A stretch of DNA of 64,000 nt from Janthinobacterium sp. J1-1 (lineage in GTDB: Bacteria; Pseudomonadota; Gammaproteobacteria; Burkholderiales; Burkholderiaceae_D). This document shows, piece after piece, positions 1-64,000 of the stretch (position 1 is its first letter; each line of letters begins with the position of its first letter). Below the pieces are notes generated by a model. That model was not told the origin of the DNA. It saw only the letters and a program-made list of their open reading frames with translations, and made no database searches. The DNA is taken from assembly GCF_030944405.1 (NCBI RefSeq), contig NZ_CP132339.1:744001-808000 (forward strand), read 5' to 3'. The position numbers and the translations under genes are program-made.

Positions 1-50
1 AAGGCGGCCGTACCGTTGGTGCTGGTGTCGTTGCAAAAATCCTGGCTTAA
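1..50 (+). CDS. tuf: Elongation factor Tu, C-terminal end (partial)
   Basis: Only the last 15 codons are in the window. The frame from base 3 reads GGRTVGAGVVAKILA and stops at TAA 48-50, which matches the conserved C-terminus of EF-Tu (domain 3). EF-Tu carries aminoacyl-tRNA to the ribosome as a GTP complex. A tuf copy directly upstream of rpsJ is the usual str/S10 arrangement in betaproteobacteria. The gene is cut by the window edge, not broken. Confidence 0.93.
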   Translation, partial: GGRTVGAGVVAKILA

Positions 51-134
51 TTCATAAGCCTATATAAGAAGAAGACGCGTCGTCGCCCGGCGCCCTTCTT
101 TTTGTTCAACTGCCGGGGTAGGCAAGCATTTTGG

Positions 135-143
135 TGCTATCAT
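135..143 (+). promoter_or_regulatory. Candidate extended -10 element upstream of rpsJ
   Basis: The sequence TGCTATCAT fits an extended -10 (TGn followed by TATCAT) about 90 bases before the rpsJ start. No good -35 is visible at 17 bp. The tuf-rpsJ spacer also holds a weak GA/CT-rich hairpin around 66-101. rpsJ may therefore have its own start in addition to read-through from tuf. This is a visual call only. Confidence 0.3.
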
Positions 144-231
144 GTCGACCCTGACGGTTGTTGTGTCAGAAATTCCCCGTATGACCTCATTGCCGTGCAG
201 ACCGCGCGGTTCGTTCTTTTAAGGAAATATC

Positions 232-549
232 ATGTCGGCACCAAACCAAAAAATCCGTATCCGCCTGAAGGCTTTCGATTACAAGCTGATCGACCAGTCC
301 GCCCTGGAAATCGTTGAAACCGCGAAGCGCACCGGCGCTGTCGTCAAAGGCCCAGTACCGCTGCCTACCCGTATTCAGCGTTTCGATGTGCTGCGTTCCC
401 CGCACGTCAACAAAACTTCGCGCGATCAGTTCGAGATCCGTACGCACCAACGCCTGATGGACATCGTTGACCCAACGGACAAAACCGTTGACGCGCTGAT
501 GAAGCTGGATCTGCCAGCTGGTGTTGATGTCGAAATCAAACTGCAATAA
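232..549 (+). CDS. rpsJ: 30S ribosomal protein S10 (NusE)
   Basis: The 105-residue product begins [20 protein letters not shown] and contains the S10 signature around [19 protein letters not shown]10 is part of the 30S head and, as NusE, a transcription antitermination factor that binds NusB and NusG. The ATG at 232 is preceded by AAGGA at the right distance. In almost all bacteria the next gene is rplC; here a strong terminator follows and rplC lies 13.5 kb downstream, so rpsJ is separated from the rest of the S10 operon. Confidence 0.97.
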
Positions 550-596
550 TCGATTCAAGGTGGCGGCCGGGGTTTCCTGACCGCCAGCTGATAAAA

Positions 597-637
597 AGCC
601 GGGCCTCTTCACGATCGTGGACAGGCCCGGTTTTTTT
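597..637 (+). terminator. Rho-independent terminator after rpsJ
   Basis: An 8-bp perfect GC-rich stem (CCGGGCCT at 599-606 with AGGCCCGG at 623-630) is followed by seven T residues (631-637). It closes the tuf-rpsJ transcript and is direct evidence that the S10 operon does not continue through here. Confidence 0.93.
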
Positions 638-935
638 ACGTCCAGGCAGGTACCTGTCTATACGTTCCGAGCCGGGGCCAGGCAGTGCGCACTATGACAA
701 TATGGAAAAATTTATTTTAATTCATTGCTAAATGGGCATTGAATATGATTCCAGAAAACAACAGACCACGCACAAAATGAGTCAATCATCACAATATCCG
801 GCTTTTTCCCTTTGCAGGGCTACTTCGATGTGAGAAATTCATGGCGCACGTTACAAAGTACGATGTTCTTACAAGGAATATCACTTGCTCGTGTCGACAA
901 TTCATACAATAGAAAACGACAGCTCGGGAGTAGTC
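638..935. other. Intergenic region upstream of the TonB-dependent receptor
   Basis: No gene is seen in this stretch. It is AT-richer than its surroundings around 700-760. A possible sigma-70 promoter is TTCATT (721-726), 17 bp, TATGAT (744-749). No convincing Fur box was found. The start of the spacer (646-655) holds a short GGCAGGTACCTG palindrome. The receptor start must lie near the 3' end, where both TTG 885 (AAGGA upstream) and TTG 936 (GGGAG upstream) are candidates. Confidence 0.4.
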
Positions 936-3755
936 TTGAATAAATCTGCAATCAACAAACCAGGTTTTAAAAAAAGCACCATTGCAATCGCATTGACCTT
1001 GGCATTTTCGCAACATGCATTCGCACAACAAGCTGCAGAACCTGTAGAAAAAATCCAACGCGTCGAAGTCACCGGTAGTAGCATCAAGCGTACCGAAGCG
1101 GAAGCGGCTGGCTCGGTCCAGATCCTGACCCGCGATGACATCGAGCGTACCGGTGAAACCACCGCGCTGGGCATCCTCAATTCCTCGTCCGCCGTCAGCA
1201 CCTCGATCGACTCGGCCAACAGCAGCTCGGGCAGCTTTGCCACGGGTTCGTCGGGCGTGGGCATGCGCGGCCTGGGCAAGGTCGCCACCCTGGTGCTGGT
1301 CAACGGCCGCCGTATTGCACAATATGGCCTGGCTGACGGGGCACAACAGAATTTCACCAACCTGGATGCGATTCCAGCTTCCGCCATCGACCACATCGAG
1401 ATCCTGAAAGACGGCGCGTCGGCCATCTACGGTTCCGACGCCATCGCCGGCGTGATCAACATCATCCTGTTGAAAAACTTCGAAGGCGCGAAGATTACCG
1501 CCAACTACAAGGAATCGGACGGTTTCAACGATCAGCGCAACCGCAATGTGTCGGGTATCGTCGGTTACGGCGATATCGACAAGGACGGTTTCAATACCTA
1601 CCTGACGTACGAAGCCTACAAGAGCGACGGCTTTACCACCGGCGACCTGAAGAGCCACTATCCGGAATGGCACCGCCAGACCCCGGGCCGTTCGACCTGG
1701 GATGCGCTGAGCTCGTTCTCGCCTACCGGTAACTACTACCGCAGCAGCACCAATATCGTCGCTGCGCCAGGCTGCCCGACCGCCAATATCGACCCGAAAG
1801 ACGGCCTGTGCAAGATGGACGTCCTGCCGTACACCGGCCTGGCCACCAATGCCAAACGCTATGCGCTGGCCAGCAACACGCACTTCCGCATCGGCAAGGA
1901 TATCGACGCCAACTTCGAGATCACCAATGCCGGCGCCAGCAACGACTACATCGTTGCGCCATTTAACGTCAGCAACGGCAGCGCCACCACCTCGTCGAGC
2001 ACCTGGTATGACGCGATCAACGGCAAGATGGTTGGCCCGTTCTTCTATCCGAAGCTGCCAGTCGGCCATGCGATGAATCCTTACTCGGTCGCCACGGAAT
2101 ACCGTGCCCGCATGATGGACACCGGTAACGGCTTCAACTTCAACCGTACCGAATCCGACCAGACCCGCGTCATGCTGAGCCTGAACGGCGATATCGGCAA
2201 CTTCGACTGGAAATCGGCTGCCGGCTACATGAACTCGAAAGCGACCAAGGCCACCCGTGCCGCGAGCGCCAAAGGTTACACCGACGCCATCGTCAACGGT
2301 ACCTACAAGTTCGGCCAGCAAAATGATCCTGCGCTGCTCGAATCGATGTTCCCGGTCCGCACCACCAAGGGTGAATCGAAGATCGCTTTCATCGACGCGA
2401 CCGTGTCCGGTGAAGTGGCGCAACTGCCTGCCGGTCCGCTGAGCGTGGCATTTGGTACCGATATCCGTCAGGAAAAGTATGAAATGGCCAGCTCGGACAA
2501 CGTGCTGCGTGGCGAACTGGTCGGCATCGCCGGCCTGCAAGTCAAAGACAAGATGGATCACTACGCGCTGTTCGCCGAAGCGACCATCCCTGTCATCAAG
2601 CGCGTCGAGCTGAACGCTGCGTTACGTGCCGACAAATCGACCAACAGCGACGTGCACTTCTCGCCGAAACTGGGCTTGCGCGTGAACGCGACCGACAACT
2701 TGTTGTTGCGCGCTACCGCATCGGGTGGTTTCCGCGCACCAAACGTCGTGGAAACTGGTAACGGCCTGGGCCGTAGCTCGTTCGCGACCAGCATCAACGA
2801 TCCAAAACGCTGCTCGACCGCCAATACGCTGAACAACCTGGTGCAAAGCAATCCGAATGCCACCACCGCCGACAAGGCGCAGGCCAACAGCTTCCGCAGC
2901 GGCGATTGCGTCGGTGGCGTGCCGACTTTCGTGTCGTCGAACAAGGACCTGAAACCGGAAACCTCGCGTTCGATCACGGCCGGCTTCGTGTTCGAGCCAG
3001 TAAAAAACTGGACCGTGGCACTGGACTACTACCATATCGAACGCAAGGACGAAATCGGTACCCGTGCGGTATCGGACATCCTGCGCGGCGAAGATAGTCT
3101 GGCACCAGGTCAGTTGATTCGTGTCGACAACACCGCTGCTGATGCGCAATTCCTGTCACTGGTGAAGAAATACGCTCCAACCAATACCGTCAACTTCGGT
3201 AACGTTGGCGTGATCGGTCTGTTGTACAACCCATACGTCAACAGCGGCCGTACCCGTGCTTCGGGCTTCGACTTTGATGCGTCGGGTCGCTTCAATACCG
3301 CCATCGGCCAGGTACGTCTGAAACTGGAAGGTACTTACCAGTGGAAATATCAGGAATTCAGCGTCACTGACAATGCCTATGACACCAATATGGCAGGTAC
3401 CTATGACATGGGTTCGCGCCTGAGAACCAAGCTGCGCGCCAGCCTGAAATCGGGTGCCTTCGACCACGGCGTGACCGTCAACTACGCCAGCGGCTACAGC
3501 AACAACAGCCTGTCGTCGCCGACCTACTGCGTCACCAACAAGGTAGCCGCCGAAAACATGTCGGCTTGCGAACGCGTTGGCAGCAACACGACGTTCGACT
3601 ACAACCTGTCGTACAACGGTATCAAAAATACCCGTATCAGCCTGTACGTGGACAACCTGTTCGAAAAAGATGCGCCGATTCAATGGCGTGCCGGCTACGC
3701 CGACACGTTCCAGATGCGTCGTATCGGCGTCACCGCCAGCTACACCTTCCTCTGA
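936..3755 (+). CDS. TonB-dependent outer-membrane receptor, substrate unknown
   Basis: This outer-membrane active transporter takes up a ligand using energy from TonB-ExbBD. With the TTG at 936 (GGGAG five bases upstream) the protein has 939 residues. It starts with a signal peptide (MNKSAINKPGFKK, a hydrophobic core, AFA cleavage near residue 30), then a TonB-box-like EKIQRVEVTGS. The plug domain at about 45-180 contains VLVNGRRI and IEILKDGASAIYGSDAIAGV. A long beta-barrel ends in ASYTFL. TTG 885, with AAGGA upstream, would add 17 residues before the signal peptide and is less likely. It stands alone, with no siderophore genes or sigma/anti-sigma pair next to it, so the substrate cannot be read from context. 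Large antisense frames here are shadows. Confidence 0.9.
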   Translation: MNKSAINKPGFKKSTIAIALTLAFSQHAFAQQAAEPVEKIQRVEVTGSSIKRTEAEAAGSVQILTRDDIERTGETTALGILNSSSAVSTSIDSANSSSGSFATGSSGVGMRGLGKVATLVLVNGRRIAQYGLADGAQQNFTNLDAIPASAIDHIEILKDGASAIYGSDAIAGVINIILLKNFEGAKITANYKESDGFNDQRNRNVSGIVGYGDIDKDGFNTYLTYEAYKSDGFTTGDLKSHYPEWHRQTPGRSTWDALSSFSPTGNYYRSSTNIVAAPGCPTANIDPKDGLCKMDVLPYTGLATNAKRYALASNTHFRIGKDIDANFEITNAGASNDYIVAPFNVSNGSATTSSSTWYDAINGKMVGPFFYPKLPVGHAMNPYSVATEYRARMMDTGNGFNFNRTESDQTRVMLSLNGDIGNFDWKSAAGYMNSKATKATRAASAKGYTDAIVNGTYKFGQQNDPALLESMFPVRTTKGESKIAFIDATVSGEVAQLPAGPLSVAFGTDIRQEKYEMASSDNVLRGELVGIAGLQVKDKMDHYALFAEATIPVIKRVELNAALRADKSTNSDVHFSPKLGLRVNATDNLLLRATASGGFRAPNVVETGNGLGRSSFATSINDPKRCSTANTLNNLVQSNPNATTADKAQANSFRSGDCVGGVPTFVSSNKDLKPETSRSITAGFVFEPVKNWTVALDYYHIERKDEIGTRAVSDILRGEDSLAPGQLIRVDNTAADAQFLSLVKKYAPTNTVNFGNVGVIGLLYNPYVNSGRTRASGFDFDASGRFNTAIGQVRLKLEGTYQWKYQEFSVTDNAYDTNMAGTYDMGSRLRTKLRASLKSGAFDHGVTVNYASGYSNNSLSSPTYCVTNKVAAENMSACERVGSNTTFDYNLSYNGIKNTRISLYVDNLFEKDAPIQWRAGYADTFQMRRIGVTASYTFL

Positions 3756-3803
3756 TCGGCGCCAGCTGACAGATGACCGCCCGGCAGCGATGCCGGGCAC
3801 ATG

Positions 3804-3833
3804 AAAAACCAGGCCTCGCGCCTGGTTTTTTTT
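3804..3833 (+). terminator. Terminator of the receptor gene, with an IS in its T-tract
   Basis: The stem AACCAGGC (3807-3814) pairs with GCCTGGTT (3820-3827) and is followed by a run of eight T (3826-3833). The terminal repeat of the 3834-8573 element begins directly after the last T. A second run of seven T lies at 8574-8580 beyond its far end, so the T-tract looks like the duplicated target site. Confidence 0.9.
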
Positions 3834-3856
3834 CTAGGGCGGCACATTCTGCTTAC
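3834..3856 (+). repeat. Left terminal inverted repeat of the outer IS
   Basis: It begins CTAGGGCGGCACATT. Aligned with the reverse complement of 8551-8573 it matches at 17 of 23 positions. It lies directly after the terminator T-tract. Confidence 0.75.
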
Positions 3857-3928
3857 CTCTCCCGCGGGCACTATTGAAGCGCGTTGCTGTCCAAGGTCGC
3901 ATGGGAATCTTCCTCAAGGAGAGCGATC

Positions 3929-4342
3929 ATGTCAGGACGTCCTATCCGTGGCGAAGCCGAGTGTCAGTACACGCTGGCACTTCAATGCGCCGACTGCGCC
4001 GCATGCGCACAGCGCATGCCGACGACATATACCAAGACCCGCAAGCTGGTGACGATGCATGGGCTGATCCAGTTGCGCTTGCAAATCCGCCGCTGCGAGA
4101 ATGCCCAATGCCCGCGCTTCCATCAAGTCTGCCATCCCGAGGAAGAAGGCCGCTGGGCGTTACCCAAGCAGGAATTCAGCTTCGATGTGGTGCTGCGCGT
4201 GGGGCAGTTGCGTTATCGCGAACATCGCTCTTGTCCCGAGATCTTCCAGCAGTTGCGCCAGGAAGGTGTCGACCTGGCCGAACGCAGCGTCTCGAACCTG
4301 CTGACGCAGTACGATATTCTGCTCAGCCTGGCACTCGATACC
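3929..4342 (+). pseudogene. 5' part of the outer IS transposase (split by IS66)
   Basis: The ATG at 3929 follows AAGGAGAG with good spacing and encodes 138 residues before the IS66 junction. Paired cysteines (CADCAAC and RRCENAQC, about residues 20-65) suggest a zinc-binding N-terminal domain. A helical region follows (FDVVLRVGQLRYREHRSCP, then EIFQQLRQEGVDLAERSVSN), which looks like a DNA-binding HTH. Translation would run into the IS66 end and stop at 4355-4357. The reading frame resumes exactly at 7381 when the insert and one TSD copy are removed (LLSLALDT joins LPERAAQL). Confidence 0.85.
4335..4342 (+). repeat. Target-site duplication, left copy (TCGATACC)
   Basis: These 8 bp are identical to 7373-7380 on the other side of the IS66 element. 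Eight-base duplications are typical of the IS66 family. The perfect match suggests a fairly recent insertion. Confidence 0.97.
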
Positions 4343-4369
4343 GTAAGCGCTCCATAAACCACAGCCTTG
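4343..4369 (+). repeat. Left inverted repeat of the IS66 element
   Basis: It starts GTAAGCGCTCCATAAACC. It pairs with the reverse complement of 7346-7372, with differences at positions 8, 19 and 22. The GTAA start is typical of IS66-family ends. Confidence 0.95.
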
Positions 4370-4423
4370 TGGCGTAATCCCGATTTCCGCATGCTTGCCG
4401 TTTCAATTTGAACGGGAGCAAGC

Positions 4424-4747
4424 ATGGAAGGCGACACCGAATTCTGGACCTCACATATCGAGGCCTGCCGCCGTGAAGGCATGGCGGCGAGCGTATATGC
4501 ACGGCAGCATGGCCTGACGCTGGCGTCGCTGTACTACTGGCGGCGCAAGTTGACGCGGGCCGCAGTAACCGGCGCCGATGGCGCGGCGAAGCAATTTGTC
4601 GCCCTGCGCGTGGTTGATATGGCAGTTGGCACCGCAACCGGCACGTGCACTCTGGTGCTGCGTTCCGGTCTGTGCCTGGAGCTGGCCGCGCTGCCGCCGC
4701 CAGCCTGGCTGCTGGCCCTCGACCAAGCCCACGCGGGAGTGCGCTGA
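4424..4747 (+). CDS. tnpA: IS66 accessory protein TnpA
   Basis: This is a 107-residue protein of the IS66 OrfA type, with a helix-turn-helix-like segment YARQHGLTLASLYYWRRKL at about residues 25-45. It is one of three proteins that IS66-family elements need to transpose. Its stop TGA overlaps the tnpB start (TGATG), so the two are probably translationally coupled. It is upstream of tnpB and tnpC in the standard order. Confidence 0.92.
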   Translation: MEGDTEFWTSHIEACRREGMAASVYARQHGLTLASLYYWRRKLTRAAVTGADGAAKQFVALRVVDMAVGTATGTCTLVLRSGLCLELAALPPPAWLLALDQAHAGVR

Positions 4748-5103
4748 TGCACCCGGGCTGCCGCATCGACCAGGTGTTTTTATGCCGCGACCCGGTCGAC
4801 TTCCGCAAGTCCATCGGCGGTCTGTCGGTGCTGGTCGAGCAGGCGCTGGGACTTGATCCGTTCGGCAACGCGCTGTACGTGTTCATCAACCGCGACCGCA
4901 ACAAGATCAAGGTGTTGTACTGGCACCGTAACGGCTTCTGTCTGTGGCTCAAGCGGCTCGAAGCGGAGAAATTCGCGTGGCCGCGCGACGCCGACGGCGC
5001 CACGCAAGGCGTCACGCTGCAGCAGTTCGAGTGGCTGCTGGAAGGCTTCGATGTGTGGCAGAAACCACCCCATAAAACCCTGCATTTCAGTTCTGTTTCA
5101 TAG
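4747..5103 (+). CDS. tnpB: IS66 accessory protein TnpB
   Basis: The 118-residue protein has the TnpB (Orf2) family core: CRDPVDFRKSIGGLSVLVEQ, then LDPFGNALYVFINRDRNKIK, then VLYWHRNGFCLWLKRLE. The ATG at 4747 overlaps the tnpA stop. Its exact role in IS66 transposition is unknown, although the family is required for it. Length is normal for the family. Confidence 0.94.
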   Translation: MHPGCRIDQVFLCRDPVDFRKSIGGLSVLVEQALGLDPFGNALYVFINRDRNKIKVLYWHRNGFCLWLKRLEAEKFAWPRDADGATQGVTLQQFEWLLEGFDVWQKPPHKTLHFSSVS

Positions 5104-5109
5104 GAGAAT

Positions 5110-6771
5110 TTGGTAAACTACGGCATGCCTGCCACCACCGCCAAACCGTCCAACCTGCCGCCGCGCTACAGCCTTCCAGAGCTGACGCTACCTGCCGTGT
5201 TGCCGACCGACGCGGCGGGCCTGACGGCGTTGCTGCACTCGGTCATCGCCGCGCACCACGACGTCAAGACACAGGCGATGAACCACATGCAGCACATGCT
5301 GGAACAGTTCGTCCTGGCGCGCCACCGCATGTTCGGCGCCAGCTCGGAACAGTCGTCAGCCCAAGGCCGCTTGTTCGACGAGGCCGAGGCGTTGGCCGCT
5401 GGCAGTGATGCAACGCAGGATGTGGCGCCGCTGCCGCCGGATAACAAGCAGGATGCCAAATCGAACAGCAAACCGGGGCGTGGCAAGCGCAGCCCGTTGC
5501 CGTCCGAGTTAAAACGCGTCGATATCGTGCACGATGTGCCAGCCGCCGAACGTACTTGCCCGTGCGGCACGCCGATGGTGGAAGTCGGCGAGGACGTCAG
5601 CGAGCAACTCGACCTGGTGCCAATGCAGGTGCGCGTGCTGCGCCACATCCGCAAGCGCTACGGCTGCCCCGGCAGTGCCCACGCGCCGGTGACGGCGGCG
5701 TTGCCGCCCCAACCCCTGCCCAAGAGCAACGCCAGCGCCGATTTGCTGGCCATGCTGCTGGTGGTCAAGTTCATCGATGGCCTGCCACTGGCGCGCTTTG
5801 AACATATATTGGCTCGCCACGGCGTGACGGTGCCGCGCCAGACGCTGGCGCGCTGGGTCATCGGCGCGGCCGGCGTGCTGCAGCCGTTGCTCAACCTGAT
5901 GCGCGACACCTTGCTCGACGGCCCGTTCCTGCACGTCGACGAAACGGTGGTGCAGGTGCTCAAGGAAGCGGGCAAGACGCCGACCTCGAACAGCTATATG
6001 TGGGTGCAAACGGGCGGGCCGCCGGGGCGGCCGGTGGTGGTGTTCGACTACGATGCGAGCCGCAGCGGGCAGGTGCCGCTGCGCCTGCTGCACGACTACC
6101 GGGGTTACGTGATGACCGACGGCTACAGCGGCTATAACGAGTTGATGCGTACCGATGGCATCGAGCAGCTCATTTGCTGGGCGCACGTGCGTCGCCGGTT
6201 CGTCGAGGCGGTCAAGGTGCAGCCCAAGGGCAAGCGCGGGCTGGCCGACGAGGCCGTTGCCATGATCGGCAAGCTGTACGGCATCGAGCGCGACCACCAG
6301 GATGCCGATGACGCCACGCGCCTGCTGGCACGGCAAACCCACAGCGTGCCGGTGCTGGCGGCGCTGCGGACGTGGCTCGACCAGACGCTGCCGGGCGTAA
6401 CGCCGAAGAGTGCGCTCGGCACGGCGCTGTCGTACCTGCGCGATTACTGGCCGCGCCTGACACGCTACACGGAGCGCGGGGACCTGCCGATTGACAACAA
6501 CCGTGCCGAAAACGCGATCCGCCCGTTCGTCGTCGGTCGCAAGGCCTGGCTGTTCAGCGACACGGTGGCCGGCGCCAATGCCAGCGCCGTCATCTACTCG
6601 GTGCTGGAGACGGCCAAGGCGAACGGGGTGGAACCTTACACCTGGTTGCGGCGCGTGCTGCGTGACCTGCCGGCGGCGAACACCGTGGATCAGGTCGAGG
6701 CGCTGCTGCCGTGGAATGTGAGCGCACTCGACCACGGCCAGAGCGTGACACCGATGGGCGTGCTGCAATGA
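5110..6771 (+). CDS. tnpC: IS66 transposase TnpC
   Basis: This is the DDE transposase of the element. The N-terminal helical region (about 30-90) is followed by a zinc-binding segment with CPCG near residue 152 and a second cysteine at RYGC. The catalytic core has HVDETVV (first D), MTDGYSGY (second D) and DNNRAENAIRPFVVGRKAWL with the catalytic E. The C-terminus has the YTWLRRVLRDLP tail common in IS66. The TTG at 5110 lies close behind AGGAG; ATG 5125 is an alternative. The stop overlaps the start of the next gene (ATGA). At 553 residues it is full length. Confidence 0.94.
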   Translation: MVNYGMPATTAKPSNLPPRYSLPELTLPAVLPTDAAGLTALLHSVIAAHHDVKTQAMNHMQHMLEQFVLARHRMFGASSEQSSAQGRLFDEAEALAAGSDATQDVAPLPPDNKQDAKSNSKPGRGKRSPLPSELKRVDIVHDVPAAERTCPCGTPMVEVGEDVSEQLDLVPMQVRVLRHIRKRYGCPGSAHAPVTAALPPQPLPKSNASADLLAMLLVVKFIDGLPLARFEHILARHGVTVPRQTLARWVIGAAGVLQPLLNLMRDTLLDGPFLHVDETVVQVLKEAGKTPTSNSYMWVQTGGPPGRPVVVFDYDASRSGQVPLRLLHDYRGYVMTDGYSGYNELMRTDGIEQLICWAHVRRRFVEAVKVQPKGKRGLADEAVAMIGKLYGIERDHQDADDATRLLARQTHSVPVLAALRTWLDQTLPGVTPKSALGTALSYLRDYWPRLTRYTERGDLPIDNNRAENAIRPFVVGRKAWLFSDTVAGANASAVIYSVLETAKANGVEPYTWLRRVLRDLPAANTVDQVEALLPWNVSALDHGQSVTPMGVLQ

Positions 6772-7277
6772 GCCGGATCTCATCGCCGACGCTCGCCGAC
6801 GCCATCAAAGTCGTAAGGGCCATGGGCATCGAGCAAAAAGAGGTACTGGCCAACGAATTGTTCGAGCGGCAGCCAAACCTGTTCGGCTCGGCGCTCGCAC
6901 TCCACCGCATGGGTGTCGCCCCGGCAAAAATCGAGGTGGTGCTTGATCTGCTGTTCATCTGCTTCCAGTCAATGAAGCAGTCGGGGCTACGCTGGCCATT
7001 GATCACCGAGGCTGACCTGGACAAGCAATTAGGACGCTATGTCGCCACAGTGCGGTTTGGTGAAGACCTGGCCTTGGCACAACGCCAGCGCGCCATGACG
7101 CAATATCTCGAATCCCATCCGGAAAAACCGCTGCTCGCCTATGTCACCGACGAGCTCAACAAATGGTTGGCCGGCATCACACCCGAAGCGACCGACAACT
7201 ACGTTATGCTCGCCGCCATGAACTTCGTCAACTGTATCGCATTCACTCCGATCCCGAAGCCCGCGAAGCGAACCTGA
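6768..7277 (+). CDS. Passenger protein of unknown function in the IS66 element
   Basis: The gene encodes 169 residues, and its ATG overlaps the tnpC stop (ATGA), so it is translated with the transposase. The sequence is mostly helical (MSRISSPTLADAIKVVRAMG at the start), with no signal peptide, membrane segment or metal motif that I recognise. A near-C-terminal segment (NYVMLAAMNFVNCIAF) is hydrophobic but not a clear membrane helix. It lies between tnpC and the right inverted repeat, inside the element, so it moves with it. It is not part of the core IS66 trio; a regulatory or target-choice role would be a guess. Confidence 0.7.
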   Translation: MSRISSPTLADAIKVVRAMGIEQKEVLANELFERQPNLFGSALALHRMGVAPAKIEVVLDLLFICFQSMKQSGLRWPLITEADLDKQLGRYVATVRFGEDLALAQRQRAMTQYLESHPEKPLLAYVTDELNKWLAGITPEATDNYVMLAAMNFVNCIAFTPIPKPAKRT

Positions 7278-7345
7278 ACGACCTTGCCTGGTTCGTGAGG
7301 CATGGACTTCAATGCCACCATCATGCCGGCAAGAAGATTAGCGGG

Positions 7346-7372
7346 CAAGGTTGGGGTTTATGGATCGCTTAC
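7346..7372 (-). repeat. Right inverted repeat of the IS66 element
   Basis: Read on the minus strand it starts GTAAGCGATCCATAAACC and matches the left end with three differences in 27 bases. The apparent in-frame ATGs at 7351 and 7360 lie in this repeat and are not the true start of the downstream transposase fragment. Confidence 0.95.
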
Positions 7373-7380
7373 TCGATACC
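7373..7380 (+). repeat. Target-site duplication, right copy (TCGATACC)
   Basis: The 8 bp are identical to 4335-4342 and lie directly after the right inverted repeat of the IS66 element. Confidence 0.97.
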
Positions 7381-8573
7381 TTGCCCGAACGCGCCGCGCA
7401 ACTGGCTGCCCAGGGACGCGCGATCCTTGCCATTGACGGCCTGCAGCCCGATGTGGGCCATGAGGTCTTGTGGGTGGTACGCGACACGCTGTCCGGGCAA
7501 GTGCTGTGCGCGCGCAGCCTGCTGTCATCGGCGCGTGCCGAGCTGCAATGCCTGCTGGCCGACGTGACGGCCGCCCTGCCGGTGCCCGTGGTGGCGGTCG
7601 TGTCCGACGGCCAGCACAGTATCCGCCAGGCGGTCGCTGCCGCCCTGCCCGGGGTGCCGCATCAACTGTGCCAATTTCACTACTTGAAGGAAGCGGCGCG
7701 TCCCTTGTGGGAGGCGGACCGGCATGCCAAGAAAGAGCTCAAGAAACTGGTGCGTGGTGTGCGCCCGCTGGAACGCGTTGCCGAACAACGGCCCGGGCCG
7801 ACCGGCGAAGTCGCCCTGGGATACTGCGCGGCGGTGCGCAGCGCGCTGACCGATGACGCGCGCGCACCGCTGGTCTTTGGCGGCTTGCGCTTGCACGAAC
7901 AGCTCTCCGGCATCCATGCCAGCGCGCGGCGCGCCGCGCAAAAAAGGGGGCGCCCACGGAAGTGAAGCGCCTGGCCGGCATGCTCGGGCGCGCCCTGAGC
8001 AGTACCGCACGATGGTGGCCGCAGGTGGCGCAAGGCGCGGCCTGGGTGCAGGGCGCGAGTGCGATCCTGCGCAATGACGAGGGGCTATCGGCGGATGCGC
8101 TCATGGTGCGTTATCGGGACTGGCTCGCGCAAATGGACAGCGCCACGGAGTGCCCCGACCTGCCCGACACCTTGCGCAAGGCCCTGTCGCACTTCGTCAA
8201 GGTGAGCGCCAGTTACGGCGGCGATGTGTTCCATTGTTACCGCATTGCCGGACTGCCCCGCACGAACAATGCGCTGGAGCAGGCCTTCGGCAGCCTGCGC
8301 TACCACGAACGGCGTGCCAGTGGCCGCAAGGTGGCCTCGCCTTCACTGGTGCTCAGTGGCAGTGTGCGCATGCCGGCAGCGCTGTTTACCCGGACCGGCA
8401 CGGTGACGCGCGACATGCTCGCCGCCGTACCGCAAGACCGATGGCGCGCGACGCGCGCCGACCTGGAGCGGCGTCGCCAGGCGCGCTGCCAGCGCCATCG
8501 TTTCCGCAAGGATCCCGCCCACTATCTGGCGGGACTGGAGAAACTGTGCGATGAGCTAAATGTGCTGACCTAG
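7381..8573 (+). pseudogene. 3' part of the outer IS transposase, with a -1 frame change
   Basis: This continues the frame of 3929-4342. Its DDE core shows AIDGLQPD (first D), VVSDGQHS (second D), CQFHYLKEA and, in the second half, PRTNNALEQAF, which probably holds the catalytic E. The first frame stops at 7963-7965. The second half is open from before 7962 to the TAG at 8571-8573 in the -1 frame. A run of six A and five G (7940-7950) lies just before the stop, which suggests a one-base indel or slippage there. The GTG at 7962 overlaps the stop. Joined with the 5' part the protein would be about 535 residues. The final TAG lies inside the right terminal repeat. Confidence 0.82.
8551..8573 (-). 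repeat. Right terminal inverted repeat of the outer IS
   Basis: On the minus strand it reads CTAGGTCAGCACATT and matches the left end at 17 of 23 positions. Seven T (8574-8580) follow, mirroring the T-tract at the left end. Confidence 0.75.
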
Positions 8574-8641
8574 TTTTTTTGCGCCGTCGCCGCAGGGCGA
8601 TAGCGCTTTACAGTGTGGCGGGCGGGCGCTAAAGTTGCCGC

Positions 8642-9487
8642 ATGCTTAATGCTCTCGATACCCATCTGTTGAATGCGACGCCGCGTGGCGGCCTGCGCGG
8701 CTGGCCGCGTTTTTTGACCGAATTCCTGTATTTCGGCATCAAGGAGGCGAGGGCCTGCCTGTTCGTCGGGCTGTTCTTCGGCGCCGTGTTCCTGGTGCCG
8801 CGCACCGGCATCCTGGGCCTGCCGCGCTACGACGTGCTGCTGCTGGCGGCGCTGGCCATCCAGGGCACGATGGTCTGGGGCAAGCTGGAAACCTGGGATG
8901 AATTAAAGGCCGTGTGCCTGTTCCATGCGGTCGGTTTCGCGCTGGAGGTGTTCAAGGTATCGGGCGGCATCCAGTCCTGGAGCTATCCCGATTTCGCCTG
9001 GAGCAAGGTGTTCGGCGTGCCGCTGTTCTCGGGCTTCATGTACGCGGCCGTCGGCAGCTACATCATCCAGACCTGGCGCCTGCTCGACATGCGCATCCGC
9101 CACCATCCGCCGTACTGGATGGCGGTGACGATCGCGCTGCTGATCTATGCCAATTTCTTCACGCATCACTATATCGGCGACTACCGCTGGTACCTGGCCG
9201 CCTGCGCGCTGGGCCTGTATGCCCGCACCACGGTGGTATTCCGTCCGCTCGACCGCGACCGCGGCATGCCCTTGCTGCTTGGCTTCGTGCTGGTCGGCTT
9301 TTTCATCTGGCTGGCCGAAAACATCAGCACCTTCTGGGGCGTGTGGCGCTACCCGAACCAACTGGGCGCCTGGTCGGCGGTGCACGTGAGCAAATGGAGC
9401 TCATGGTCGCTGCTGGTGGTGATGACGTTTACCATCATCGCCCACCTCAAGCACATCAAGCACAGTATTCACGTCGCGCGTGCTTGA
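8642..9487 (+). CDS. DUF817 family integral membrane protein
   Basis: This 281-residue inner-membrane protein has about seven or eight hydrophobic helices. The conserved stretches (LFHAVGFALEVFKV, WSYPDFAWSKVFGVPLFSGF, YRWYLAACALGLYART and WLAENISTFWGVWRYPNQ) match the DUF817 (B. subtilis YoaT-like) family from memory. No function is established for the family. It is monocistronic between the outer IS and a convergent lipoprotein gene, so the context says nothing about its job. Confidence 0.8.
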   Translation: MLNALDTHLLNATPRGGLRGWPRFLTEFLYFGIKEARACLFVGLFFGAVFLVPRTGILGLPRYDVLLLAALAIQGTMVWGKLETWDELKAVCLFHAVGFALEVFKVSGGIQSWSYPDFAWSKVFGVPLFSGFMYAAVGSYIIQTWRLLDMRIRHHPPYWMAVTIALLIYANFFTHHYIGDYRWYLAACALGLYARTTVVFRPLDRDRGMPLLLGFVLVGFFIWLAENISTFWGVWRYPNQLGAWSAVHVSKWSSWSLLVVMTFTIIAHLKHIKHSIHVARA

Positions 9488-9498
9488 TCCGGTGATCC

Positions 9499-10059
9499 TT
9501 ATTTCAGGATGGCGGCCGTCTCCATGAAGCGCTTGCCGAGCGCCGCCTGCGGGCCACCCTGCAGCTGTTTCGCGTACTGGCGCAAGACCTCGGCCGAGTA
9601 GGTGCGCGAGGTGTCGGACAGCTTGTGCAGCAGCGGCAGCGAACGCTCCAGGTAGGCGCTGCCTTCCTGCCATTTGCCTTGCGCCGACAGGGCCGACGCC
9701 AGTTCCACCAGGCGCCGGCCGATGCGCGCATCGCTGCGCGGCAGGGCCGCTTCCTCGGTGGCCAGCGCCTGCTTGTACAGCGCTTCGGCTTCCACATGCT
9801 TGCCCAGCAAGCGCTTGATGCGGCCCAGGTTGTACTGGCGCTGCGACAGCAGTTCATCTTTCGCGCCGGCCTTGACGGCGCTGTCGAGCGCCTGCTTGCA
9901 GGCCAGTTCGGCTTCGGCCAGCTGGCCCTTGAGCTCGGCCGCATTGCAGGCGTCGTGCTGCATGCTGGAGGCGGCGATCGCCGGGGCCGGATCGGGAGTG
10001 GTGGCGCAGGCGGCCAGCAGGCTGGCGGCGCATAACAGGCTGATGGTGGATGTCTTCAT
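9499..10059 (-). CDS. TPR-containing lipoprotein
   Basis: The 186-residue product begins with a lipoprotein signal peptide whose lipobox is LLAAC (Cys 18), so it is predicted to be lipid-anchored in the envelope. The mature part is helical, with repeats of tetratricopeptide type (AEALYKQALATEEAALPRSD, then LVELASALSAQGKWQEGSAY). GAGG lies five bases upstream of the ATG. An AT-rich stretch at 10105-10135 in the divergent spacer to creB could hold its promoter. The binding partner is unknown. Confidence 0.75.
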   Translation of the reverse strand: MKTSTISLLCAASLLAACATTPDPAPAIAASSMQHDACNAAELKGQLAEAELACKQALDSAVKAGAKDELLSQRQYNLGRIKRLLGKHVEAEALYKQALATEEAALPRSDARIGRRLVELASALSAQGKWQEGSAYLERSLPLLHKLSDTSRTYSAEVLRQYAKQLQGGPQAALGKRFMETAAILK

Positions 10060-10254
10060 GATTTCCTCGTACGGGCGGTGGACACAGGTACATCTCTTGG
10101 GAAGGTATGATTAAATATACTATAACTAATTTACTGTGAGCATTTTTTTGCGCGCTTATGCGCGCTGCCCCACACGCTTCATCCTGTTCCTGCGATTGAC
10201 GCTGCTTGCCCGCTTCAGGGATACTCCGTTCTCCTCATCCACTACGGCGCCGCC

Positions 10255-10956
10255 ATGACCCGCACCATCCTGATCGTCGAAGATGAACAGGCGATCGCCG
10301 ACAGCATCGCCTATGCGCTGCGCACCGATGGTTTCACGCCGCGCCACGTGATGCTCGGCGAGCAGGCGCTTGCCGTCTTGCGCAGTGAGGATGCGCCACA
10401 GCTGGTGGTGCTCGATATCGGCCTGCCCGACATGAGCGGGCTGGAGGCATGCCGCCAGCTGCGCCAGTTTTCGGACGTGCCGGTGATCTTCCTGACCGCC
10501 CGCAGCGATGAAATCGACCGCATCGTGGGGCTGGAAATCGGCGCCGACGATTATGTGACGAAACCGTTTTCGCCGCGCGAACTGGTGGCGCGCATCCGCG
10601 TCATTTTGCGCCGCGCCAGGGTGGCGCAGACGCCGCCGGACGCTGGCAAGCCGATAGTCGCCGGCGCTTCCGGCTTTGAATTGCGGGGCCTGGAAGCGCG
10701 CGTGCTGTTCCACGGCCAGCCGCTGGACCTGACCCGCTACGAATACCTGCTGCTGAAAACCCTGCTCGAGCATCCCGGCCACGTGCTGTCGCGCGCGCAG
10801 CTGATGGAGCGCGTCTGGAGCGGCGCGCCCGACACGCTCGAGCGCACGGTCGACGCGCATGTCAAATCGCTGCGCGCCAAGCTGCGCGCCGTCGATGCGC
10901 GGGAAGAGCCGATCCAGACCCACCGCGGCCTGGGCTACAGCCTGGCCGGCGCCTGA
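10255..10956 (+). CDS. creB: Response regulator CreB (OmpR family)
   Basis: The receiver domain (residues 1-120) has the acidic pair EDE, the phospho-acceptor in VVLDIGLPDMSG (about Asp 54) and the conserved Lys in DDYVTKPFSPREL. A winged-helix DNA-binding domain follows (about 135-233, LTRYEYLLLKTLLEHPGHVL to the C-terminal TVDAHVKSLRAKLR). The assignment to CreB rests on the next two genes being a CreC-like kinase and CreD, in the E. coli order. In E. coli CreBC responds to carbon metabolism and controls creD. No full TTCAC-N6-TTCAC operator was found in front of this gene. Confidence 0.87.
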   Translation: MTRTILIVEDEQAIADSIAYALRTDGFTPRHVMLGEQALAVLRSEDAPQLVVLDIGLPDMSGLEACRQLRQFSDVPVIFLTARSDEIDRIVGLEIGADDYVTKPFSPRELVARIRVILRRARVAQTPPDAGKPIVAGASGFELRGLEARVLFHGQPLDLTRYEYLLLKTLLEHPGHVLSRAQLMERVWSGAPDTLERTVDAHVKSLRAKLRAVDAREEPIQTHRGLGYSLAGA

Positions 10957-10957
10957 C

Positions 10958-12379
10958 ATGAAGATCGGCCTGCGCATCCTGTGCGGCTATTTCCTGGTGG
11001 TGGGCCTGGCCGCGTGGTTCCTGCTCAATGTGTTCATGGAGCAGGTCAAGCCCGGCGTGCGCTCGACCCTGGAAGACACCCTGGTCGACACCTCGCAGCT
11101 GCTGGCCGCGCTGGTGGCGAACGATATCCGCGATGGCCGCCTCGACGACTCGGTGGTGCTGCAGCGCATGCAGCACTATGCGCAGCGGGCCATCGACGTG
11201 AATATCAACGGCGTGCGCAAGCGGACGCTCGACTACCGCATCTATATCACCGACCGGCATGGCGTGGTGCTGTTCGATACCAGCGGGCGCGACGTGGGAA
11301 AAGACTATTCGCGCTGGAACGATGTGTATCTCACCTTGCAGGGGAAATACGGCGCGCGCAGCACGCGTTCGATTCCGGACCAGGACATGTCGACCGTGAT
11401 GCACGTGGCCGCGCCGATCCGCGATGGCGACGCCATCATTGGCGTGCTGACGGTGGCCAAGCCGAACGCCAGCGTGCAGGCCTTTGTGGAGCGCAGCCAG
11501 CGCATCATCCTGCAGCGCGGCGCGATCCTGCTGCTGCTTTCCTTGCTGATCGGCCTGGCGTTCGCGTGGTGGTTGCACCATGCGCTGGGCAAGCTGATGG
11601 ACTATATCGCCGCCGTGGAGGACGGCCGCAAGGTGGCGCTGCCGGCGCTGGGGCGCAGCGAGATCGGCATCCTGGGCCGCGCGCTGGACGCCATGCGCAC
11701 GCGGCTGGAAGGCAAGGAATATGTCGAGCAGCTGATGCACACCTTGACGCATGAACTGAAAAGCCCGATCGCCGCCATCCAGGCCTCGGCCGAGCTGCTG
11801 CAGGAAGACATGCCGGCCGCCGAACGCACGCGTTTCCTGGGCAATATCCTCGAGCAGAACGCGCGCCAGCGGCAGCTGATCGACAAGCTGCTGGCCCTGG
11901 TGCGGGTGGAAAAGCAGCAGCGCCTCGACGCTCCCGAACCGATCGCGGTGGCGCCGCTCCTGGAACAGGTGGCGCAGGATGCGGCCGCCTCGCTGGCGGC
12001 GCGTGGCGTGCTGCTGGAGGTCAGCCTCATCGACGCCATGGTGGCCGGCGACGCCTTGCTGCTGCGCCAGGCGCTGGGCAACCTGCTCGACAACGCGATC
12101 GGTTTTGCGCCGCCGGGCAGCCGCATCGAGCTGCGGGCGCAACGGGCAGGGCAGGGAGTCGAGATCAGCGTGCGCGACCGCGGCGAGGGCATCCCGGCGT
12201 ATGCGCAGGAGCGCGTGTTCGACCGTTTCTATTCGCTGCCGCGTCCGTCCTCCGGCAAGAGCACGGGCCTGGGCCTGCCCTTCGTGCGCGAGGTGGCCTC
12301 CTTGCATGGCGGTACGGTCACCGTGGGCAACCATGCGGACGGCGGCGCCGTGGCGCGCCTGTGCCTGCCGCTGGCCTGA
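10958..12379 (+). CDS. creC: Sensor histidine kinase CreC
   Basis: This 473-residue inner-membrane kinase has a first membrane helix at about 7-27, a periplasmic sensor region (about 28-180) and a second helix around LLLLSLLIGLAFAWWLHHAL. The H-box is LTHELKSPIAAIQASAELL, the N-box LGNLLDNAIGFAPPG, and the G-boxes are DRGEGIP and TGLGLPF. The ATG at 10958 lies one base after the creB stop. It phosphorylates CreB. The full set of catalytic motifs is present. Confidence 0.88.
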   Translation: MKIGLRILCGYFLVVGLAAWFLLNVFMEQVKPGVRSTLEDTLVDTSQLLAALVANDIRDGRLDDSVVLQRMQHYAQRAIDVNINGVRKRTLDYRIYITDRHGVVLFDTSGRDVGKDYSRWNDVYLTLQGKYGARSTRSIPDQDMSTVMHVAAPIRDGDAIIGVLTVAKPNASVQAFVERSQRIILQRGAILLLLSLLIGLAFAWWLHHALGKLMDYIAAVEDGRKVALPALGRSEIGILGRALDAMRTRLEGKEYVEQLMHTLTHELKSPIAAIQASAELLQEDMPAAERTRFLGNILEQNARQRQLIDKLLALVRVEKQQRLDAPEPIAVAPLLEQVAQDAAASLAARGVLLEVSLIDAMVAGDALLLRQALGNLLDNAIGFAPPGSRIELRAQRAGQGVEISVRDRGEGIPAYAQERVFDRFYSLPRPSSGKSTGLGLPFVREVASLHGGTVTVGNHADGGAVARLCLPLA

Positions 12380-12461
12380 ATTTTTTCCCGCTTCACACAG
12401 AACGCATCATCAGCGCATACAGGTTTTCTAGACTGGCCGCCTTACCTACAAGGAATGCGCC

Positions 12462-13871
12462 ATGCAAAAAACTTTACTCATCAAAGCGCTGATCGTGTTC
12501 GGCCTGATGCTGCTGATCGGCCTGCCCCTCCTGATGATCCAGGAGACCATCAAGGAGCGCATGCAGTTCCGCCAGGAAGCGGTCGACAGCATCGCCGCCG
12601 ATTCCGTGCGCGAGCAAACCATCATCGGCCCCATCCTCGTGATTCCGTATGTGGAGCAGTATGACGAGCGGGTCGAGATCGCCGCCGACAAGGACCAGAA
12701 AAGCAGCGTGCCGGCGCGCACCGAAGTGCAGCGCCGCGTGATGCAGCGCCGCCTGCTGGTGTACCCGAACAACCTGCTGCAGAACGGCACCATCGAGACG
12801 GACCGCCGCTACCGCGGCATCCACCAGGTGCTGGTCTACAGCGGCCAGCATGCCTTCAGGGGCGACTTCACGGTGCCGGGCCTGGATCAGTTGCCGCGCA
12901 AGACGGCCGACGCGCGCATCGCCGTCGGCCAGCCCTTTATCGCGCTGTCGATCGAGGACGTGCGCGGCATCCGCAATATCCCGAAGATCGACTGGGGCGG
13001 GCGCCTGATCGAGTTCGAGCAGGGCACCAAGCTGTTTGCCTTCCGCAGCGGCCTGCACGCGCCGCTGGGCGCCATGCCGCTGGCAGCGGCGCAGCAGGTC
13101 AAGTTCAGCTTCGACCTGGGCCTGAGCGGCATCGAACGCCAGCATTTCGTGCCGGTGGCGAAGAACAACCAGGTCAGCATGAAGTCGAACTGGCCCCATC
13201 CGCAGTTTGGCGGGCGCTTCCTGCCATCGCCGAAATATCGTCAGATCAATGCCGACGGCTTCCAGGTCGAATGGGACATCTCGTCGCTGGCCTCGAATGC
13301 GCAAACCCAGCTGTCAAGCATCGAAGGCGAATTCAAGGCGCCCGACAGCGCGCCGCTGGGCCAGGTCGACCGTTTCAGTGTGGGCTTCATCGAGCCGATC
13401 AATGTATATACACAGTCGGACCGCGCCACCAAATACGGCCTGCTGTTCGTGGCGCTGACGTTTGCCGCCTTCTTCATCTTCGAGATATTGAAGAGCCTGC
13501 CGATCCACCCGGTGCAGTATCTGCTGGTCGGCCTGGCCCTGGTGATCTTCTTCCTGCTGCTGGTGGGCCTGGCCGAGCATATCGCTTTCTGGATGGCGTA
13601 TGCAATCGCGAGTGCCGCCTGTATCGCACTGACCAGCTTTTACCTCACCTACGTGCTGCGCAGCGTGGGCCGCGCGCTCGGCTTTGGCGTGGCGCTGACG
13701 GCCCTTTATGGCGCCCTGTATGGCCTGCTGAACTCGGAAAACAACGCCCTGATCATGGGCAGCATCCTGCTGTTCGCCGTGCTGGCGGCCGTGATGGTGG
13801 TGACGCGCAAGGTCGACTGGTACCAAGTGGGGAAGGGTGCTGCTTTGCCCGCCGGAAAGGCGCATGAATAG
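12462..13871 (+). CDS. creD: Inner-membrane protein CreD
   Basis: The 469-residue protein starts with one membrane helix (about 8-27), has a long non-membrane domain (about 30-310) and ends in a cluster of about five helices (about 320-460). This is the CreD layout, and the segment IGPILVIPYVEQY is characteristic. In E. coli and Pseudomonas CreD is the main target of CreBC and affects envelope integrity and beta-lactam response. The spacer from creC contains one TTCAC half site (12392-12396) but not the second half of the Cre tag. CDS length is typical. Confidence 0.9.
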   Translation: MQKTLLIKALIVFGLMLLIGLPLLMIQETIKERMQFRQEAVDSIAADSVREQTIIGPILVIPYVEQYDERVEIAADKDQKSSVPARTEVQRRVMQRRLLVYPNNLLQNGTIETDRRYRGIHQVLVYSGQHAFRGDFTVPGLDQLPRKTADARIAVGQPFIALSIEDVRGIRNIPKIDWGGRLIEFEQGTKLFAFRSGLHAPLGAMPLAAAQQVKFSFDLGLSGIERQHFVPVAKNNQVSMKSNWPHPQFGGRFLPSPKYRQINADGFQVEWDISSLASNAQTQLSSIEGEFKAPDSAPLGQVDRFSVGFIEPINVYTQSDRATKYGLLFVALTFAAFFIFEILKSLPIHPVQYLLVGLALVIFFLLLVGLAEHIAFWMAYAIASAACIALTSFYLTYVLRSVGRALGFGVALTALYGALYGLLNSENNALIMGSILLFAVLAAVMVVTRKVDWYQVGKGAALPAGKAHE

Positions 13872-13909
13872 CCGCCGCACGGCCGATTTGTGTTACCTTA
13901 TCGCTCCTT

Positions 13910-13935
13910 CGCGGCAATGCCGGCAACTTGCCGCG
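13910..13935 (+). terminator. GC-rich hairpin after creD
   Basis: The arms CGCGGCAA (13910-13917) and TTGCCGCG (13928-13935) form a perfect 8-bp stem with a 10-base loop. No T-tract follows, so this is at best a weak or factor-dependent terminator for creD. It lies directly upstream of the rplC promoter. Confidence 0.45.
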
Positions 13936-13975
13936 GAGCGCACAACAACACTTTGACATACCTCGTGTTAACTTG

Positions 13976-14004
13976 TTGCGTCAAGGGTTTTTGTGCTATA
14001 TACT
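13976..14004 (+). promoter_or_regulatory. Sigma-70 promoter of rplC and the distal S10 operon
   Basis: A -35 TTGCGT (13976-13981) and a -10 TATACT (13999-14004) are separated by 17 bp. A perfect TTGACA also occurs just upstream (13953-13958). The leader to the rplC ATG would be about 85 bases. A promoter is needed here because rpsJ ends in a terminator 13.3 kb upstream and creD is unrelated. Confidence 0.75.
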
Positions 14005-14097
14005 AGCCGGCTTCGGTATGGATTCGTCCTTTTTTGAGTCCTACGTTATTTGTAGTTAAACAAGCCCCGCCCAATCGCAGGTGGGAATGGAGAAAAA

Positions 14098-14754
14098 ATG
14101 AGCCTAGGCCTTCTCGGTCGCAAGGTTGGTATGATGCGCATTTTCACGGACGAAGGGGATTCGATTCCTGTCACCGTGCTGGACGTATCGAACAACCGTG
14201 TTGCGCAAATCAAAACCCCTGAAACAGATGGTTACTCCGCTGTTCAGGTCGCATTCGGTCAACGTCGCGCTTCCCGCGTGACCAAAGCTGTTGCTGGTCA
14301 TCATGCTAAAGCTGGCGTTGAAGCCGGTACTCTGTTGAAAGAGTTCCGTGTTGATGCTGCTAAAGCCGCCGAATTGAAAGCTGGCGATGTCGTCGCTGCT
14401 TCCCTGTTCGAAGTCGGTCAAAAGATCGACGTGCAAGGCGTTACCATCGGTAAAGGCTATGCAGGCGTTATCAAACGTTACCACTTCGCTTCTGGCCGTG
14501 CAACGCACGGTAACTCGCGTTCGCACAACGTTCCAGGTTCCATCGGTATGGCGCAAGATCCAGGTCGTGTTTTCCCTGGTAAGCGCATGACCGGTCATCT
14601 GGGTGACGTTAACCGTACGATCCAGAACCTCGTGATCGCCCGTATCGATGCCGACCGTCAGCTGCTGCTGGTCAAAGGCGCGATTCCAGGCGCGAAAAAT
14701 GGCCAGGTAGTTGTCTCGCCAGCCATCAAAACCAAAGCCAAGAAGGGAGCTTAA
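14098..14754 (+). CDS. rplC: 50S ribosomal protein L3
   Basis: The 218-residue protein starts [20 protein letters not shown] and contains the long extension that reaches the peptidyl-transferase centre, with [18 protein letters not shown]. The glutamine in that segment is the site that PrmB methylates in E. coli. GGAG lies six bases ahead of the ATG. In this genome it is the first gene of the distal S10 operon, because rpsJ has been separated. Confidence 0.97.
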
Positions 14755-14757
14755 ACG

Positions 14758-15378
14758 ATGGAACTCAAGCTTCTGAATGCGCAAGGTCAAGCCGGCTCCA
14801 ATGTCGTCGCTGCTGATGAAATTTTCGGCCGTGATTACAACGAAGCGCTGATCCACCAAGTCGTGATCGCTTATCAAGCGAATGCACGTAGCGGTAACCG
14901 CAAGCAAAAAGACCGTGAAGAAGTTCACCACACGACCAAAAAGCCATGGCGCCAAAAAGGTACCGGCCGCGCTCGTGCTGGTATGTCGTCGTCGCCACTG
15001 TGGCGCGGCGGTGGTCGGATTTTCCCGAACTCGCCTGACGAAAACTTCACCCACAAAGTGAACAAAAAAATGTATCGCGCAGGTGTCTGCTCGATCCTGT
15101 CGCAGCTGGCTCGCGAAGAGCGCCTGATCGTCATCGACGATCTGACGATCGACGCGCCAAAAACCAAGCTGCTGTCGCAAAAATTGAACGGCCTGGGCTT
15201 TGATTCGGTTCTGATCATCACCGACGTTCTGAACGAAAACCTGGAACTGGCATCGCGCAACCTGCCTAACGTACTCGTCGTTGAGCCACGTCACGCTGAC
15301 CCGATGTCCCTGGTGTTCTACAAGAAGATCCTGGTCACCAAAGCTGCACTGGCCAAGATTGAGGAGATGCTGGCATGA
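14758..15378 (+). CDS. rplD: 50S ribosomal protein L4
   Basis: The 206-residue protein has the L4 exit-tunnel loop signature [20 protein letters not shown] at about residues 62-81. It binds 23S rRNA domain I. In gammaproteobacteria L4 represses its own operon; no equivalent leader can be claimed here. The last codon overlaps rplW (ATGA). Confidence 0.97.
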
Positions 15379-15692
15379 GCGCGATTTTGAAACATAGCGA
15401 AGAACGCTTGATGAAGGTGCTGTTGGCGCCCGTGATTTCCGAGAAGGCCACCATGGTCGCGGAAAAGAACGAGCAAATTGTATTCCGCGTTCTGCCGGAT
15501 GCAACCAAGCCTGAAATCAAGGCAGCAGTCGAACTGCTGTTCAAGGTCGAAGTTCTGTCCGTGCAAACTGCAAACCGCGAAGGCAAGCAGAAACGCACCG
15601 GCAAGTTCAACGGTCGTCGTAACCATACCAAGCGTGCTTTCGTGTGCCTGAAACCTGGCCAGGAAATCAACTTCTCCGAGGAGGCTGCATAA
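15375..15692 (+). CDS. rplW: 50S ribosomal protein L23
   Basis: The 105-residue protein shows the L23 pattern [11 protein letters not shown] and [21 protein letters not shown]. It sits at the tunnel exit and is the docking site for trigger factor and SRP. Its ATG overlaps the rplD stop by four bases and its TAA shares a base with the rplB ATG, so translation is coupled. An in-frame ATG lies 12 codons further in ([12 protein letters not shown]); the longer start is preferred because of the overlap. Confidence 0.96.
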
Positions 15693-16519
15693 TGGCACTC
15701 GTTAAGATGAAACCAACCTCGCCAGGCCGTCGCGGCATGGTAAAGGTGGTGAACCCGGACCTGTACAAAGGTCGTCCGTTCGCTGCCCTGGTTGAAAAGA
15801 AATCCAAGACCGCTGGTCGTAACAACAACGGTCACATCACCACCCGTCATATCGGTGGTGGTCATAAGCAACACTATCGCCTGATCGACTTCAAGCGCAC
15901 CAAAGATGGTATTCCAGCGAAAGTGGAACGTATCGAATACGATCCAAACCGCACCGCGAATATCGCTCTGCTGTGCTACGCCGACGGCGAGCGTCATTAC
16001 ATCATCGCAACCAAAGGCATGTCCGTTGGCGACAGCGTGATGAACGGTTCGGAAGCACCGATCAAATCGGGTAACTGCTTGCCAATCCGTAACATCCCAG
16101 TCGGTACCGTGATGCATTGCGTCGAAATGCTGCCAGGTAAAGGTGCCCAAATGGCCCGTACCGCCGGCGCCGGCGTCGTGCTGATGGCCCGTGAAGGTAC
16201 CTACGCTCAAGTGCGCCTGCGCTCGGGTGAAGTACGTCGCGTGCACATCGAGTGCCGTGCAACCGTGGGTGAAGTCGGCAATGCCGAACACAGCCTGCGT
16301 AAAATCGGTAAAGCTGGCGCGATGCGCTGGCGCGGTGTTCGTCCTACCGTTCGCGGTGTGGTCATGAACCCGGTCGATCACCCGCACGGTGGTGGTGAAG
16401 GTAAAACAGCAGCTGGTCGTCATCCAGTTTCGCCTTGGGGCCAACAGACTAAAGGTAAGAAGACACGCAGCAACAAGCGTACTACTTCCATGATCGTCTC
16501 GCGCCGCGGCAAGAAATAA
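15692..16519 (+). CDS. rplB: 50S ribosomal protein L2
   Basis: The 275-residue protein starts [15 protein letters not shown]. It has the C-terminal L2 signature [18 protein letters not shown], including the conserved His near the peptidyl-transferase centre. The ATG at 15692 uses GAGG upstream inside rplW. It is needed for subunit joining and peptidyl transfer. Confidence 0.97.
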
Positions 16520-16529
16520 GGGGTAGCAC

Positions 16530-16805
16530 ATGACACGTTCATTGAAAAAAGGGCCGTTCTGTGACGCCCACCTGGTGAAAAAAGTTGAAGCCGCGCAAGC
16601 TGCCAAAGACAAAAAGCCAATCAAAACCTGGTCGCGTCGTTCGACAATCATGCCTGACTTTATCGGCCTGACGATCGCGGTTCATAACGGCAAGCTGCAC
16701 GTGCCGGTTTATGTTTCCGAAAACATGGTTGGTCACAAGCTCGGCGAATTCGCACTGACCCGTACGTTCAAGGGTCATGCAGCTGACAAAAAGGCTAAGA
16801 AATAA
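16530..16805 (+). CDS. rpsS: 30S ribosomal protein S19
   Basis: The 91-residue protein begins [20 protein letters not shown]. It carries the S19 signature around [20 protein letters not shown] and [12 protein letters not shown]. It is part of the 30S head next to S13. Its TAA shares one base with the rplV ATG. Confidence 0.97.
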
Positions 16806-17134
16806 TGGAAACCAAAGCTATCCTCAAAGGTGTGCGCCTGTCCGACCAAAAAGGTCGCCTGGTTGCTGACCTGATCCGTGGCAAGAAAGTTGACGCAGCA
16901 CTCAACATCTTGCAATTCAGCCCGAAAAAAGGTGCTGCGATCATCAAGCGTGTTCTGGAATCGGCAATCGCCAATGCGGAACACAATGACGGCGCGGACA
17001 TCGACGAACTGTTCGTGAAAACGATCTACGTCGAAAAGGGCCCGGTCCTGAAGCGCTTCACCGCGCGTGCAAAAGGCCGTGGCGACCGTATTTCGAAACA
17101 ATCCTGTCACGTTTACGTGACTGTCGGTAACTAA
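16805..17134 (+). CDS. rplV: 50S ribosomal protein L22
   Basis: The 109-residue protein has the L22 core ([20 protein letters not shown]) and the beta-hairpin segment [18 protein letters not shown] that lines the exit tunnel and is the usual site of macrolide-resistance changes. The start overlaps the rpsS stop by one base. Confidence 0.97.
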
Positions 17135-17143
17135 GGAGCCACG

Positions 17144-17968
17144 ATGGGTCAGAAAATTCATCCAACCGGTTTCCGTCTGGCGGTCACCCGTAACTGGGCT
17201 TCGCGCTGGTATGCAGGCAACGGCAATTTCGCTGCCATGCTGAACGAAGACTTGAAAGCACGTGCTTACCTGAAAAAGAAACTGAAGAACGCTTCGGTTG
17301 GCCGCATCGTTATCGAGCGTCCTGCCAAGAACGCGCGCTTCACGATCTACAGCTCGCGTCCAGGCGTGGTCATTGGTAAAAAAGGCGAAGACATCGAAGT
17401 ACTGAAGTCGGCGCTGACCAAGATCATGGGCGTACCTGTTCACGTGAACATCGAAGAAATTCGCAAGCCTGAAATCGACTCGCAACTGATCGCCGATTCG
17501 ATCTCGCAGCAGCTGGAAAAACGGATCATGTTCCGCCGCGCCATGAAGCGTGCAATGCAAAATGCAATGCGCCTGGGTGCACTCGGTATCAAGATCATGT
17601 CGTCCGGCCGTCTGAACGGTATCGAAATCGCCCGTAAAGAATGGTACCGCGAAGGCCGCGTGCCTCTGCATACCCTGCGCGCCGATATCGACTACGGTAC
17701 CAGCGAAGCATCGACCACCTACGGCATCATCGGTGTCAAGGTGTGGGTATACAAAGGTGACCGCGCGCCTAACGGCGATGCACCAGTCATCGATACCCCA
17801 GCTGACGAGAAGAAGAGCCGCGGTCCACGCCGTGACGATGGCAAGCCAGCTGGCCGCCCACGTCCAGCCGGTGCCGGTGCGAAACCATCCACAGCACCAG
17901 GTGCACGTGTGCGTACCGCCGCTAAACCGGCCGCCGCAGCAGCACCCGCTGAGAAAGCAGGAGAATAA
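17144..17968 (+). CDS. rpsC: 30S ribosomal protein S3, with a long C-terminal tail
   Basis: The 274-residue protein has the KH domain (about 40-110, [20 protein letters not shown]) and the S3 C-terminal domain ([20 protein letters not shown] region). Both contact mRNA at the entry channel. It is about 40 residues longer than E. coli S3 because of a basic, Ala/Pro/Arg-rich low-complexity tail (from about residue 220). Such tails are known from other betaproteobacteria. The gene lies between rplV and rplP, two bases before the latter. Confidence 0.97.
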
Positions 17969-17970
17969 TC

Positions 17971-18390
17971 ATGCTGCAACCAGCACGCAGAAAGTATCGT
18001 AAAGAGCAGAAAGGCCGTAACACCGGTATTTCGCACAGCCGCGGCACCGCCGTGTCGTTTGGCGAATTCGGTCTGAAAGCCGTTGCGCGCGGTCGTATCA
18101 CTGCGCGTCAAATTGAAGCGGCGCGTCGTGCAATGACGCGTCACATCAAGCGCGGTGGCCGTATCTGGATCCGTATTTTCCCGGACAAACCGATTTCGAA
18201 CAAACCGGCTGAAGTCCGTATGGGTAACGGTAAAGGTAATCCTGAGTACTACGTCGCTGAAATTCAGCCAGGCAAAGTACTGTACGAAATGGATGGCGTT
18301 GATGAAGCGCTGGCACGGGAAGCTTTCCGTCTTGCCGCCGCTAAACTGCCACTGGCGACGACGTTTGTCATCCGCCAAGTTGGCCAATAA
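17971..18390 (+). CDS. rplP: 50S ribosomal protein L16
   Basis: The 139-residue protein starts [19 protein letters not shown]. It contains the L16 signatures [20 protein letters not shown] and [15 protein letters not shown]. It binds near the A-site tRNA elbow. The arginine in the RMGNGKG-type loop that YcfD hydroxylates in E. coli is conserved (VRMGNGKG). Confidence 0.97.
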
Positions 18391-18402
18391 TTGGAGTTGG
18401 AT

Positions 18403-18594
18403 ATGAAAGCAACTGAACTCCGCGGCAAAGACCAGCCAGCTCTGCAAAAAGAGCTGAATGACTTGTTGAAGGCACAGTTCGGCCTGCGTATGCAAATCGC
18501 TACGCAACAGCTGAGCAACACTTCGCAGCTCAAGAAGGTACGCCGCGATATCGCGCGTGTGAAGACGGTAATGAATCTGAAGGAAGCCAAATGA
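18403..18594 (+). CDS. rpmC: 50S ribosomal protein L29
   Basis: The 63-residue protein starts [20 protein letters not shown] and ends in the helical [18 protein letters not shown] typical of L29. The ATG at 18403 has GGAG about seven bases upstream. A longer frame from 18391 would place the start inside the ribosome-binding site. Its stop overlaps the rpsQ start (ATGA). Confidence 0.96.
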
Positions 18595-18863
18595 ACGAAC
18601 CAGTGAAACAGTCGCTCAAGCGCACGCTGATCGGTAAAGTGGTATCCGACAAGATGGACAAGACCGTTACCGTTCTGATCGAGCGCCACGTAAAACATCC
18701 TTTGTATGGCAAGATCATCATGCGTTCGAACAAGTATCACGCGCATGACGAGACCAACCAGGTCAAAGCCGGTGACACGGTAGAGATCCAGGAAGGTCGT
18801 CCGATCTCCAAAACGAAGGCATGGACGGTGACACGTGTGGTTCAAGCCGCACCCATCGTTTAA
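18591..18863 (+). CDS. rpsQ: 30S ribosomal protein S17
   Basis: The 90-residue protein has the S17 OB-fold core ([20 protein letters not shown], ending with [18 protein letters not shown]). It is the last gene of the S10 operon and is followed by a hairpin terminator and a 251-base spacer before the spc operon begins. Confidence 0.97.
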
Positions 18864-18867
18864 ATAA

Positions 18868-18895
18868 AAACCACCGTTTCGGCGGTGGCTTTTAA
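18868..18895 (+). terminator. Terminator after rpsQ
   Basis: The stem CCACCG (18871-18876) pairs with CGGTGG (18883-18888) and is followed by CTTTTAATT. The T run is short, so termination may be partial. Confidence 0.65.
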
Positions 18896-19114
18896 TTAGT
18901 ACTTGCAGGCCCGCAAATTGTATGTAATACTTGCGGGCTTCGTTCATGTAACGCCGCAAAGTGTCTGGCCACAGACATAGCTCCGCGGTCAGTTGATGTA
19001 TGAAGGTCATGCACCCAAACAGTGAAGCCCAGCAGGGCGGCTCTGGCGGGACCAAGACTGACCGCGGGTCTACATTGTGTGGATTCTTCGGCTTAAGTTG
19101 GGAAAGAGAATACT
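18896..19114 (+). promoter_or_regulatory. Structured spacer / leader before rplN
   Basis: This non-coding spacer contains three separate inverted repeats. GCCCGCAA (18909-18916) pairs with TTGCGGGC (18931-18938). TGTCTG (18962-18967) pairs with CAGACA (18972-18977). A 10-bp perfect pair, CCGCGGTCAG (18983-18992) and CTGACCGCGG (19058-19067), encloses 65 bases. No clear sigma-70 promoter stands out. The layout suggests a folded mRNA leader of the spc operon or a second terminator plus leader. Confidence 0.5.
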
Positions 19115-19483
19115 ATGATTCAAACTGAAAGCCGGCTCGAAGTGGCTGACAATACCGGTGCCAAGGAAGTAATGTGCATCAAGGTATTGGGTGGCTCCAA
19201 GCGCCGTTATGCTGGCATTGGCGATGTGATCAAAGTAACCGTCAAGGTTGCTGCGCCACGTGGCCGTGTCAAAAAAGGTGAAATTTATAACGCCGTGGTT
19301 GTGCGCACCGCTAAAGGTGTTCGCCGCCAAGACGGTTCCCTGGTGAAGTTCGACGGCAACGCCGCCGTTCTGTTGAACGCCAAGCTGGAACCGATCGGTA
19401 CCCGTATTTTTGGACCTGTCACACGCGAACTGCGTACTGAGAAGTTCATGAAAATCGTGTCCCTGGCACCGGAAGTCCTGTAA
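19115..19483 (+). CDS. rplN: 50S ribosomal protein L14
   Basis: The 122-residue protein starts [20 protein letters not shown] and contains the L14 signature around [14 protein letters not shown]. It forms an inter-subunit bridge with 16S rRNA and is the site where RsfS blocks joining. It is the first gene of the spc operon. Confidence 0.98.
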
Positions 19484-19492
19484 GGAGTCGTA

Positions 19493-19807
19493 ATGGATAA
19501 GATTCGTAAAAACGACGAAGTCATCGTTCTGACCGGGAAAGACAAGGGCAAACGTGGTGTGGTGCAGCAACGTATCGATGCTGAACATATCGTGGTTGAT
19601 GGCATCAACGTCGCTAAAAAAGCGACCAAGCCAAACCCGATGACTGGCGTAACTGGTGGTATCGTCGATAAGACCATGCCAATTCACGTGTCCAACGTTG
19701 CATTGTTCAATGCAGCGACTGGCAAGGCAGATCGCGTGGGTTTCAAAGAAGTGGACGGCAAGAAAGTTCGCATCTTTAAATCCTCCGGCGAAGTAGTGAA
19801 GGCTTAA
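19493..19807 (+). CDS. rplX: 50S ribosomal protein L24
   Basis: The 104-residue protein has the KOW motif ([20 protein letters not shown]) at about residues 10-30. It is one of the two assembly initiator proteins of the 50S subunit. It follows rplN with an AAGGAG ribosome-binding site. Confidence 0.97.
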
Positions 19808-19813
19808 GAAATC

Positions 19814-20353
19814 ATGGCACGTCTCCAAGAATTCTATAAAGAAAAAGTCGTTGCCGACCTGACCAGCAAGTTTGGTTACAAGTCGGTGATGGAAGTTCCA
19901 CGCCTGACCAAGATCACCCTGAACATGGGTGTTGGTGAGGCTATCGCGGATAAAAAAGTTCTCGAGCACGCAGTTGCTGACTTGACCAAGATCGCCGGCC
20001 AGAAGCCAGTGACCACCAAGTCCCGCAAAGCGATCGCAGGCTTCAAAATCCGTGAAGGTTACCCGATCGGTACGATGGTCACCCTGCGCGGCGCTCGCAT
20101 GTACGAGTTCCTGGATCGCTTCATTACCGTGGCCCTGCCGCGCGTACGCGATTTCCGTGGTGTGAACGGTCGTGCATTCGACGGTCGTGGCAACTACAAC
20201 ATCGGTGTCAAGGAACAGATCATTTTCCCTGAAATCGAATACGACAAGATTGACGCGTTGCGCGGTATGAATATCAGCATCACGACAACTGCTAAGACCG
20301 ATGACGAAGCCAAAGCTTTGCTCGCCGCCTTTAAATTCCCTTTCAGGAACTGA
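19814..20353 (+). CDS. rplE: 50S ribosomal protein L5
   Basis: The 179-residue protein contains the L5 signature [18 protein letters not shown] and the C-terminal segment [20 protein letters not shown]. It binds 5S rRNA and contacts the P-site tRNA. Spacing to rplX is six bases. Confidence 0.98.
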
Positions 20354-20355
20354 TC

Positions 20356-20661
20356 ATGGCCAAACTGTCACTGATTAATCGTGAGATCAAGCGTGCTGAC
20401 CTGGTGGCGAAATTCGCCCCTAAGCGCGAAGCTCTCAAGGCCATCGTCGATGACCAATCGAAATCGGAAGAAGAGCGCTACGAAGCTCGCCTGAAATTGC
20501 AGGCGCTGCCACGTAACTCGAACCCGACGCGTCAACGTAACCGTTGCGCCATCACTGGTCGTCCGCGCGGCACATTCCGTAAATTCGGTCTGGGTCGTAT
20601 CAAGCTCCGTGAATTCGCCATGCGTGGTGAAATTCCGGGTATGACTAAAGCAAGCTGGTAA
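20356..20661 (+). CDS. rpsN: 30S ribosomal protein S14, zinc-free form
   Basis: The 101-residue protein has the S14 C-terminal signature [19 protein letters not shown]. It is the long type without the CxxC pairs of the zinc form: only one Cys is present. It lies in the 30S head. The ATG is two bases after the rplE stop. Confidence 0.97.
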
Positions 20662-20675
20662 TAGGAGAATATGCA

Positions 20676-21071
20676 ATGAGTATGAGCGATCCTATCGCCG
20701 ATATGCTGACCCGCATTCGTAACGCCCAGGGCGTGCAAAAAACGACAGTGGCCATGCCATCGTCGAAAGTCAAAATTGCGATTGCCAACGTCCTGAAGGA
20801 CGAGGGTTACATTGAAGATTTCGCTGTTGCCGAAGCTGGTGGCAAGGCGGAACTGAAGATCGGTTTGAAGTATTATGTTGGCCGTCCCGTCATTGAGCGC
20901 CTTGAGCGCGTGTCCCGTCCGGGCCTGCGCGTCTACAAGGGCAAAGACGAGATCCCTGTTGTGATGAATGGCTTGGGTGTGGCGATCGTGTCGACTCCGC
21001 AAGGCGTCATGACTGACCGCAAAGCACGCGCTACCGGTGTCGGCGGCGAAGTTATTTGCTACGTGGCTTAA
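20676..21071 (+). CDS. rpsH: 30S ribosomal protein S8
   Basis: The 131-residue protein starts [18 protein letters not shown] and ends with the S8 signature [20 protein letters not shown]. It binds helix 21 of 16S rRNA. In E. coli it represses the spc operon. AGGAG (20663-20667) is eight bases ahead of ATG 20676; a short ATG-CAA-TGA lies in between in another phase. Confidence 0.97.
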
Positions 21072-21081
21072 GGAGTTACAC

Positions 21082-21615
21082 ATGTCTCGAGTAGCTAAAA
21101 TGCCTATCGTTGTGCCAGCTGGCGCTGAAGTCGCCATCTCCGCACAAGCGATCACCGTAAAAGGCCCGCTGGGCGTGCTTTCCCAGGCCCTCACCGGCCA
21201 GGTCAAAGTGGAAAACAATGCAGGAACCCTGAGTTTCGACGTGGCGAACGACAGCCGCGAAGCCAATGCCATGTCCGGCACGCTGCGCGCACTGGTCAAC
21301 AACATGGTTGTTGGCGTCACCAAGGGTTTCGAGAAAAAGCTGAACCTGGTTGGCGTGGGTTACAAGGCGCAAGCGCAAGGCGACAAGTTGAATCTGTCCC
21401 TGGGCTTCTCGCACCCTGTAGTGCATGACATGCCAGCCGGCGTTACCTGCGCAACACCAACCCCGACCGAGATCCTGATCAAGGGTATCGACCGTCAACA
21501 GGTTGGCCAGGTAGCCGCTGAAGTTCGTGCTTACCGCTCCCCTGAGCCTTATAAAGGCAAGGGCGTTCGCTATGCGGACGAAGTGGTCAAGCTTAAAGAA
21601 ACCAAGAAGAAGTAA
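21082..21615 (+). CDS. rplF: 50S ribosomal protein L6
   Basis: The 177-residue protein starts [20 protein letters not shown] and ends with the L6 signature around [16 protein letters not shown]. It lies at the base of the GTPase-associated stalk. ATG 21082 is preceded by AAGGAG; a longer open frame from 21037 overlaps rpsH and is not used. Confidence 0.97.
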
Positions 21616-21628
21616 TTAGGGGCTGACG

Positions 21629-21991
21629 ATGGATAAGAAAGAATCACGGCTTCGCCGCGGACGCCAAACCCGCATCAAGATTGCGGAATTGAAAGTAAAT
21701 CGCTTGTCGGTGCACCGCACCAACCTGCACATTTACGCCAACCTGATCAGCCCGGACGCTAAAGTCCTGGTTTCGGCCTCGACGGCTGAAGCGGAAGTTC
21801 GCGCTGAACTGGCAGGCCAATCCGGCAAAGGCGGCAATGCCGCTGCTGCAGCCTTGATCGGCAAGCGCGTCGCTGAAAAAGCGTTGAAAGCAGGGATTAC
21901 CGAAGTTGCGTTTGACCGCTCCGGTTTCCGTTACCACGGCCGTGTGAAAGCGTTGGCAGAAGCCGCACGCGAAGCCGGTCTGAAGTTCTAA
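21629..21991 (+). CDS. rplR: 50S ribosomal protein L18
   Basis: The 120-residue protein has a basic N-terminus ([17 protein letters not shown]), and the L18 C-terminal pattern [20 protein letters not shown]. It binds 5S rRNA with L5 and L25. Confidence 0.97.
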
Positions 21992-22000
21992 GGATCAATC

Positions 22001-22519
22001 ATGGCAAAAATGCAAGCAAAAATGCAAAGCGACAAGCCGGATGATGGCATGCGCGAAAAAATGATCGCGATCAACCGCGTGACCAAAGTGGTCAAGGGTG
22101 GTCGTATCATGGGTTTCGCCGCGCTGACCGTAGTTGGTGATGGCGATGGCCGCGTCGGCATGGGCAAGGGCAAATCGAAAGAAGTGCCGGTTGGCGTGCA
22201 AAAAGCAATGGAAGAAGCTCGCCGCAACCTGATCAAAGTGCCGCTCAAAAACGGTACCTTGCATCATACGGTAGTGGGTCGTCACGGCGCGTCGAAGGTT
22301 CTGATGAACCCAGCCAAGCCTGGTACCGGCGTTATCGCTGGTGGCGCAATGCGCGCGATCTTCGAAGTAATGGGCGTGACGGACGTGGTGGCGAAATCCA
22401 CCGGTTCGAACAACCCTTACAACCTGGTGCGCGCTACGCTGGACGGCCTGTCGAAAATGAGTACTGCTTCCGATATCGCTGCCAAACGCGGCAAGTCGGT
22501 TGAAGACATTCTGGCTTAA
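22001..22519 (+). CDS. rpsE: 30S ribosomal protein S5
   Basis: The 172-residue protein has the double-stranded RNA-binding-like N-domain ([20 protein letters not shown]) and the C-domain with [19 protein letters not shown]. It is important for decoding accuracy; changes near the VVKGGR loop give spectinomycin resistance in other bacteria. Confidence 0.98.
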
Positions 22520-22529
22520 GGTGGACAAA

Positions 22530-22709
22530 ATGACAAACACAGTCAAAGTGCAATTGGTCAAGGGCTTGATCGGTACGCGCGAATCGCATCGCGCTACCGT
22601 GCGCGGTCTGGGTCTGCGTCGTGTAAATTCGGTTTCCGAACTGCAAGACACCCCATCCGTACGCGGCATGATCAATAAAGTATCGTATCTCGTTAAAGTT
22701 GTCGGGTAA
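22530..22709 (+). CDS. rpmD: 50S ribosomal protein L30
   Basis: The 59-residue protein starts [20 protein letters not shown] and has the L30 ferredoxin-like fold signature [19 protein letters not shown]. The ATG at 22530 follows AAGGTGG; a longer frame from 22500 overlaps rpsE. Confidence 0.96.
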
Positions 22710-22739
22710 GCCTTCGGGCTTACACGAACGGAGCAAATC

Positions 22740-23171
22740 ATGGAATTGAATACTATTGCACCAGCCGAAGGCGCCAAGCACTACAAGCGTCGCGTCGGTC
22801 GCGGTATCGGCTCCGGCCTGGGTAAAACCTCGGGTCGTGGTCACAAAGGTCAGAAATCGCGTTCGGGCGGCTTTCATAAAGTCGGTTTCGAAGGCGGTCA
22901 GATGCCTCTGCAACGCCGTCTGCCTAAGCGCGGTTTCAAATCGATGCACGCAACCTTCAAAGCTGAAGTGCGCCTGTCCGATCTGAACAACCTGGCTGTT
23001 GGCGATGTCGACATTCTGGTCTTGAAGCAAGCTGGCGTTCTGGGCGTGTTGGCCCGTGACGTGCGCGTGATCTTGTCCGGCGAAATCACCAAAGCGGTGA
23101 ATTTGAAGGGCTTGAAAGTGTCCGCTGGCGCGAAAGCAGCCATCGAAGCAGCCGGCGGCTCGGTAGCCTGA
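22740..23171 (+). CDS. rplO: 50S ribosomal protein L15
   Basis: The 143-residue protein has the glycine-rich N-terminal region ([20 protein letters not shown]) and the [15 protein letters not shown] signature of L15. The last segment ([13 protein letters not shown]) is also typical. It is a late assembly protein of the 50S subunit. Confidence 0.97.
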
Positions 23172-23203
23172 GTTGACCGCTAACAGCTTGATCGGAGCGA
23201 AAA

Positions 23204-24538
23204 TTGGCGACTAATCCACAACTTGCTAAAAGTGCAGCGGCCGGTTTCCCTTGGGGACGGCTCTGGTTTTTGCTTGGCGCATTGGTGGTTTATCGTATCG
23301 GTGCTCACGTCCCGGTTCCCGGGATTGACCCGACACAATTAGCCTCGCTGTTCAAGGAGCACGAAGGCGGCGTCCTGGGCATGTTCAACATGTTCTCGGG
23401 CGGTGCCTTGTCTCGTTTTACAGTGTTTGCGCTGGGTATCATGCCTTATATCTCGGCCTCGATCATCATGCAATTGCTGTCGATCGTGTCACCGCAGATG
23501 GAAGCGTTGAAAAAAGAAGGCGAAGCAGGCCGCCGCAAGATCACCCAGTACACCCGGTATTTCACGGTGGCACTGGCACTGTTTCAAGCGTTAGGTATTG
23601 CAGTCGCACTGGAGTCGCAAGCTGGTCTGGTGTTGGAACCTGGTCTTGCATTCCGCTTCGTGACGGTCGTCACTTTGTTGACCGGAACAATGTTTTTGAT
23701 GTGGTTGGGTGAGCAGATTACCGAGCGTGGCTTGGGTAACGGCATCTCGATCATCATTTTTGCCGGTATTGCAGCAGGTCTGCCTTCCGCACTGGGTGGT
23801 TTGTTCAGCCTGGTATCGAATGGTTCGATCGGCAGCTTGGGCGCGATCTTCATCGTGCTGCTGGTAGCCCTGGTAACGTTCTTCGTGGTATTTGTCGAAC
23901 GCGGTCAGCGCAAAATATTGGTCAACTACGCGAAGCGCCAGGTAGGCAACAAGATTTATGGCGGTCAAACCAGCCATTTGCCGTTGAAGCTGAACATGGC
24001 CGGCGTGATCCCGCCGATCTTTGCTTCTTCGATCATCTTGTTCCCGGCCACTATCGTGGACTGGTTTTCAAAGGGCGCCGACAACGCTAACCCTGCGGTG
24101 CGGTTCTTGAAAGATTTGGCAGCATCGATGGGGCCTGGTGAGCCTATCCATGCGCTGTTGTACGCAGTGGCGATCGTGTTTTTCTGTTTCTTCTATACCG
24201 CGCTGGTCTTTAACAGCAAGGAAACAGCGGATAACTTGAAGAAGAGCGGTGCGTTCATTCCCGGGATCCGTCCAGGCGAACAGACAGCCCGTTACATCGA
24301 CAAGATCCTGACACGCTTGACACTTGCCGGCGCAGTCTACATCACCCTGGTGTGTTTATTGCCGGAATTTATGCAAGCCCAGTGGAAAGTACCATTCTAT
24401 TTCGGCGGTACTTCTTTATTGATTATTGTAGTTGTCACCATGGATTTCATGGCGCAAGTACAGAACTACGTGATGTCGCAGCAATATGATTCACTGCTGC
24501 GCAAAGCAAATTTCAAGGGCGGAATTCCGACGCGTTAA
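23204..24538 (+). CDS. secY: Protein translocase subunit SecY
   Basis: This 444-residue inner-membrane protein is the channel of the SecYEG translocon, with ten hydrophobic helices. Conserved segments are [31 protein letters not shown] (helix 2), [14 protein letters not shown] and [15 protein letters not shown]. It starts at TTG 23204, seven bases after GGAG, with no ATG in a better place. The TTG start is unusual among the neighbours and may lower expression relative to the ribosomal genes. Confidence 0.97.
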
Positions 24539-24556
24539 GCGCGGTAAACATACCGA

Positions 24557-24775
24557 ATGGCAAAAGACGACGTCATACAGATGCAGGGCGAGATTCTTGA
24601 GAATCTCCCAAATGCAACATTTCGAGTGAAGCTGGAGAACGGACACGTGGTGCTCGGGCATATTTCAGGTAAAATGCGGATGAACTATATTCGCATTCTC
24701 CCTGGAGACAAGGTGACGGTGGAGTTGACGCCGTATGACTTGAGCCGAGCCCGCATTGTGTTCCGTACCAAGTAA
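24557..24775 (+). CDS. infA: Translation initiation factor IF-1
   Basis: The 72-residue S1/OB-fold protein starts [20 protein letters not shown] and contains [20 protein letters not shown]. It binds the ribosomal A site during initiation. Its place between secY and rpmJ is standard for betaproteobacteria. Confidence 0.97.
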
Positions 24776-24817
24776 CACACTGAATCAAACCAAAGAAGCG
24801 AAAGAAAGAGCCCCAAA

Positions 24818-24931
24818 ATGAAAGTTCTCGCATCAGTCAAGCGGATCTGCCGCAACTGCAAGATCATCAAGCGCAAAGGCGTAGTCCGCGTAATCTGCGT
24901 GGAACCACGTCACAAGCAGCGTCAAGGTTAA
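24818..24931 (+). CDS. rpmJ: 50S ribosomal protein L36
   Basis: This small gene encodes 37 residues, starting [15 protein letters not shown] and ending RHKQRQG. Cys 11, Cys 14, Cys 27 and His 32 form the zinc-ribbon of the C+ type L36. The ATG at 24818 is not preceded by a strong ribosome-binding site. It lies in the 170-base gap between infA and rpsM. Confidence 0.96.
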
Positions 24932-24945
24932 TCGAGGAATAACAA

Positions 24946-25311
24946 ATGGCACGTATTGCAGGGGTTAATATCCCAAATCATCAGCATACCGTTATCGGCC
25001 TGACAGCCATCTACGGTGTTGGCCGTCCACGCGCAGAGAAAATCTGTGCATCGACCGGTGTAGCAACCAACAAGAAGATCAAAGATCTGGATGACAGCGA
25101 ACTGGAAAAACTGCGCGATGAAGTAGGTAAATTCATCGTCGAAGGCGATCTGCGTCGTGAACTGTCCATGAACATCAAGCGTTTGATGGATCTGGGTTGC
25201 TACCGCGGCATGCGTCATCGCAAGGGTCTGCCTTGCCGTGGCCAGCGTACGCGTACGAACGCACGTACCCGCAAGGGACCGCGTAAAGCCGCTCAATCGC
25301 TGAAAAAATAA
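24946..25311 (+). CDS. rpsM: 30S ribosomal protein S13
   Basis: The 121-residue protein starts [20 protein letters not shown] and has the S13 signature [20 protein letters not shown]. It contacts P-site tRNA and bridges to the 50S subunit. It begins the alpha operon. Confidence 0.98.
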
Positions 25312-25328
25312 TCCGCTAGGGAATAATT

Positions 25329-25733
25329 ATGGCCAAGTCGCAAAATAACGCCGCATCAGCACGCGTGCGTAAAAAAGTTAAAAAGAACGTCGCTGAAGGC
25401 ATCGCACATGTCCACGCTTCGTTCAATAACACCATCATTACCATCACCGATCGTCAAGGCAATGCCTTGTCGTGGGCTACCTCCGGCGGTGCAGGCTTCA
25501 AGGGTTCGCGTAAATCGACCCCATTCGCAGCGCAGGTCGCCGCGGAAGCCGCTGGTAAAGTGGCTGTTGAGTGTGGCGTAAAGAACCTGGAAGTACGTAT
25601 CAAGGGCCCAGGTCCTGGTCGTGAATCCGCCGTTCGCGCGCTGAACAACCTGGGCATCAAGATCACCGAGATCCAGGACGTGACGCCGGTACCGCACAAC
25701 GGTTGCCGTCCACCGAAACGTCGTCGTATCTAA
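25329..25733 (+). CDS. rpsK: 30S ribosomal protein S11
   Basis: The 134-residue protein has the S11 core ([20 protein letters not shown]) and ends [17 protein letters not shown]. It shapes the platform near the Shine-Dalgarno helix. The spacer downstream (257 bases) ends the rpsM-rpsK unit with a terminator. Confidence 0.98.
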
Positions 25734-25851
25734 GACAGTATTGCAGTGGGCGCCTCGGCGCCAGCTGCTCTTCTGTTTGTTGTATTGAGTACAGTTGTGT
25801 GAAAACGCTGGAGCAGGGAGCCGGAAACGGTTATACTGCCCGGCTGTTCTT

Positions 25852-25881
25852 GCCTGTCAAATTGTATTTGACGGGTTTTTC
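25852..25881 (+). terminator. Terminator between rpsK and rpsD
   Basis: The arms CCTGTCAAA (25853-25861) and TTTGACGGG (25867-25875) pair with one G-T, followed by TTTTT. It would cut the alpha operon in the middle unless it is bypassed. Confidence 0.75.
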
Positions 25882-25990
25882 GTTTTCAGCCACCGTCTGA
25901 TCGCAAGTGAATCAGACTAGCGCCTAACCGCATCAGTGTGTTTGATCATGCATGTGGCTGGGGCGTTATCATTTAAAAAAAGGAAGTATC
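25882..25990 (+). promoter_or_regulatory. Leader region of rpsD with hairpin
   Basis: A perfect 7-bp stem, GTCTGAT (25895-25901) with ATCAGAC (25911-25917), lies 73 bases before the rpsD GTG. A possible -35 TTGATC (25942-25947) and -10 TTATCA (25966-25971) are 18 bp apart, but the leader would be only about a dozen bases. Alternatively the tail is an S4-responsive leader read from upstream. Confidence 0.4.
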
Positions 25991-26614
25991 GTGGCACGTT
26001 ATATCGGACCTAAAGCAAAACTCTCCCGCCGTGAAGGTACTGACCTGTTCCTGAAGAGCGCACGTCGCTCGCTGGACAGCAAGTGCAAACTGGACGTCAA
26101 ACCAGGCCAGCACGGTGTCAAATCCGGCGCCCGCACCTCGGACTACGGTAACCAACTGCGCGAAAAGCAAAAAGTCAAGCGCATGTACGGCGTGCTGGAA
26201 CGTCAATTCCGCCGCTACTTCGCTGAAGCAGACCGTCGTAAAGGCAACACCGGCGAAACGCTGTTGAAGTTGCTGGAAACGCGTCTGGACAACGTTTGCT
26301 ACCGCATGGGCTTTGGCTCGACCCGCGCTGAAGCGCGTCAACTGGTCAGCCACAAAGCATTCACCGTGAACGGTATCGTTGTCAACATCGCTTCGTACTC
26401 GGTCAAAGTCGGCGATATCGTCGCTGTTCGTGAAAAATCGAAAAAGCAAGTGCGTATCGTTGAAGCACTGTCGCTGGCCGAACAAGTTGGTATGCCTAGC
26501 TGGGTTTCGGTTGATGCCAAGAAAATGGAAGGTACTTTCAAGTCCCTGCCAGAGCGTAACGAAATCGCCAACGACGTCAACGAATCGCTGATCGTCGAGC
26601 TGTACTCGCGTTAA
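25991..26614 (+). CDS. rpsD: 30S ribosomal protein S4
   Basis: The 207-residue protein starts with GTG 25991 after AAGGAAG and reads [20 protein letters not shown]. It has the S4 RNA-binding domain at about 97-160 ([20 protein letters not shown]). The N-terminus lacks zinc cysteines. It initiates 30S assembly and, in E. coli, represses the alpha operon. The longer frame from 25952 has no ribosome-binding site. Confidence 0.97.
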
Positions 26615-26636
26615 TCGTATCAAGTAGCAAGATTCC

Positions 26637-26672
26637 CGCCCACTTTGCATTTTTTTGCAGAGTGGGCGTTTC
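26637..26672 (+). terminator. Hairpin after rpsD (possible attenuator)
   Basis: The arms CGCCCACT (26637-26644) and AGTGGGCG (26661-26668) form an 8-bp stem whose loop includes a run of T; only GTTTC follows. It may attenuate transcription into rpoA more than end it. Confidence 0.5.
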
Positions 26673-26729
26673 ACTAATGCCATCAGCCTTATCGGCGTAA
26701 CGAGCCGAGGGTATTGAAAAGGACATTTC

Positions 26730-27707
26730 ATGCAAAACAGTTTGTTGAAGCCACGTATTATCGATGTTGAAGCTCTCGGTGCAGGTCACGCCAAAGTCGT
26801 GATGGAGCCGTTCGAGCGCGGCTATGGCCACACATTGGGTAACGCGTTGCGCCGCGTTCTGCTGTCGTCGATGGTGGGCTACGCGCCGACCGAAGTGACG
26901 ATCGCCGGCGTCGTCCACGAATATTCTTCCCTCGATGGCGTGCAGGAAGACGTCGTCGATCTGTTGCTGAACTTGAAGGGTGTGGTTTTCAAAGTCCACA
27001 ACCGCGATTCGGTGACCCTGACCCTGAAAAAAGAAGGCGAAGGCGCGATCCTGGCCTCCGACATCGACCTGCCGCACGACGTCGAACTGATCAACCCTGA
27101 CCACGTGATCGCCCACCTGACCGCCGGTGGCAAGCTGGACATGCAGATCAAGGTTGAAAAAGGCCGCGGCTACGTTCCTGGCAACGTGCGTCGCCTGTCG
27201 GAAGACACCAACAAGACCATCGGCCGCATCATCCTGGACGCGTCGTTCTCGCCAGTGCGCCGCGTGTCGTACTTCGTTGAATCGGCGCGCGTCGAACAGC
27301 GTACCGACCTGGACAAGCTGATCATCAACATCGAAACCAACGGCGTGATCTCGCCGGAAGAAGCGATCCGCCAGTCGGCCCGCGTCCTGGTGGACCAGTT
27401 GAATGTGTTCGCTGCCCTGGAAGGCACGGAAGCCGCCGCGGAAGCACCATCGCGCGCTCCGCTGGTCGATCCTATCCTGCTGCGTCCAGTCGACGACCTG
27501 GAGTTGACCGTGCGTTCGGCCAACTGCCTGAAAGCCGAAAACATCTACTACATCGGCGACCTGATCCAGCGTTCGGAAAACGAGCTGCTGAAAACGCCTA
27601 ACCTGGGCCGCAAATCGCTGAACGAAATCAAGGAAGTGCTGGCATCGCGCGGCCTGACCTTGGGCATGAAGCTGGAAAACTGGCCGCCTGCCGGCCTGGA
27701 AAAGTAA
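26730..27707 (+). CDS. rpoA: RNA polymerase subunit alpha
   Basis: The 325-residue protein has an N-terminal assembly domain ([20 protein letters not shown] motif near residues 27-46), a linker rich in Ala/Pro near 235, and the C-terminal domain with [16 protein letters not shown] and [20 protein letters not shown]. The latter holds the determinants that bind UP elements and activators. It is normal in length. The gene sits at the end of the alpha operon before rplQ. Confidence 0.98.
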
Positions 27708-27727
27708 TTCGAAGTTTGTAGCAAACT

Positions 27728-27759
27728 GCCTGGGACAGGTGTCCCAGGCTTTTATTTTT
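27728..27759 (+). terminator. Terminator-like hairpin between rpoA and rplQ
   Basis: A long stem, GCCTGGGACA (27728-27737) with TGTCCCAGGC (27740-27749), is followed by TTTTATTTTT. It is strong by eye, although rplQ normally shares the rpoA transcript; a partial stop or separate rplQ start is implied. Confidence 0.75.
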
Positions 27760-27842
27760 GAAGTACCAAACCGGTCCGCGATGAAGCGCTTGCTTCATTG
27801 ATCGAAGAACTGGATTTAAACTCACTACCGAAAGGATTTACC

Positions 27843-28235
27843 ATGCGTCACGGTCACGGCCTCCGTAAACTGAATCGTACCTCGTCCCACCGTCTGGCTA
27901 TGCTGCGCAACATGACAGTATCGCTGCTGCGTCACGAAGCGATCAAAACCACCCTGCCAAAAGCAAAAGAACTGCGCCGCGTTGTCGAGCCAATTCTGAC
28001 CATCGGCAAAACCGACTCCCTGGCAAACAAGCGTCTGGCCTTCAACCGTCTGCGCGACCGTGAAATGGTCGTCAAACTGTTCGCTGAACTGGGCCCGCGT
28101 TATGCCAACCGTAACGGTGGTTATGTGCGTATCCTGAAAATGGGCTTCCGCGTCGGCGACAATGCTCCTATGGCATTCGTTGAACTGATGGATCGTCCAG
28201 ATACGACCGAAGCAGTTGAAGTCGCTGGCGAGTAA
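27843..28235 (+). CDS. rplQ: 50S ribosomal protein L17
   Basis: The 130-residue protein starts [20 protein letters not shown], with the L17 core ([20 protein letters not shown]). It sits near the tunnel exit. ATG 27843 is preceded by AAAGGA. It closes the alpha operon. Confidence 0.98.
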
Positions 28236-28255
28236 TCCCGGTTACTGCTTCAAGG

Positions 28256-28281
28256 AAAGCCAGGCCTAGCCTGGCTTTTTT
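28256..28281 (+). terminator. Terminator of the alpha operon
   Basis: The stem AGCCAGGC (28258-28265) pairs with GCCTGGCT (28269-28276) and ends in six T (28276-28281). This is the end of the ribosomal gene block. Confidence 0.93.
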
Positions 28282-28384
28282 GCTTTCTGCTGCAGCCGGC
28301 TCTGCCGCGGTGTACTATTCTTCTTTCGCGCCGGCCCTGCATGCTCCGCGCGACTTCTTGTTGAATGGTCGAAAAAGGTAGTTC

Positions 28385-30355
28385 ATGTCCCGTTTCCCTT
28401 CCGGCGCCGCCGCGCGCTTGCCCTCGCGTTACTCCTTGCCCCACTGGTTTGCCGCGTTTCTGCTGTTGTTGATGGCCGTATTCGGCGCCGGCCACGCGCG
28501 CGCCGATGACGAATTCCTCGATCCCGAACTGGCGTTCAAGTTTTCCGCCCGCATGCAGGACCCGGCCACCATCGCGGTGACCTATGTGATCGCCGATGGC
28601 TACTATATGTACCACGAGCGCTTCAAGTTCGAGGCCACCGGCGCCACTCTGGGCACGCCCGTCTTCCCGAAAGGCAAGGTCAAGTTCGACGAAACCTTCC
28701 AGAAGAACGTCGAGACCTTCCGCCACACGCTGACCATCACGATTCCCGTGCAGGCGGCCGGCGCGTTTACGCTCAAATCGACCGGCCAGGGCTGCTCGGA
28801 CAAGGGCCTGTGCTATGCGCCGCAGGATGCGACGATCAAGCTGGTCGGCGCCGGCGGCCAGAGCATGGCGCCAGGCGCGGTCGCCTCGAAATTCGCCTTG
28901 CCGGCGGCGCCCGCCGTCGATACGCCCGCCGTCGATACCAAGGCCATCAACGGCCCGCAGGCGCAGGCCTCGCCGGGCGTTTCCGTGATGAGCATCCCGC
29001 AAGCCGATATCACCAGCACGCCCGATGCCGTGCCGGTCCCGGCCGCGCCTGTCGTCAGTGCTGCTGCGGCACCGGTGACAAGCGAAATGGGCAGTATCGA
29101 ATCTGCCTTAAAAGGCGGCAAGCTGCTGGTGATCGTGCCGTTGTTCATGCTGCTGGGCCTGGGCCTGGCCTTCACGCCGTGCGTGCTGCCGATGGTGCCG
29201 ATCCTGTCGTCGATTATCGTCGGTGACGGCGCCAAGGTCAGCCGCTCGCGCGGCCTGCTGCTGTCGCTGACCTATGCGCTGGGCATGGCGATCGTCTATA
29301 CGGCGCTGGGCGTGGCGGCGGGCCTGGCCGGCGAAGGGCTGGCGGCCAAGCTGCAGAACCCGTGGGTGCTCGGTTTCTTTGCCTTGCTGATGGCCGGCTT
29401 GTCGCTGTCGATGTTCGGCTTTTATGAACTGCAGGTACCGGCCTTCTTGCAGGGCAAGCTGGCCACCGTGTCGAACCAGCAATCCTCCGGCCGCCTGGCG
29501 GGCGTGTTCGTGATGGGCGCGATCTCGGCCCTGATCGTGGGGCCGTGCGTGGCCGCGCCGCTGGCCGGCGCCTTGCTGTACATCAGCCAGACGCGCGACG
29601 TGGTCATCGGCGGCAGCGCCCTGTTTGCGATGGCGGTCGGCATGAGCGTGCCCCTGATCCTGGTCGGCGTGTCGGCCGGCGCCTTGCTGCCGCGCGCCGG
29701 CGCCTGGATGGATGCCGTGAAACGTTTCTTTGGCGTGCTGCTGCTGGGCGTGGCCTGGTGGCTGGTGTCGCCCGTGTTGCCGGGCAGCGTGCAGATGCTG
29801 GGCTGGACCGCGCTGTTCATCGGCTACGGCATGTATCTGCTGGTGGGCAAAAGCTCTTCCAAAAACGCCTGGGTGGCCAAGGCCTTCGGCCTGGTGTTCG
29901 CCATCCTCGGCGCGGTGCAGCTGGTGGGCGTGGCCAGCGGCGGCCGCGATCCGCTGGCGCCGTTGGCCCACCTGGGCGGTGGCCAGGTCCATCCGCATGC
30001 TTTTACGCGCGTAAAAACCGTGGCGCAGCTCGATGCGGCGCTGGCGCAATTGAACGGCAAGACGGCGCTGCTCGATTTTTATGCGGACTGGTGCGTGTCG
30101 TGCAAGGAAATGGAAAAGCTGACGTTTGTCGCGCCAGCCGTGCGCGACAAGATGGGCATGTCGGTGCTGCTGCAGGTCGACGTGACGGCCAATGACGCGG
30201 ACGACAAGGCCATGCTGAAACGTTTTCAACTGTTCGGCCCGCCCGGCATCATCATGTTCAATCCGCAAGGCCAGGAGATACCGCAATCGCGCGTGATCGG
30301 CTTCCAGAACGCGGAAACCTTCCTGGCGTCGTTGAACAAGCTCGATGCAAAGTAA
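28385..30355 (+). CDS. dsbD: Thiol:disulfide interchange protein DsbD
   Basis: The 656-residue inner-membrane protein passes electrons from cytosolic thioredoxin to periplasmic thiol proteins (DsbC, DsbG, CcmG-type). A signal peptide (about 1-40) is followed by the periplasmic alpha domain with the redox pair in GCSDKGLCYAP, a Pro/Ala-rich linker, eight membrane helices with the redox Cys in FTPCVLPMVP and VGPCVAAPL, and the C-terminal thioredoxin-like gamma domain (ADWCVSCKEME). All six catalytic cysteines are present. Electrons it supplies could serve the cytochrome c maturation system encoded further on. Confidence 0.95.
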   Translation: MSRFPSGAAARLPSRYSLPHWFAAFLLLLMAVFGAGHARADDEFLDPELAFKFSARMQDPATIAVTYVIADGYYMYHERFKFEATGATLGTPVFPKGKVKFDETFQKNVETFRHTLTITIPVQAAGAFTLKSTGQGCSDKGLCYAPQDATIKLVGAGGQSMAPGAVASKFALPAAPAVDTPAVDTKAINGPQAQASPGVSVMSIPQADITSTPDAVPVPAAPVVSAAAAPVTSEMGSIESALKGGKLLVIVPLFMLLGLGLAFTPCVLPMVPILSSIIVGDGAKVSRSRGLLLSLTYALGMAIVYTALGVAAGLAGEGLAAKLQNPWVLGFFALLMAGLSLSMFGFYELQVPAFLQGKLATVSNQQSSGRLAGVFVMGAISALIVGPCVAAPLAGALLYISQTRDVVIGGSALFAMAVGMSVPLILVGVSAGALLPRAGAWMDAVKRFFGVLLLGVAWWLVSPVLPGSVQMLGWTALFIGYGMYLLVGKSSSKNAWVAKAFGLVFAILGAVQLVGVASGGRDPLAPLAHLGGGQVHPHAFTRVKTVAQLDAALAQLNGKTALLDFYADWCVSCKEMEKLTFVAPAVRDKMGMSVLLQVDVTANDADDKAMLKRFQLFGPPGIIMFNPQGQEIPQSRVIGFQNAETFLASLNKLDAK

Positions 30356-30382
30356 GCGTTTACTCGCGTTGTTCATATGAAA

Positions 30383-30408
30383 AAAGGCCTGCATTGCAGG
30401 CCTTTTCT
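30383..30408. terminator. Bidirectional terminator between dsbD and the Spy-like gene
   Basis: A 10-bp perfect stem AAAGGCCTGC (30383-30392) and GCAGGCCTTT (30396-30405) is flanked by A and T runs. It can stop transcription of dsbD and of the convergent gene. Confidence 0.88.
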
Positions 30409-30423
30409 TTGTTTGCAACAGTT

Positions 30424-30993
30424 TTAGCCGGCTTTATGTTCCGGGCCGCCACGGTGGCCATGGTGTCCGCGCATGCCGCCATGCTTGCCGCCCGGCACGC
30501 TGTTATCGAACACTTTCTGTTGTTCCGGCGTCAGCACGCCATAAAACGTTTTCAGCGACGCCAGACGGCTTTCCTGGCCGGCGATGCGCTCCTTCGACAG
30601 GGCGATCCACTGCTCCATGCGCTGGGGTGCCGACAGCTTGGCAAACGCTTCGCGCTTGGCCTTCCAGTCGCCGGCCGGCTTTTTCGGCGCGTTGGCGGCC
30701 GTAAAGGTGGCCCAGGCCGGTTCCTGGGCGGCGGTGAGTTTTAGCTTGTCGTGCAGGCGGGCCTGGTATTTGGCCATGCGTTCGGCCGGATTGCCGCGTT
30801 CGCCACGGTGTTCGCCGCCGCGTTCGCCACGATGAGCGCGCGGGCCGTCCGGTGCGGCTTTCGGGTTGCTGGTGGCGGCCGGGGCGCTGGCGGGAGCTTG
30901 CTGGGCGTGGACGGTCAGCGATGCGGCACCCATGCCGAGTACGCTCAGCGCGACGATCAGGTGTTTGCGTACGGTGTGAAATGAGGTGTTCAT
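30424..30993 (-). CDS. Spy/CpxP family periplasmic protein (LTxxQ motif)
   Basis: The 189-residue protein has a signal peptide (MNTSFHTVRKHLIVALSVLG, cleaved after VHAQ) and a helical core with two LTxxQ-type motifs: LKLTAAQEPAWATF and VLTPEQQKVF. The N- and C-terminal parts are rich in Gly, His and Arg (HRGERGGEHRGERG, GGMRGHHGHRGG), which could bind metals. Spy and CpxP are periplasmic chaperone/stress sensors. The ATG at 30993 has AAGGA upstream. It diverges from a two-component system at 31181, its likely regulator. Confidence 0.8.
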   Translation of the reverse strand: MNTSFHTVRKHLIVALSVLGMGAASLTVHAQQAPASAPAATSNPKAAPDGPRAHRGERGGEHRGERGNPAERMAKYQARLHDKLKLTAAQEPAWATFTAANAPKKPAGDWKAKREAFAKLSAPQRMEQWIALSKERIAGQESRLASLKTFYGVLTPEQQKVFDNSVPGGKHGGMRGHHGHRGGPEHKAG

Positions 30994-31180
30994 CTGGATT
31001 CCTTTATGAGTGAAGAGAGCATGTACATGTCTGTGCACATGAATCCAGTGTGGCCGCCCCATGTTTCCACGAAGTGTCCGCTGTCCGACAGTTTGTATCC
31101 GTATGTTTCGTCACATGGTCTATATACAAGACGATACAAATGCGCTGTGCACGCCCTTCTGAAGTGGGGATAATTCAGGC

Positions 31181-31909
31181 ATGGAAACCACTTCTACAAT
31201 ACTGATCGTCGACGACGACCGCGATATCCGCAGCCTGCTGGCGGATTACCTGGAAACCAATGCCTACCGCACCCTGGGCGCGGCCGATGGCACGGCCATG
31301 TGGAAGGTGCTGGACGAAACCCGGCCCGACCTGATCGTGCTCGACCTGAACCTGCCCGGCGACGACGGCCTGACCCTGTGCCGCAAGCTGCGCGCGCAGT
31401 CGACCGTGCCCGTCATCATGCTGACGGCCCGCAACGAACCGCTGGACCGCATCCTGGGCCTGGAAATGGGCGCCGACGATTACCTGCCGAAACCATTCGA
31501 GCCGCGCGAGCTGCTGGCGCGCATCCGCAGCGTGCTGCGCCGCAGCCATGCGATGCCGTCCAATGCGCCGTCGGACAAGGCGCAGCAGATCCGCTTCTCG
31601 GGCTGGACCCTGGACCTGACGGCGCGCCACCTGCTCAACCCGACCGGCGTGGTGATCATGCTGTCGGGCGCGGAATTTCGTTTGTTGCGCGTGTTCCTCG
31701 AGCACCCGAACCGTGTGCTGAACCGCGACCAGCTGCTGAACCTGACGCAGGGCCGCGACGCCGACCCGTTCGACCGCTCGATCGATATCCAGATCAGCCG
31801 CTTGCGGCAAAAGCTGGGCGAGGATGCACGTTTGCCGCAAATCATCAAGACCGTGCGCAACGGCGGCTATGTGCTGGCCGGCCAGGTCAACGTGGAGCCG
31901 CACGCGTGA
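31181..31909 (+). CDS. OmpR-family response regulator
   Basis: The 242-residue protein has a receiver domain with DDD (residues 11-13), phospho-acceptor in LIVLDLNLPGDDGLT, and Lys in GADDYLPKPFEPREL. The winged-helix domain (about 140-235) has LLNLTQGRDADPFDRSIDIQ and ISRLRQKLGEDARLPQIIKT. This resembles OmpR/CpxR-type regulators. Its stop overlaps the start of the kinase (GTGA). It is divergent to the Spy-like gene and followed by efflux genes, so envelope stress is a plausible theme. Confidence 0.88.
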   Translation: METTSTILIVDDDRDIRSLLADYLETNAYRTLGAADGTAMWKVLDETRPDLIVLDLNLPGDDGLTLCRKLRAQSTVPVIMLTARNEPLDRILGLEMGADDYLPKPFEPRELLARIRSVLRRSHAMPSNAPSDKAQQIRFSGWTLDLTARHLLNPTGVVIMLSGAEFRLLRVFLEHPNRVLNRDQLLNLTQGRDADPFDRSIDIQISRLRQKLGEDARLPQIIKTVRNGGYVLAGQVNVEPHA

Positions 31910-33261
31910 AGGCCTTTCTCGGTTCGATGACGGGGCGCGTCTTCATGGTGCTGCTGATCGGCGTGGTGGCCTCGGCCGCGCTGACGCAGTGGCTGGCCGT
32001 GGGCGAGCGCCAGCGGGCGATCGAACAGTACCGCGACTATCACGCCGTCGAGCGTGCCGAGCAGCTGGTGATGTCGACCGACATGGTGCCGCTGGCGTCG
32101 CGCGCGGCCTACCTGAAGGTGGCCAACAAGGGCAGCGTGCGGCTGGAACTGCGGCCGGACGCCGAACACGCGGCCGGCGCGCCGACCGAGTTTTCCAGCG
32201 CGCTGCAAGCCAAGCTGGGCGAGGCCTTCAAGGTGACCGCGCTGGCCCAGCTGCCGCTGGTCTGCGTCAAGCCGAAGAAAGCGCCCGGCCTGTTTTCGCC
32301 CAAGCCTTGGGGCGGCACCTGCGAAAGCCTGGACGTGCGCATGCAGGACGGCCACATGCTGCGCCTGCTGGTGCTGCCGCCGCGCCAGCCGGCGTTCGCC
32401 GAGCACAATGACTGGATGACCCTGCTGCCTTTCCTGATCAGCATCGCCATCCTGGCCTACCTGGTCACGCGCATGACGATGCGGCCGTTGAAACAGCTGG
32501 CGCAGGCGGCGAAAGACCTGGGCAACGACATCAACCATCCGCCGCTGGCCCTGACGGGCGCGAGCGAAATCCGCCAGGCCAGCGCGGCCTTCAACGCCAT
32601 GCAGGCGCGCATCCGCCAGCACATCTTCCAGCGCACGCAGATGCTGGCCGCCATCACGCACGATCTGCAGACGCCGCTCACGCGTTTGCGCCTGCGGCTG
32701 GAAAAAGTGGCCGACTCCGACCTGCACGAACGGCTGGTGGGCGATTTGTCGGCCATGCAGAGCATGGTCAAGGAAGGGCTGGACCTGGCGCGCTCGATGG
32801 ACAGCACGGAAGCGATGCAGGCGCTCGACCTCGATTCGCTGCTCGACAGCGTCTGTTCGGACGCCGCCGATGCGGGCCAGAACGTGACCCTGGAAGGCCA
32901 TGCCGGCATGGCCCTGATGGGCCGCCCGATCGCCATGCGGCGCTGCCTGGTCAACCTGATCGACAATGCCGTCAAATATGGCCAGCATGCGCAGGTGACG
33001 GTCGAGCGCCTGACGGGCGCGGCGCGCATCCGCATCCGCGATGGCGGTCCCGGCATTGCGCCCGACCAGCTGGCCAAGGTGTTCGAACCGTTCTACCGCA
33101 TCGAGACCTCGCGTTCGCGCGAATCCGGCGGCACCGGCCTGGGCCTGACGATTGCACGCAATATCGCCGAACAGCACGGCGCCACGGTTTTGCTGTCCAA
33201 TCATGTGGACGGCGGGCTGGAAGTGACCCTGGTGGTGCCACAATATTACGCAGGAAAGTGA
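31906..33261 (+). CDS. Sensor histidine kinase, EnvZ-like
   Basis: The 451-residue inner-membrane kinase has one N-terminal helix (about 10-30), a periplasmic region of about 140 residues with two Cys (VCVKPKK and GTCESLD) that could pair, and a second helix (about 170-190). A HAMP domain, the H-box ITHDLQTPLTRLRLRLEKV, the N-box NLIDNAVKYG and the G-boxes DGGPGI and GTGLGLT follow. The GTG start overlaps the regulator's stop. The HDLxTPLTR form is that of EnvZ-like kinases. The signal is unknown. Confidence 0.88.
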   Translation: MKAFLGSMTGRVFMVLLIGVVASAALTQWLAVGERQRAIEQYRDYHAVERAEQLVMSTDMVPLASRAAYLKVANKGSVRLELRPDAEHAAGAPTEFSSALQAKLGEAFKVTALAQLPLVCVKPKKAPGLFSPKPWGGTCESLDVRMQDGHMLRLLVLPPRQPAFAEHNDWMTLLPFLISIAILAYLVTRMTMRPLKQLAQAAKDLGNDINHPPLALTGASEIRQASAAFNAMQARIRQHIFQRTQMLAAITHDLQTPLTRLRLRLEKVADSDLHERLVGDLSAMQSMVKEGLDLARSMDSTEAMQALDLDSLLDSVCSDAADAGQNVTLEGHAGMALMGRPIAMRRCLVNLIDNAVKYGQHAQVTVERLTGAARIRIRDGGPGIAPDQLAKVFEPFYRIETSRSRESGGTGLGLTIARNIAEQHGATVLLSNHVDGGLEVTLVVPQYYAGK

Positions 33262-33359
33262 TGATTTCCCGTGACGCTTTCATGCGACAATATCGCCCTT
33301 AATGCCTTTAGGCAATTAATTCAACCTGCAAAATCCGCGCCGAGACAGCGTGACGAATA

Positions 33360-34532
33360 ATGAAAAAAACTAGCCTGGCAATCCTGGTCGGTGGTGCCCT
33401 GTGTATCGGTGGCGGCATCTGGTATTTCAATCATCAGTCCGCCGACAAGGCCAGGAGCGGAGCGGCGGCCAAGGGAGGGCAGGCGCCGACCAGCGTCAGC
33501 GTGGTCAAGCCCGTGCGCCAGGACGTGCCCATCGTGCTGCAGGCCAATGGCAGCGTGACGCCGATCAGCAGCGTCGACCTGCATCCGCAAACCACCAGCA
33601 CGATTGCCAAGGTGCATATCAAGGAAGGCCAGTACGTCAAACAGGGCGAGCTGATGTTCACCCTGGACGCACGCACCGAAAGCGCCAACGTGGAAAAAGC
33701 CCAGGCGCAAGTGTTGCGCGACCGCGCCTCGGTGCAGGACTTCGAGCGCCAGCTCAAGCGCAGCACCGATTTGCTCAGCAAGAACTTCATCGCCCAGGGC
33801 GCCGTCGATACCCTGCAAAGCCAGCTCGACGCGGCGCGCGCCTTGCTGGCCGCCGACCAGGCCGCCTTGCGCGCGGCCCAAGTCGATTCCAGCTACACCA
33901 TCTTGCGCGCGCCCCTGAGCGGCCGGGTCGGCGCCATCGGCGTGTATCCGGGCAGCCTGGTGCAGCCGACCACCTCGCTCACCAGCATTACCCAGCTCGA
34001 TCCGATCGATGTTGTGTTCACCTTGCCGGAGAGCAGTTTGTCGGCCCTGCTGTCGGCGCAGAAAGCGGGCGAAGTGCCCGTCACGGCGCTGCTGGCGGAC
34101 GCCGGCGGCAAGCAGGTCCAGGGCAAGCTGAACTTTATCGACAACGCCGTCGATCCGACGTCGGGCATGATCAAGGTCAAGGCCCGTTTCGGCAATACCC
34201 AAACCGATCTGTGGCCGGGCCAGTACATCAATACCCAGATGACGGTGCAAACCCTGAAAGACGCGCTGGTGATCCCGCAAAACGCCATCATCACCACCAC
34301 CGCCGGCACCCTGGTCTATACCATGCAGGCCGACAACACGGCCATGGCGAACAAGGTCACGCGCGTGCATGCGTTTGGCCTGAATGCCGCGGTGACGGGC
34401 TTGACTGGCGATGAGCAGGTGATTGTCGACGGCAAGCAGAACCTGCGTCCGGGCAGCAAGGTGCGCCTGGCGGAAAAACGCCAGGATACCACCCCGGCCG
34501 CTGCCGCCACGCCGACGGGCAAGCCAGCATGA
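33360..34532 (+). CDS. RND efflux periplasmic adaptor (membrane fusion protein)
   Basis: The 390-residue protein is anchored by an N-terminal helix (about 5-24). It has the biotinyl-lipoyl domain (VHIKEGQYVKQGELMFTLDA and APLSGRVGAIGVYPGSLV), an alpha-helical hairpin between them, and beta-barrel and membrane-proximal parts. It links an RND pump to an outer-membrane channel. It most resembles MdtA. Its stop overlaps the pump gene (ATGA). No outer-membrane factor is encoded here, so a shared TolC-like channel would be needed. Confidence 0.9.
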   Translation: MKKTSLAILVGGALCIGGGIWYFNHQSADKARSGAAAKGGQAPTSVSVVKPVRQDVPIVLQANGSVTPISSVDLHPQTTSTIAKVHIKEGQYVKQGELMFTLDARTESANVEKAQAQVLRDRASVQDFERQLKRSTDLLSKNFIAQGAVDTLQSQLDAARALLAADQAALRAAQVDSSYTILRAPLSGRVGAIGVYPGSLVQPTTSLTSITQLDPIDVVFTLPESSLSALLSAQKAGEVPVTALLADAGGKQVQGKLNFIDNAVDPTSGMIKVKARFGNTQTDLWPGQYINTQMTVQTLKDALVIPQNAIITTTAGTLVYTMQADNTAMANKVTRVHAFGLNAAVTGLTGDEQVIVDGKQNLRPGSKVRLAEKRQDTTPAAAATPTGKPA

Positions 34533-37500
34533 ACCTGTCCGAACTGAGCATCCGCCGCCCCGTGATGGTTGTGCTGCTGTCCCTCTCCATCATCCTGGCC
34601 GGCGTGCTGGCGTATCTGCAGATCCCCGTGGCGGCCTTGCCGAGCTATAACACGCCCGTCATCAACGTCAGCGCCGACCTGGCCGGCGCCAGCCCGGAAA
34701 CCATGGCGTCATCCGTCGCCTTGCCGCTGGAAAAGCAGTTTTCCACGATTTCCGGCCTGAGCCTGATCACTTCCACCAGTACCCTGGGCAACACCTCCCT
34801 GACCCTGGAATTCGATTCCAGCATCAATGTCAACGAGGCGGCCGTCGACGTGCAGGCGGCACTGCTGCGCGCCCAGCGCCAGTTGCCGACCGAAATGACG
34901 GACTTGCCGTCCTACCGCAAGGTCAACCCGGCCGATGCGCCGGTGCTGTTCATCCAGATGACCTCGCCATCGTTGAACCTGTCGGACCTGAACGATTACG
35001 CGGAAAACCTGATCGCCCCCAGCCTGTCGACCTTGCCCGGCGTGGCGCAGGTGGTGGTCAACGGCCAGAAGCGCTTTGCCGTGCGCGTGCGCGCGCGTGC
35101 CGATTTGATGAATGCGCGCGACCTGACCATGGACGAGCTGGCCACGGCGCTGCGCACCTCGAACACCAATTCGCCGCTGGGCATCCTGGACGGCCCGAGC
35201 CAGACCCTGACCATCCAGGGCAATCCGCAGATGATGAAGGCGGCCGATTTTTCCGAGCTGATCGTCGCCAGCCGCAACGGCCAGCCCGTGCGTTTGAAGG
35301 ACGTGGCCGAGGTGGAAGACAGTTTTCAATCGATCAAGGCGGTCGGCAGCTTCAATGGCGAGCGCTCGATCAGCCTGATGGTGCAGCGCCAGCCCGACGC
35401 CAACACGGTGCAGGTGGTCGACGGCGTGCGCCGCCTGTTGCCCGGTTTCAAGGAACAACTGCCGCAGTCGATCCAGATCAGTCTGGTCAACGACCGTTCG
35501 CTGTCGATCCGCGAGGCGATTCACGACGTCAACCTGACCCTGGCGCTCACCGTGGTGCTGGTGGTGCTGGTGATCTTCCTGTTTTTGCACCGCGCGGCCG
35601 CCACCTTCATTCCGGCCGTCACCATGCCGATTTCGCTGCTGGGCGCGCTGGCCCTGCTGTACTGGCTAGGTTACAGCCTCGACAATATCTCGCTGCTGGG
35701 CATTACGCTGGCCGTCGGCCTGGTGGTCGATGACGCCATCGTGGTGCTGGAAAACATCGTGCGCCATATCGAGATGGGCAAGAAGCCGATCCAGGCGGCA
35801 CTGGTGGGCGCGAAAGAGATGGGTTTTACCATCATCTCGATTTCCGTCTCGCTGGTGGCGGTGTTTATCCCGATCTTCTTCATGCCGGGCGTGATCGGCC
35901 TGCTGTTCCATGAATTTGCCGTGGTGGTCTCGCTGGCGATCCTGGTGTCGGCGATAATCTCGCTGACCCTGGTGCCGATGCTGGCCAGCCGCTTCCTGCC
36001 GGCCGGCGCGCAGGGGCACGGCAATGAGCACGAGCACGCCGAGGAAAAAACCTTTATCGGCCGCCACTTCGAAGCCGGTTTTACGCGCGTGCGCAATGGT
36101 TATGTCTTCGTGCTCGACAAGGCACTGGCGCACCGCAACGTGGTGCTGCTGATCGCCGTGTGCACGTTTGCCCTGACCGTGATTCTGTACGCGACGATAC
36201 CGAAAGGTTTTTTCCCCGAGGAAGACCTGGGCCAGATCCAGGTCAATACGGAAGCGTCGGAAGATATCTCGTCGGAAGCCCTGCAAGCCCTGCAGGCACG
36301 CATGGCGGCCGTGATCAAGGCCGACCCCAGCGTGCAGGACGTCACTTCGTTTGTCGGTGGCGGCAATACGGGCCGCATGTTCATGGTGCTGAAACCGCGC
36401 AGCGAACGGCCGAAAATGCCGGTGGTGCTGGAAAACCTGCGCCGGGCCACCAGCGCCGTGCCCGGCATGGCCGTGTATTTCCGTCCCGTGCAAAACTTGC
36501 AGCTGGGCGGGCGCCAGAGCAAGAGCCGCTACCAGTACACCCTGCAAAGCGTCAGCCCCGACGCCCTGAATGACTGGGCCGAGAAATTCCTGGCCGGCAT
36601 GCGCGCCGACCCGGCCTTCCGCGACGTCACCAGCGATTCGCAGATCAAGGGCTTGCAGGCGTCCTTGAAGATCGACCGCGACAAGGCGAACATGCTGGGC
36701 GTGCAGATGTCGGACATTCGCACCGCCCTGTACAGCGCGTTTGGCGAGCGGCAGGTGTCGACCATCTATTCCTCGGCCGCCAGCTATTACGTGATCCTGG
36801 AAGCGGCCACGCCGGACCGTCAGTACGACGATGCGCTGACGCGCGTGTCGGTGCGCAGCAAGACGGGGGAACTGGTCAAATTGTCGAGCATTGCTCGCGT
36901 CGAGCGCACCATCGGCCCCACCTCCGTCAATCACCAGGGCCAGCTGCAGGCCGTCACGATTGCCTTCAACCTGGCGCCGGACGTGCCGCTGGGGATTGCC
37001 ACCGGCAAGATCGACGTGATGAGCAAGGGCATGAACTTGCCCGCGTCGATCATCACCCGCTACGGCGGCGACGCGGCCGTGTTCCAAGATTCGCAGGCCA
37101 GCCAGATCATCCTGATCATCGCCGCGCTGGCCGTCATCTACGTGCTGCTGGGCGTCTTGTACGAAAGCTATATCCACCCGCTGACCATTTTGGCCGGCCT
37201 GCCGTCGGCCGCTGTTGGCGCGCTGCTGACCTTGCGTCTGTTCGGCATGGACCTGACCATGATCGCGATTATCGGTATTTTGATGCTGATCGGCATCGTC
37301 AAGAAAAACGCCATCATGATGATCGACTTTGCCCTGCATGCGCAGAGGAACGAGGGCCTGGCCCCCGCCGAAGCGATACGCCAGGCCTGCATCCTGCGCT
37401 TCCGTCCGATCATGATGACCTCGGCGGCGGCGCTGATGGGCGCCTTGCCGATCGCACTGGGCCTGGGCGCGGGCGCCGAACTGCGCCAGCCGCTGGGCCT

Positions 37501-37639
37501 GGCCGTGGTCGGCGGCCTGATCTTTTCGCAAGTGATCACCTTGTTCATCACGCCCGTGATCTATCTGTTCCTCGACAAATACAGCGGCACCGGGCCGATG
37601 ACGGACGAGCAACTGGTGGCGCTCGACAACAAAGCCTGA
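34529..37639 (+). CDS. RND efflux pump, MdtB/MdtC-like
   Basis: The 1036-residue inner-membrane protein has the full RND duplicate layout: 12 helices and two large periplasmic loops. Helix 1 starts IRRPVMVVLLSLSIILAGVL. Helix 4 carries the proton-relay acids in GLVVDDAIVVLENIVRHIEM. Helix 10 has the lysine in GIVKKNAIMMIDFALHAQRN. The MdtB/C and MuxB/C groups are the nearest matches by eye. Only one pump gene is present, unlike the MdtBC pair. It is the last gene of the efflux unit. Confidence 0.9.
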   Translation: MNLSELSIRRPVMVVLLSLSIILAGVLAYLQIPVAALPSYNTPVINVSADLAGASPETMASSVALPLEKQFSTISGLSLITSTSTLGNTSLTLEFDSSINVNEAAVDVQAALLRAQRQLPTEMTDLPSYRKVNPADAPVLFIQMTSPSLNLSDLNDYAENLIAPSLSTLPGVAQVVVNGQKRFAVRVRARADLMNARDLTMDELATALRTSNTNSPLGILDGPSQTLTIQGNPQMMKAADFSELIVASRNGQPVRLKDVAEVEDSFQSIKAVGSFNGERSISLMVQRQPDANTVQVVDGVRRLLPGFKEQLPQSIQISLVNDRSLSIREAIHDVNLTLALTVVLVVLVIFLFLHRAAATFIPAVTMPISLLGALALLYWLGYSLDNISLLGITLAVGLVVDDAIVVLENIVRHIEMGKKPIQAALVGAKEMGFTIISISVSLVAVFIPIFFMPGVIGLLFHEFAVVVSLAILVSAIISLTLVPMLASRFLPAGAQGHGNEHEHAEEKTFIGRHFEAGFTRVRNGYVFVLDKALAHRNVVLLIAVCTFALTVILYATIPKGFFPEEDLGQIQVNTEASEDISSEALQALQARMAAVIKADPSVQDVTSFVGGGNTGRMFMVLKPRSERPKMPVVLENLRRATSAVPGMAVYFRPVQNLQLGGRQSKSRYQYTLQSVSPDALNDWAEKFLAGMRADPAFRDVTSDSQIKGLQASLKIDRDKANMLGVQMSDIRTALYSAFGERQVSTIYSSAASYYVILEAATPDRQYDDALTRVSVRSKTGELVKLSSIARVERTIGPTSVNHQGQLQAVTIAFNLAPDVPLGIATGKIDVMSKGMNLPASIITRYGGDAAVFQDSQASQIILIIAALAVIYVLLGVLYESYIHPLTILAGLPSAAVGALLTLRLFGMDLTMIAIIGILMLIGIVKKNAIMMIDFALHAQRNEGLAPAEAIRQACILRFRPIMMTSAAALMGALPIALGLGAGAELRQPLGLAVVGGLIFSQVITLFITPVIYLFLDKYSGTGPMTDEQLVALDNKA

Positions 37640-37654
37640 TTGCTCGGATAAAAA

Positions 37655-37697
37655 ACGCTGCGGCGCGCCAGTCCTTCGGGAACGGCGCGCCGTTTGT
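37655..37697 (+). terminator. Terminator after the RND pump
   Basis: The 9-bp stem CGGCGCGCC (37661-37669) pairs with GGCGCGCCG (37684-37692), followed by TTTGTGTT. The T-tract is short. Confidence 0.7.
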
Positions 37698-37924
37698 GTT
37701 ACCTGGCTGTAAGAAGCGTGATACATACGGTAACAACCATCAAGGGCCGCTTCGGCTACTCTTCATGGCGGTGCAAGGAATGCCGCGATCCTGTACGCTT
37801 CGGGTGGCAAGGGCGCGGCAAGTGTTTCCAAACGCCGGCGATTCTGGCACTATGACTGCCCTGTAAGATCAACTTTGTTGCTACAAAGAAAGCACGATTC
37901 ATTTTGCATGACACGACCCACCCG

Positions 37925-38818
37925 ATGGCTGCCGATACCGGCTATTGCCCTACCTGCGGGCAATTGATCCAGCCGCCACTGGCCTATGGCGAAAAGACCA
38001 GCAACCGCCGCAAGGTGATACTGGGCGTGTCTGTCCTGCTGCACGTGCTGATTGCCGCGTATGCCTTGCTGCATACGGACAAGATCGAAAAGATCCCGCC
38101 GCCGAAAAAGGAAAGCGCGATGGTGTATATCGCGCCGCTGAAGGACAAGCCGACGCCGAAACCGACGCCCAAGCCCACGCCCAAGCCGACGCCGAAGGAA
38201 ACCAAGGTTGCCAAGGTGAAACCGCCGCCAGCGCCGAGCAAGCCGGTGGTGACGAAAAACGTGCCGCGCGACAAGCCGAAGCTGGAAACCTTTACGCCGC
38301 CGCTGGTATCGAAAGTGCCGTTGCCGCCGCCGCCGGCCGACGACATGGCCACCATGATCGAGCAGCGCCGCCAGCAGCGCCAGGCGCAGCAGCCGGCGCC
38401 GCCGGCCGAGGAAAGCGAAAACGACCGCGCCACGCGCGTGGCCAAGGCCAATATCGCGCGCGCCCAGGGCCGCAACTCGGGCAGCGACAACGATGATTCG
38501 GGTGGCGTGTTTTCCATCGTCAACCAGACCTCGTTCAGTGCCGAAGTCAAGTTCAAGGGCTGGAACGGTAACTTCAAGCGCAACTGGCTGAAGCAGGAAA
38601 AAGTTGAGCTGGGCAATGAGCCCGATATCGAATCGGCCATCATCAAGAAGATGATCCAGCTGATCCGTGCCGAAAAGCCGGGCGACTTCGTGTGGGAATC
38701 GCGCCGCCTGGGCCGCAACGTCAATCTCAGCGCTCGCGTCGAGGATACTGCCGAGCTGACCGCGTTCCTGCGCCAGGAATTCTTTTCCGAGAAACGGCCA
38801 GGGCCGGGCCGGCGTTAA
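37925..38818 (+). CDS. Membrane protein with CxxC N-terminus and TonB-like Pro-rich linker
   Basis: This product of about 297 residues is not recognised. It begins MAADTGYCPTCGQLIQPP (one CxxC), has a single membrane helix near residues 32-52, then a Lys/Pro repeat (KPTPKPTPKPTPKPT) and other Pro-rich stretches, a Gln/Arg-rich helical stretch, and a C-terminal folded domain (about 200-285). The order of a short cytosolic part, membrane anchor, stiff periplasmic spacer and terminal domain is that of TonB/TolA, but the last domain does not show a TonB motif. Start: ATG 37925 or TTG 37904; neither has a good ribosome-binding site. Confidence 0.65.
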   Translation: MAADTGYCPTCGQLIQPPLAYGEKTSNRRKVILGVSVLLHVLIAAYALLHTDKIEKIPPPKKESAMVYIAPLKDKPTPKPTPKPTPKPTPKETKVAKVKPPPAPSKPVVTKNVPRDKPKLETFTPPLVSKVPLPPPPADDMATMIEQRRQQRQAQQPAPPAEESENDRATRVAKANIARAQGRNSGSDNDDSGGVFSIVNQTSFSAEVKFKGWNGNFKRNWLKQEKVELGNEPDIESAIIKKMIQLIRAEKPGDFVWESRRLGRNVNLSARVEDTAELTAFLRQEFFSEKRPGPGRR

Positions 38819-38832
38819 TTTTCAGCCATGAA

Positions 38833-38866
38833 AAAAAGGCGGCTCACGCAAGTGAGCCGCCTTTTT
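38833..38866. terminator. Bidirectional terminator between the TonB-like gene and engB
   Basis: The stem AAAGGCGGCTCAC pairs with GTGAGCCGCCTTT around a GCAA loop, with A and T runs on both sides. It serves both convergent genes. Confidence 0.92.
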
Positions 38867-38889
38867 AACGTGCCGTACTGATACGAGGA

Positions 38890-39627
38890 TCAAGCCGGTT
38901 TGTCTGCTTCCGGTTCGACGTCGTCTTCCATCTCGATCAGTTCCACCATTTCGGCGGCGCCGTCTTCGCTGATGCCGGCCAGTTCCATGATCTTGTCATT
39001 GGCTTCCTCGATGCCGACCCGTTTCAGGGCCGAGAACAGCTGCACCGTGAACGGGAAGCCGACGCCGTCTTCATCGACATAGCTGTCGAGCTTGGCCTTG
39101 GCCTGGCGCAGCGCGTTCACCGATTCATTGCGGTTCAGCTTGTCGACCTTGGTCAGGATGCAGTGGATCGGCTTGCCGGTCGGCGCGAACCATTCCAGCA
39201 TCTGGATGTCGAGGTCCGTAAACGGGCGGCGCGAATCCATGATCAGGATCAGGCCGGCCAGCTGTTCGCGGCGCTGCACATAGTCGCCCAGCAAACGCTG
39301 CCAGTGCAGCTTGGCCGAGCCCGACACTTCCGCATAGCCATAACCGGGCAAGTCGACCAGCAGGCATTCGATCTCTTCGACGATGGTGGCATCCTTGCGG
39401 TGCTGGCCCACGTGGGCGCCGCCGATCGAGAAATAGTTGATATGCTGGGTACGGCCCGGCGTCTTGGAGGCGAACGCCAAGCCTTTCTGATTGCACAAAA
39501 TATTGATGGCGGTCGATTTGCCGGCATTGGAGCGGCCGGCAAAAGCGATTTCCGGCACCGAGGTATCGGGCAGGTCGCGCAGTTGGTTGACGGTCGTAAA
39601 GAAACGGGCTTGCCAGAGTTTTGACAT
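38890..39627 (-). CDS. engB: Ribosome biogenesis GTPase EngB (YsxC/YihA)
   Basis: The 245-residue GTPase has G1 [15 protein letters not shown]2 with T in [13 protein letters not shown]3 [13 protein letters not shown] and G4 LTKVDKLNR. It acts in late 50S subunit assembly. An acidic tail ([19 protein letters not shown]) follows the G domain. The start [10 protein letters not shown] at 39627 fits the family; the frame extends 49 codons upstream without support. It is divergent from the cytochrome c4 gene, a common arrangement in betaproteobacteria. Confidence 0.93.
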
Positions 39628-39812
39628 GGGAGTAGTAATGCAAGAAAAGGGAGCGATAAGAGAGCAATAACGCCAAGAAGCTATTGTACAATAAGGAGTT
39701 GTTAATTGTTGCCGGCGTAGCAGCGATGCGGCTTGCGGCCCTGAAAATAATGCAAAAATCCCAGGGCGCGGCAATGTCCACCACTAATTTTTCACTGTCC
39801 CAGGGTGCCTGA

Positions 39813-40484
39813 ATGAATCGTGCATTTTCACCGTTGTTCAAATCCATGTTGCTCGCTTTGCTGGCCGTCTCGGCAACTGTTTCGGCCGCTGAAGCACCGA
39901 AGCCCGCCGTCAAAGCCGATGCCAACAAGGGCGCCACCCTGTACACCGATGGCGACGCCGCGCGCGGCTTGCCCGCCTGCGTCTCCTGCCATGGCGCGGC
40001 CGGCAATTCGACCATCACGGCCAATCCCAAGCTGGCCGGCCAGCACGAAAACTATCTGTACAAGCAGCTGGTCGATTTCACCACGCCGCAGCGCAACCAG
40101 CCCGTCATGTCGACCTACGCCAAGATGCTCAGCGATGCCGACAAGAAAAACGTCGCCGCCTACCTGGGCGCGCAGCTGGCCAAGCCGGGCGCCGCCAAGA
40201 ACAAGGACACCATCGAGCTGGGCAAGAAGATCTACCGTGGCGGAATTGCTTCGAAACAAGTCGCGGCCTGTGCCAGCTGTCATGGCGCGGCGGGCAATGG
40301 CATCCCCGTGCAATATCCGCGCATCGCCGGCCAGCACCAGGACTATACGATCGCCCAGCTGACCCAGTTCCGCAGCACCAAGGCCGATGCGCGCAAGAAC
40401 AGCGTCGACATGCACACCATCGCCGCGCGCATGTCGGACGATGAGATCGCCGCCGTTGCCGATTACATAGCCGGCCTGAAATAA
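39813..40484 (+). CDS. Diheme cytochrome c4
   Basis: The 223-residue periplasmic protein has a signal peptide cleaved after VSAAE and two c-type heme sites: CVSCHGAAG (about 57-61) and CASCHGAAG (about 154-158). Each half has a methionine ligand candidate (PVMSTYAK, IAARMSDD). It carries electrons in the respiratory chain. It lies upstream of the heme-ligation genes resB and ccsA, which mature such proteins. Confidence 0.92.
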   Translation: MNRAFSPLFKSMLLALLAVSATVSAAEAPKPAVKADANKGATLYTDGDAARGLPACVSCHGAAGNSTITANPKLAGQHENYLYKQLVDFTTPQRNQPVMSTYAKMLSDADKKNVAAYLGAQLAKPGAAKNKDTIELGKKIYRGGIASKQVAACASCHGAAGNGIPVQYPRIAGQHQDYTIAQLTQFRSTKADARKNSVDMHTIAARMSDDEIAAVADYIAGLK

Positions 40485-40530
40485 CTTTCCATAGCGGCAA
40501 TCATTGCCGGACACTATGGTGTGGATGAAG

Positions 40531-40564
40531 AAGGGCGGCCGTGGCAAGGGGCTGCCCTTTTTTT
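40531..40564 (+). terminator. Terminator after cytochrome c4
   Basis: The stem AAGGGCGGCC (40531-40540) pairs with GGCTGCCCTT (40550-40559, one G-T) and is followed by T seven times. The next gene, resB, starts 93 bases later. Confidence 0.88.
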
Positions 40565-40656
40565 ATGACCCCGGCCAAACTGGGTTATGCTGCCGCCTTG
40601 CGCAGCCGAAACTTCCCCGCCTTTTTTAGATTGCCATTCAGTATGAGTAACAACGC

Positions 40657-42762
40657 ATGAGTACCAGCACCACCGGAATCGAACTCAAAACGCAGCGCCG
40701 CAGCCTGGCCGAATTCGTCGAACTGATCTCGTCGATGCGCTTTGCCATCAGCTTGCTGACCCTGATCGCCGTGTCCTCCGTGATCGGCACCGTGCTCAAG
40801 CAGAACGAGCCGATGCCCAACTACATCAACCAGTTCGGCCCGTTCTGGTTTTCCGTGTTCGACAAGCTGAGCCTGTATTCGGTCTATTCGGCCTGGTGGT
40901 TTCTGCTGATCATGGGTTTCCTGGTCGCCTCGACCTCGCTGTGCATCGTGCGCAATGCGCCGAAGATGCTCAAGGACATGCGCAGCTGGCGCGAAACCGT
41001 GCGTGAGCAGTCCTTGCGCAATTTCCACCACAAGGCCGAATGGCTGGCGGCGCTGCCGCGCGCCGCGCTGGCCCAGCAGATGGTGATGCGTTTGAAGGAC
41101 GCCGGCTACCAGGCCAAGATCGTGGAAAAGGACAACGCCACGCTGGTGGCGGCCAAGCGCGGCGCGGCCAACAAATGGGGCTATATCTTTGCCCACGGCG
41201 CCATCGTCATCATCTGCGTCGGTGGCCTGCTGGACTCGGAAATGCCGATCAGGGTGCAACAATGGTTCTTCGGCAAGACGCCGTTTGCGGGCAGCGGCGT
41301 GATCGCCGAGATTCCCGCCCAGCACCGTTTGAGCCTGTCGAACCCCACTTTCCGCGGCAATACCATGATCCCGGAAGGCTCGACCAGCAGCACCGCCATC
41401 ATTCCGCAAGCCGATGGCGTGCTGATCCAGGACCTGCCGATCACCATCCTGCTGAAGAAATTCCACATTGATTTCTATAGCACCGGCATGCCCAAGCTGT
41501 TCGCCAGCGACGTGGTGGTCACCGACCATGAGACGGGCGCGAGTTTTCCGGCCACCATCAAGGTCAACCAGCCGCTGCTGTACAAAGGCCTGGCCCTGTA
41601 CCAGTCCAGCTTTGAAGATGGCGGCAGCAAGCTCAAGCTCACCGGTTTCCCGATGGCCGGCAAGACGGACAAACGTTTCGATATCGGCGGCGAAGTGGGC
41701 GGCAGCACGCCGCTGGAGCGCAGCGACGGCAATTCGTATAGCGTCGAATGGTCGGGCTTTCGGCCGTTTAACGTGGAAAACATGAGTTCCGGCCAGGATG
41801 TGCGGGCCGTCAGCAAGGCCGAGAGTTTCAATGAAAAATTCGCCGTCGGCCTCGACAAGCGTCTCGGTTCCGCCGCCAAGAACGCCAATAACAAGGACCT
41901 GAAAAACGTCGGCCCGAGCGTGCTGTACAAATTGCGCGACAAGACGGGCCAGGCGCGCGAGTACCAGAACTACATGCAGCCCGTCACGGTCGACGGCGCG
42001 CTGGTGTTCCTGGCCGGCATGCGCGTCAACCCGAGCGACGCCTTCAGCTACCTGCGCATTCCCGCCGACGACAATTACACGGTGAAGGAATGGATGCGCC
42101 TGCGCGCCGCGCTGCAGGACCCGGAACTGCGCGAGCAGGCCGCCGCCCGCTACGCCCAGCGCGCCATGCCGAACGCCAACGCGGAAGCGCTGCGCGGCCA
42201 GCTGCAGGAATCGGCCGCGAAAAGCCTGGCCATCTTTGCCGGCAACGGGCAGGAGGGCGGTTTCCTGGCGATTTCGCGTTTCCTGGAAAAAGTGCCCAAG
42301 GCCGAGCAGGAAAAGGCGGCCGATATCTTCATGAAGATCCTCAACGGCAGCCTGTGGGACTTGTGGCAGGCCGCGCGCTCCAAGGCCGGCCTGAGCGCCA
42401 TCGAGGCCGATGAAAAGCACGGCCGTTTCCTGCAACTGGCGACCAATGCCCTGTCCGACAGCTTCTTCTATGGCGCGCCGGTGTATTTGCAGCTCGATGA
42501 GTTTACGGAAATCAAGGCTTCCGTGCTGCAAGTGACGCGCTCGCCGGGCAAGGGCGTGGTCTACCTGGGCTGTTTGTTCCTGGTTATCGGCGTGTTTTCC
42601 ATGTTCTATATCCGTGAGCGCCGCTTGTGGGTGTGGATCAAGGATGATGCCAACAACCCTGGCGACAGCACCGCCCTGATGGCCATGAGCACCCAGCGCA
42701 AGACGCTGGATTTTGAAAAAGAATTTGAGAACCTGAAGGCAAAATTGCCGCAATCGGCGTAA
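40657..42762 (+). CDS. resB: Cytochrome c biogenesis protein ResB (Ccs1)
   Basis: The 701-residue membrane protein is one half of the System II heme ligation complex. It has N-terminal helices starting MRFAISLLTLIAVSSVIGTV and WWFLLIMGFLVASTSLCIV, another at about 170-190, a large periplasmic domain (about 195-610) and a final helix GVVYLGCLFLVIGVFSMFYI. The family layout fits. It exports or presents heme with CcsA for attachment to CxxCH sites, such as those of the neighbouring cytochrome c4. The ccsA gene follows at 47 bases. Confidence 0.92.
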   Translation: MSTSTTGIELKTQRRSLAEFVELISSMRFAISLLTLIAVSSVIGTVLKQNEPMPNYINQFGPFWFSVFDKLSLYSVYSAWWFLLIMGFLVASTSLCIVRNAPKMLKDMRSWRETVREQSLRNFHHKAEWLAALPRAALAQQMVMRLKDAGYQAKIVEKDNATLVAAKRGAANKWGYIFAHGAIVIICVGGLLDSEMPIRVQQWFFGKTPFAGSGVIAEIPAQHRLSLSNPTFRGNTMIPEGSTSSTAIIPQADGVLIQDLPITILLKKFHIDFYSTGMPKLFASDVVVTDHETGASFPATIKVNQPLLYKGLALYQSSFEDGGSKLKLTGFPMAGKTDKRFDIGGEVGGSTPLERSDGNSYSVEWSGFRPFNVENMSSGQDVRAVSKAESFNEKFAVGLDKRLGSAAKNANNKDLKNVGPSVLYKLRDKTGQAREYQNYMQPVTVDGALVFLAGMRVNPSDAFSYLRIPADDNYTVKEWMRLRAALQDPELREQAAARYAQRAMPNANAEALRGQLQESAAKSLAIFAGNGQEGGFLAISRFLEKVPKAEQEKAADIFMKILNGSLWDLWQAARSKAGLSAIEADEKHGRFLQLATNALSDSFFYGAPVYLQLDEFTEIKASVLQVTRSPGKGVVYLGCLFLVIGVFSMFYIRERRLWVWIKDDANNPGDSTALMAMSTQRKTLDFEKEFENLKAKLPQSA

Positions 42763-42808
42763 GCTGCGCCTGAGCTGGCGTCACGCCGTGCAGGCAATGG
42801 AGAAAAAC

Positions 42809-43960
42809 ATGGAATTGGCAAATAAACAGATTTACACGCAGGAACCCGGCTTTTTCAAGCGCCTGGGCCTGGTCGACTGGCTGTACGGCGCGGGCCTGCT
42901 GGCCGCTTCGCTGTATGGCTTGGTGCACTTTGGCGCCTTCATGGACATCTATGAAAAAGTCATTTTACTGGCGGCGGCGCCCACCTTTGCCTGGCTGGGC
43001 TGGTACTGGAAGCCGGTGCGCTGGCTGATCCCCGTGGCCGCCGTGCTGTCGCTGTTTGCCATCGAACTCTACGGTGGCCAGCTGGACATGGCAAACCAGA
43101 AATTTTTCCTGAAGTATATGTTGTCCAGCCAGTCCGCGATTCTGTGGATGGGCACCTTGTTCGTGCTGTCGACCCTGTTCTACTGGATCGGCCTGGTGGC
43201 GCGCTCGGACTTCGGTTCCTCGGTCGGTTCGCTGCTGTGCTGGGCCGGCGTGGTGCTGGGCCTGACGGGCATGCTGGTGCGCTGGTATGAGTCCTACTTG
43301 ATCGGCGCCGACGTGGGCCATATTCCCGTGTCGAACCTGTATGAAGTGTTCATCCTGTTTTCCTTGATCACGGCCATGTTCTACCTGTACTACGAGCAGC
43401 ACTATGCGACGCGCCAGCTGGGCGCCTTCGTCATGCTGGTGATTTCCGCCGCCGTGGTATTTTTGCTGTGGTACACGGTCACGCGCGACGCGGCCGATAT
43501 CCAGCCGCTGGTGCCGGCCTTGCAAAGCTGGTGGATGAAGATCCACGTGCCGGCCAACTTCATCGGCTACGGTACCTTTTCGCTGTCGGCCATGGTCGCT
43601 TCGGCCTACCTGCTGAAATCGAGCGGCTACCTGGTCGACCGCCTGCCATCGCTGGAAGTGCTGGACGACGTGATGTACAAGGCCATTTCCGTCGGATTCG
43701 CTTTCTTCACGGTAGCGACCATCCTGGGCGCGCTGTGGGCGGCCGAGGCGTGGGGCGGCTACTGGTCGTGGGATCCGAAGGAAACCTGGGCCCTGATCGT
43801 CTGGCTCAACTATGCGGCCTGGCTGCACATGCGATTGATGACGGGTTTGCGCGGCAGAGTGGCGGCCTGGTGGGCGCTGGTGGGCCTGATGGTGACGACG
43901 TTTGCGTTTTTAGGTGTCAATATGTTCCTGTCCGGCCTGCATTCTTACGGCAAGCTTTAA
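42809..43960 (+). CDS. ccsB: Cytochrome c biogenesis protein CcsA/CcsB (ResC)
   Basis: The 383-residue polytopic inner-membrane protein carries the WWD heme-handling motif WGGYWSWDPKETWALIVWLN at about 310-330. Conserved His residues flank it (GHIPVSNLYE region, KIHVPANFIGYG, AAWLHMR). With ResB it is the System II synthetase. I chose ATG 42809 because GGAG lies six bases upstream; GTG 42788 and ATG 42797 are alternatives. Naming varies: CcsA and CcsB are used for the same family. Confidence 0.93.
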   Translation: MELANKQIYTQEPGFFKRLGLVDWLYGAGLLAASLYGLVHFGAFMDIYEKVILLAAAPTFAWLGWYWKPVRWLIPVAAVLSLFAIELYGGQLDMANQKFFLKYMLSSQSAILWMGTLFVLSTLFYWIGLVARSDFGSSVGSLLCWAGVVLGLTGMLVRWYESYLIGADVGHIPVSNLYEVFILFSLITAMFYLYYEQHYATRQLGAFVMLVISAAVVFLLWYTVTRDAADIQPLVPALQSWWMKIHVPANFIGYGTFSLSAMVASAYLLKSSGYLVDRLPSLEVLDDVMYKAISVGFAFFTVATILGALWAAEAWGGYWSWDPKETWALIVWLNYAAWLHMRLMTGLRGRVAAWWALVGLMVTTFAFLGVNMFLSGLHSYGKL

Positions 43961-44044
43961 GGCGGGTCTACATGACGCAACCGTCATGAACGGCTGCGGA
44001 AACTGGTGTACTGTGTAACTAACCACCACCTTTCCGGAGCCGCC

Positions 44045-45022
44045 ATGTTGATCAAGCGCAGTCCCAACGGTATTGAACTGCCGTTCTCATCCGAAATCAC
44101 GCCGCGCGCCGTCTTCGAAGCGCGCCGCAGCTTTATCAAGCAGGCGGCCATCGGCGCCGTCTCCAGCGCGGCCCTGCTGGAAATGATGAACCGCGAAGCG
44201 TTCGCGCAGGGCACCCATCCCAAGCTGGCCGCCAAACTGAATCCCGCCTATTCGGCGCTGGACAAGCAGACCGCCTACAAAGACGCCACCACCTACAACA
44301 ATTTCTACGAGTTCGGCACCGACAAGAGCGATCCGGCGCAAAACGCGGGTACCCTGCGCACGCGGCCGTGGACGGTCACCATCGAAGGCGAAGTCAAGAA
44401 GCCGATGACGCTGGACCTCGATGCGCTGCTGAAACTGGCGCCGCTGGAAGAGCGTGTCTATCGCCTGCGCTGCGTGGAAGGCTGGTCGATGGTGATCCCG
44501 TGGGTCGGTTATTCGTTCTCCGAGATTATCAAGAAGGTCGAGCCGACCGGCAACGCCAAATACGTGGAATTCATCTCGCTGGCCGACAACAAGCAGATGC
44601 CGGGCGTCGGTAGCCGCGTGCTGCAGTGGCCCTACACCGAAGGCCTGCGCATCGATGAAGCGAATCACCCGCTGGCGCTGCTGACCCTGGGCATGTATGG
44701 CGAAACCCTGCCGAACCAGAATGGCGCGCCGGTGCGCATGGTGCTGCCGTGGAAATATGGTTTCAAGTCGGCCAAGTCCATCGTCAAGATCCGCTTCGTC
44801 AAGGAACAGCCGCGCACCTCGTGGAACCTGTCGGCGCCGTCCGAATACGGTTTTTATTCGAACGTGAATCCGAACGTCGACCATCCGCGCTGGTCGCAGG
44901 CCAGCGAGCGCCGCATCGGCGAAGACAGCTTTTTGACGCGCAAGCGCAAGACGCTGATGTACAACGGCTATAACGACGTGGCCTCGCTGTACGCGGGCAT
45001 GGACTTGAAGAAATTCTTTTAA
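44045..45022 (+). CDS. msrP: Periplasmic methionine sulfoxide reductase, catalytic subunit MsrP
   Basis: This 325-residue molybdopterin protein has a twin-arginine-type signal ([15 protein letters not shown]), so it is exported folded. The conserved Cys is in [18 protein letters not shown], the molybdenum ligand of the YedY/MsrP family. It repairs oxidised methionine in envelope proteins. GGAG is five bases ahead of the ATG. msrQ follows 12 bases later. Confidence 0.94.
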
Positions 45023-45034
45023 GCAGGGCGACCC

Positions 45035-45664
45035 ATGGCTTTCCATCCCACACCCCGGCAGCTGTCGCTGATCAAGACCGTCATCTTTGTGCTGGCGCTG
45101 CTGCCCTTGGGCCGCATGGTGTGGCTGACGTACACCGGCCAGCTGGTCGAGCCGCTGGAATTCATCACGCGCGGCACCGGCGACTGGACGCTGTATTTCC
45201 TGTGCATCGGCCTGGGCGTCACGCCCCTGCGCCGCTTCACGCAGTGGAACTGGCTGGTCAAGCTGCGCCGCATGCTGGGCCTGTTTGCCTTTTTCTATGC
45301 CACCTTGCACTTCACCACCTTTTTATGGTTCGACCATTTCTTCGATTTGCAGGAAATGTGGAAGGATGTGCTGAAACGCCCCTTCATCACGGTGGGCTTT
45401 ATCGCGTTTGTATTGCTGATTCCCCTGGCCGTGACCAGTACCAACGGCATGGTCAAGCGCCTGGGCGGCAAGCGCTGGCAGTGGTTGCACCGGCTGGTGT
45501 ACGTGATCGCGCCGCTGGGAATATTGCATTACTGGTGGATGAAGGCGGGCAAGAACAATTTTGCCCAGCCCATCCTGTTTGGCTGCATCGTCGCGCTGCT
45601 GTTGTTAATTCGCGTCTATTTCGCCTGGAGCAAGCGGGTGCAAAACGCGAAGCTGGCGCGCTAA
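45035..45664 (+). CDS. msrQ: Heme-binding membrane subunit MsrQ
   Basis: The 209-residue protein has about six membrane helices and the histidines expected for heme b ligands (FYATLHFTTFLWFDHFF, WLHRLVYVIAPLGILHYWW). It feeds electrons from the quinone pool or flavin reductase to MsrP. Its fold belongs to the ferric-reductase-like group. The gene is the second of the msrPQ pair. Confidence 0.93.
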   Translation: MAFHPTPRQLSLIKTVIFVLALLPLGRMVWLTYTGQLVEPLEFITRGTGDWTLYFLCIGLGVTPLRRFTQWNWLVKLRRMLGLFAFFYATLHFTTFLWFDHFFDLQEMWKDVLKRPFITVGFIAFVLLIPLAVTSTNGMVKRLGGKRWQWLHRLVYVIAPLGILHYWWMKAGKNNFAQPILFGCIVALLLLIRVYFAWSKRVQNAKLAR

Positions 45665-45703
45665 GTAATCGTCAGGAAATTATTGTGAAGTTATGACGAA
45701 CAG

Positions 45704-45782
45704 AACCGGATGCTATGCAAGGCGCCAACTGCGACGCAGTGCGAGCACTGCTAGCAGTTGGCAACACAGCAGAGCGCCGGTT
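45704..45782. repeat. Nested palindromic element downstream of msrQ
   Basis: Outer arms AACCGG (45704-45709) and CCGGTT (45777-45782) surround a near-perfect long hairpin: CCAACTGC (45725-45732), GCAGTGC (45736-45742), a 2-base loop, GCACTGC (45745-45751) and GCAGTTGG (45754-45761). Small frames that read through it do not look coding. It sits between the convergent msrQ and lptM genes and may be a dispersed repeat or terminator. Confidence 0.6.
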
Positions 45783-45831
45783 ATGGAAGTCAGAAATCAC
45801 AAGAATTTATTGGGGGTTACTTAGTACTGAC

Positions 45832-46014
45832 TCAGGTCGCTGGCACGATCACCGGTGGCGGCGGCACCAGGGCCGGTTCGAGCGGGCCCTTGGCGGGCGC
45901 CGGCTTGCCCGACGGCGGCTTGGGCAGGTACAGGGCGCCGGGCTGGCCGCAGCCGGCCAGGACGCTAGAGACCACAATGGCAATGCCGATATAAAACGCT
46001 GAGGATGACTTCAC
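45832..46014 (-). CDS. lptM: LPS assembly lipoprotein LptM (YifL)
   Basis: This 60-residue lipoprotein has a short signal peptide with lipobox VLAGC, followed by GQPGALYLP, the conserved mature start of LptM, and then a Pro-rich tail. In E. coli LptM stabilises the LptDE translocon. GTG 46014 was chosen (VKSSSAFYIG start); another GTG lies four codons upstream and no clear ribosome-binding site decides between them. It is divergent from cyaY as is common, but the lysA gene that usually follows lptM is absent. Confidence 0.75.
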   Translation of the reverse strand: MKSSSAFYIGIAIVVSSVLAGCGQPGALYLPKPPSGKPAPAKGPLEPALVPPPPVIVPAT

Positions 46015-46054
46015 GATTAGAATCACGGTTTGATTAAGATCTTTGGAGTGTAGC

Positions 46055-46384
46055 ATGAGCGAATCGGAATTCCTGGCCTTGGCCGAAGCCACCCTGACCC
46101 GGATCGAGGCGGCGCTGGACCGGCTGAACGATGAAGACGTGCTCGACGTCGAATGCAGCCGCAGCGGCAATGTGCTGGAAATCGAGTTTATCGACAACGG
46201 CACCAAAATCATCGTCAACAGCCAGGCGCCGATGCGTGAAATGTGGGTGGCGGCCCGTTCCGGCGGTTTCCACTACAAGCGCGTTGGCGACGCGTGGGTC
46301 AATACGCGCGACGGCTCGGAACTGTTTGCGGCCTTGTCGACCATGGCGAGCGAGCAGGCCGGCGCGGCGGTGGTCTTGAAATAA
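46055..46384 (+). CDS. cyaY: Iron-sulfur cluster assembly protein CyaY (frataxin)
   Basis: The 109-residue protein shows the frataxin pattern: an acidic first helix (ESEFLALAEATLTRIEAALD), then DVLDVECSRSGNVLEIEF and KIIVNSQAPMREMWVAARSG. The acidic ridge binds iron and regulates IscS. ATG 46055 follows GGAG at 46045. Confidence 0.94.
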   Translation: MSESEFLALAEATLTRIEAALDRLNDEDVLDVECSRSGNVLEIEFIDNGTKIIVNSQAPMREMWVAARSGGFHYKRVGDAWVNTRDGSELFAALSTMASEQAGAAVVLK

Positions 46385-46403
46385 GCGCCGCCATCGGCGC
46401 ATG

Positions 46404-46437
46404 AAAAAAGGGCAGACTGTTCAGTCTGCCCTTTTGT
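46404..46437. terminator. Bidirectional terminator between cyaY and mrcA
   Basis: The stem AAAGGGCAGACT pairs with AGTCTGCCCTTT around GTTC, with A and T runs on both sides. It serves the convergent cyaY and mrcA. Confidence 0.92.
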
Positions 46438-46438
46438 T

Positions 46439-48784
46439 TTAGAAGAGCTCGTTCTTCACGGCTTCCTTGGCTTTTTCTTCCTCCGGCGTGCCCCTTGCCG
46501 CGCCTTCCAGGCTGCCGACTCCGGTGCCCGGCGGATTTTCCGCATAGTAGTACTCGTCGCCCACGTGGATCAGGCCTTCCGGTACCGCGCGTTCCTCGAC
46601 CGGGATGCTTTTCAGCGCTTTCGCCATGTAGTTGATCCAGATCGGCAAGGCCAGGCCGCCGCCCGTTTCGCGGTTGCCCAGGTTGCGTGGCTGGTCGTAG
46701 CCGATCCAGGCAATGCCCACCAGCTTGGCCTGGTAGCCGGCGAACCAGGCATCGATGGAATCGTTGGTGGTCCCCGTCTTGCCGGCCAGGTCAGGGCGCT
46801 TCAGGGCCATCGCCTTGTTGGCCGTGCCGAAGCGCACCACATCGTTGAGCATGCTGTTCATCATGAAGGCATTGCGCTCGTCGATCACGCGGTTGGCTTC
46901 CTCGCCCGCCTTGTCGGGGTTGGCTTCCGACAAGACCTTGCCGTCGCTGTCGGTGACCTTGGCGATCAGGTAGGGGTTGATCTTGTAGCCGCCATTGGCG
47001 AACACGGCGTAGGCGCCGGCCATCTGCAGCGGCGTGACGTTGCCCGCGCCCAGCGCCAGGGTCAGGTAGGGCGGGTTCTTGTCGGCGTCGAAGCCGAAGC
47101 GGGTGGCGTATTCCTGGCCGTACTTGGCGCCGATCTTGTGCAGGATGCGGATCGAAATCATGTTTTTCGATTTCATCAAACCCTTGCGCATGGTCATCGG
47201 GCCGTCGTATTTGCTGTCGTAGTTCTTCGGTTCCCACGCCTGGCCGCCCGTCTGGCCCGCGTCGAACGAGATCGGCGCGTCGTTGATGATGGTGGCCGGC
47301 GACAGGCCCCGTTCCAGCGAGGCGGAATAGATGAAGGGCTTGAAGGCCGAACCGGGCTGGCGCCACGCCTGCGTCACGTGGTTGAATTTGTTGCGGTTGT
47401 AATCGAAACCGCCCACCATGGCCCGAATCGCCCCGTCGGTCGTGCTGGCCGAAACAAACGCCGACTGCACTTCGGGCATCTGCGTCAGCACCCAGTTGTC
47501 GCCTTCGCGCATGACGCGGATCACGGCGCCGCGGCGGATGCGGCGGTTCGGCGCCGCCTTTTCCGACAGCCAGGCCGCGCCGAAGGTCAGGCCGGAACCG
47601 GTGATGCTGATTTCCTCGCCGGCGGAAGTCACCGCCTGCAACGATTTGGGCGAAGCCTGCAACACCATGGCGCCGATGATGTCGTCGCTGTCCGGGTGGT
47701 CGGCCAGTTCCGTTTCGATCGCATCGTCCGCTTCGGCCTTGGTTTTAGGAATGTCGATATACGCTTCCGGGCCACGGTAGCCGTGGCGTTTCTCGTAGTC
47801 CATCACGCCCTTGCGCAGCGCGATGTAGGCGGCGTCCTGGTCGGCCTTGGTAATGGTGGTATAGACGTTCAGGCCGCGCGTGTAGGTGTCTTCCTTGAAT
47901 TGCTCGTAGACCAGCTGGCGCGCCATTTCCGACACATATTCGGCGTGCACGCCAAAGGCGCTGCTGTCGGTCTTGACCTTCAGCTCTTCATGCTTGGCTT
48001 CCTCGAACTGGGCCGGCGTGATGTAGCCCAGCTGCGCCATGCGCTGCAGGATGTACTGCTGGCGCAGGCGGGCGCGTTTCGGGTTGACCACTGGATTGTA
48101 GGCCGACGGCGCTTTCGGCAGGCCGGCCAGCATGGCCGCCTCGGCCACGGTGAGGTCGCGGATATTCTTGCCGAAATAGATCTGCGCGGCCGAAGCGAAG
48201 CCGTAGGCGCGCTGGCCCAGGTAGATCTGGTTCATATAGACTTCCAGGATCTGGTCCTTGCTGAGGTTTTTCTCGATCTTCCACGCCAGCAGCACTTCAT
48301 ACGCCTTGCGCTTCAGGGTCTGTTCGCTGGACAGGAAGAAATTGCGCGCCACCTGCTGCGTGATGGTCGAGGCGCCTTGCTTGGCGCCGCCCGTCAGGTT
48401 GTGCAGCGCCGCGCGCGTGATGCCCAGGTAGTCCACGCCGCCGTGTTCATAGAAGCGGTCATCCTCGATGGCCAGCACGGCTTTCTTCATGACATCGGGA
48501 ATATCCTTGATGTGCACCATATTGCGCCGCTCTTCGCCAAACTCGCCGATCAGCACGCCGTCGCTGGTAAAGATACGCAGCGGCATCTTCGGCCGGTAAT
48601 CGGTCAGGGTATCGAGCGCCGGCAGGTTCGGGTACGCCATCGCCAGGCCGAACACCACCAGCAAGACGCCGACCACGCCCACGCCCACCAGTGATACCAG
48701 GGCCATCAGCAGAAAGCGTTTGGGTTTGCCGCCCTTGTTGGGCGGCTTCGGGCCAGCGTTGCCAGCGGAGGTGGAAGATGTCAT
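46439..48784 (-). CDS. mrcA: Penicillin-binding protein 1A (bifunctional)
   Basis: This 781-residue inner-membrane enzyme polymerises and cross-links peptidoglycan. One membrane helix (about 24-50) anchors it. The glycosyltransferase domain has the catalytic Glu in AIEDDRFYEHGG (Glu 107) and GASTITQQVARNFFL. An OB-like insert follows. The transpeptidase has SxxK at 479-482 (SAFK), SKN at 539-541 and KTGTT at 669-673. It is divergent from the pilM cluster, as in many proteobacteria. Confidence 0.95.
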   Translation of the reverse strand: MTSSTSAGNAGPKPPNKGGKPKRFLLMALVSLVGVGVVGVLLVVFGLAMAYPNLPALDTLTDYRPKMPLRIFTSDGVLIGEFGEERRNMVHIKDIPDVMKKAVLAIEDDRFYEHGGVDYLGITRAALHNLTGGAKQGASTITQQVARNFFLSSEQTLKRKAYEVLLAWKIEKNLSKDQILEVYMNQIYLGQRAYGFASAAQIYFGKNIRDLTVAEAAMLAGLPKAPSAYNPVVNPKRARLRQQYILQRMAQLGYITPAQFEEAKHEELKVKTDSSAFGVHAEYVSEMARQLVYEQFKEDTYTRGLNVYTTITKADQDAAYIALRKGVMDYEKRHGYRGPEAYIDIPKTKAEADDAIETELADHPDSDDIIGAMVLQASPKSLQAVTSAGEEISITGSGLTFGAAWLSEKAAPNRRIRRGAVIRVMREGDNWVLTQMPEVQSAFVSASTTDGAIRAMVGGFDYNRNKFNHVTQAWRQPGSAFKPFIYSASLERGLSPATIINDAPISFDAGQTGGQAWEPKNYDSKYDGPMTMRKGLMKSKNMISIRILHKIGAKYGQEYATRFGFDADKNPPYLTLALGAGNVTPLQMAGAYAVFANGGYKINPYLIAKVTDSDGKVLSEANPDKAGEEANRVIDERNAFMMNSMLNDVVRFGTANKAMALKRPDLAGKTGTTNDSIDAWFAGYQAKLVGIAWIGYDQPRNLGNRETGGGLALPIWINYMAKALKSIPVEERAVPEGLIHVGDEYYYAENPPGTGVGSLEGAARGTPEEEKAKEAVKNELF

Positions 48785-49054
48785 GCGCGTTATGTCTTTC
48801 AGTTAATTATGCGGGCCAATTATAAGCGAGCTTGCCGAGGGGACGGCGCGCCAGGCGGGCTGCGGAACTCTTGTCGCTACTCTATATAAGCGTGTCTGTG
48901 CTGGCTGGCAACAAGGATTTGGTAACAATTGTCCTGCGCCAGATCAGCTTCCCGGCAGATAGGCGCACGGTGCCGCAGACACCGGTGGGAAAGCGGTTGT
49001 CAGCCGGGCCGGGCCGGGACTAGCATTTTGGTGGGCGCTGGAATGGGAGCCACC
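48785..49054. other. Divergent spacer between mrcA and the pil cluster
   Basis: No gene is seen. It should hold promoters for both sides. A CTATATAAG segment (48880-48888) is a possible -10 region, but no full promoter can be assigned. Frames running from 48929 into pilM have no ribosome-binding site. Confidence 0.35.
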
Positions 49055-49681
49055 ATGTTTTCCTTGCATAAACCCGGTTTGCTGGGCATCGATATCGGCG
49101 ACGACGCCGTGCGCGTGGTCGAACTCGGGCGCCGCCGCGGTGCCTTGCAACACTGGCATAGCGGCATGGCGGCCGTGCCGCCCGGCGTGATGTTTGACGG
49201 CAACGTCGATGATATCGAGGCGCTGGCCAGCCTGCTGCGCCAGGCTTGCCAGGCCAGCGGCAGCCGGTGTTCGCGGGTGGCGCTGGCCATGCCCGCCAGC
49301 AGCCTGATCACGCAGGCGGTGCGCTTGCCGGCCGGTTTGCCGGAGGAGCAGCTGGAAATCCTGGTGGAACTGGAAGCGGCGCAATATATGCCGTTCACGA
49401 TCGAGGACGCCAACCTCGATTTCTGCATCATGGGCCCGGCGCCGCCCTTGGGGCCGGACCGGCAGAGCGCCGAACTCGACGTGCTGCTGGTGGCGGCGCG
49501 GCGCTCCAGCGTGCAGCGCCGGCTCGATGCGGCGACCAGGGCGGGCTTGCAGGTGGTGGTGATGGACAGCGAGGCGCTGGCCTTGCGGGCCGGCATGGCG
49601 CATGGCGGCTGGCAAGCCATGGCCGATGGCGCGGCCTTCCAGCTGGCATGGGGCCTGGCCCTGCACGGGTTTGCCCGATGA
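49055..49681 (+). CDS. pilM: PilM-like protein, internally deleted
   Basis: This 208-residue product has the PilM start (MFSLHKPGLLGIDIGDDAVR, the first phosphate motif of the actin-like fold) and continues to VVVMDSEALALRAG. The last 18 residues (GAAFQLAWGLALHGFAR) match the very end of a normal PilM. A normal PilM has about 350 residues; the part between, with the second ATP-binding subdomain, is missing. It is not a simple C-terminal truncation. ATG 49055 has GGGAG five bases upstream. PilM binds the PilN tail at the inner membrane. The frame is open and overlaps pilN by four bases, so it is expected to be expressed. Confidence 0.8.
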   Translation: MFSLHKPGLLGIDIGDDAVRVVELGRRRGALQHWHSGMAAVPPGVMFDGNVDDIEALASLLRQACQASGSRCSRVALAMPASSLITQAVRLPAGLPEEQLEILVELEAAQYMPFTIEDANLDFCIMGPAPPLGPDRQSAELDVLLVAARRSSVQRRLDAATRAGLQVVVMDSEALALRAGMAHGGWQAMADGAAFQLAWGLALHGFAR

Positions 49682-50271
49682 ATGCGGGCGCGAGTGTGAA
49701 CGCGAGCGCGAGTGCGATGGTGTTTGTCAACCTGTTGCCGCACCGGCCGGCGGCGCGCCGCCAGCGCGAGCGCCAGGTGCTGCGCCTGCTGGCCGGCGGC
49801 GTGCTGCTGGGTGCGGCGCTGGCCCTGATGGCGGGGGTGGCCCTCGGTATCGCCATCGACAAGCAAACGCGGCGGCAGGCGCAGTGGCAGGCGGCCATGC
49901 GCGAGCGCGATGGCGCGATTGCGGCCGCGCAACGGGCGCAGCGCGAAACGGCCGTGCTGGCCGCGCGCCGGCAGGCGGTCCATCTGCTGCAGGCGCGGCG
50001 CAATGATGCCGTGATCGTGCTCGACGCGCTGGCCCGCGCCGTGCCCGCTGGCGTCACCCTGCACAGCCTGCGCCAGGACGGGGCGCGCCTGGTGCTGGCG
50101 GGCAGGGCGCCGTCGCAGCAAGCCGTTTCGGCGCTGTTGCTGGCGCTGGCGCAAGCCTTGCCGGGTTCCACGCCGCAATTGCAGGAAGTGCGCGCGCCCG
50201 TGCCGGCGGCCGGCGGCGTGGAACTGACCGTGCACTGGACCTTGCCGTCCAGCTTGTCGCCAGGAGACTGA
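49678..50271 (+). CDS. pilN: Type IV pilus assembly protein PilN
   Basis: The 197-residue inner-membrane protein has the conserved N-terminal MVFVNLLPHRPAARRQR (the PilM-binding motif, normally INLLPWR), one helix at about 35-55 and a periplasmic ferredoxin-like domain with AVPAGVTLHSLRQDGARLVL. The motif is preceded by an unusual 14-residue Ala/Ser leader. Its ATG overlaps the pilM stop (ATGA). Confidence 0.85.
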   Translation: MNAGASVNASASAMVFVNLLPHRPAARRQRERQVLRLLAGGVLLGAALALMAGVALGIAIDKQTRRQAQWQAAMRERDGAIAAAQRAQRETAVLAARRQAVHLLQARRNDAVIVLDALARAVPAGVTLHSLRQDGARLVLAGRAPSQQAVSALLLALAQALPGSTPQLQEVRAPVPAAGGVELTVHWTLPSSLSPGD

Positions 50272-50273
50272 CC

Positions 50274-51305
50274 ATGTCCAGCCTGAAACAGATGGCGCTG
50301 TGGCCACGCTACCTGCGCCTGGCCTGCGCCGCCCTGCTGGCGGTCTTGCTGCTGGCGCTGGCATGGCTGGCGCAGCTGGGCGAGCTGGTGGCGCGCTGGC
50401 AGGCGGCACAGGCGCAAACCCAGGCGCTGCGTGACGCGCATGGCCAGGCGCAGGCCCGGGCCAATCAATTGCCGCGGCTGCGCGCTCACCACAGCGAAGT
50501 GGCCGCCACGCTGGCCAGCCTGGAGCAGCAGTTGCCGCGCCAGCAAGAGATGGCCGCCTTGTTGTCCGCTATCAACCAGGCCGGCTTGGCGCGCGGCCTG
50601 CGGTTCGAGTTGTTCAAGCCGGGCGTGCCGGCGCCGCAAGCGCATTACGTGGCCATGCCGATCGCCGTCAGGGTGCGCGGCGGCTACCACGCCATCGGCG
50701 CTTTCATGGCCGACCTGGCCTACTTGCCGCGCATCGTGACCGTGCACGACTTGGCCATCAGTAGCGGCAAGGAAGGGCAGCCGACCCTGGACGCCGTGCT
50801 GCGCGCCTACCGCCTGCCCGATGCGCAGGAGCAGCAGGCAATGGATAACAGCAAGCCGGCCAAAGGAGCGGCCAGGGCAGCCAAGGCGTCCACGCCGCCA
50901 CCGCGCCCGCTCGTGCCCTTCGTGCCGCGCGACTACAGCGCCAGCGACCTGCCCGATCCGTTTGGCGCCGCCGGCAGCGAGCGGCCGGCCAGCGCCGGCG
51001 TGGCCGCGCCCGACCCGCGCCGCGTGCGCGAACCGCTGGAAAGCGTGGCCCTGGCCGGCATGGCGATGGTCGGCAGCCTGCGCCAGCACGGCCGCCTCGA
51101 TGCCTTGCTGCAGGCCAACGGGCGCCTGTACCGGATCGCGGCAGGCCAGTACCTGGGGCCGGACCATGGCCTGGTGACGGCGATTTCCGAGCAAGCCATC
51201 GCCTACCGGGAAGTGGCGCAGGACGCCGGCGGCGCCTGGCGCGAGCGGCGCGGCAGCCTGGCATTGCAGGTGGCGGGCGCAGCAGTCAAGGAGGCGGACA
51301 AATGA
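50274..51305 (+). CDS. PilO-PilP fusion protein
   Basis: This 343-residue protein joins two pilus alignment proteins that are normally separate. Residues 1-185 are PilO-like: a membrane helix (about 17-36), coiled-coil, and a domain with LFKPGVPAPQAHYVAMPIAV and RGGYHAIGAFMADLAYLPRI. After an Ala/Pro/Lys-rich linker, residues about 220-343 are PilP-like: SASDLPDPF, LESVALAGMAMVGSLRQ, YRIAAGQYLGPDHGLVTAIS. PilP usually is a separate lipoprotein; here its lipobox is absent and the PilO helix anchors it. It is in frame with no internal stop. It overlaps pilQ (ATGA). Confidence 0.85.
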   Translation: MSSLKQMALWPRYLRLACAALLAVLLLALAWLAQLGELVARWQAAQAQTQALRDAHGQAQARANQLPRLRAHHSEVAATLASLEQQLPRQQEMAALLSAINQAGLARGLRFELFKPGVPAPQAHYVAMPIAVRVRGGYHAIGAFMADLAYLPRIVTVHDLAISSGKEGQPTLDAVLRAYRLPDAQEQQAMDNSKPAKGAARAAKASTPPPRPLVPFVPRDYSASDLPDPFGAAGSERPASAGVAAPDPRRVREPLESVALAGMAMVGSLRQHGRLDALLQANGRLYRIAAGQYLGPDHGLVTAISEQAIAYREVAQDAGGAWRERRGSLALQVAGAAVKEADK

Positions 51306-52720
51306 AGGCAAACGTCTTGCTGTTGATCATGGCGCTGGCCTTGCCCACCGGTGGCGGCGCACAGGACGCGGTAGTACAAGTGACGGCGCCGCGCCTGTAT
51401 GCGGGCGAAGTCATTTCCATCGATTTCCAGAACGTGTCGGTGCGCGCGGCGCTGCACATGCTGGCCGACGCCTCGGGACAGAACATCATCGCCAGCGACA
51501 GCGTGGCCGGCAATATCACCTTGCGCCTGCGTGAGTTGCCGTGGGACCAGGCGCTCGACGTGGTGCTGCAGGCGAAGGGCCTGGACTTGCGGCGCAATGG
51601 CAATGTGCTGTGGATTGCGCCGCGCGAGGAAATCCTGGCGCGCGAAAAGCTGGAACTCGAAACGCGCGCGCAGATCGCCGAACTCGAACCGCTGCAGTCG
51701 GCCGTGTTCCAGCTGAACTACCAGAAGGCCGAGTCGTTTCGCACCGTGTTCGGCCTCGACGCGGGGGAAGGGCGCAGCCGCCTGCTGTCGCGCCGTGGCA
51801 GCGTGCTGATCGAACCGCGCACCAATCAGCTGTTTGTCAGCGACGTGCCGGCACGCCTGGAACAGATCCGCCTGCTGATCGCGCGCACCGATGTGGCGAC
51901 GAAACAGGTGCTGATCGAGGCGCGCATCGTCGAGGCCAACGACAGCTTCAGCCGCAACCTGGGTGTGCGCCTGGGCTTTGCCGACCTGCGCCTGGCCCAG
52001 GGAGGCCAGCCCGGCTTTGCGATTGGCGGCGGCCGGCGCGCCACGGTTGGCGGCACGTACGAGGGCGTGGGCGAGGCGACCGGCCAGGCGGTGGCGGGTG
52101 CCGGCGCCTATGTGCCGAACACGCAATTCGTCAACCTGCCGGCCGCCAGCATCAACGGCCAGGCGCCGGCCAGCTTTGCCCTGAGCCTGTTTTCGGCCGC
52201 CGCCAACCGCTTCCTGAACCTGGAACTGTCGGCGCTGGAAGCGGACGGCAAGGGCAAGATCATTTCCAGCCCGCGCGTGGTGACGGCCGACAAGGTGCTG
52301 GCGCTGATCGAACAGGGCATCGAATTGCCCTACCAGGTGGCCACCAGCAGCGGCGCCACCTCGATCACGTTTCGCAAGGCCAATTTGCGCCTGGAAGTCA
52401 CGCCGCAGATCACGCCGGACGGCAACGTGGTGCTGGAAGTGGACGTCAACAAGGACAGCGTGGGCCAGGAAACGCGCTCGGGCTTTGCCATCGACACCAA
52501 GCATGTCAAGACGCAGGTGATGGTGGAAGATGGCGGCACGGTGGTGCTGGGTGGCATTTATCAACAGTCGGAACGGGGCACGCAAAGCAAGGTGCCGCTG
52601 CTGGGCGACATTCCCTTGCTGGGCTTTTTTTTCCGCAGCACGGGTCGCAGTCAAGAAAAAACCGAGCTAATGGTGTTTATTACGCCGAAAATAGTGGCAG
52701 ACCGGCCCTCAACACGTTAA
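51302..52720 (+). CDS. pilQ: Secretin PilQ, short form
   Basis: The 472-residue outer-membrane protein forms the pore for the pilus. A signal peptide (about 1-20) is followed by an N0/STN domain (ISIDFQNVSVRAALHMLADA), an N1/KH domain (about 130-200, NQLFVSDVPARLEQIRLLIA), and the secretin core with VLIEARIVEAND, GKIISSPRVVTADKVLALIE, VEDGGTVVLGGIY and PLLGDIPLLGFFFRS. The AMIN domains that precede N0 in typical PilQ (about 700 residues) are missing. It is the last pil gene here. Confidence 0.88.
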   Translation: MKANVLLLIMALALPTGGGAQDAVVQVTAPRLYAGEVISIDFQNVSVRAALHMLADASGQNIIASDSVAGNITLRLRELPWDQALDVVLQAKGLDLRRNGNVLWIAPREEILAREKLELETRAQIAELEPLQSAVFQLNYQKAESFRTVFGLDAGEGRSRLLSRRGSVLIEPRTNQLFVSDVPARLEQIRLLIARTDVATKQVLIEARIVEANDSFSRNLGVRLGFADLRLAQGGQPGFAIGGGRRATVGGTYEGVGEATGQAVAGAGAYVPNTQFVNLPAASINGQAPASFALSLFSAAANRFLNLELSALEADGKGKIISSPRVVTADKVLALIEQGIELPYQVATSSGATSITFRKANLRLEVTPQITPDGNVVLEVDVNKDSVGQETRSGFAIDTKHVKTQVMVEDGGTVVLGGIYQQSERGTQSKVPLLGDIPLLGFFFRSTGRSQEKTELMVFITPKIVADRPSTR

Positions 52721-52775
52721 TGTCACATCTTTACGTTTAAGTAACAATGCCAACGAAAGAGGACTGAGGGCAACG

Positions 52776-55016
52776 ATGCGGAATAGATACCAGAGCAACA
52801 ACTATTGGAGCAGGGCATGTAATTGGCTGGTGCTGATGACGTTCGGCATCTTGCTGGCCGCCTGTGGCGGCGGCGGCGGCGATCCGACGATCGATGCTCC
52901 TGCCACGCCCGGCGCCGGGGTGGCCAGCGTGGCGCTGGTCGCCAGCGCCGCCACCATCGCCGCCTCGGGCCAAGACGGCACCGAAGTCACGCTGACCGTG
53001 ATTGTTAAAAACGCCAGCAACAATGCCTTGAGCGGTCAGACCGTCGCCCTGACGGCCAATTCCGGCACCATCAGCAATACGACGCGCGTCACCGATGCCA
53101 ATGGCGCGGTGACCGAGAAACTGAGCGTAAAGGGCGACGCGACACTGCGCGACATCACCGTCACGGCCAGCAGCGGCGGCATCGTCTCCGCGCCGGTGGT
53201 GGTCAAGGTGGTGCCAGTCACGTCCAATGTCGCCACCTTGTTGCTGACGTCTTCCGATGGCAACCTGGCCTCGTCGGGCGGCACGGCGGTCAATGTCATC
53301 GCGTTTGTCAAGGACGCCAACAATGCCGTTGTGCCCAATGCCAACGTGACTTTTACTGCGGACTCGGGGGCGCTGGGCGCGACGGTGGTCAGCACCAATG
53401 CGCAGGGCCAGGCGAGCGTCAGCCTCAATACGGGCGGGGACGCCAGCCTGCGCACGATCAAGGTGCGCGCCAGTGCCGGTGCGCAAACGGCCAGTACCGA
53501 TATCAGCGTCAGCGGCACCAAGCTGGCCATCAATGCATTTTCGTCGATCAACTTGAATACCAGTACCGATATGGTCGTCAAGCTGGTCGATTCCAGCGGC
53601 AACGCGCTGGTGGGCAAGCCGGTCACCTTCGGCGCGCAGGTCAATGCGCTGACGCTCAAGGGCGGCGGCGCCAGCCCGGCGTTGACGGACAATAATGGCC
53701 AGCTGGTATTGAGTTACAGCGCCCGCTCCGGCACCAGCGACACCGTCACCATCAAGGCGCAGGGCGACAGCGTGATATTGCCAGTGACGATCAATGCGGC
53801 CAATTTCACGATCAATGCGGTCTCCGGCGCCAATGTGGCGTTGACCACCCTGGCAACGAATACTTGCTATGCCGTTACCGTGCACAGCGATGTGGCTGGC
53901 ACACCACAATCGGGCAATGTGCGCTTCAGCACGTCGCGCGGCGCGATGTATGCGGATGCCGCTTGCGCCACGCCGTTGCCAGCGCCGCTGGCGCTGACCG
54001 GCGGCAACGCCATCGCCTATGTGCAAGCCACCGGCGCTGGCCTGACTTCGCTGACGGCCAGGAACGAAAGCACGGGCGTGTCGGTGCAGGCCGATGTGGA
54101 GTTTGTCGCGCCGTTGACGGCGCTGGCAACGATCACCGTGCAGGCGGACCCTGCCGTGATCGGCGCCAATACGGCCGGCAGCACCACCCAGCGCAGCACC
54201 CTGCGCGCCGTGGTACGCGACGGCACGGCACAAAACAATCTGGTCAAGAATGCCCAGATCAGTTTTACGATACAGAGCGACGCCAGCAGCGGCTCGCTGA
54301 GCTCGCCGTCGGTGGTGACGACCGACAGCGACGGCATGGCCACCGTCAGCTATATCGCAGGCCAGGCCACGACCGGTGTCGATGGTGTGATCGTCCAGGC
54401 CCAGTTGCAGGGTGTATCGAGCAACAGCGCCGCCGCCAGGCTGACGGTGACGAAGAAATCGCTGTTCATCAGTGCCGGCAGCGGCAATGTCCTCGATGGC
54501 GCGGACAGCAGCACCTATCGCAAGGCGTATGCCGTTTTTGTCACCGATGCCGCCGGCAATCCGGTGCCGGATGTGATTATTACGGCCGCCGCCTGGCCCC
54601 GGTATTATTACAAGGGTTATCTCGAATATTCCACGGCGGCTAGCAGCTGGGTGGTGGCGCAGCATGTCGAATGCAAGAATGAAGACAACGAACGAGACCG
54701 TAACGGCATACTCGACCCAGGTGAGGACGTCAATGCCAACGACCACCTCGATCCTGGCATTCCGCTCAATCTGTCCACCGGCGGCAAGACCGACAGCAGC
54801 GGCACCACCACCGTCACGCTGACTTATCCGCGCGACAGGGCCAACTGGCTGGACGTGGAATTGACGATCCGTGGCAACAGTTCCGGGACGGAGGCAACTT
54901 ATGTCGGTTACACTTTGCTTCCGGGACTGTCCTCGGACTTTAACCGCCAGGATGTGTCTCCACCGGGCGTGATCAGTCCATATGGGCAGGCGAATGTTTG
55001 TAGCAATCCAAAATAA
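52776..55016 (+). CDS. Large lipoprotein with Ig-like (Big_1) repeats
   Basis: This 746-residue protein has a lipobox (LLAACGGGGG, Cys about 30), so it is lipid-anchored. Several Ig-like repeats follow, each with the pattern of a bacterial Ig group 1 domain (for example NNALSGQTVALTANSGTISN then TDANGAVTEKLS; NAVVPNANVTFTADSGALGA then TNAQGQASVSL). Near the C-terminus a segment rich in Asp, Asn and Glu (NEDNERDRNGILDPGEDVNA) looks like a calcium-binding loop. This is an invasin/intimin-like surface or periplasmic protein; the ligand is unknown. It sits directly behind pilQ and may be co-transcribed. Confidence 0.75.
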   Translation: MRNRYQSNNYWSRACNWLVLMTFGILLAACGGGGGDPTIDAPATPGAGVASVALVASAATIAASGQDGTEVTLTVIVKNASNNALSGQTVALTANSGTISNTTRVTDANGAVTEKLSVKGDATLRDITVTASSGGIVSAPVVVKVVPVTSNVATLLLTSSDGNLASSGGTAVNVIAFVKDANNAVVPNANVTFTADSGALGATVVSTNAQGQASVSLNTGGDASLRTIKVRASAGAQTASTDISVSGTKLAINAFSSINLNTSTDMVVKLVDSSGNALVGKPVTFGAQVNALTLKGGGASPALTDNNGQLVLSYSARSGTSDTVTIKAQGDSVILPVTINAANFTINAVSGANVALTTLATNTCYAVTVHSDVAGTPQSGNVRFSTSRGAMYADAACATPLPAPLALTGGNAIAYVQATGAGLTSLTARNESTGVSVQADVEFVAPLTALATITVQADPAVIGANTAGSTTQRSTLRAVVRDGTAQNNLVKNAQISFTIQSDASSGSLSSPSVVTTDSDGMATVSYIAGQATTGVDGVIVQAQLQGVSSNSAAARLTVTKKSLFISAGSGNVLDGADSSTYRKAYAVFVTDAAGNPVPDVIITAAAWPRYYYKGYLEYSTAASSWVVAQHVECKNEDNERDRNGILDPGEDVNANDHLDPGIPLNLSTGGKTDSSGTTTVTLTYPRDRANWLDVELTIRGNSSGTEATYVGYTLLPGLSSDFNRQDVSPPGVISPYGQANVCSNPK

Positions 55017-55028
55017 CTGTCGCAGCAC

Positions 55029-56675
55029 ATGCAAAATCTGTTTTTAGTAGGCCTCATGGGCGCAGGCAAAACCACGATCGGGCGCATCCTGGCCCGCAAG
55101 CTGGGCATGCGCTTTGTCGATTCCGACCACGAGATCGAAGCCCGTACCGGGGCTTCGATTCCGTTGATCTTTGAAATCGAGGGAGAGCCGAGCTTTCGCC
55201 GGCGCGAAGCCGAGGTGATCCGCGACCTGTGCGCGCAGGAGGGGCTGGTGATGGCCACCGGTGGCGGCGCCGTGATGAATGCGGAAAGCCGCGCCTTTCT
55301 GAAAGAACGGGGCACGGTGATTTACCTGCGCGCCAGCGTCAGCAACATCCTGGCGCGCACCAGCCACGACAAGAACCGCCCGTTGCTGCAAACGGCCGAT
55401 CCGCGCAAGACGCTGGAAAACCTGACGGCGCAGCGCGAGCCGCAATACCTGGAAGTGGCCGACATTGTGATCGATACGGGCCGTCCTAACGTACAATCGA
55501 TGGTCCAGACTATCCTGATGCAGTTGGCCAGCCTCGAATGCGAGGCTTCGCCCAACTGCGTCATTCACGCAGAGCCTTCGATGAACGAGCAATCCAAAAT
55601 GTTGTTGAGCGTAGACCTCGACGAACGCAGCTACCCTATCGCCATCGGCCCCGGCCTCCTGGCCGATGCCGATGCGCTGCTGCGCCATATCAGCGGCCAC
55701 AAGGTGGCCATCGTCACCAATACCACCGTCGCCCCGCTGTACCTGGGCCGCCTGCAGGCGGCGCTGGCCAGCGATGGCCGCGAAGTGATCAGCATCGTGC
55801 TGCCGGACGGCGAAGAGTATAAAAACTGGGCCAGCCTGATGCAGATTTTCGACGCACTGCTGGCCAACAAATGCGACCGCAAGACCACCCTGGTGGCGCT
55901 GGGTGGCGGCGTGATCGGCGACCTGACCGGCTATGCGGCCGCCAGCTACATGCGCGGCATCGGCTTCGTGCAGGTGCCGACCACCTTGCTGGCACAGGTC
56001 GATTCCTCGGTCGGCGGCAAGACCGGCATCAACCACCCGCTGGGCAAGAACATGATCGGCGCCTTCTACCAGCCGCGCGCCGTGATCGCCGATACCTCGA
56101 CCCTGGAAACGCTGCCGGCGCGCGAGCTGTCGGCCGGCCTGGCCGAAGTGATCAAGCATGGCGCCATCATCGACGCGGCCTTCTTCGACTGGATCGAAGC
56201 GAACATGGCCAAGCTGATGGCGCGCGACAAGGGCGCGCTGGCGTATGCCATCGCTCGTTCCTGCGAAATCAAGGCCGACGTGGTGCGCCAGGACGAACGC
56301 GAAGGCGGCCTGCGCGCCATCCTCAATTTCGGCCATACCTTTGGCCACGCCATCGAGGCGGGCATGGGCTACGGCCACTGGCTGCATGGCGAAGCCGTCG
56401 GCTGCGGCATGGTGATGGCGGCCGACCTGTCGTGCCGCATGGGGTATATCGACCAGGCAGCCGTGGAGCGCGTGCGCAAGCTTGTCGCCGCGGCCGGCCT
56501 GCCGGTCAAGGCGCCGGACCTGGGCGTGGCGCGCTGGCTCGAACTGATGGAAGTGGACAAGAAGAACGAGGGCGGCGCCATCAAGTTCATCCTGCTCAAA
56601 CCGCTGGGCAGCCCATGCATCACGGCCGCCCCCCATGACCTGGTGCTGGCCACCCTGGCCGCCAGAGTGGCCTGA
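55029..56675 (+). CDS. aroKB: Fused shikimate kinase / 3-dehydroquinate synthase
   Basis: One 548-residue frame carries two enzymes of the shikimate pathway. Residues 1-about 170 are AroK: Walker [13 protein letters not shown], the FRRREAEV and ATGGGAV motifs. From about 190, Aro[61 protein letters not shown] and [14 protein letters not shown] with zinc-binding His. AroB makes 3-dehydroquinate and AroK phosphorylates shikimate. The link (about 170-187) has no stop and no strong internal ribosome-binding site; an internal ATG at 55581 could still give free AroB. Confidence 0.92.
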
Positions 56676-56677
56676 CC

Positions 56678-57814
56678 ATGACACCCGAAGACTTCCTCGC
56701 TCCTTACGCAGCCCATTCGGCACAGGGGCAGGGACGTCGCTTTGCCGAGGCGGCCCACGCCTCGCGCAGCCAGTTCCAGCGCGACCGCGACCGCATCATC
56801 CATTCCTCGGCCTTTCGCCGCCTCGAATACAAGACGCAGGTGTTCCTCAATCACGAGGGTGACCTGTTCCGCACGCGGCTGACGCACAGCCTGGAAGTGG
56901 CGCAGATCGGCCGCTCGATCGCGCGCAACCTGCGCCTGAACGAAGACCTGGTCGAAGCCATCGCGCTGGCGCATGACCTGGGCCATACGCCGTTCGGCCA
57001 TGTGGGCCAGGACGTGCTCAACGAATGCATGGCTGACCATGGCGGCTTCGAGCACAATCTGCAAAGCCTGCGCGTGGTCGACACCCTGGAAGAACATTAC
57101 GGCGCCTTCGATGGCCTGAACCTGATGTTCGAAACGCGCGAAGGTATTTTGAAACACTGTTCGCTGGCGCATGCGCGCGAGCTGGGTCCGGTGGCCCAGC
57201 GCTTTATCGACCGCACCCAGCCGACGCTGGAAGCGCAGCTGACCAACTTGGCCGATGAAATCGCCTACAACAGCCACGATATCGACGACGGCCTGCGCTC
57301 GGGCCTGATCACCATCGAGCAACTGGAACAGGTGGAATTTTTTGGCCGTTTGTGGCACGAGGTGCAGGCCGCGTATCCGGGATTGTCGGGCCGGCGCGCC
57401 ATCTATGAAACCCTGCGCCGCCTGATCACGGCGCTGGCCGATGATCTGATCACCACCTCGACCCGGCTGATCGCCGACGCGGCGCCGCGCGACGTCAATG
57501 AAGTGCGCGCCAGCGCGCCGCTGATCCGTTTTTCGGACGCCATGCGCCGCGATGCGACCGAACTGAAACGCTTCTTGCGCGTCAATCTGTACCGCCACTA
57601 CCAGGTCAACCGCATGCGCGTGAAGGCAAGCCGCATCGTGCGCGAACTGTACGACAGCTTCATGGCCGAACCGGCCCTGCTGCCGCCCGATTATCAGATC
57701 AACGGTGATGACGTGACGAAGCAGGCGCGCAAGATCGCCGACTATATCGCCGGCATGACGGACCGCTATGCGATCCGCGAGCACCGGCGCCTGTATTCGC
57801 TGGACGAGCTGTAA
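56678..57814 (+). CDS. dgt: dGTPase-like protein
   Basis: The 378-residue HD-domain protein has metal ligands in [15 protein letters not shown] and [15 protein letters not shown], and a conserved Asp in [15 protein letters not shown]. It belongs to the dGTP triphosphohydrolase (type 2-like) group. Its ATG lies two bases after the aroKB stop, so the two form an operon. It ends one base before the convergent mutY gene. Confidence 0.88.
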
Positions 57815-57815
57815 G

Positions 57816-58979
57816 CTAAAACATGCTGCGCTGCGCCGCGCGCGCGTCGCCGAACAGGTCCAGCAGCAGCTTTTTCACCGGCGCCGGCAACGGAGCGTCC
57901 GCCACCTTGTCGCCGTCCAGCCAGACGTGGCCCGCTTCCGCCGCCATCTGATGGCGGTGCGACAAGGTGATGCGACAGGGCACGATATGCAGCTTGTAGT
58001 GGGTGAAGACGTGCACGATCGGCAGCAGCAACTCCTGCGTCTCGATCTCGCCGAACGGCGCCACCGCGCGCTGCAAAGCCGGCTGGTCGATCAGGCGTGG
58101 CAGCTCGCCATCGCGCAGCACATGGCCATCGAGTTCCGGCAGCGACAATAAACCGCCCCAGATGCCGGCGCCGGGGCGCTGCTGCAGCAGCACCTGGCCG
58201 CCGTCGACGATCACCAGCATTACCGCATGCTTTTCCGGGCTGGTCTTTTTCGGCTTGCGCACAGGCAGCTCTTTGGTGCGGCCGGTGGCGTACGCCACGC
58301 AGCGCGGCTGCAGCGGGCAGCGGCCGCAATCGGGACTGCTGCGCGTGCACAGGGTGGCGCCCAGGTCCATCAGGCCTTGTGTGTACGATTCGATTCCCGT
58401 CTCCGGCAACAAGGCTACGGCGCGCCGCCACATGGCTTCCTCGACCTTTTTTTCACCGGGATAGGCATCGATGCCGAATACGCGCGCGAACACGCGCTTG
58501 ACGTTGCCGTCCATGATGGCCGCCCGCGTGCCGCTGGAAAAGGCCGAGATGGCGGCCGCCGTCGAGCGGCCGATGCCGGGCAGGTCGGCCAGCAAGGCGG
58601 GGTCGCTGGGGAACACGCCGTCGTACTCATTGACCACGCGCTGCGCGCATTTGTGCAGGTTGCGCGCCCGCGTGTAGTAGCCCAGGCCGCTCCACTGCGC
58701 CATCACGTCTTCCACCGGTGCTTCGGCCAGCGAGCGCAGGGTAGGGAAGCGCGTCAGAAAGCGCGCGTAATAGGCCAGCACGGCGGCCACTTGCGTTTGC
58801 TGCAGCATGATTTCGGACAGCCAGATCAGGTAGGCGTCGCGCGTGTTCTGCCACGGCAGCGCATGGCGGCCATGCTGTTTTTGCCAGGCGATGACGGTGG
58901 CGGAAAAGGTGGGGTCGACGTAATCTTCAAAGGTTGCCGCGCCCGTTTCGGGCGACAGCGGATGCAGCAGACGTTTCAT
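57816..58979 (-). CDS. mutY: Adenine DNA glycosylase MutY
   Basis: The 387-residue enzyme removes adenine opposite 8-oxoguanine. Its parts: catalytic Glu in LSEIMLQQTQVAAV, helix-hairpin-helix LPGIGRSTAAAI, catalytic Asp in AAIMDGNVKRVFAR, iron-sulfur cysteines C-X6-C-X2-C-X5-C in CTRSSPDCGRCPLQPRC, and a C-terminal NUDIX-like domain (GGQVLLQQRPGAGIWGGLLS). It lies on the same strand and downstream of mutM, so the GO repair system is encoded together. Confidence 0.93.
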   Translation of the reverse strand: MKRLLHPLSPETGAATFEDYVDPTFSATVIAWQKQHGRHALPWQNTRDAYLIWLSEIMLQQTQVAAVLAYYARFLTRFPTLRSLAEAPVEDVMAQWSGLGYYTRARNLHKCAQRVVNEYDGVFPSDPALLADLPGIGRSTAAAISAFSSGTRAAIMDGNVKRVFARVFGIDAYPGEKKVEEAMWRRAVALLPETGIESYTQGLMDLGATLCTRSSPDCGRCPLQPRCVAYATGRTKELPVRKPKKTSPEKHAVMLVIVDGGQVLLQQRPGAGIWGGLLSLPELDGHVLRDGELPRLIDQPALQRAVAPFGEIETQELLLPIVHVFTHYKLHIVPCRITLSHRHQMAAEAGHVWLDGDKVADAPLPAPVKKLLLDLFGDARAAQRSMF

Positions 58980-59008
58980 GCGGGGTTCCGGTAATGGTTC
59001 AGTATGGT

Positions 59009-60916
59009 TCAGGCGGCGATGGCCGCGCGCAGCGACTCAAGCAGTTGCGCCAGTTGCGCCTTGTCGCGTTCCAGCGCCGCCAGCGACGCTTCGAAGCCGG
59101 CGATTTTCTGTTCCAGGCTGTCGGTGGCGTCGTGGATGCGCTGGATCGAGGCCAGGCGCAGTTTCAGGTGTTCCTTGTATTCGACGATCTGCGCTTCGAG
59201 CGGCGCCATGATCACTTTCAGCCAGGCGCTGGCGTCGTCATTGGCGGCCGTGAAGCTGCGCCGCACGCGCGAGGCGATGGTGTCGAAGAATTTTTCCATC
59301 AGCACCACGCGGCTGGTGGTGAGTAGGGTGGCCGTGCCGAACTGCTTGTGATACACCGCTTCGATATCGTCGATCTCCTGGCGGTAGCGGGCCAGCGAGA
59401 ACGGCATCGGCAGGGCCAGCGCCAGCCCATGTTCGGTGGCGAAGCGGCGGTACATCACCCCCATCATTTCGGTGATCTCGTTTGTTTTGCGTTCGGAGCG
59501 GTCGAGGTTCTGGCCGATGCGTTCAAAATACTGGCGCATGGCGTCGCGCAGGCCCGTGAAAAAGCGGCTGCGCTGCATCGCCAGGCGCACCGCGTCGATA
59601 TCGTCGCGCACGATTTCCATGCCCAGGCTGGTGTACAGCTCGGTCGACAAGCGGGTAAACACGGCCCTGGTCGCCTGCAGCTTGAACAGGCTGCTGTCGA
59701 ATTCCTTTTTCTCGATATCGATGCGGCGCATCATGTGGGCGATCACGCTCTGGTTCTTGCCGCGCAGGCTGTGCAGCTCGTGCAGCTGCTCGGCGATGCC
59801 GCGTGCGCGCGCGCCATACTGGACCTGCTGCGCGGCGAGGATCGCGTCAAGATCAAAGCCCAGCTGGTGCCGGATGATGTTCTTGCGGGCCGGGATCAGC
59901 TCATTGAACAGGGCCGCTTCCAGCGGCAGCAAGCGGCTTTTTTCCAGCAGCGCCGCGTCGTGGTTGATCTTGCCCACCAGCGCCTTTTGCGCCGAGACGG
60001 GAAACACCTGGCCCGCATCGAGCGCCAGCAGGTGCGCCACGCTGGCCTGCTGGCGCTCGATGGCCTGCGTCACCTCGACGTCGCCGCGCAGCTCGTCCCA
60101 CATGCTGTCGATTTTATTGAGCACCACCAGGCGGCCGCTGCCCCCATCGGCGCCGATATGGTTGCGCCACACTTCGATATCGCTGCGCGTGACGCCCGTG
60201 TCGGCCGCCAGGATGAACAGCACCGCATGCGCGTTCGGAATCAGGTTCAGCGTCAGTTCCGGTTCGGTGCCGATCGCATTCAGGCCGGGCGTGTCGAGGA
60301 TCACCAGGCCTTGCTTCAACAGTGGATGCGGGAAGTTGATGATGGCGTGGCGCCACATCGAAATTTCCACCAGGCCGTCTTCATCGAGCATGGCTTGTGC
60401 GTCGGCGTCGTCCGCGTCGTACAGGCCGTAGCGCGCCGCTTCCTCCACGCTGACCTTGCGCGTCAGGCTCACTTGCCGGATGGCGTCCTGCATGTCGCCG
60501 CCCGCGTCCAGGTTGAGCGGCAGCACCGTCCAGGCGCCGGGCAGCTCGCGGTAGTCGCTGGTCGACAGGTTCTGCGCCCGCGTTTCGATCGGCAGCAGGC
60601 GGATCGATGGTGCCCACGCAGGGTCGTACAGCAGTTCGGTCGGGCACATGGTGGTGCGGCCCGCGCCCGAGGGCAGGATGCGCTGGCCGTAGTCGGCAAA
60701 GAAAATGGCGTTGATCAGTTCGGATTTGCCGCGCGAGAATTCCGCCACGAAGGCGACCGACAGGCGGTCGTCCGCCAGGCGCGACACGCAGCGCGCCAGG
60801 CGCAGCGCCGAGGCGCCGTCGACCAGGCCGGCCGCTTGCGCCGCCAGCTGGTAGCCGCGCAATGCCGCCAGCACATCCTGGCGCCAGGCGCCGTATTGTT
60901 CCAGGTCCCTGACCAT
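59009..60916 (-). CDS. Dynamin-family GTPase
   Basis: This 635-residue protein has a large GTPase domain: G1 AEFSRGKSELINAIF, G2 near GRTTMCPTELLYD, G3 ILDTPGLNA and G4 LVVLNKIDSMWDEL. After it comes a long helical stalk with coiled-coil stretches and a C-terminal coiled coil (SLEQKIAGFEASLAALERDK). No clear membrane helix is present. Bacterial dynamin-like proteins bind and remodel membranes. The start MVRDLEQYG at 60916 has AAGGG eight bases upstream, overlapping the mutM stop; ATG 60922 is a close alternative. It is sandwiched between mutM and mutY on the same strand. Confidence 0.85.
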   Translation of the reverse strand: MVRDLEQYGAWRQDVLAALRGYQLAAQAAGLVDGASALRLARCVSRLADDRLSVAFVAEFSRGKSELINAIFFADYGQRILPSGAGRTTMCPTELLYDPAWAPSIRLLPIETRAQNLSTSDYRELPGAWTVLPLNLDAGGDMQDAIRQVSLTRKVSVEEAARYGLYDADDADAQAMLDEDGLVEISMWRHAIINFPHPLLKQGLVILDTPGLNAIGTEPELTLNLIPNAHAVLFILAADTGVTRSDIEVWRNHIGADGGSGRLVVLNKIDSMWDELRGDVEVTQAIERQQASVAHLLALDAGQVFPVSAQKALVGKINHDAALLEKSRLLPLEAALFNELIPARKNIIRHQLGFDLDAILAAQQVQYGARARGIAEQLHELHSLRGKNQSVIAHMMRRIDIEKKEFDSSLFKLQATRAVFTRLSTELYTSLGMEIVRDDIDAVRLAMQRSRFFTGLRDAMRQYFERIGQNLDRSERKTNEITEMMGVMYRRFATEHGLALALPMPFSLARYRQEIDDIEAVYHKQFGTATLLTTSRVVLMEKFFDTIASRVRRSFTAANDDASAWLKVIMAPLEAQIVEYKEHLKLRLASIQRIHDATDSLEQKIAGFEASLAALERDKAQLAQLLESLRAAIAA

Positions 60917-60927
60917 GCGCATATCCC

Positions 60928-61761
60928 TTATTTTTGACAGTGTACGCAATAAAACGTGGAGCGCTGTCCCTGCACGATTTGCCGGATCGGCGCGCCGCAC
61001 ACGCGGCAGGGCTTGCCGGTCCGGTTGTAGGTGAAATACGTCTGCTGGAAGTAGCCCGACTGGCCGTTCACGTTCAAAAAATCGCGCAAGGTGCTGCCGC
61101 CCTGGATGATGGCCTCGGCCAGCACGTCGCGGATCGCCTGCGCCAGTTTTTCGTAGCGCGCCAGGCCGATGCGCTTGGCCGGCGTCTTCGGGTTGATGCC
61201 GGCACGAAACAGGCTTTCGGAACAGTAGATATTGCCCACGCCGACCACGATATCACCGGCCAGCAGCACCTGCTTGATATTGGTGCCGCGGTTGCGCGTC
61301 TTTTCAAACAGCAACTGGCCTGTAAACGCGCCTTCGAGCGGCTCGACGCCGAGGCCGCGCAGCAGCGCGTGGGTGTCGAGCGGGCCGTCGGCCAGGTCAT
61401 GCCACAGCACGGCGCCGAAGCGGCGCGGATCGGTCAGGCGCAGCACCTGCTCGCCGTCGTCACCGGACACCACCAGGTCGAAATGGTCGTGCTTGAGCGC
61501 TTCGGTGCCGGGCGGCAGCACGCGCAGATGGCCCGACATGCCCAGGTGGATGATCAGCGTGCCGTGCTGGAAGTGGATCAGCAGGTATTTGCCGCGCCGG
61601 CCCGTCAGGCCGATGGTCTGGCCCGACAGCTGTTCGCCGAGGGCGGCGGGGAAGGGCCAGCGCAGGCCATCGCGGCGCAGAACCACCGCGCGCACGGCGC
61701 GTCCTTCGATATGGGGCGCAACACCGCGCCGCGTGACTTCGACTTCTGGCAATTCTGGCAT
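60928..61761 (-). CDS. mutM: Formamidopyrimidine-DNA glycosylase MutM (Fpg)
   Basis: The 277-residue enzyme excises 8-oxoguanine. It has the N-terminal catalytic PELPEVE, the H2TH region ([20 protein letters not shown]) and a C-terminal zinc finger ([16 protein letters not shown] then FYCVHCQK). It is complete. It is first in a minus-strand group followed 11 bases later by the dynamin-like gene and then by mutY. Confidence 0.95.
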
Positions 61762-61904
61762 AGGACTCGCTGGTGAAAACGGATGGACTGGCTGGACTAT
61801 GGCATGCCGGCTGACGGCGTGAATATATTTCGTTACATGCGTGAAGTACGCAAAGCACGGGTTGGGCGTAGAATCAAACTTTGCCGTTCAGCCAGGATCA
61901 GCCT

Positions 61905-63653
61905 TTGAAAAACGCTTTCGCCATTGTAACCTTGTCCGCCCTGATGGCTACGCATGCCATGGCGCAAACGCCCGCCGTCCCCGTGGACGCTCCGGCCAGC
62001 CCCGCTGCGGCCGACGGCAAGCCGTCCACCTTGCCCAACGTCGACCTGAACAGCGAACTGCTGTACAAGCTGACCAAGGCGGAAATGGAATTCAAGAACG
62101 GCCAGTGGCAGGGGCCGTATGTGACCATGATGATGGCGGCCCAGCAGACGCGCGATCCGCGCCTGGCGCGCCGCGCGTCCGAAATGGCGCTGGCCGCCAA
62201 GCAGGGTGGCGAAGCGCTGGCGGCGATCCGCCTGTGGCGCGACCTGGCGCCGGAGTCGGACGAAGCGACCCAGTTTTTCCTCGGCTTCGTGGTGCTGACC
62301 GACAAAATCGAAGAAGCCGAGCCGATTTTTGCCCAGCGCATCGAAGCGGCGCCACCCGGTTCGCGCGGCGTGGCCCTGTTCCAGACCCAGCAGATCCTGG
62401 CCCGCGCCAACGACAAGCTGTATGCCTATTCCATGCTGGTGCGCCTGATGGAACCGTACCAGGACATGTTCGAAACGCATCTGGTGCTGTCGCAAGGCGC
62501 GCTGTCGATCGGCGAACGCGAACGCGCGATTGCCGAAGCCAACAAGGCCCTGCAGATGAAGCCGGCCTCCGAGCTGGCCGTGCTGACCCTGGCGCAAGTG
62601 AGCGGCGAGCCGCAGGCGGCCAACAAGGTGCTGGCGGATTTCCTCGATAAAAACCCGGACGCGGTGGAAGTGCGCGCCGCCTATGCGCGCCTGCTGGTCG
62701 AACAGAAGCAGCTGGAAGCGGCCCGCACGCAGTTCCTGGCCCTGCTCAAGACCCAGCCCGATCACGTGGCCGGCCTGTATGCGCTGGGCATCGTGTCCCT
62801 GCAGCTCGAAGACGCCAAGGGCGCCGAGCAGTATTTCAAGCGTTTCCTGGCCGTGCTCGACAAGAACCCCGGCGACGCGCGCGATCCGTTCAAGGCGTTA
62901 ATGATACTGTCGCAGATCGCCGAGTCGCGCGGTGACGTGCCGGGCGCCATCGCCTGGCTGGACAAGGTCGACAGCCGGGAGTCGGCCGGCTACCTGGACG
63001 CCCGCTTGCGCCGCGCGCAGCTGATGGCCCGCGGCGGCAATCTCGACGGCGCGCGCAAGTCGCTGGCCGAAACCCAGGTCGACGACCCCGCCGCCCAGGG
63101 CCAGATCCTGCTGGTCGACGCGCAATTGCTGCGCGACGCCGGCTATGTGCAAAGCGCCTACACGGTGCTGGAAAACGCCCTGGTGCGCTTCCCCGACAAT
63201 CCCGAACTGCTGTACGACTACGCCCTGCTGGCCGAGCGTCTCGACAAGCTCGAGCAGATGGAAGCGAGCCTGCGCCGCGTGATGCAAATCGCGCCCGACA
63301 ACCAGCACGCCTACAACGCCCTGGGCTACTCGCTGGCCGAACGCAATATCCGCCTGCCCGAAGCGCTGTCGCTGATCGAACGGGCGCTGCAGATGGCGCC
63401 GGGCGACCCGTTCATCATGGACAGCATGGGCTGGGTGCAGTTCCGCATGGGTAACCTGGCCGCCGCCGAAGACGCCCTGCGCCGCGCCTACGCCGTGCGC
63501 CCCGACCCGGAAATCGCCGTCCACCTGGGCGAGGTGCTGTGGCAGAAGGGCGACAAGGACGCCGCGCAAACACTGTGGCGTGAAGCAAAAGCCAAGGATC
63601 CGAAAAACGATGCGCTGAAAAGCACCTTGGCGCGCTTGAATGTCAGTTTGTAA
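61905..63653 (+). CDS. Periplasmic TPR protein
   Basis: The 582-residue protein has a signal peptide (MKNAFAIVTLSALMATHAMA) and tetratricopeptide repeats along its length, clearest near the end (NQHAYNALGYSLAERNIRLP, then GDPFIMDSMGWVQFRMGNLA). TTG 61905 is favoured because AGGA lies seven bases upstream and it begins the signal peptide; TTG 61881 would add eight residues. Its function is unknown. The position just before lolB is seen in many betaproteobacteria, which fits a role in the envelope. Confidence 0.82.
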   Translation: MKNAFAIVTLSALMATHAMAQTPAVPVDAPASPAAADGKPSTLPNVDLNSELLYKLTKAEMEFKNGQWQGPYVTMMMAAQQTRDPRLARRASEMALAAKQGGEALAAIRLWRDLAPESDEATQFFLGFVVLTDKIEEAEPIFAQRIEAAPPGSRGVALFQTQQILARANDKLYAYSMLVRLMEPYQDMFETHLVLSQGALSIGERERAIAEANKALQMKPASELAVLTLAQVSGEPQAANKVLADFLDKNPDAVEVRAAYARLLVEQKQLEAARTQFLALLKTQPDHVAGLYALGIVSLQLEDAKGAEQYFKRFLAVLDKNPGDARDPFKALMILSQIAESRGDVPGAIAWLDKVDSRESAGYLDARLRRAQLMARGGNLDGARKSLAETQVDDPAAQGQILLVDAQLLRDAGYVQSAYTVLENALVRFPDNPELLYDYALLAERLDKLEQMEASLRRVMQIAPDNQHAYNALGYSLAERNIRLPEALSLIERALQMAPGDPFIMDSMGWVQFRMGNLAAAEDALRRAYAVRPDPEIAVHLGEVLWQKGDKDAAQTLWREAKAKDPKNDALKSTLARLNVSL

Positions 63654-63675
63654 TTAACTGGCTATCAGCAAAAAT

Positions 63676-63720
63676 CCGGGGTCAGACCCGCCGGGACTCG
63701 GCGTCCCCGTCTGACCCCGG
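63676..63720. repeat. REP-like palindrome between the TPR gene and lolB
   Basis: Perfect 12-bp arms CCGGGGTCAGAC (63676-63687) and GTCTGACCCCGG (63709-63720) enclose an inner GGGAC/GTCCC hairpin. From memory, this GGGGTCAGAC palindrome recurs in many betaproteobacterial genomes. No T-tract follows, so it is not a standard terminator. Confidence 0.75.
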
Positions 63721-63747
63721 CCCTACGCTGCGATTTCCATATTACCC

Positions 63748-64000
63748 ATGACAAAAAATCTCCTCCCCCTGACCACCCTCTGCCTGGCCCTGTCCGCCTG
63801 CACCACGCTGCCATTTTCGTCCGGCCAGCCGCCTTCGTCGCAGGCCGTCGCCCCCTACCGCGAACAGCTCGACCTGGCCGGCCGCCTGAACGTGGTCTAC
63901 CAGAAAGATGACAAGCCCGAATCGGCCACCGTCAATTTCACCTGGCAGCAACAAGCCGAACGCACCGATGTGACGCTGTTTTCGCCGGTCGGCAGCACCC
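63748..64000 (+). CDS. lolB: Outer-membrane lipoprotein LolB (partial, 5' end)
   Basis: The first 84 codons are in the window. A lipoprotein signal peptide with lipobox ALSAC is followed by YREQLDLAGRLNVVYQKDDK and then ATVNFTWQQQAERTDVTLFS, the pattern of LolB, which receives lipoproteins from LolA and inserts them into the outer membrane. The gene runs off the right edge. Confidence 0.88.
   Translation, partial: MTKNLLPLTTLCLALSACTTLPFSSGQPPSSQAVAPYREQLDLAGRLNVVYQKDDKPESATVNFTWQQQAERTDVTLFSPVGST

Follow-up and report, generated by a model that had tools for sequence, protein, structure and literature searches.

At the locus analysed here, rpsJ (232-549, + strand), which encodes ribosomal protein S10, identical to NusE, and rplC (14098-14754, +), which encodes L3 and is the first gene of an rplC-rplD-... 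unit, lie on the same strand with 13,548 bp between them (550-14097). Coordinates refer to the window, the whole 64,000-nucleotide stretch of DNA that was analysed. The rpsJ-rplC gene order ranks among the most conserved and is generally regarded as nearly inviolable, and the two genes normally adjoin. A search of the 6.95-Mb genome finds each gene once, as a single copy, which bears out the 13.5-kb dividing block described in the initial annotation.

Upstream of rpsJ, positions 1-50 (+) read GGRTVGAGVVAKILA-stop, which we take to be the 3′ end of tuf (EF-Tu). A terminator-like hairpin follows between tuf and rpsJ (64-105, +; fold of 51-105, -18.5 kcal/mol, z -3.47), and most genus loci inspected by eye have similar sequence. 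The rpsJ leader contains a hairpin identified by folding and genus comparison (192-210, +) and, 3′ of it, a boxA-like GTTCTTTTAAGGA (213-225, +), found by pattern match and genus conservation, that overlaps the rpsJ ribosome-binding site. After rpsJ lies an intrinsic terminator (593-637, +), previously placed at 597-637; the fold of 590-650 reaches -29.3 kcal/mol (z -5.35, 0 of 200 shuffles as good) and carries a U tract, and a simple terminator scan with a loop limit of 8 did not list it.

A Pfam scan of 10 proteins supports the annotated content of the block: a TonB-dependent receptor (885-3755, +; PF00593, PF07715), insertion sequences (3884-8573, +), a DUF817 protein (8642-9487, +; PF05675), a TPR protein with the lipobox-like start LLAAC (9499-10059, -; PF13424), and creBCD. 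Within the last, creD (12462-13871, +) matches PF06123 at 480 bits, and the creB-like response regulator (10255-10956, +; PF00072, PF00486) and creC-like histidine kinase (10955-12379, +; PF00512, PF02518) take their names from their position beside it. From ORF order we infer that the insertion sequences are nested, with IS66 (about 4424-6771, +; PF03050 for 5110-6771) between MULE/Mutator-like pieces; the transposase piece at 7351-7965 matches PF10551/PF00872 below cut-off, and the Pfam scan gave no family for the pieces at 6813-7277 and 7962-8573. Between creD and rplC lie a putative sigma-70 promoter, TTGCGT-17-TATACT (13976-14004, +), an upper leader hairpin predicted by folding (14020-14041, +), and the rplC leader hairpin (14066-14085, +; stem 14066-14071/14080-14085, loop CAATCGCA), defined by covariation and a model.

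Distribution and turnover of the interval

Comparison of the rpsJ-rplC interval across relatives reveals that the split is not peculiar to this genome. Among 38 genomes of the genus the gap ranges from 233 to 13,548 bp, with 35 at 1.0-13.5 kb. A faulty join in the assembly is a very unlikely cause: of the 37 other genus genomes in which both genes occur, 34 carry them on one contig and strand at least 1.0 kb apart, nine of these in single-contig assemblies. In the family sample, where gap estimates are accurate to tens of bases, 95 of 135 measurable genomes have gaps of 130-385 bp and 40 have gaps of 2.3-42 kb; all 40 fall in five of 33 genera. These genus and family surveys reject a split unique to this genome. 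In our named betaproteobacterial sample, which was assembled by title, includes a few loci labelled to phylum only, and overlaps the genus set by at least one genome (L062 = L174), the two genes are ordinarily separated by 94-358 bp of intergenic sequence (66 of 80 loci). The next junction, rplC-rplD, is split in none of 153 loci.

On a FastTree phylogeny of the linked r-protein gene region, which gave composition warnings, the five split genera group together as a single clade (SH-like support 100) whose sister is an unsplit genome with a 294-bp gap. Judging from the named loci, this clade would include Janthinobacterium together with Massilia, Duganella and Pseudoduganella.

The block genes are of ordinary types, and their content differs widely between genomes. 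A TonB-dependent receptor match occurs in 10 of 38 genus blocks (the window's own counted), and the insertion sequence region has no match in the other 37; judged by this comparison, the insertion sequences are this genome's addition, enlarging its block. A creD match is found in 30 of 38 genus blocks, compared with only 3 of the 12 split blocks from other genera. These differences, with the nesting of short gaps inside the genus on the r-protein tree, are what one would expect if DNA had been inserted repeatedly and independently in the Janthinobacterium-Massilia clade, as opposed to one insertion with later losses. We regard repeated insertion as doubtful, although a serious alternative: the minimum number of changes of gap state on the tree is 4, which by our reading corresponds to a single gain followed by three losses, creBCD lies within the interval in several genera, and the 8 genus genomes without it there have no CreD anywhere in the genome.

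Predicted transcription signals at rplC and rpsJ

The rplC promoter that the initial annotation had placed at 13976-14004 is present, even though a strict consensus promoter scan did not list it. The corresponding pattern, TTG-N19-21-TAYAHT, occurs upstream of rplC in all 38 genus loci (0.5 expected), in 23 of 28 unsplit family loci (0.4 expected; 5 are without it) and in 41 of 75 named loci (0.9 expected; 34 are without it). Terminators satisfying a strict rule follow rpsJ in 9 of 28 unsplit family loci (1.0 in shuffles) and 15 of 38 genus loci (2.7 in shuffles), a minority of both, so that read-through from rpsJ to rplC may remain.

The same rule finds a terminator in 10 of 12 split loci from genera outside the window's own, more often than in the unsplit family or in the genus itself, and a -10-like box was seen by eye upstream of rpsJ in split loci. 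Such signals could suggest that the block came first, its insertion uncoupling S10, with terminator and promoter arising later as an expression rescue. This order of events is improbable in our estimation, because unsplit relatives already have the rplC promoter pattern and the hairpin described below, and the unsplit sister genome (G053, locus L190) has both promoter and terminator.

Conserved elements in the rplC and rpsJ leaders

A hairpin with the loop CAAUYGNW precedes rplC wherever the named set contains that gene (75 loci) and in 155 of 155 loci overall (75 named, 40 family, 38 genus and 2 class), a count to be read knowing that this loose loop pattern was set after the data had been seen and that the two class loci were picked because they matched. 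The strict loop CAATYGNA is found in 60 of 75 named loci and, in the combined genus and family sets, in 77 of 78; requiring at least 4 uninterrupted pairs as well leaves 57 and 77, respectively. Taking the best-pairing loop match at each locus, 150 of the 155 form 6 of 6 stem pairs and 5 form 5. Across the 6-bp stem, 99.1% of cells are paired (74.9% in shuffles; 22-50% in a sliding control) and 102 cells show double changes (22.1 in shuffles), with double changes at all 6 pairs and 0 of 500 shuffles reaching the covariation score.

A hairpin model searched against 140 whole genomes gave 13 matches at E<0.01, all directly before rplC, and 43 weaker matches (E 0.02-1), 2 of which precede rplC; strict filters and the scoring of at most 50 candidates per genome make these counts lower bounds. 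The window itself holds a second, weaker match in the insertion sequence region (8508-8541, 20.0 bits). The rplC hairpin thus shows two hallmarks of a ribosomal leader, a conserved RNA structure supported by covariation and, at E<0.01, a consistent position upstream of r-protein genes. Because it is also present at gaps of 48-84 bp, the hairpin alone is no proof of separate transcripts.

The hairpin is apparently an undescribed RNA element, judging from the sequence collections and texts compared. In Rfam 15 no family exceeds its gathering score in 1-16000 or at the rplC leader, where the only match at E<=5 over 171 nt is a CRISPR repeat (18.6 bits). Comparison with 23S rRNA gave one loop match, at 23S position 1534, without the stem. 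The titles and opening lines of abstracts among the matches listed in a literature search describe no betaproteobacterial rplC leader, and none of the 20 new ribosomal leaders in Table 1 of Eckert and Weinberg 2020 (PMC7247131) is one, a comparison confined to that table. A motif named Burkholderiales-1 in Weinberg et al. 2010 (PMC2864571) has no Rfam accession, so absence from Rfam does not fully establish the novelty of the hairpin.

The second conserved element lies before rpsJ. The pattern GYTCTTTNNAGGA has a single match in the window, the element at 213-225 (0.01 expected), with a GYTCTTT core at 213-219, near the gene start as in NusB/NusE boxA sites. This core is present in all 38 genus loci. 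It lies within 60 nt of rpsJ throughout the combined genus and family sets (78 of 78) and in 55 of the 78 named loci that were usable; the other 23 named loci lack it, as do 30 of 30 class loci, and it occurs near rplC or rplD in 0 of 153 loci each. The window's GTTCTTTTAAG departs from the full published boxA consensus GYTCTTTAANA at two positions. The genome's own rRNA spacer holds TCGTTCTTTAACA, and the spacer GTTCTTTAACA fits the full consensus. By one criterion, a hairpin precedes the boxA-like element in 38 of 38 genus loci (11.6 in shuffles).

That the whole leaders of rpsJ (184-231, z -1.08) and rplC (z -0.77) fold no better than shuffles would agree with neutral gene drift, the junction being any intergenic gap and both leader elements non-functional, as would the ordinary, freely varying block genes and the 5 unsplit family loci lacking the promoter pattern. 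We consider this highly improbable, given that covariation in the hairpin stem extends across the class and the strong model matches precede rplC, that the boxA-like core lies upstream of rpsJ and never of rplC or rplD, and that the rplC-rplD junction stays intact throughout. The control of S10/NusE separately from the rplC unit, put forward in the initial annotation, is supported as a reading of the sequence, but it is neither specific to this genome nor caused by the block, since promoter pattern, rplC hairpin and boxA-like leader are also found where the family gap is only 130-385 bp.

A probable regulatory seam between rpsJ and rplC

These observations are probably best explained by a long-standing regulatory seam, with rpsJ as a NusE-type unit on one side and the rplC unit, under a leader of its own, on the other; DNA was later inserted at this seam, perhaps five or more times. 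At the sequence level, rpsJ has its own leader in most sampled Betaproteobacteria, comprising a hairpin and, at the ribosome-binding site, a boxA-like sequence. The rplC gene opens a unit with a conserved hairpin just 5′ of its start and, in many, a predicted sigma-70 promoter of its own. Insertion between the two genes would cost little, because both already had separate signals. The ancestor of the five-genus clade may then have gained genes at the seam, creBCD possibly among the first, with content turning over afterwards; parsimony fits three re-closures within Janthinobacterium.

Regulation may act at both leaders. Surplus S10, together with NusB, would bind the boxA-like site and reduce rpsJ translation, and an r-protein encoded in the rplC unit (by precedent L4, alternatively L3) would bind the hairpin beside the ribosome-binding site and repress that unit. 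In the E. coli S10 operon, an L4-controlled leader stands at the head of the mRNA, before rpsJ. The same r-protein genes follow rplC here, and control by an RNA leader is of the expected kind (PMC10931766). In contrast to that leader, which precedes rpsJ and serves the whole operon, the hairpin here spans 20 nt and stands before rplC, with rpsJ 13.5 kb away and outside its unit. An L4 leader of Archaeoglobi reported by Eckert and Weinberg also precedes rplC (PMC7247131), and the leaders of that study resemble ours in being covarying structures upstream of r-protein genes.

For the rpsJ side, Baniulyte et al. 2017 (PMC5725501) report NusB/NusE boxA regulation of suhB in E. coli and predict boxA for rpsJ in three gammaproteobacterial genera, from a genome survey of Gammaproteobacteria. 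Like those sites, ours has a GYTCTTT core less than 50 nt from the start of a Nus-factor gene; in contrast to their description, it follows a hairpin, lies partly over the ribosome-binding site and does not fit their full consensus. The named, family and genus loci carrying the core extend it beyond the group surveyed there.

In its broadest form, the proposal is that in Betaproteobacteria and some neighbouring orders the S10 operon is divided by regulation, with rpsJ limiting itself by way of a boxA-type leader while a new ribosomal leader with an invariant CAA..G loop governs the rplC unit, and was then repeatedly broken physically; we put the chances of this at about even. If true, it would explain why breakage occurs at rpsJ-rplC but not at the next junction, control being already separate there, and would provide a candidate ribosomal leader that is short, covaries strongly and can be tested directly. 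It would also make it likely that, across much of a bacterial class, the supply of NusE is tied to the rRNA antitermination machinery.

Arrangement and distribution of the rpsJ-rplC interval

Within the window, a strong intrinsic terminator (593-637) lies downstream of rpsJ (S10/NusE, 232-549), while rplC (start 14098) has a promoter of its own (13976-14004). As the initial annotation had described, these signals flank a 13.5-kb block, which separates the two genes by 13,548 bp; each has a single match in the 6.95-Mb genome. The block encodes a TonB-dependent receptor, a DUF817 protein, a response regulator, a histidine kinase, CreD and, on the minus strand, a TPR protein, together with an IS66 element flanked by MULE/Mutator-type-like pieces that score below cut-offs. 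Directly 3′ of the receptor gene lies a sub-threshold match to the SorX sRNA family (3772-3833, plus strand; 27.8 bits, gathering threshold 46.6, E 0.0035).

The split is not unique to this genome. Both genes were matched in 139 of 145 genomes of the family sample, of which four were left out of gap measurement because the genes lie on different contigs or strands. Among the 135 measured, gaps are 130-385 bp in 95 and 2.3-42 kb in 40. Five genera (g1, g4, g8, g14 and g31 of the sample) hold all 40 long-gap and all four unmeasured genomes; within the sample, the remaining 28 genera with matches have only short gaps. Within the genus, both genes are present in 38 of 40 genomes searched (this one included), always on the same contig and strand, with gaps of 233 to 13,548 bp (median 6,118) and three genomes below 700 bp (G022, G032, G002). 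In genome G012, contig C1 has two copies of rpsJ and of a portion of rplC, close to its two ends (16590 and 6345176), most likely as overlapping ends of an unclosed circle.

The 80 named loci comprise 66 with short gaps (94-358 bp), nine at 1.5-8.6 kb and five without rplC on the stretch read. This stretch was about 10 kb in four (three Massilia and Duganella aceris); in the fifth, an Alcaligenaceae MAG (L134), the contig stops 3 kb 3′ of rpsJ, and here too the junction may have opened. A first group among the nine comprises a Janthinobacterium, Oxalobacteraceae bacterium AB_14, Pseudoduganella buxea and Duganella rivi; the others are Aquabacterium soli, Cupriavidus lacunae, Variovorax soli, a Pseudacidovorax MAG and Parasutterella muris. 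Inserts beyond this first group carry gene families not common to other lineages, with one family in common between V. soli and the Pseudacidovorax MAG. Judged from the named loci, the junction has perhaps opened separately five or more times. By contrast, not one of 153 loci has an open rplC-rplD junction (gaps run from -17 to 84 bp). At one of these genes, rplD of genus member G008 (L150), the match is broken into two pieces that overlap (one with 89% identity over 0.73 of the gene length, the other with 100% over 0.35), perhaps a frameshift or an assembly slip in an essential gene.

History of the block

In a tree of the r-protein region (9,817 columns, 61 genomes), the five split genera form one clade (SH-like support 100), whose sister is an unsplit genome with a 294 bp gap. 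The minimum number of gap-state changes is four, consistent with a single opening followed by three closures within Janthinobacterium. Blocks with a creD match number 30 of 38 in the genus versus 3 of 12 among other split blocks; the eight genus genomes whose blocks lack it gave no CreD match at any other place, and in two unsplit genomes CreD lies elsewhere on the chromosome. The creD match of genome G001 (C1:778932-780332) contains one in-frame TAA. Among the 38 genus blocks, the IS proteins of this genome are matched in the window's own block only. From these distributions, the block is an insertion whose content is turning over, and its size in this genome is partly recent.

Conservation of the leader signals and covariation of the rplC hairpin

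An rplC promoter pattern (TTG-N19-21-TAYAHT, at most 190 nt from rplC) occurs in 38/38 genus loci (0.5 in shuffles), 23/28 unsplit family loci (0.4), 11/12 other split family loci (0.1) and 41/75 named loci with rplC (0.9), and is at chance level in 30 class loci (1 versus 0.9).

All 155 loci examined, a set that includes two picked because they matched, have a conserved hairpin upstream of rplC whose 8-nt loop reads CAAUYGNW in its loose form; with the strict loop, CAATYGNA, the hairpin occurs in 2 of 30 class loci with leaders read. Its six pairs covary: they are 99.1% formed over 93 distinct sequences, with double changes at every pair. In 102 cells the two partners have both changed, compared with 22.1 in shuffles, and pairing is destroyed when the partner strand is slid. 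Run on 140 whole genomes of the class (this one included), a covariance model gave 56 matches at E<=1. Thirteen of these, in 13 genomes, reach E<0.01, every one directly upstream of rplC; 11 of the genomes lie outside the window's order, and in three the rpsJ-rplC gap is merely 48-84 bp. Of the 43 weaker matches, those in G307 and G301 are upstream of rplC; the other 41 are scattered over other places, as expected by chance. A second match within the window falls in the IS region (20.0 bits). No Rfam 15 family reaches threshold for the hairpin, nor is it among the 20 motifs of PMC7247131. A putative upper leader hairpin (14020-14041), upstream of the conserved one, is seen by eye in many relatives with variable sequence.

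The rpsJ leader carries a boxA-like element, GTTCTTTTAAGGA (213-225), overlapping the ribosome-binding site and preceded by a hairpin (192-210); this genome's rRNA spacer carries TCGTTCTTTAACA. Within 60 nt of rpsJ, the core GYTCTTT is found in 38/38 genus, 28/28 unsplit family and 12/12 other split family loci, in 55 of 78 usable named loci (two were too short upstream) and in 0/30 class loci; upstream of rplC and of rplD it is found in 0/153 each. The 23 named loci without the core comprise 10 that we take, from the genus in their titles, to be Comamonadaceae, as well as Rubrivivax, Thiobacillus and MAGs. Core-bearing loci also have the leader hairpin in 38/38 (genus), 39/40 (family) and 41/55 (named) cases, versus 11.6, 9.4 and 19.2 in shuffles; at a higher bar the counts are 35, 33 and 26 versus 2.2, 2.6 and 5.4. 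Between tuf and rpsJ (64-190), a terminator-like hairpin is followed by a -10-like box (TGCTATCAT), so rpsJ may be monocistronic in this genome. Both features look similar in most genus loci inspected, and rpsJ lies nearer tuf in many of the unsplit relatives inspected.

Proposed separate control of S10/NusE

S10 and NusE are one protein, and together with NusB it binds boxA; PMC5725501 describes demonstrated repression via boxA at suhB and a boxA upstream of rpsJ in three gammaproteobacterial genera. Compared with the boxA given there, the rpsJ element here agrees in the core and departs from the consensus over its full length. Arrangement, distribution, conservation and covariation are shown directly by the sequences; that rpsJ and rplC are carried on separate transcripts is our inference. 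S10-NusB would repress rpsJ, and an r-protein would be the ligand of the rplC hairpin. On that reading, the initial annotation's proposal of separate S10/NusE control would be right in kind, with a different cause and scope. The boundary between a NusE-type rpsJ unit and an rplC unit with its own leader would be older than the block, and its signals would be of long standing and spread widely through the class. The block of 13.5 kb would then be a consequence of these pre-existing separate signals rather than their cause.
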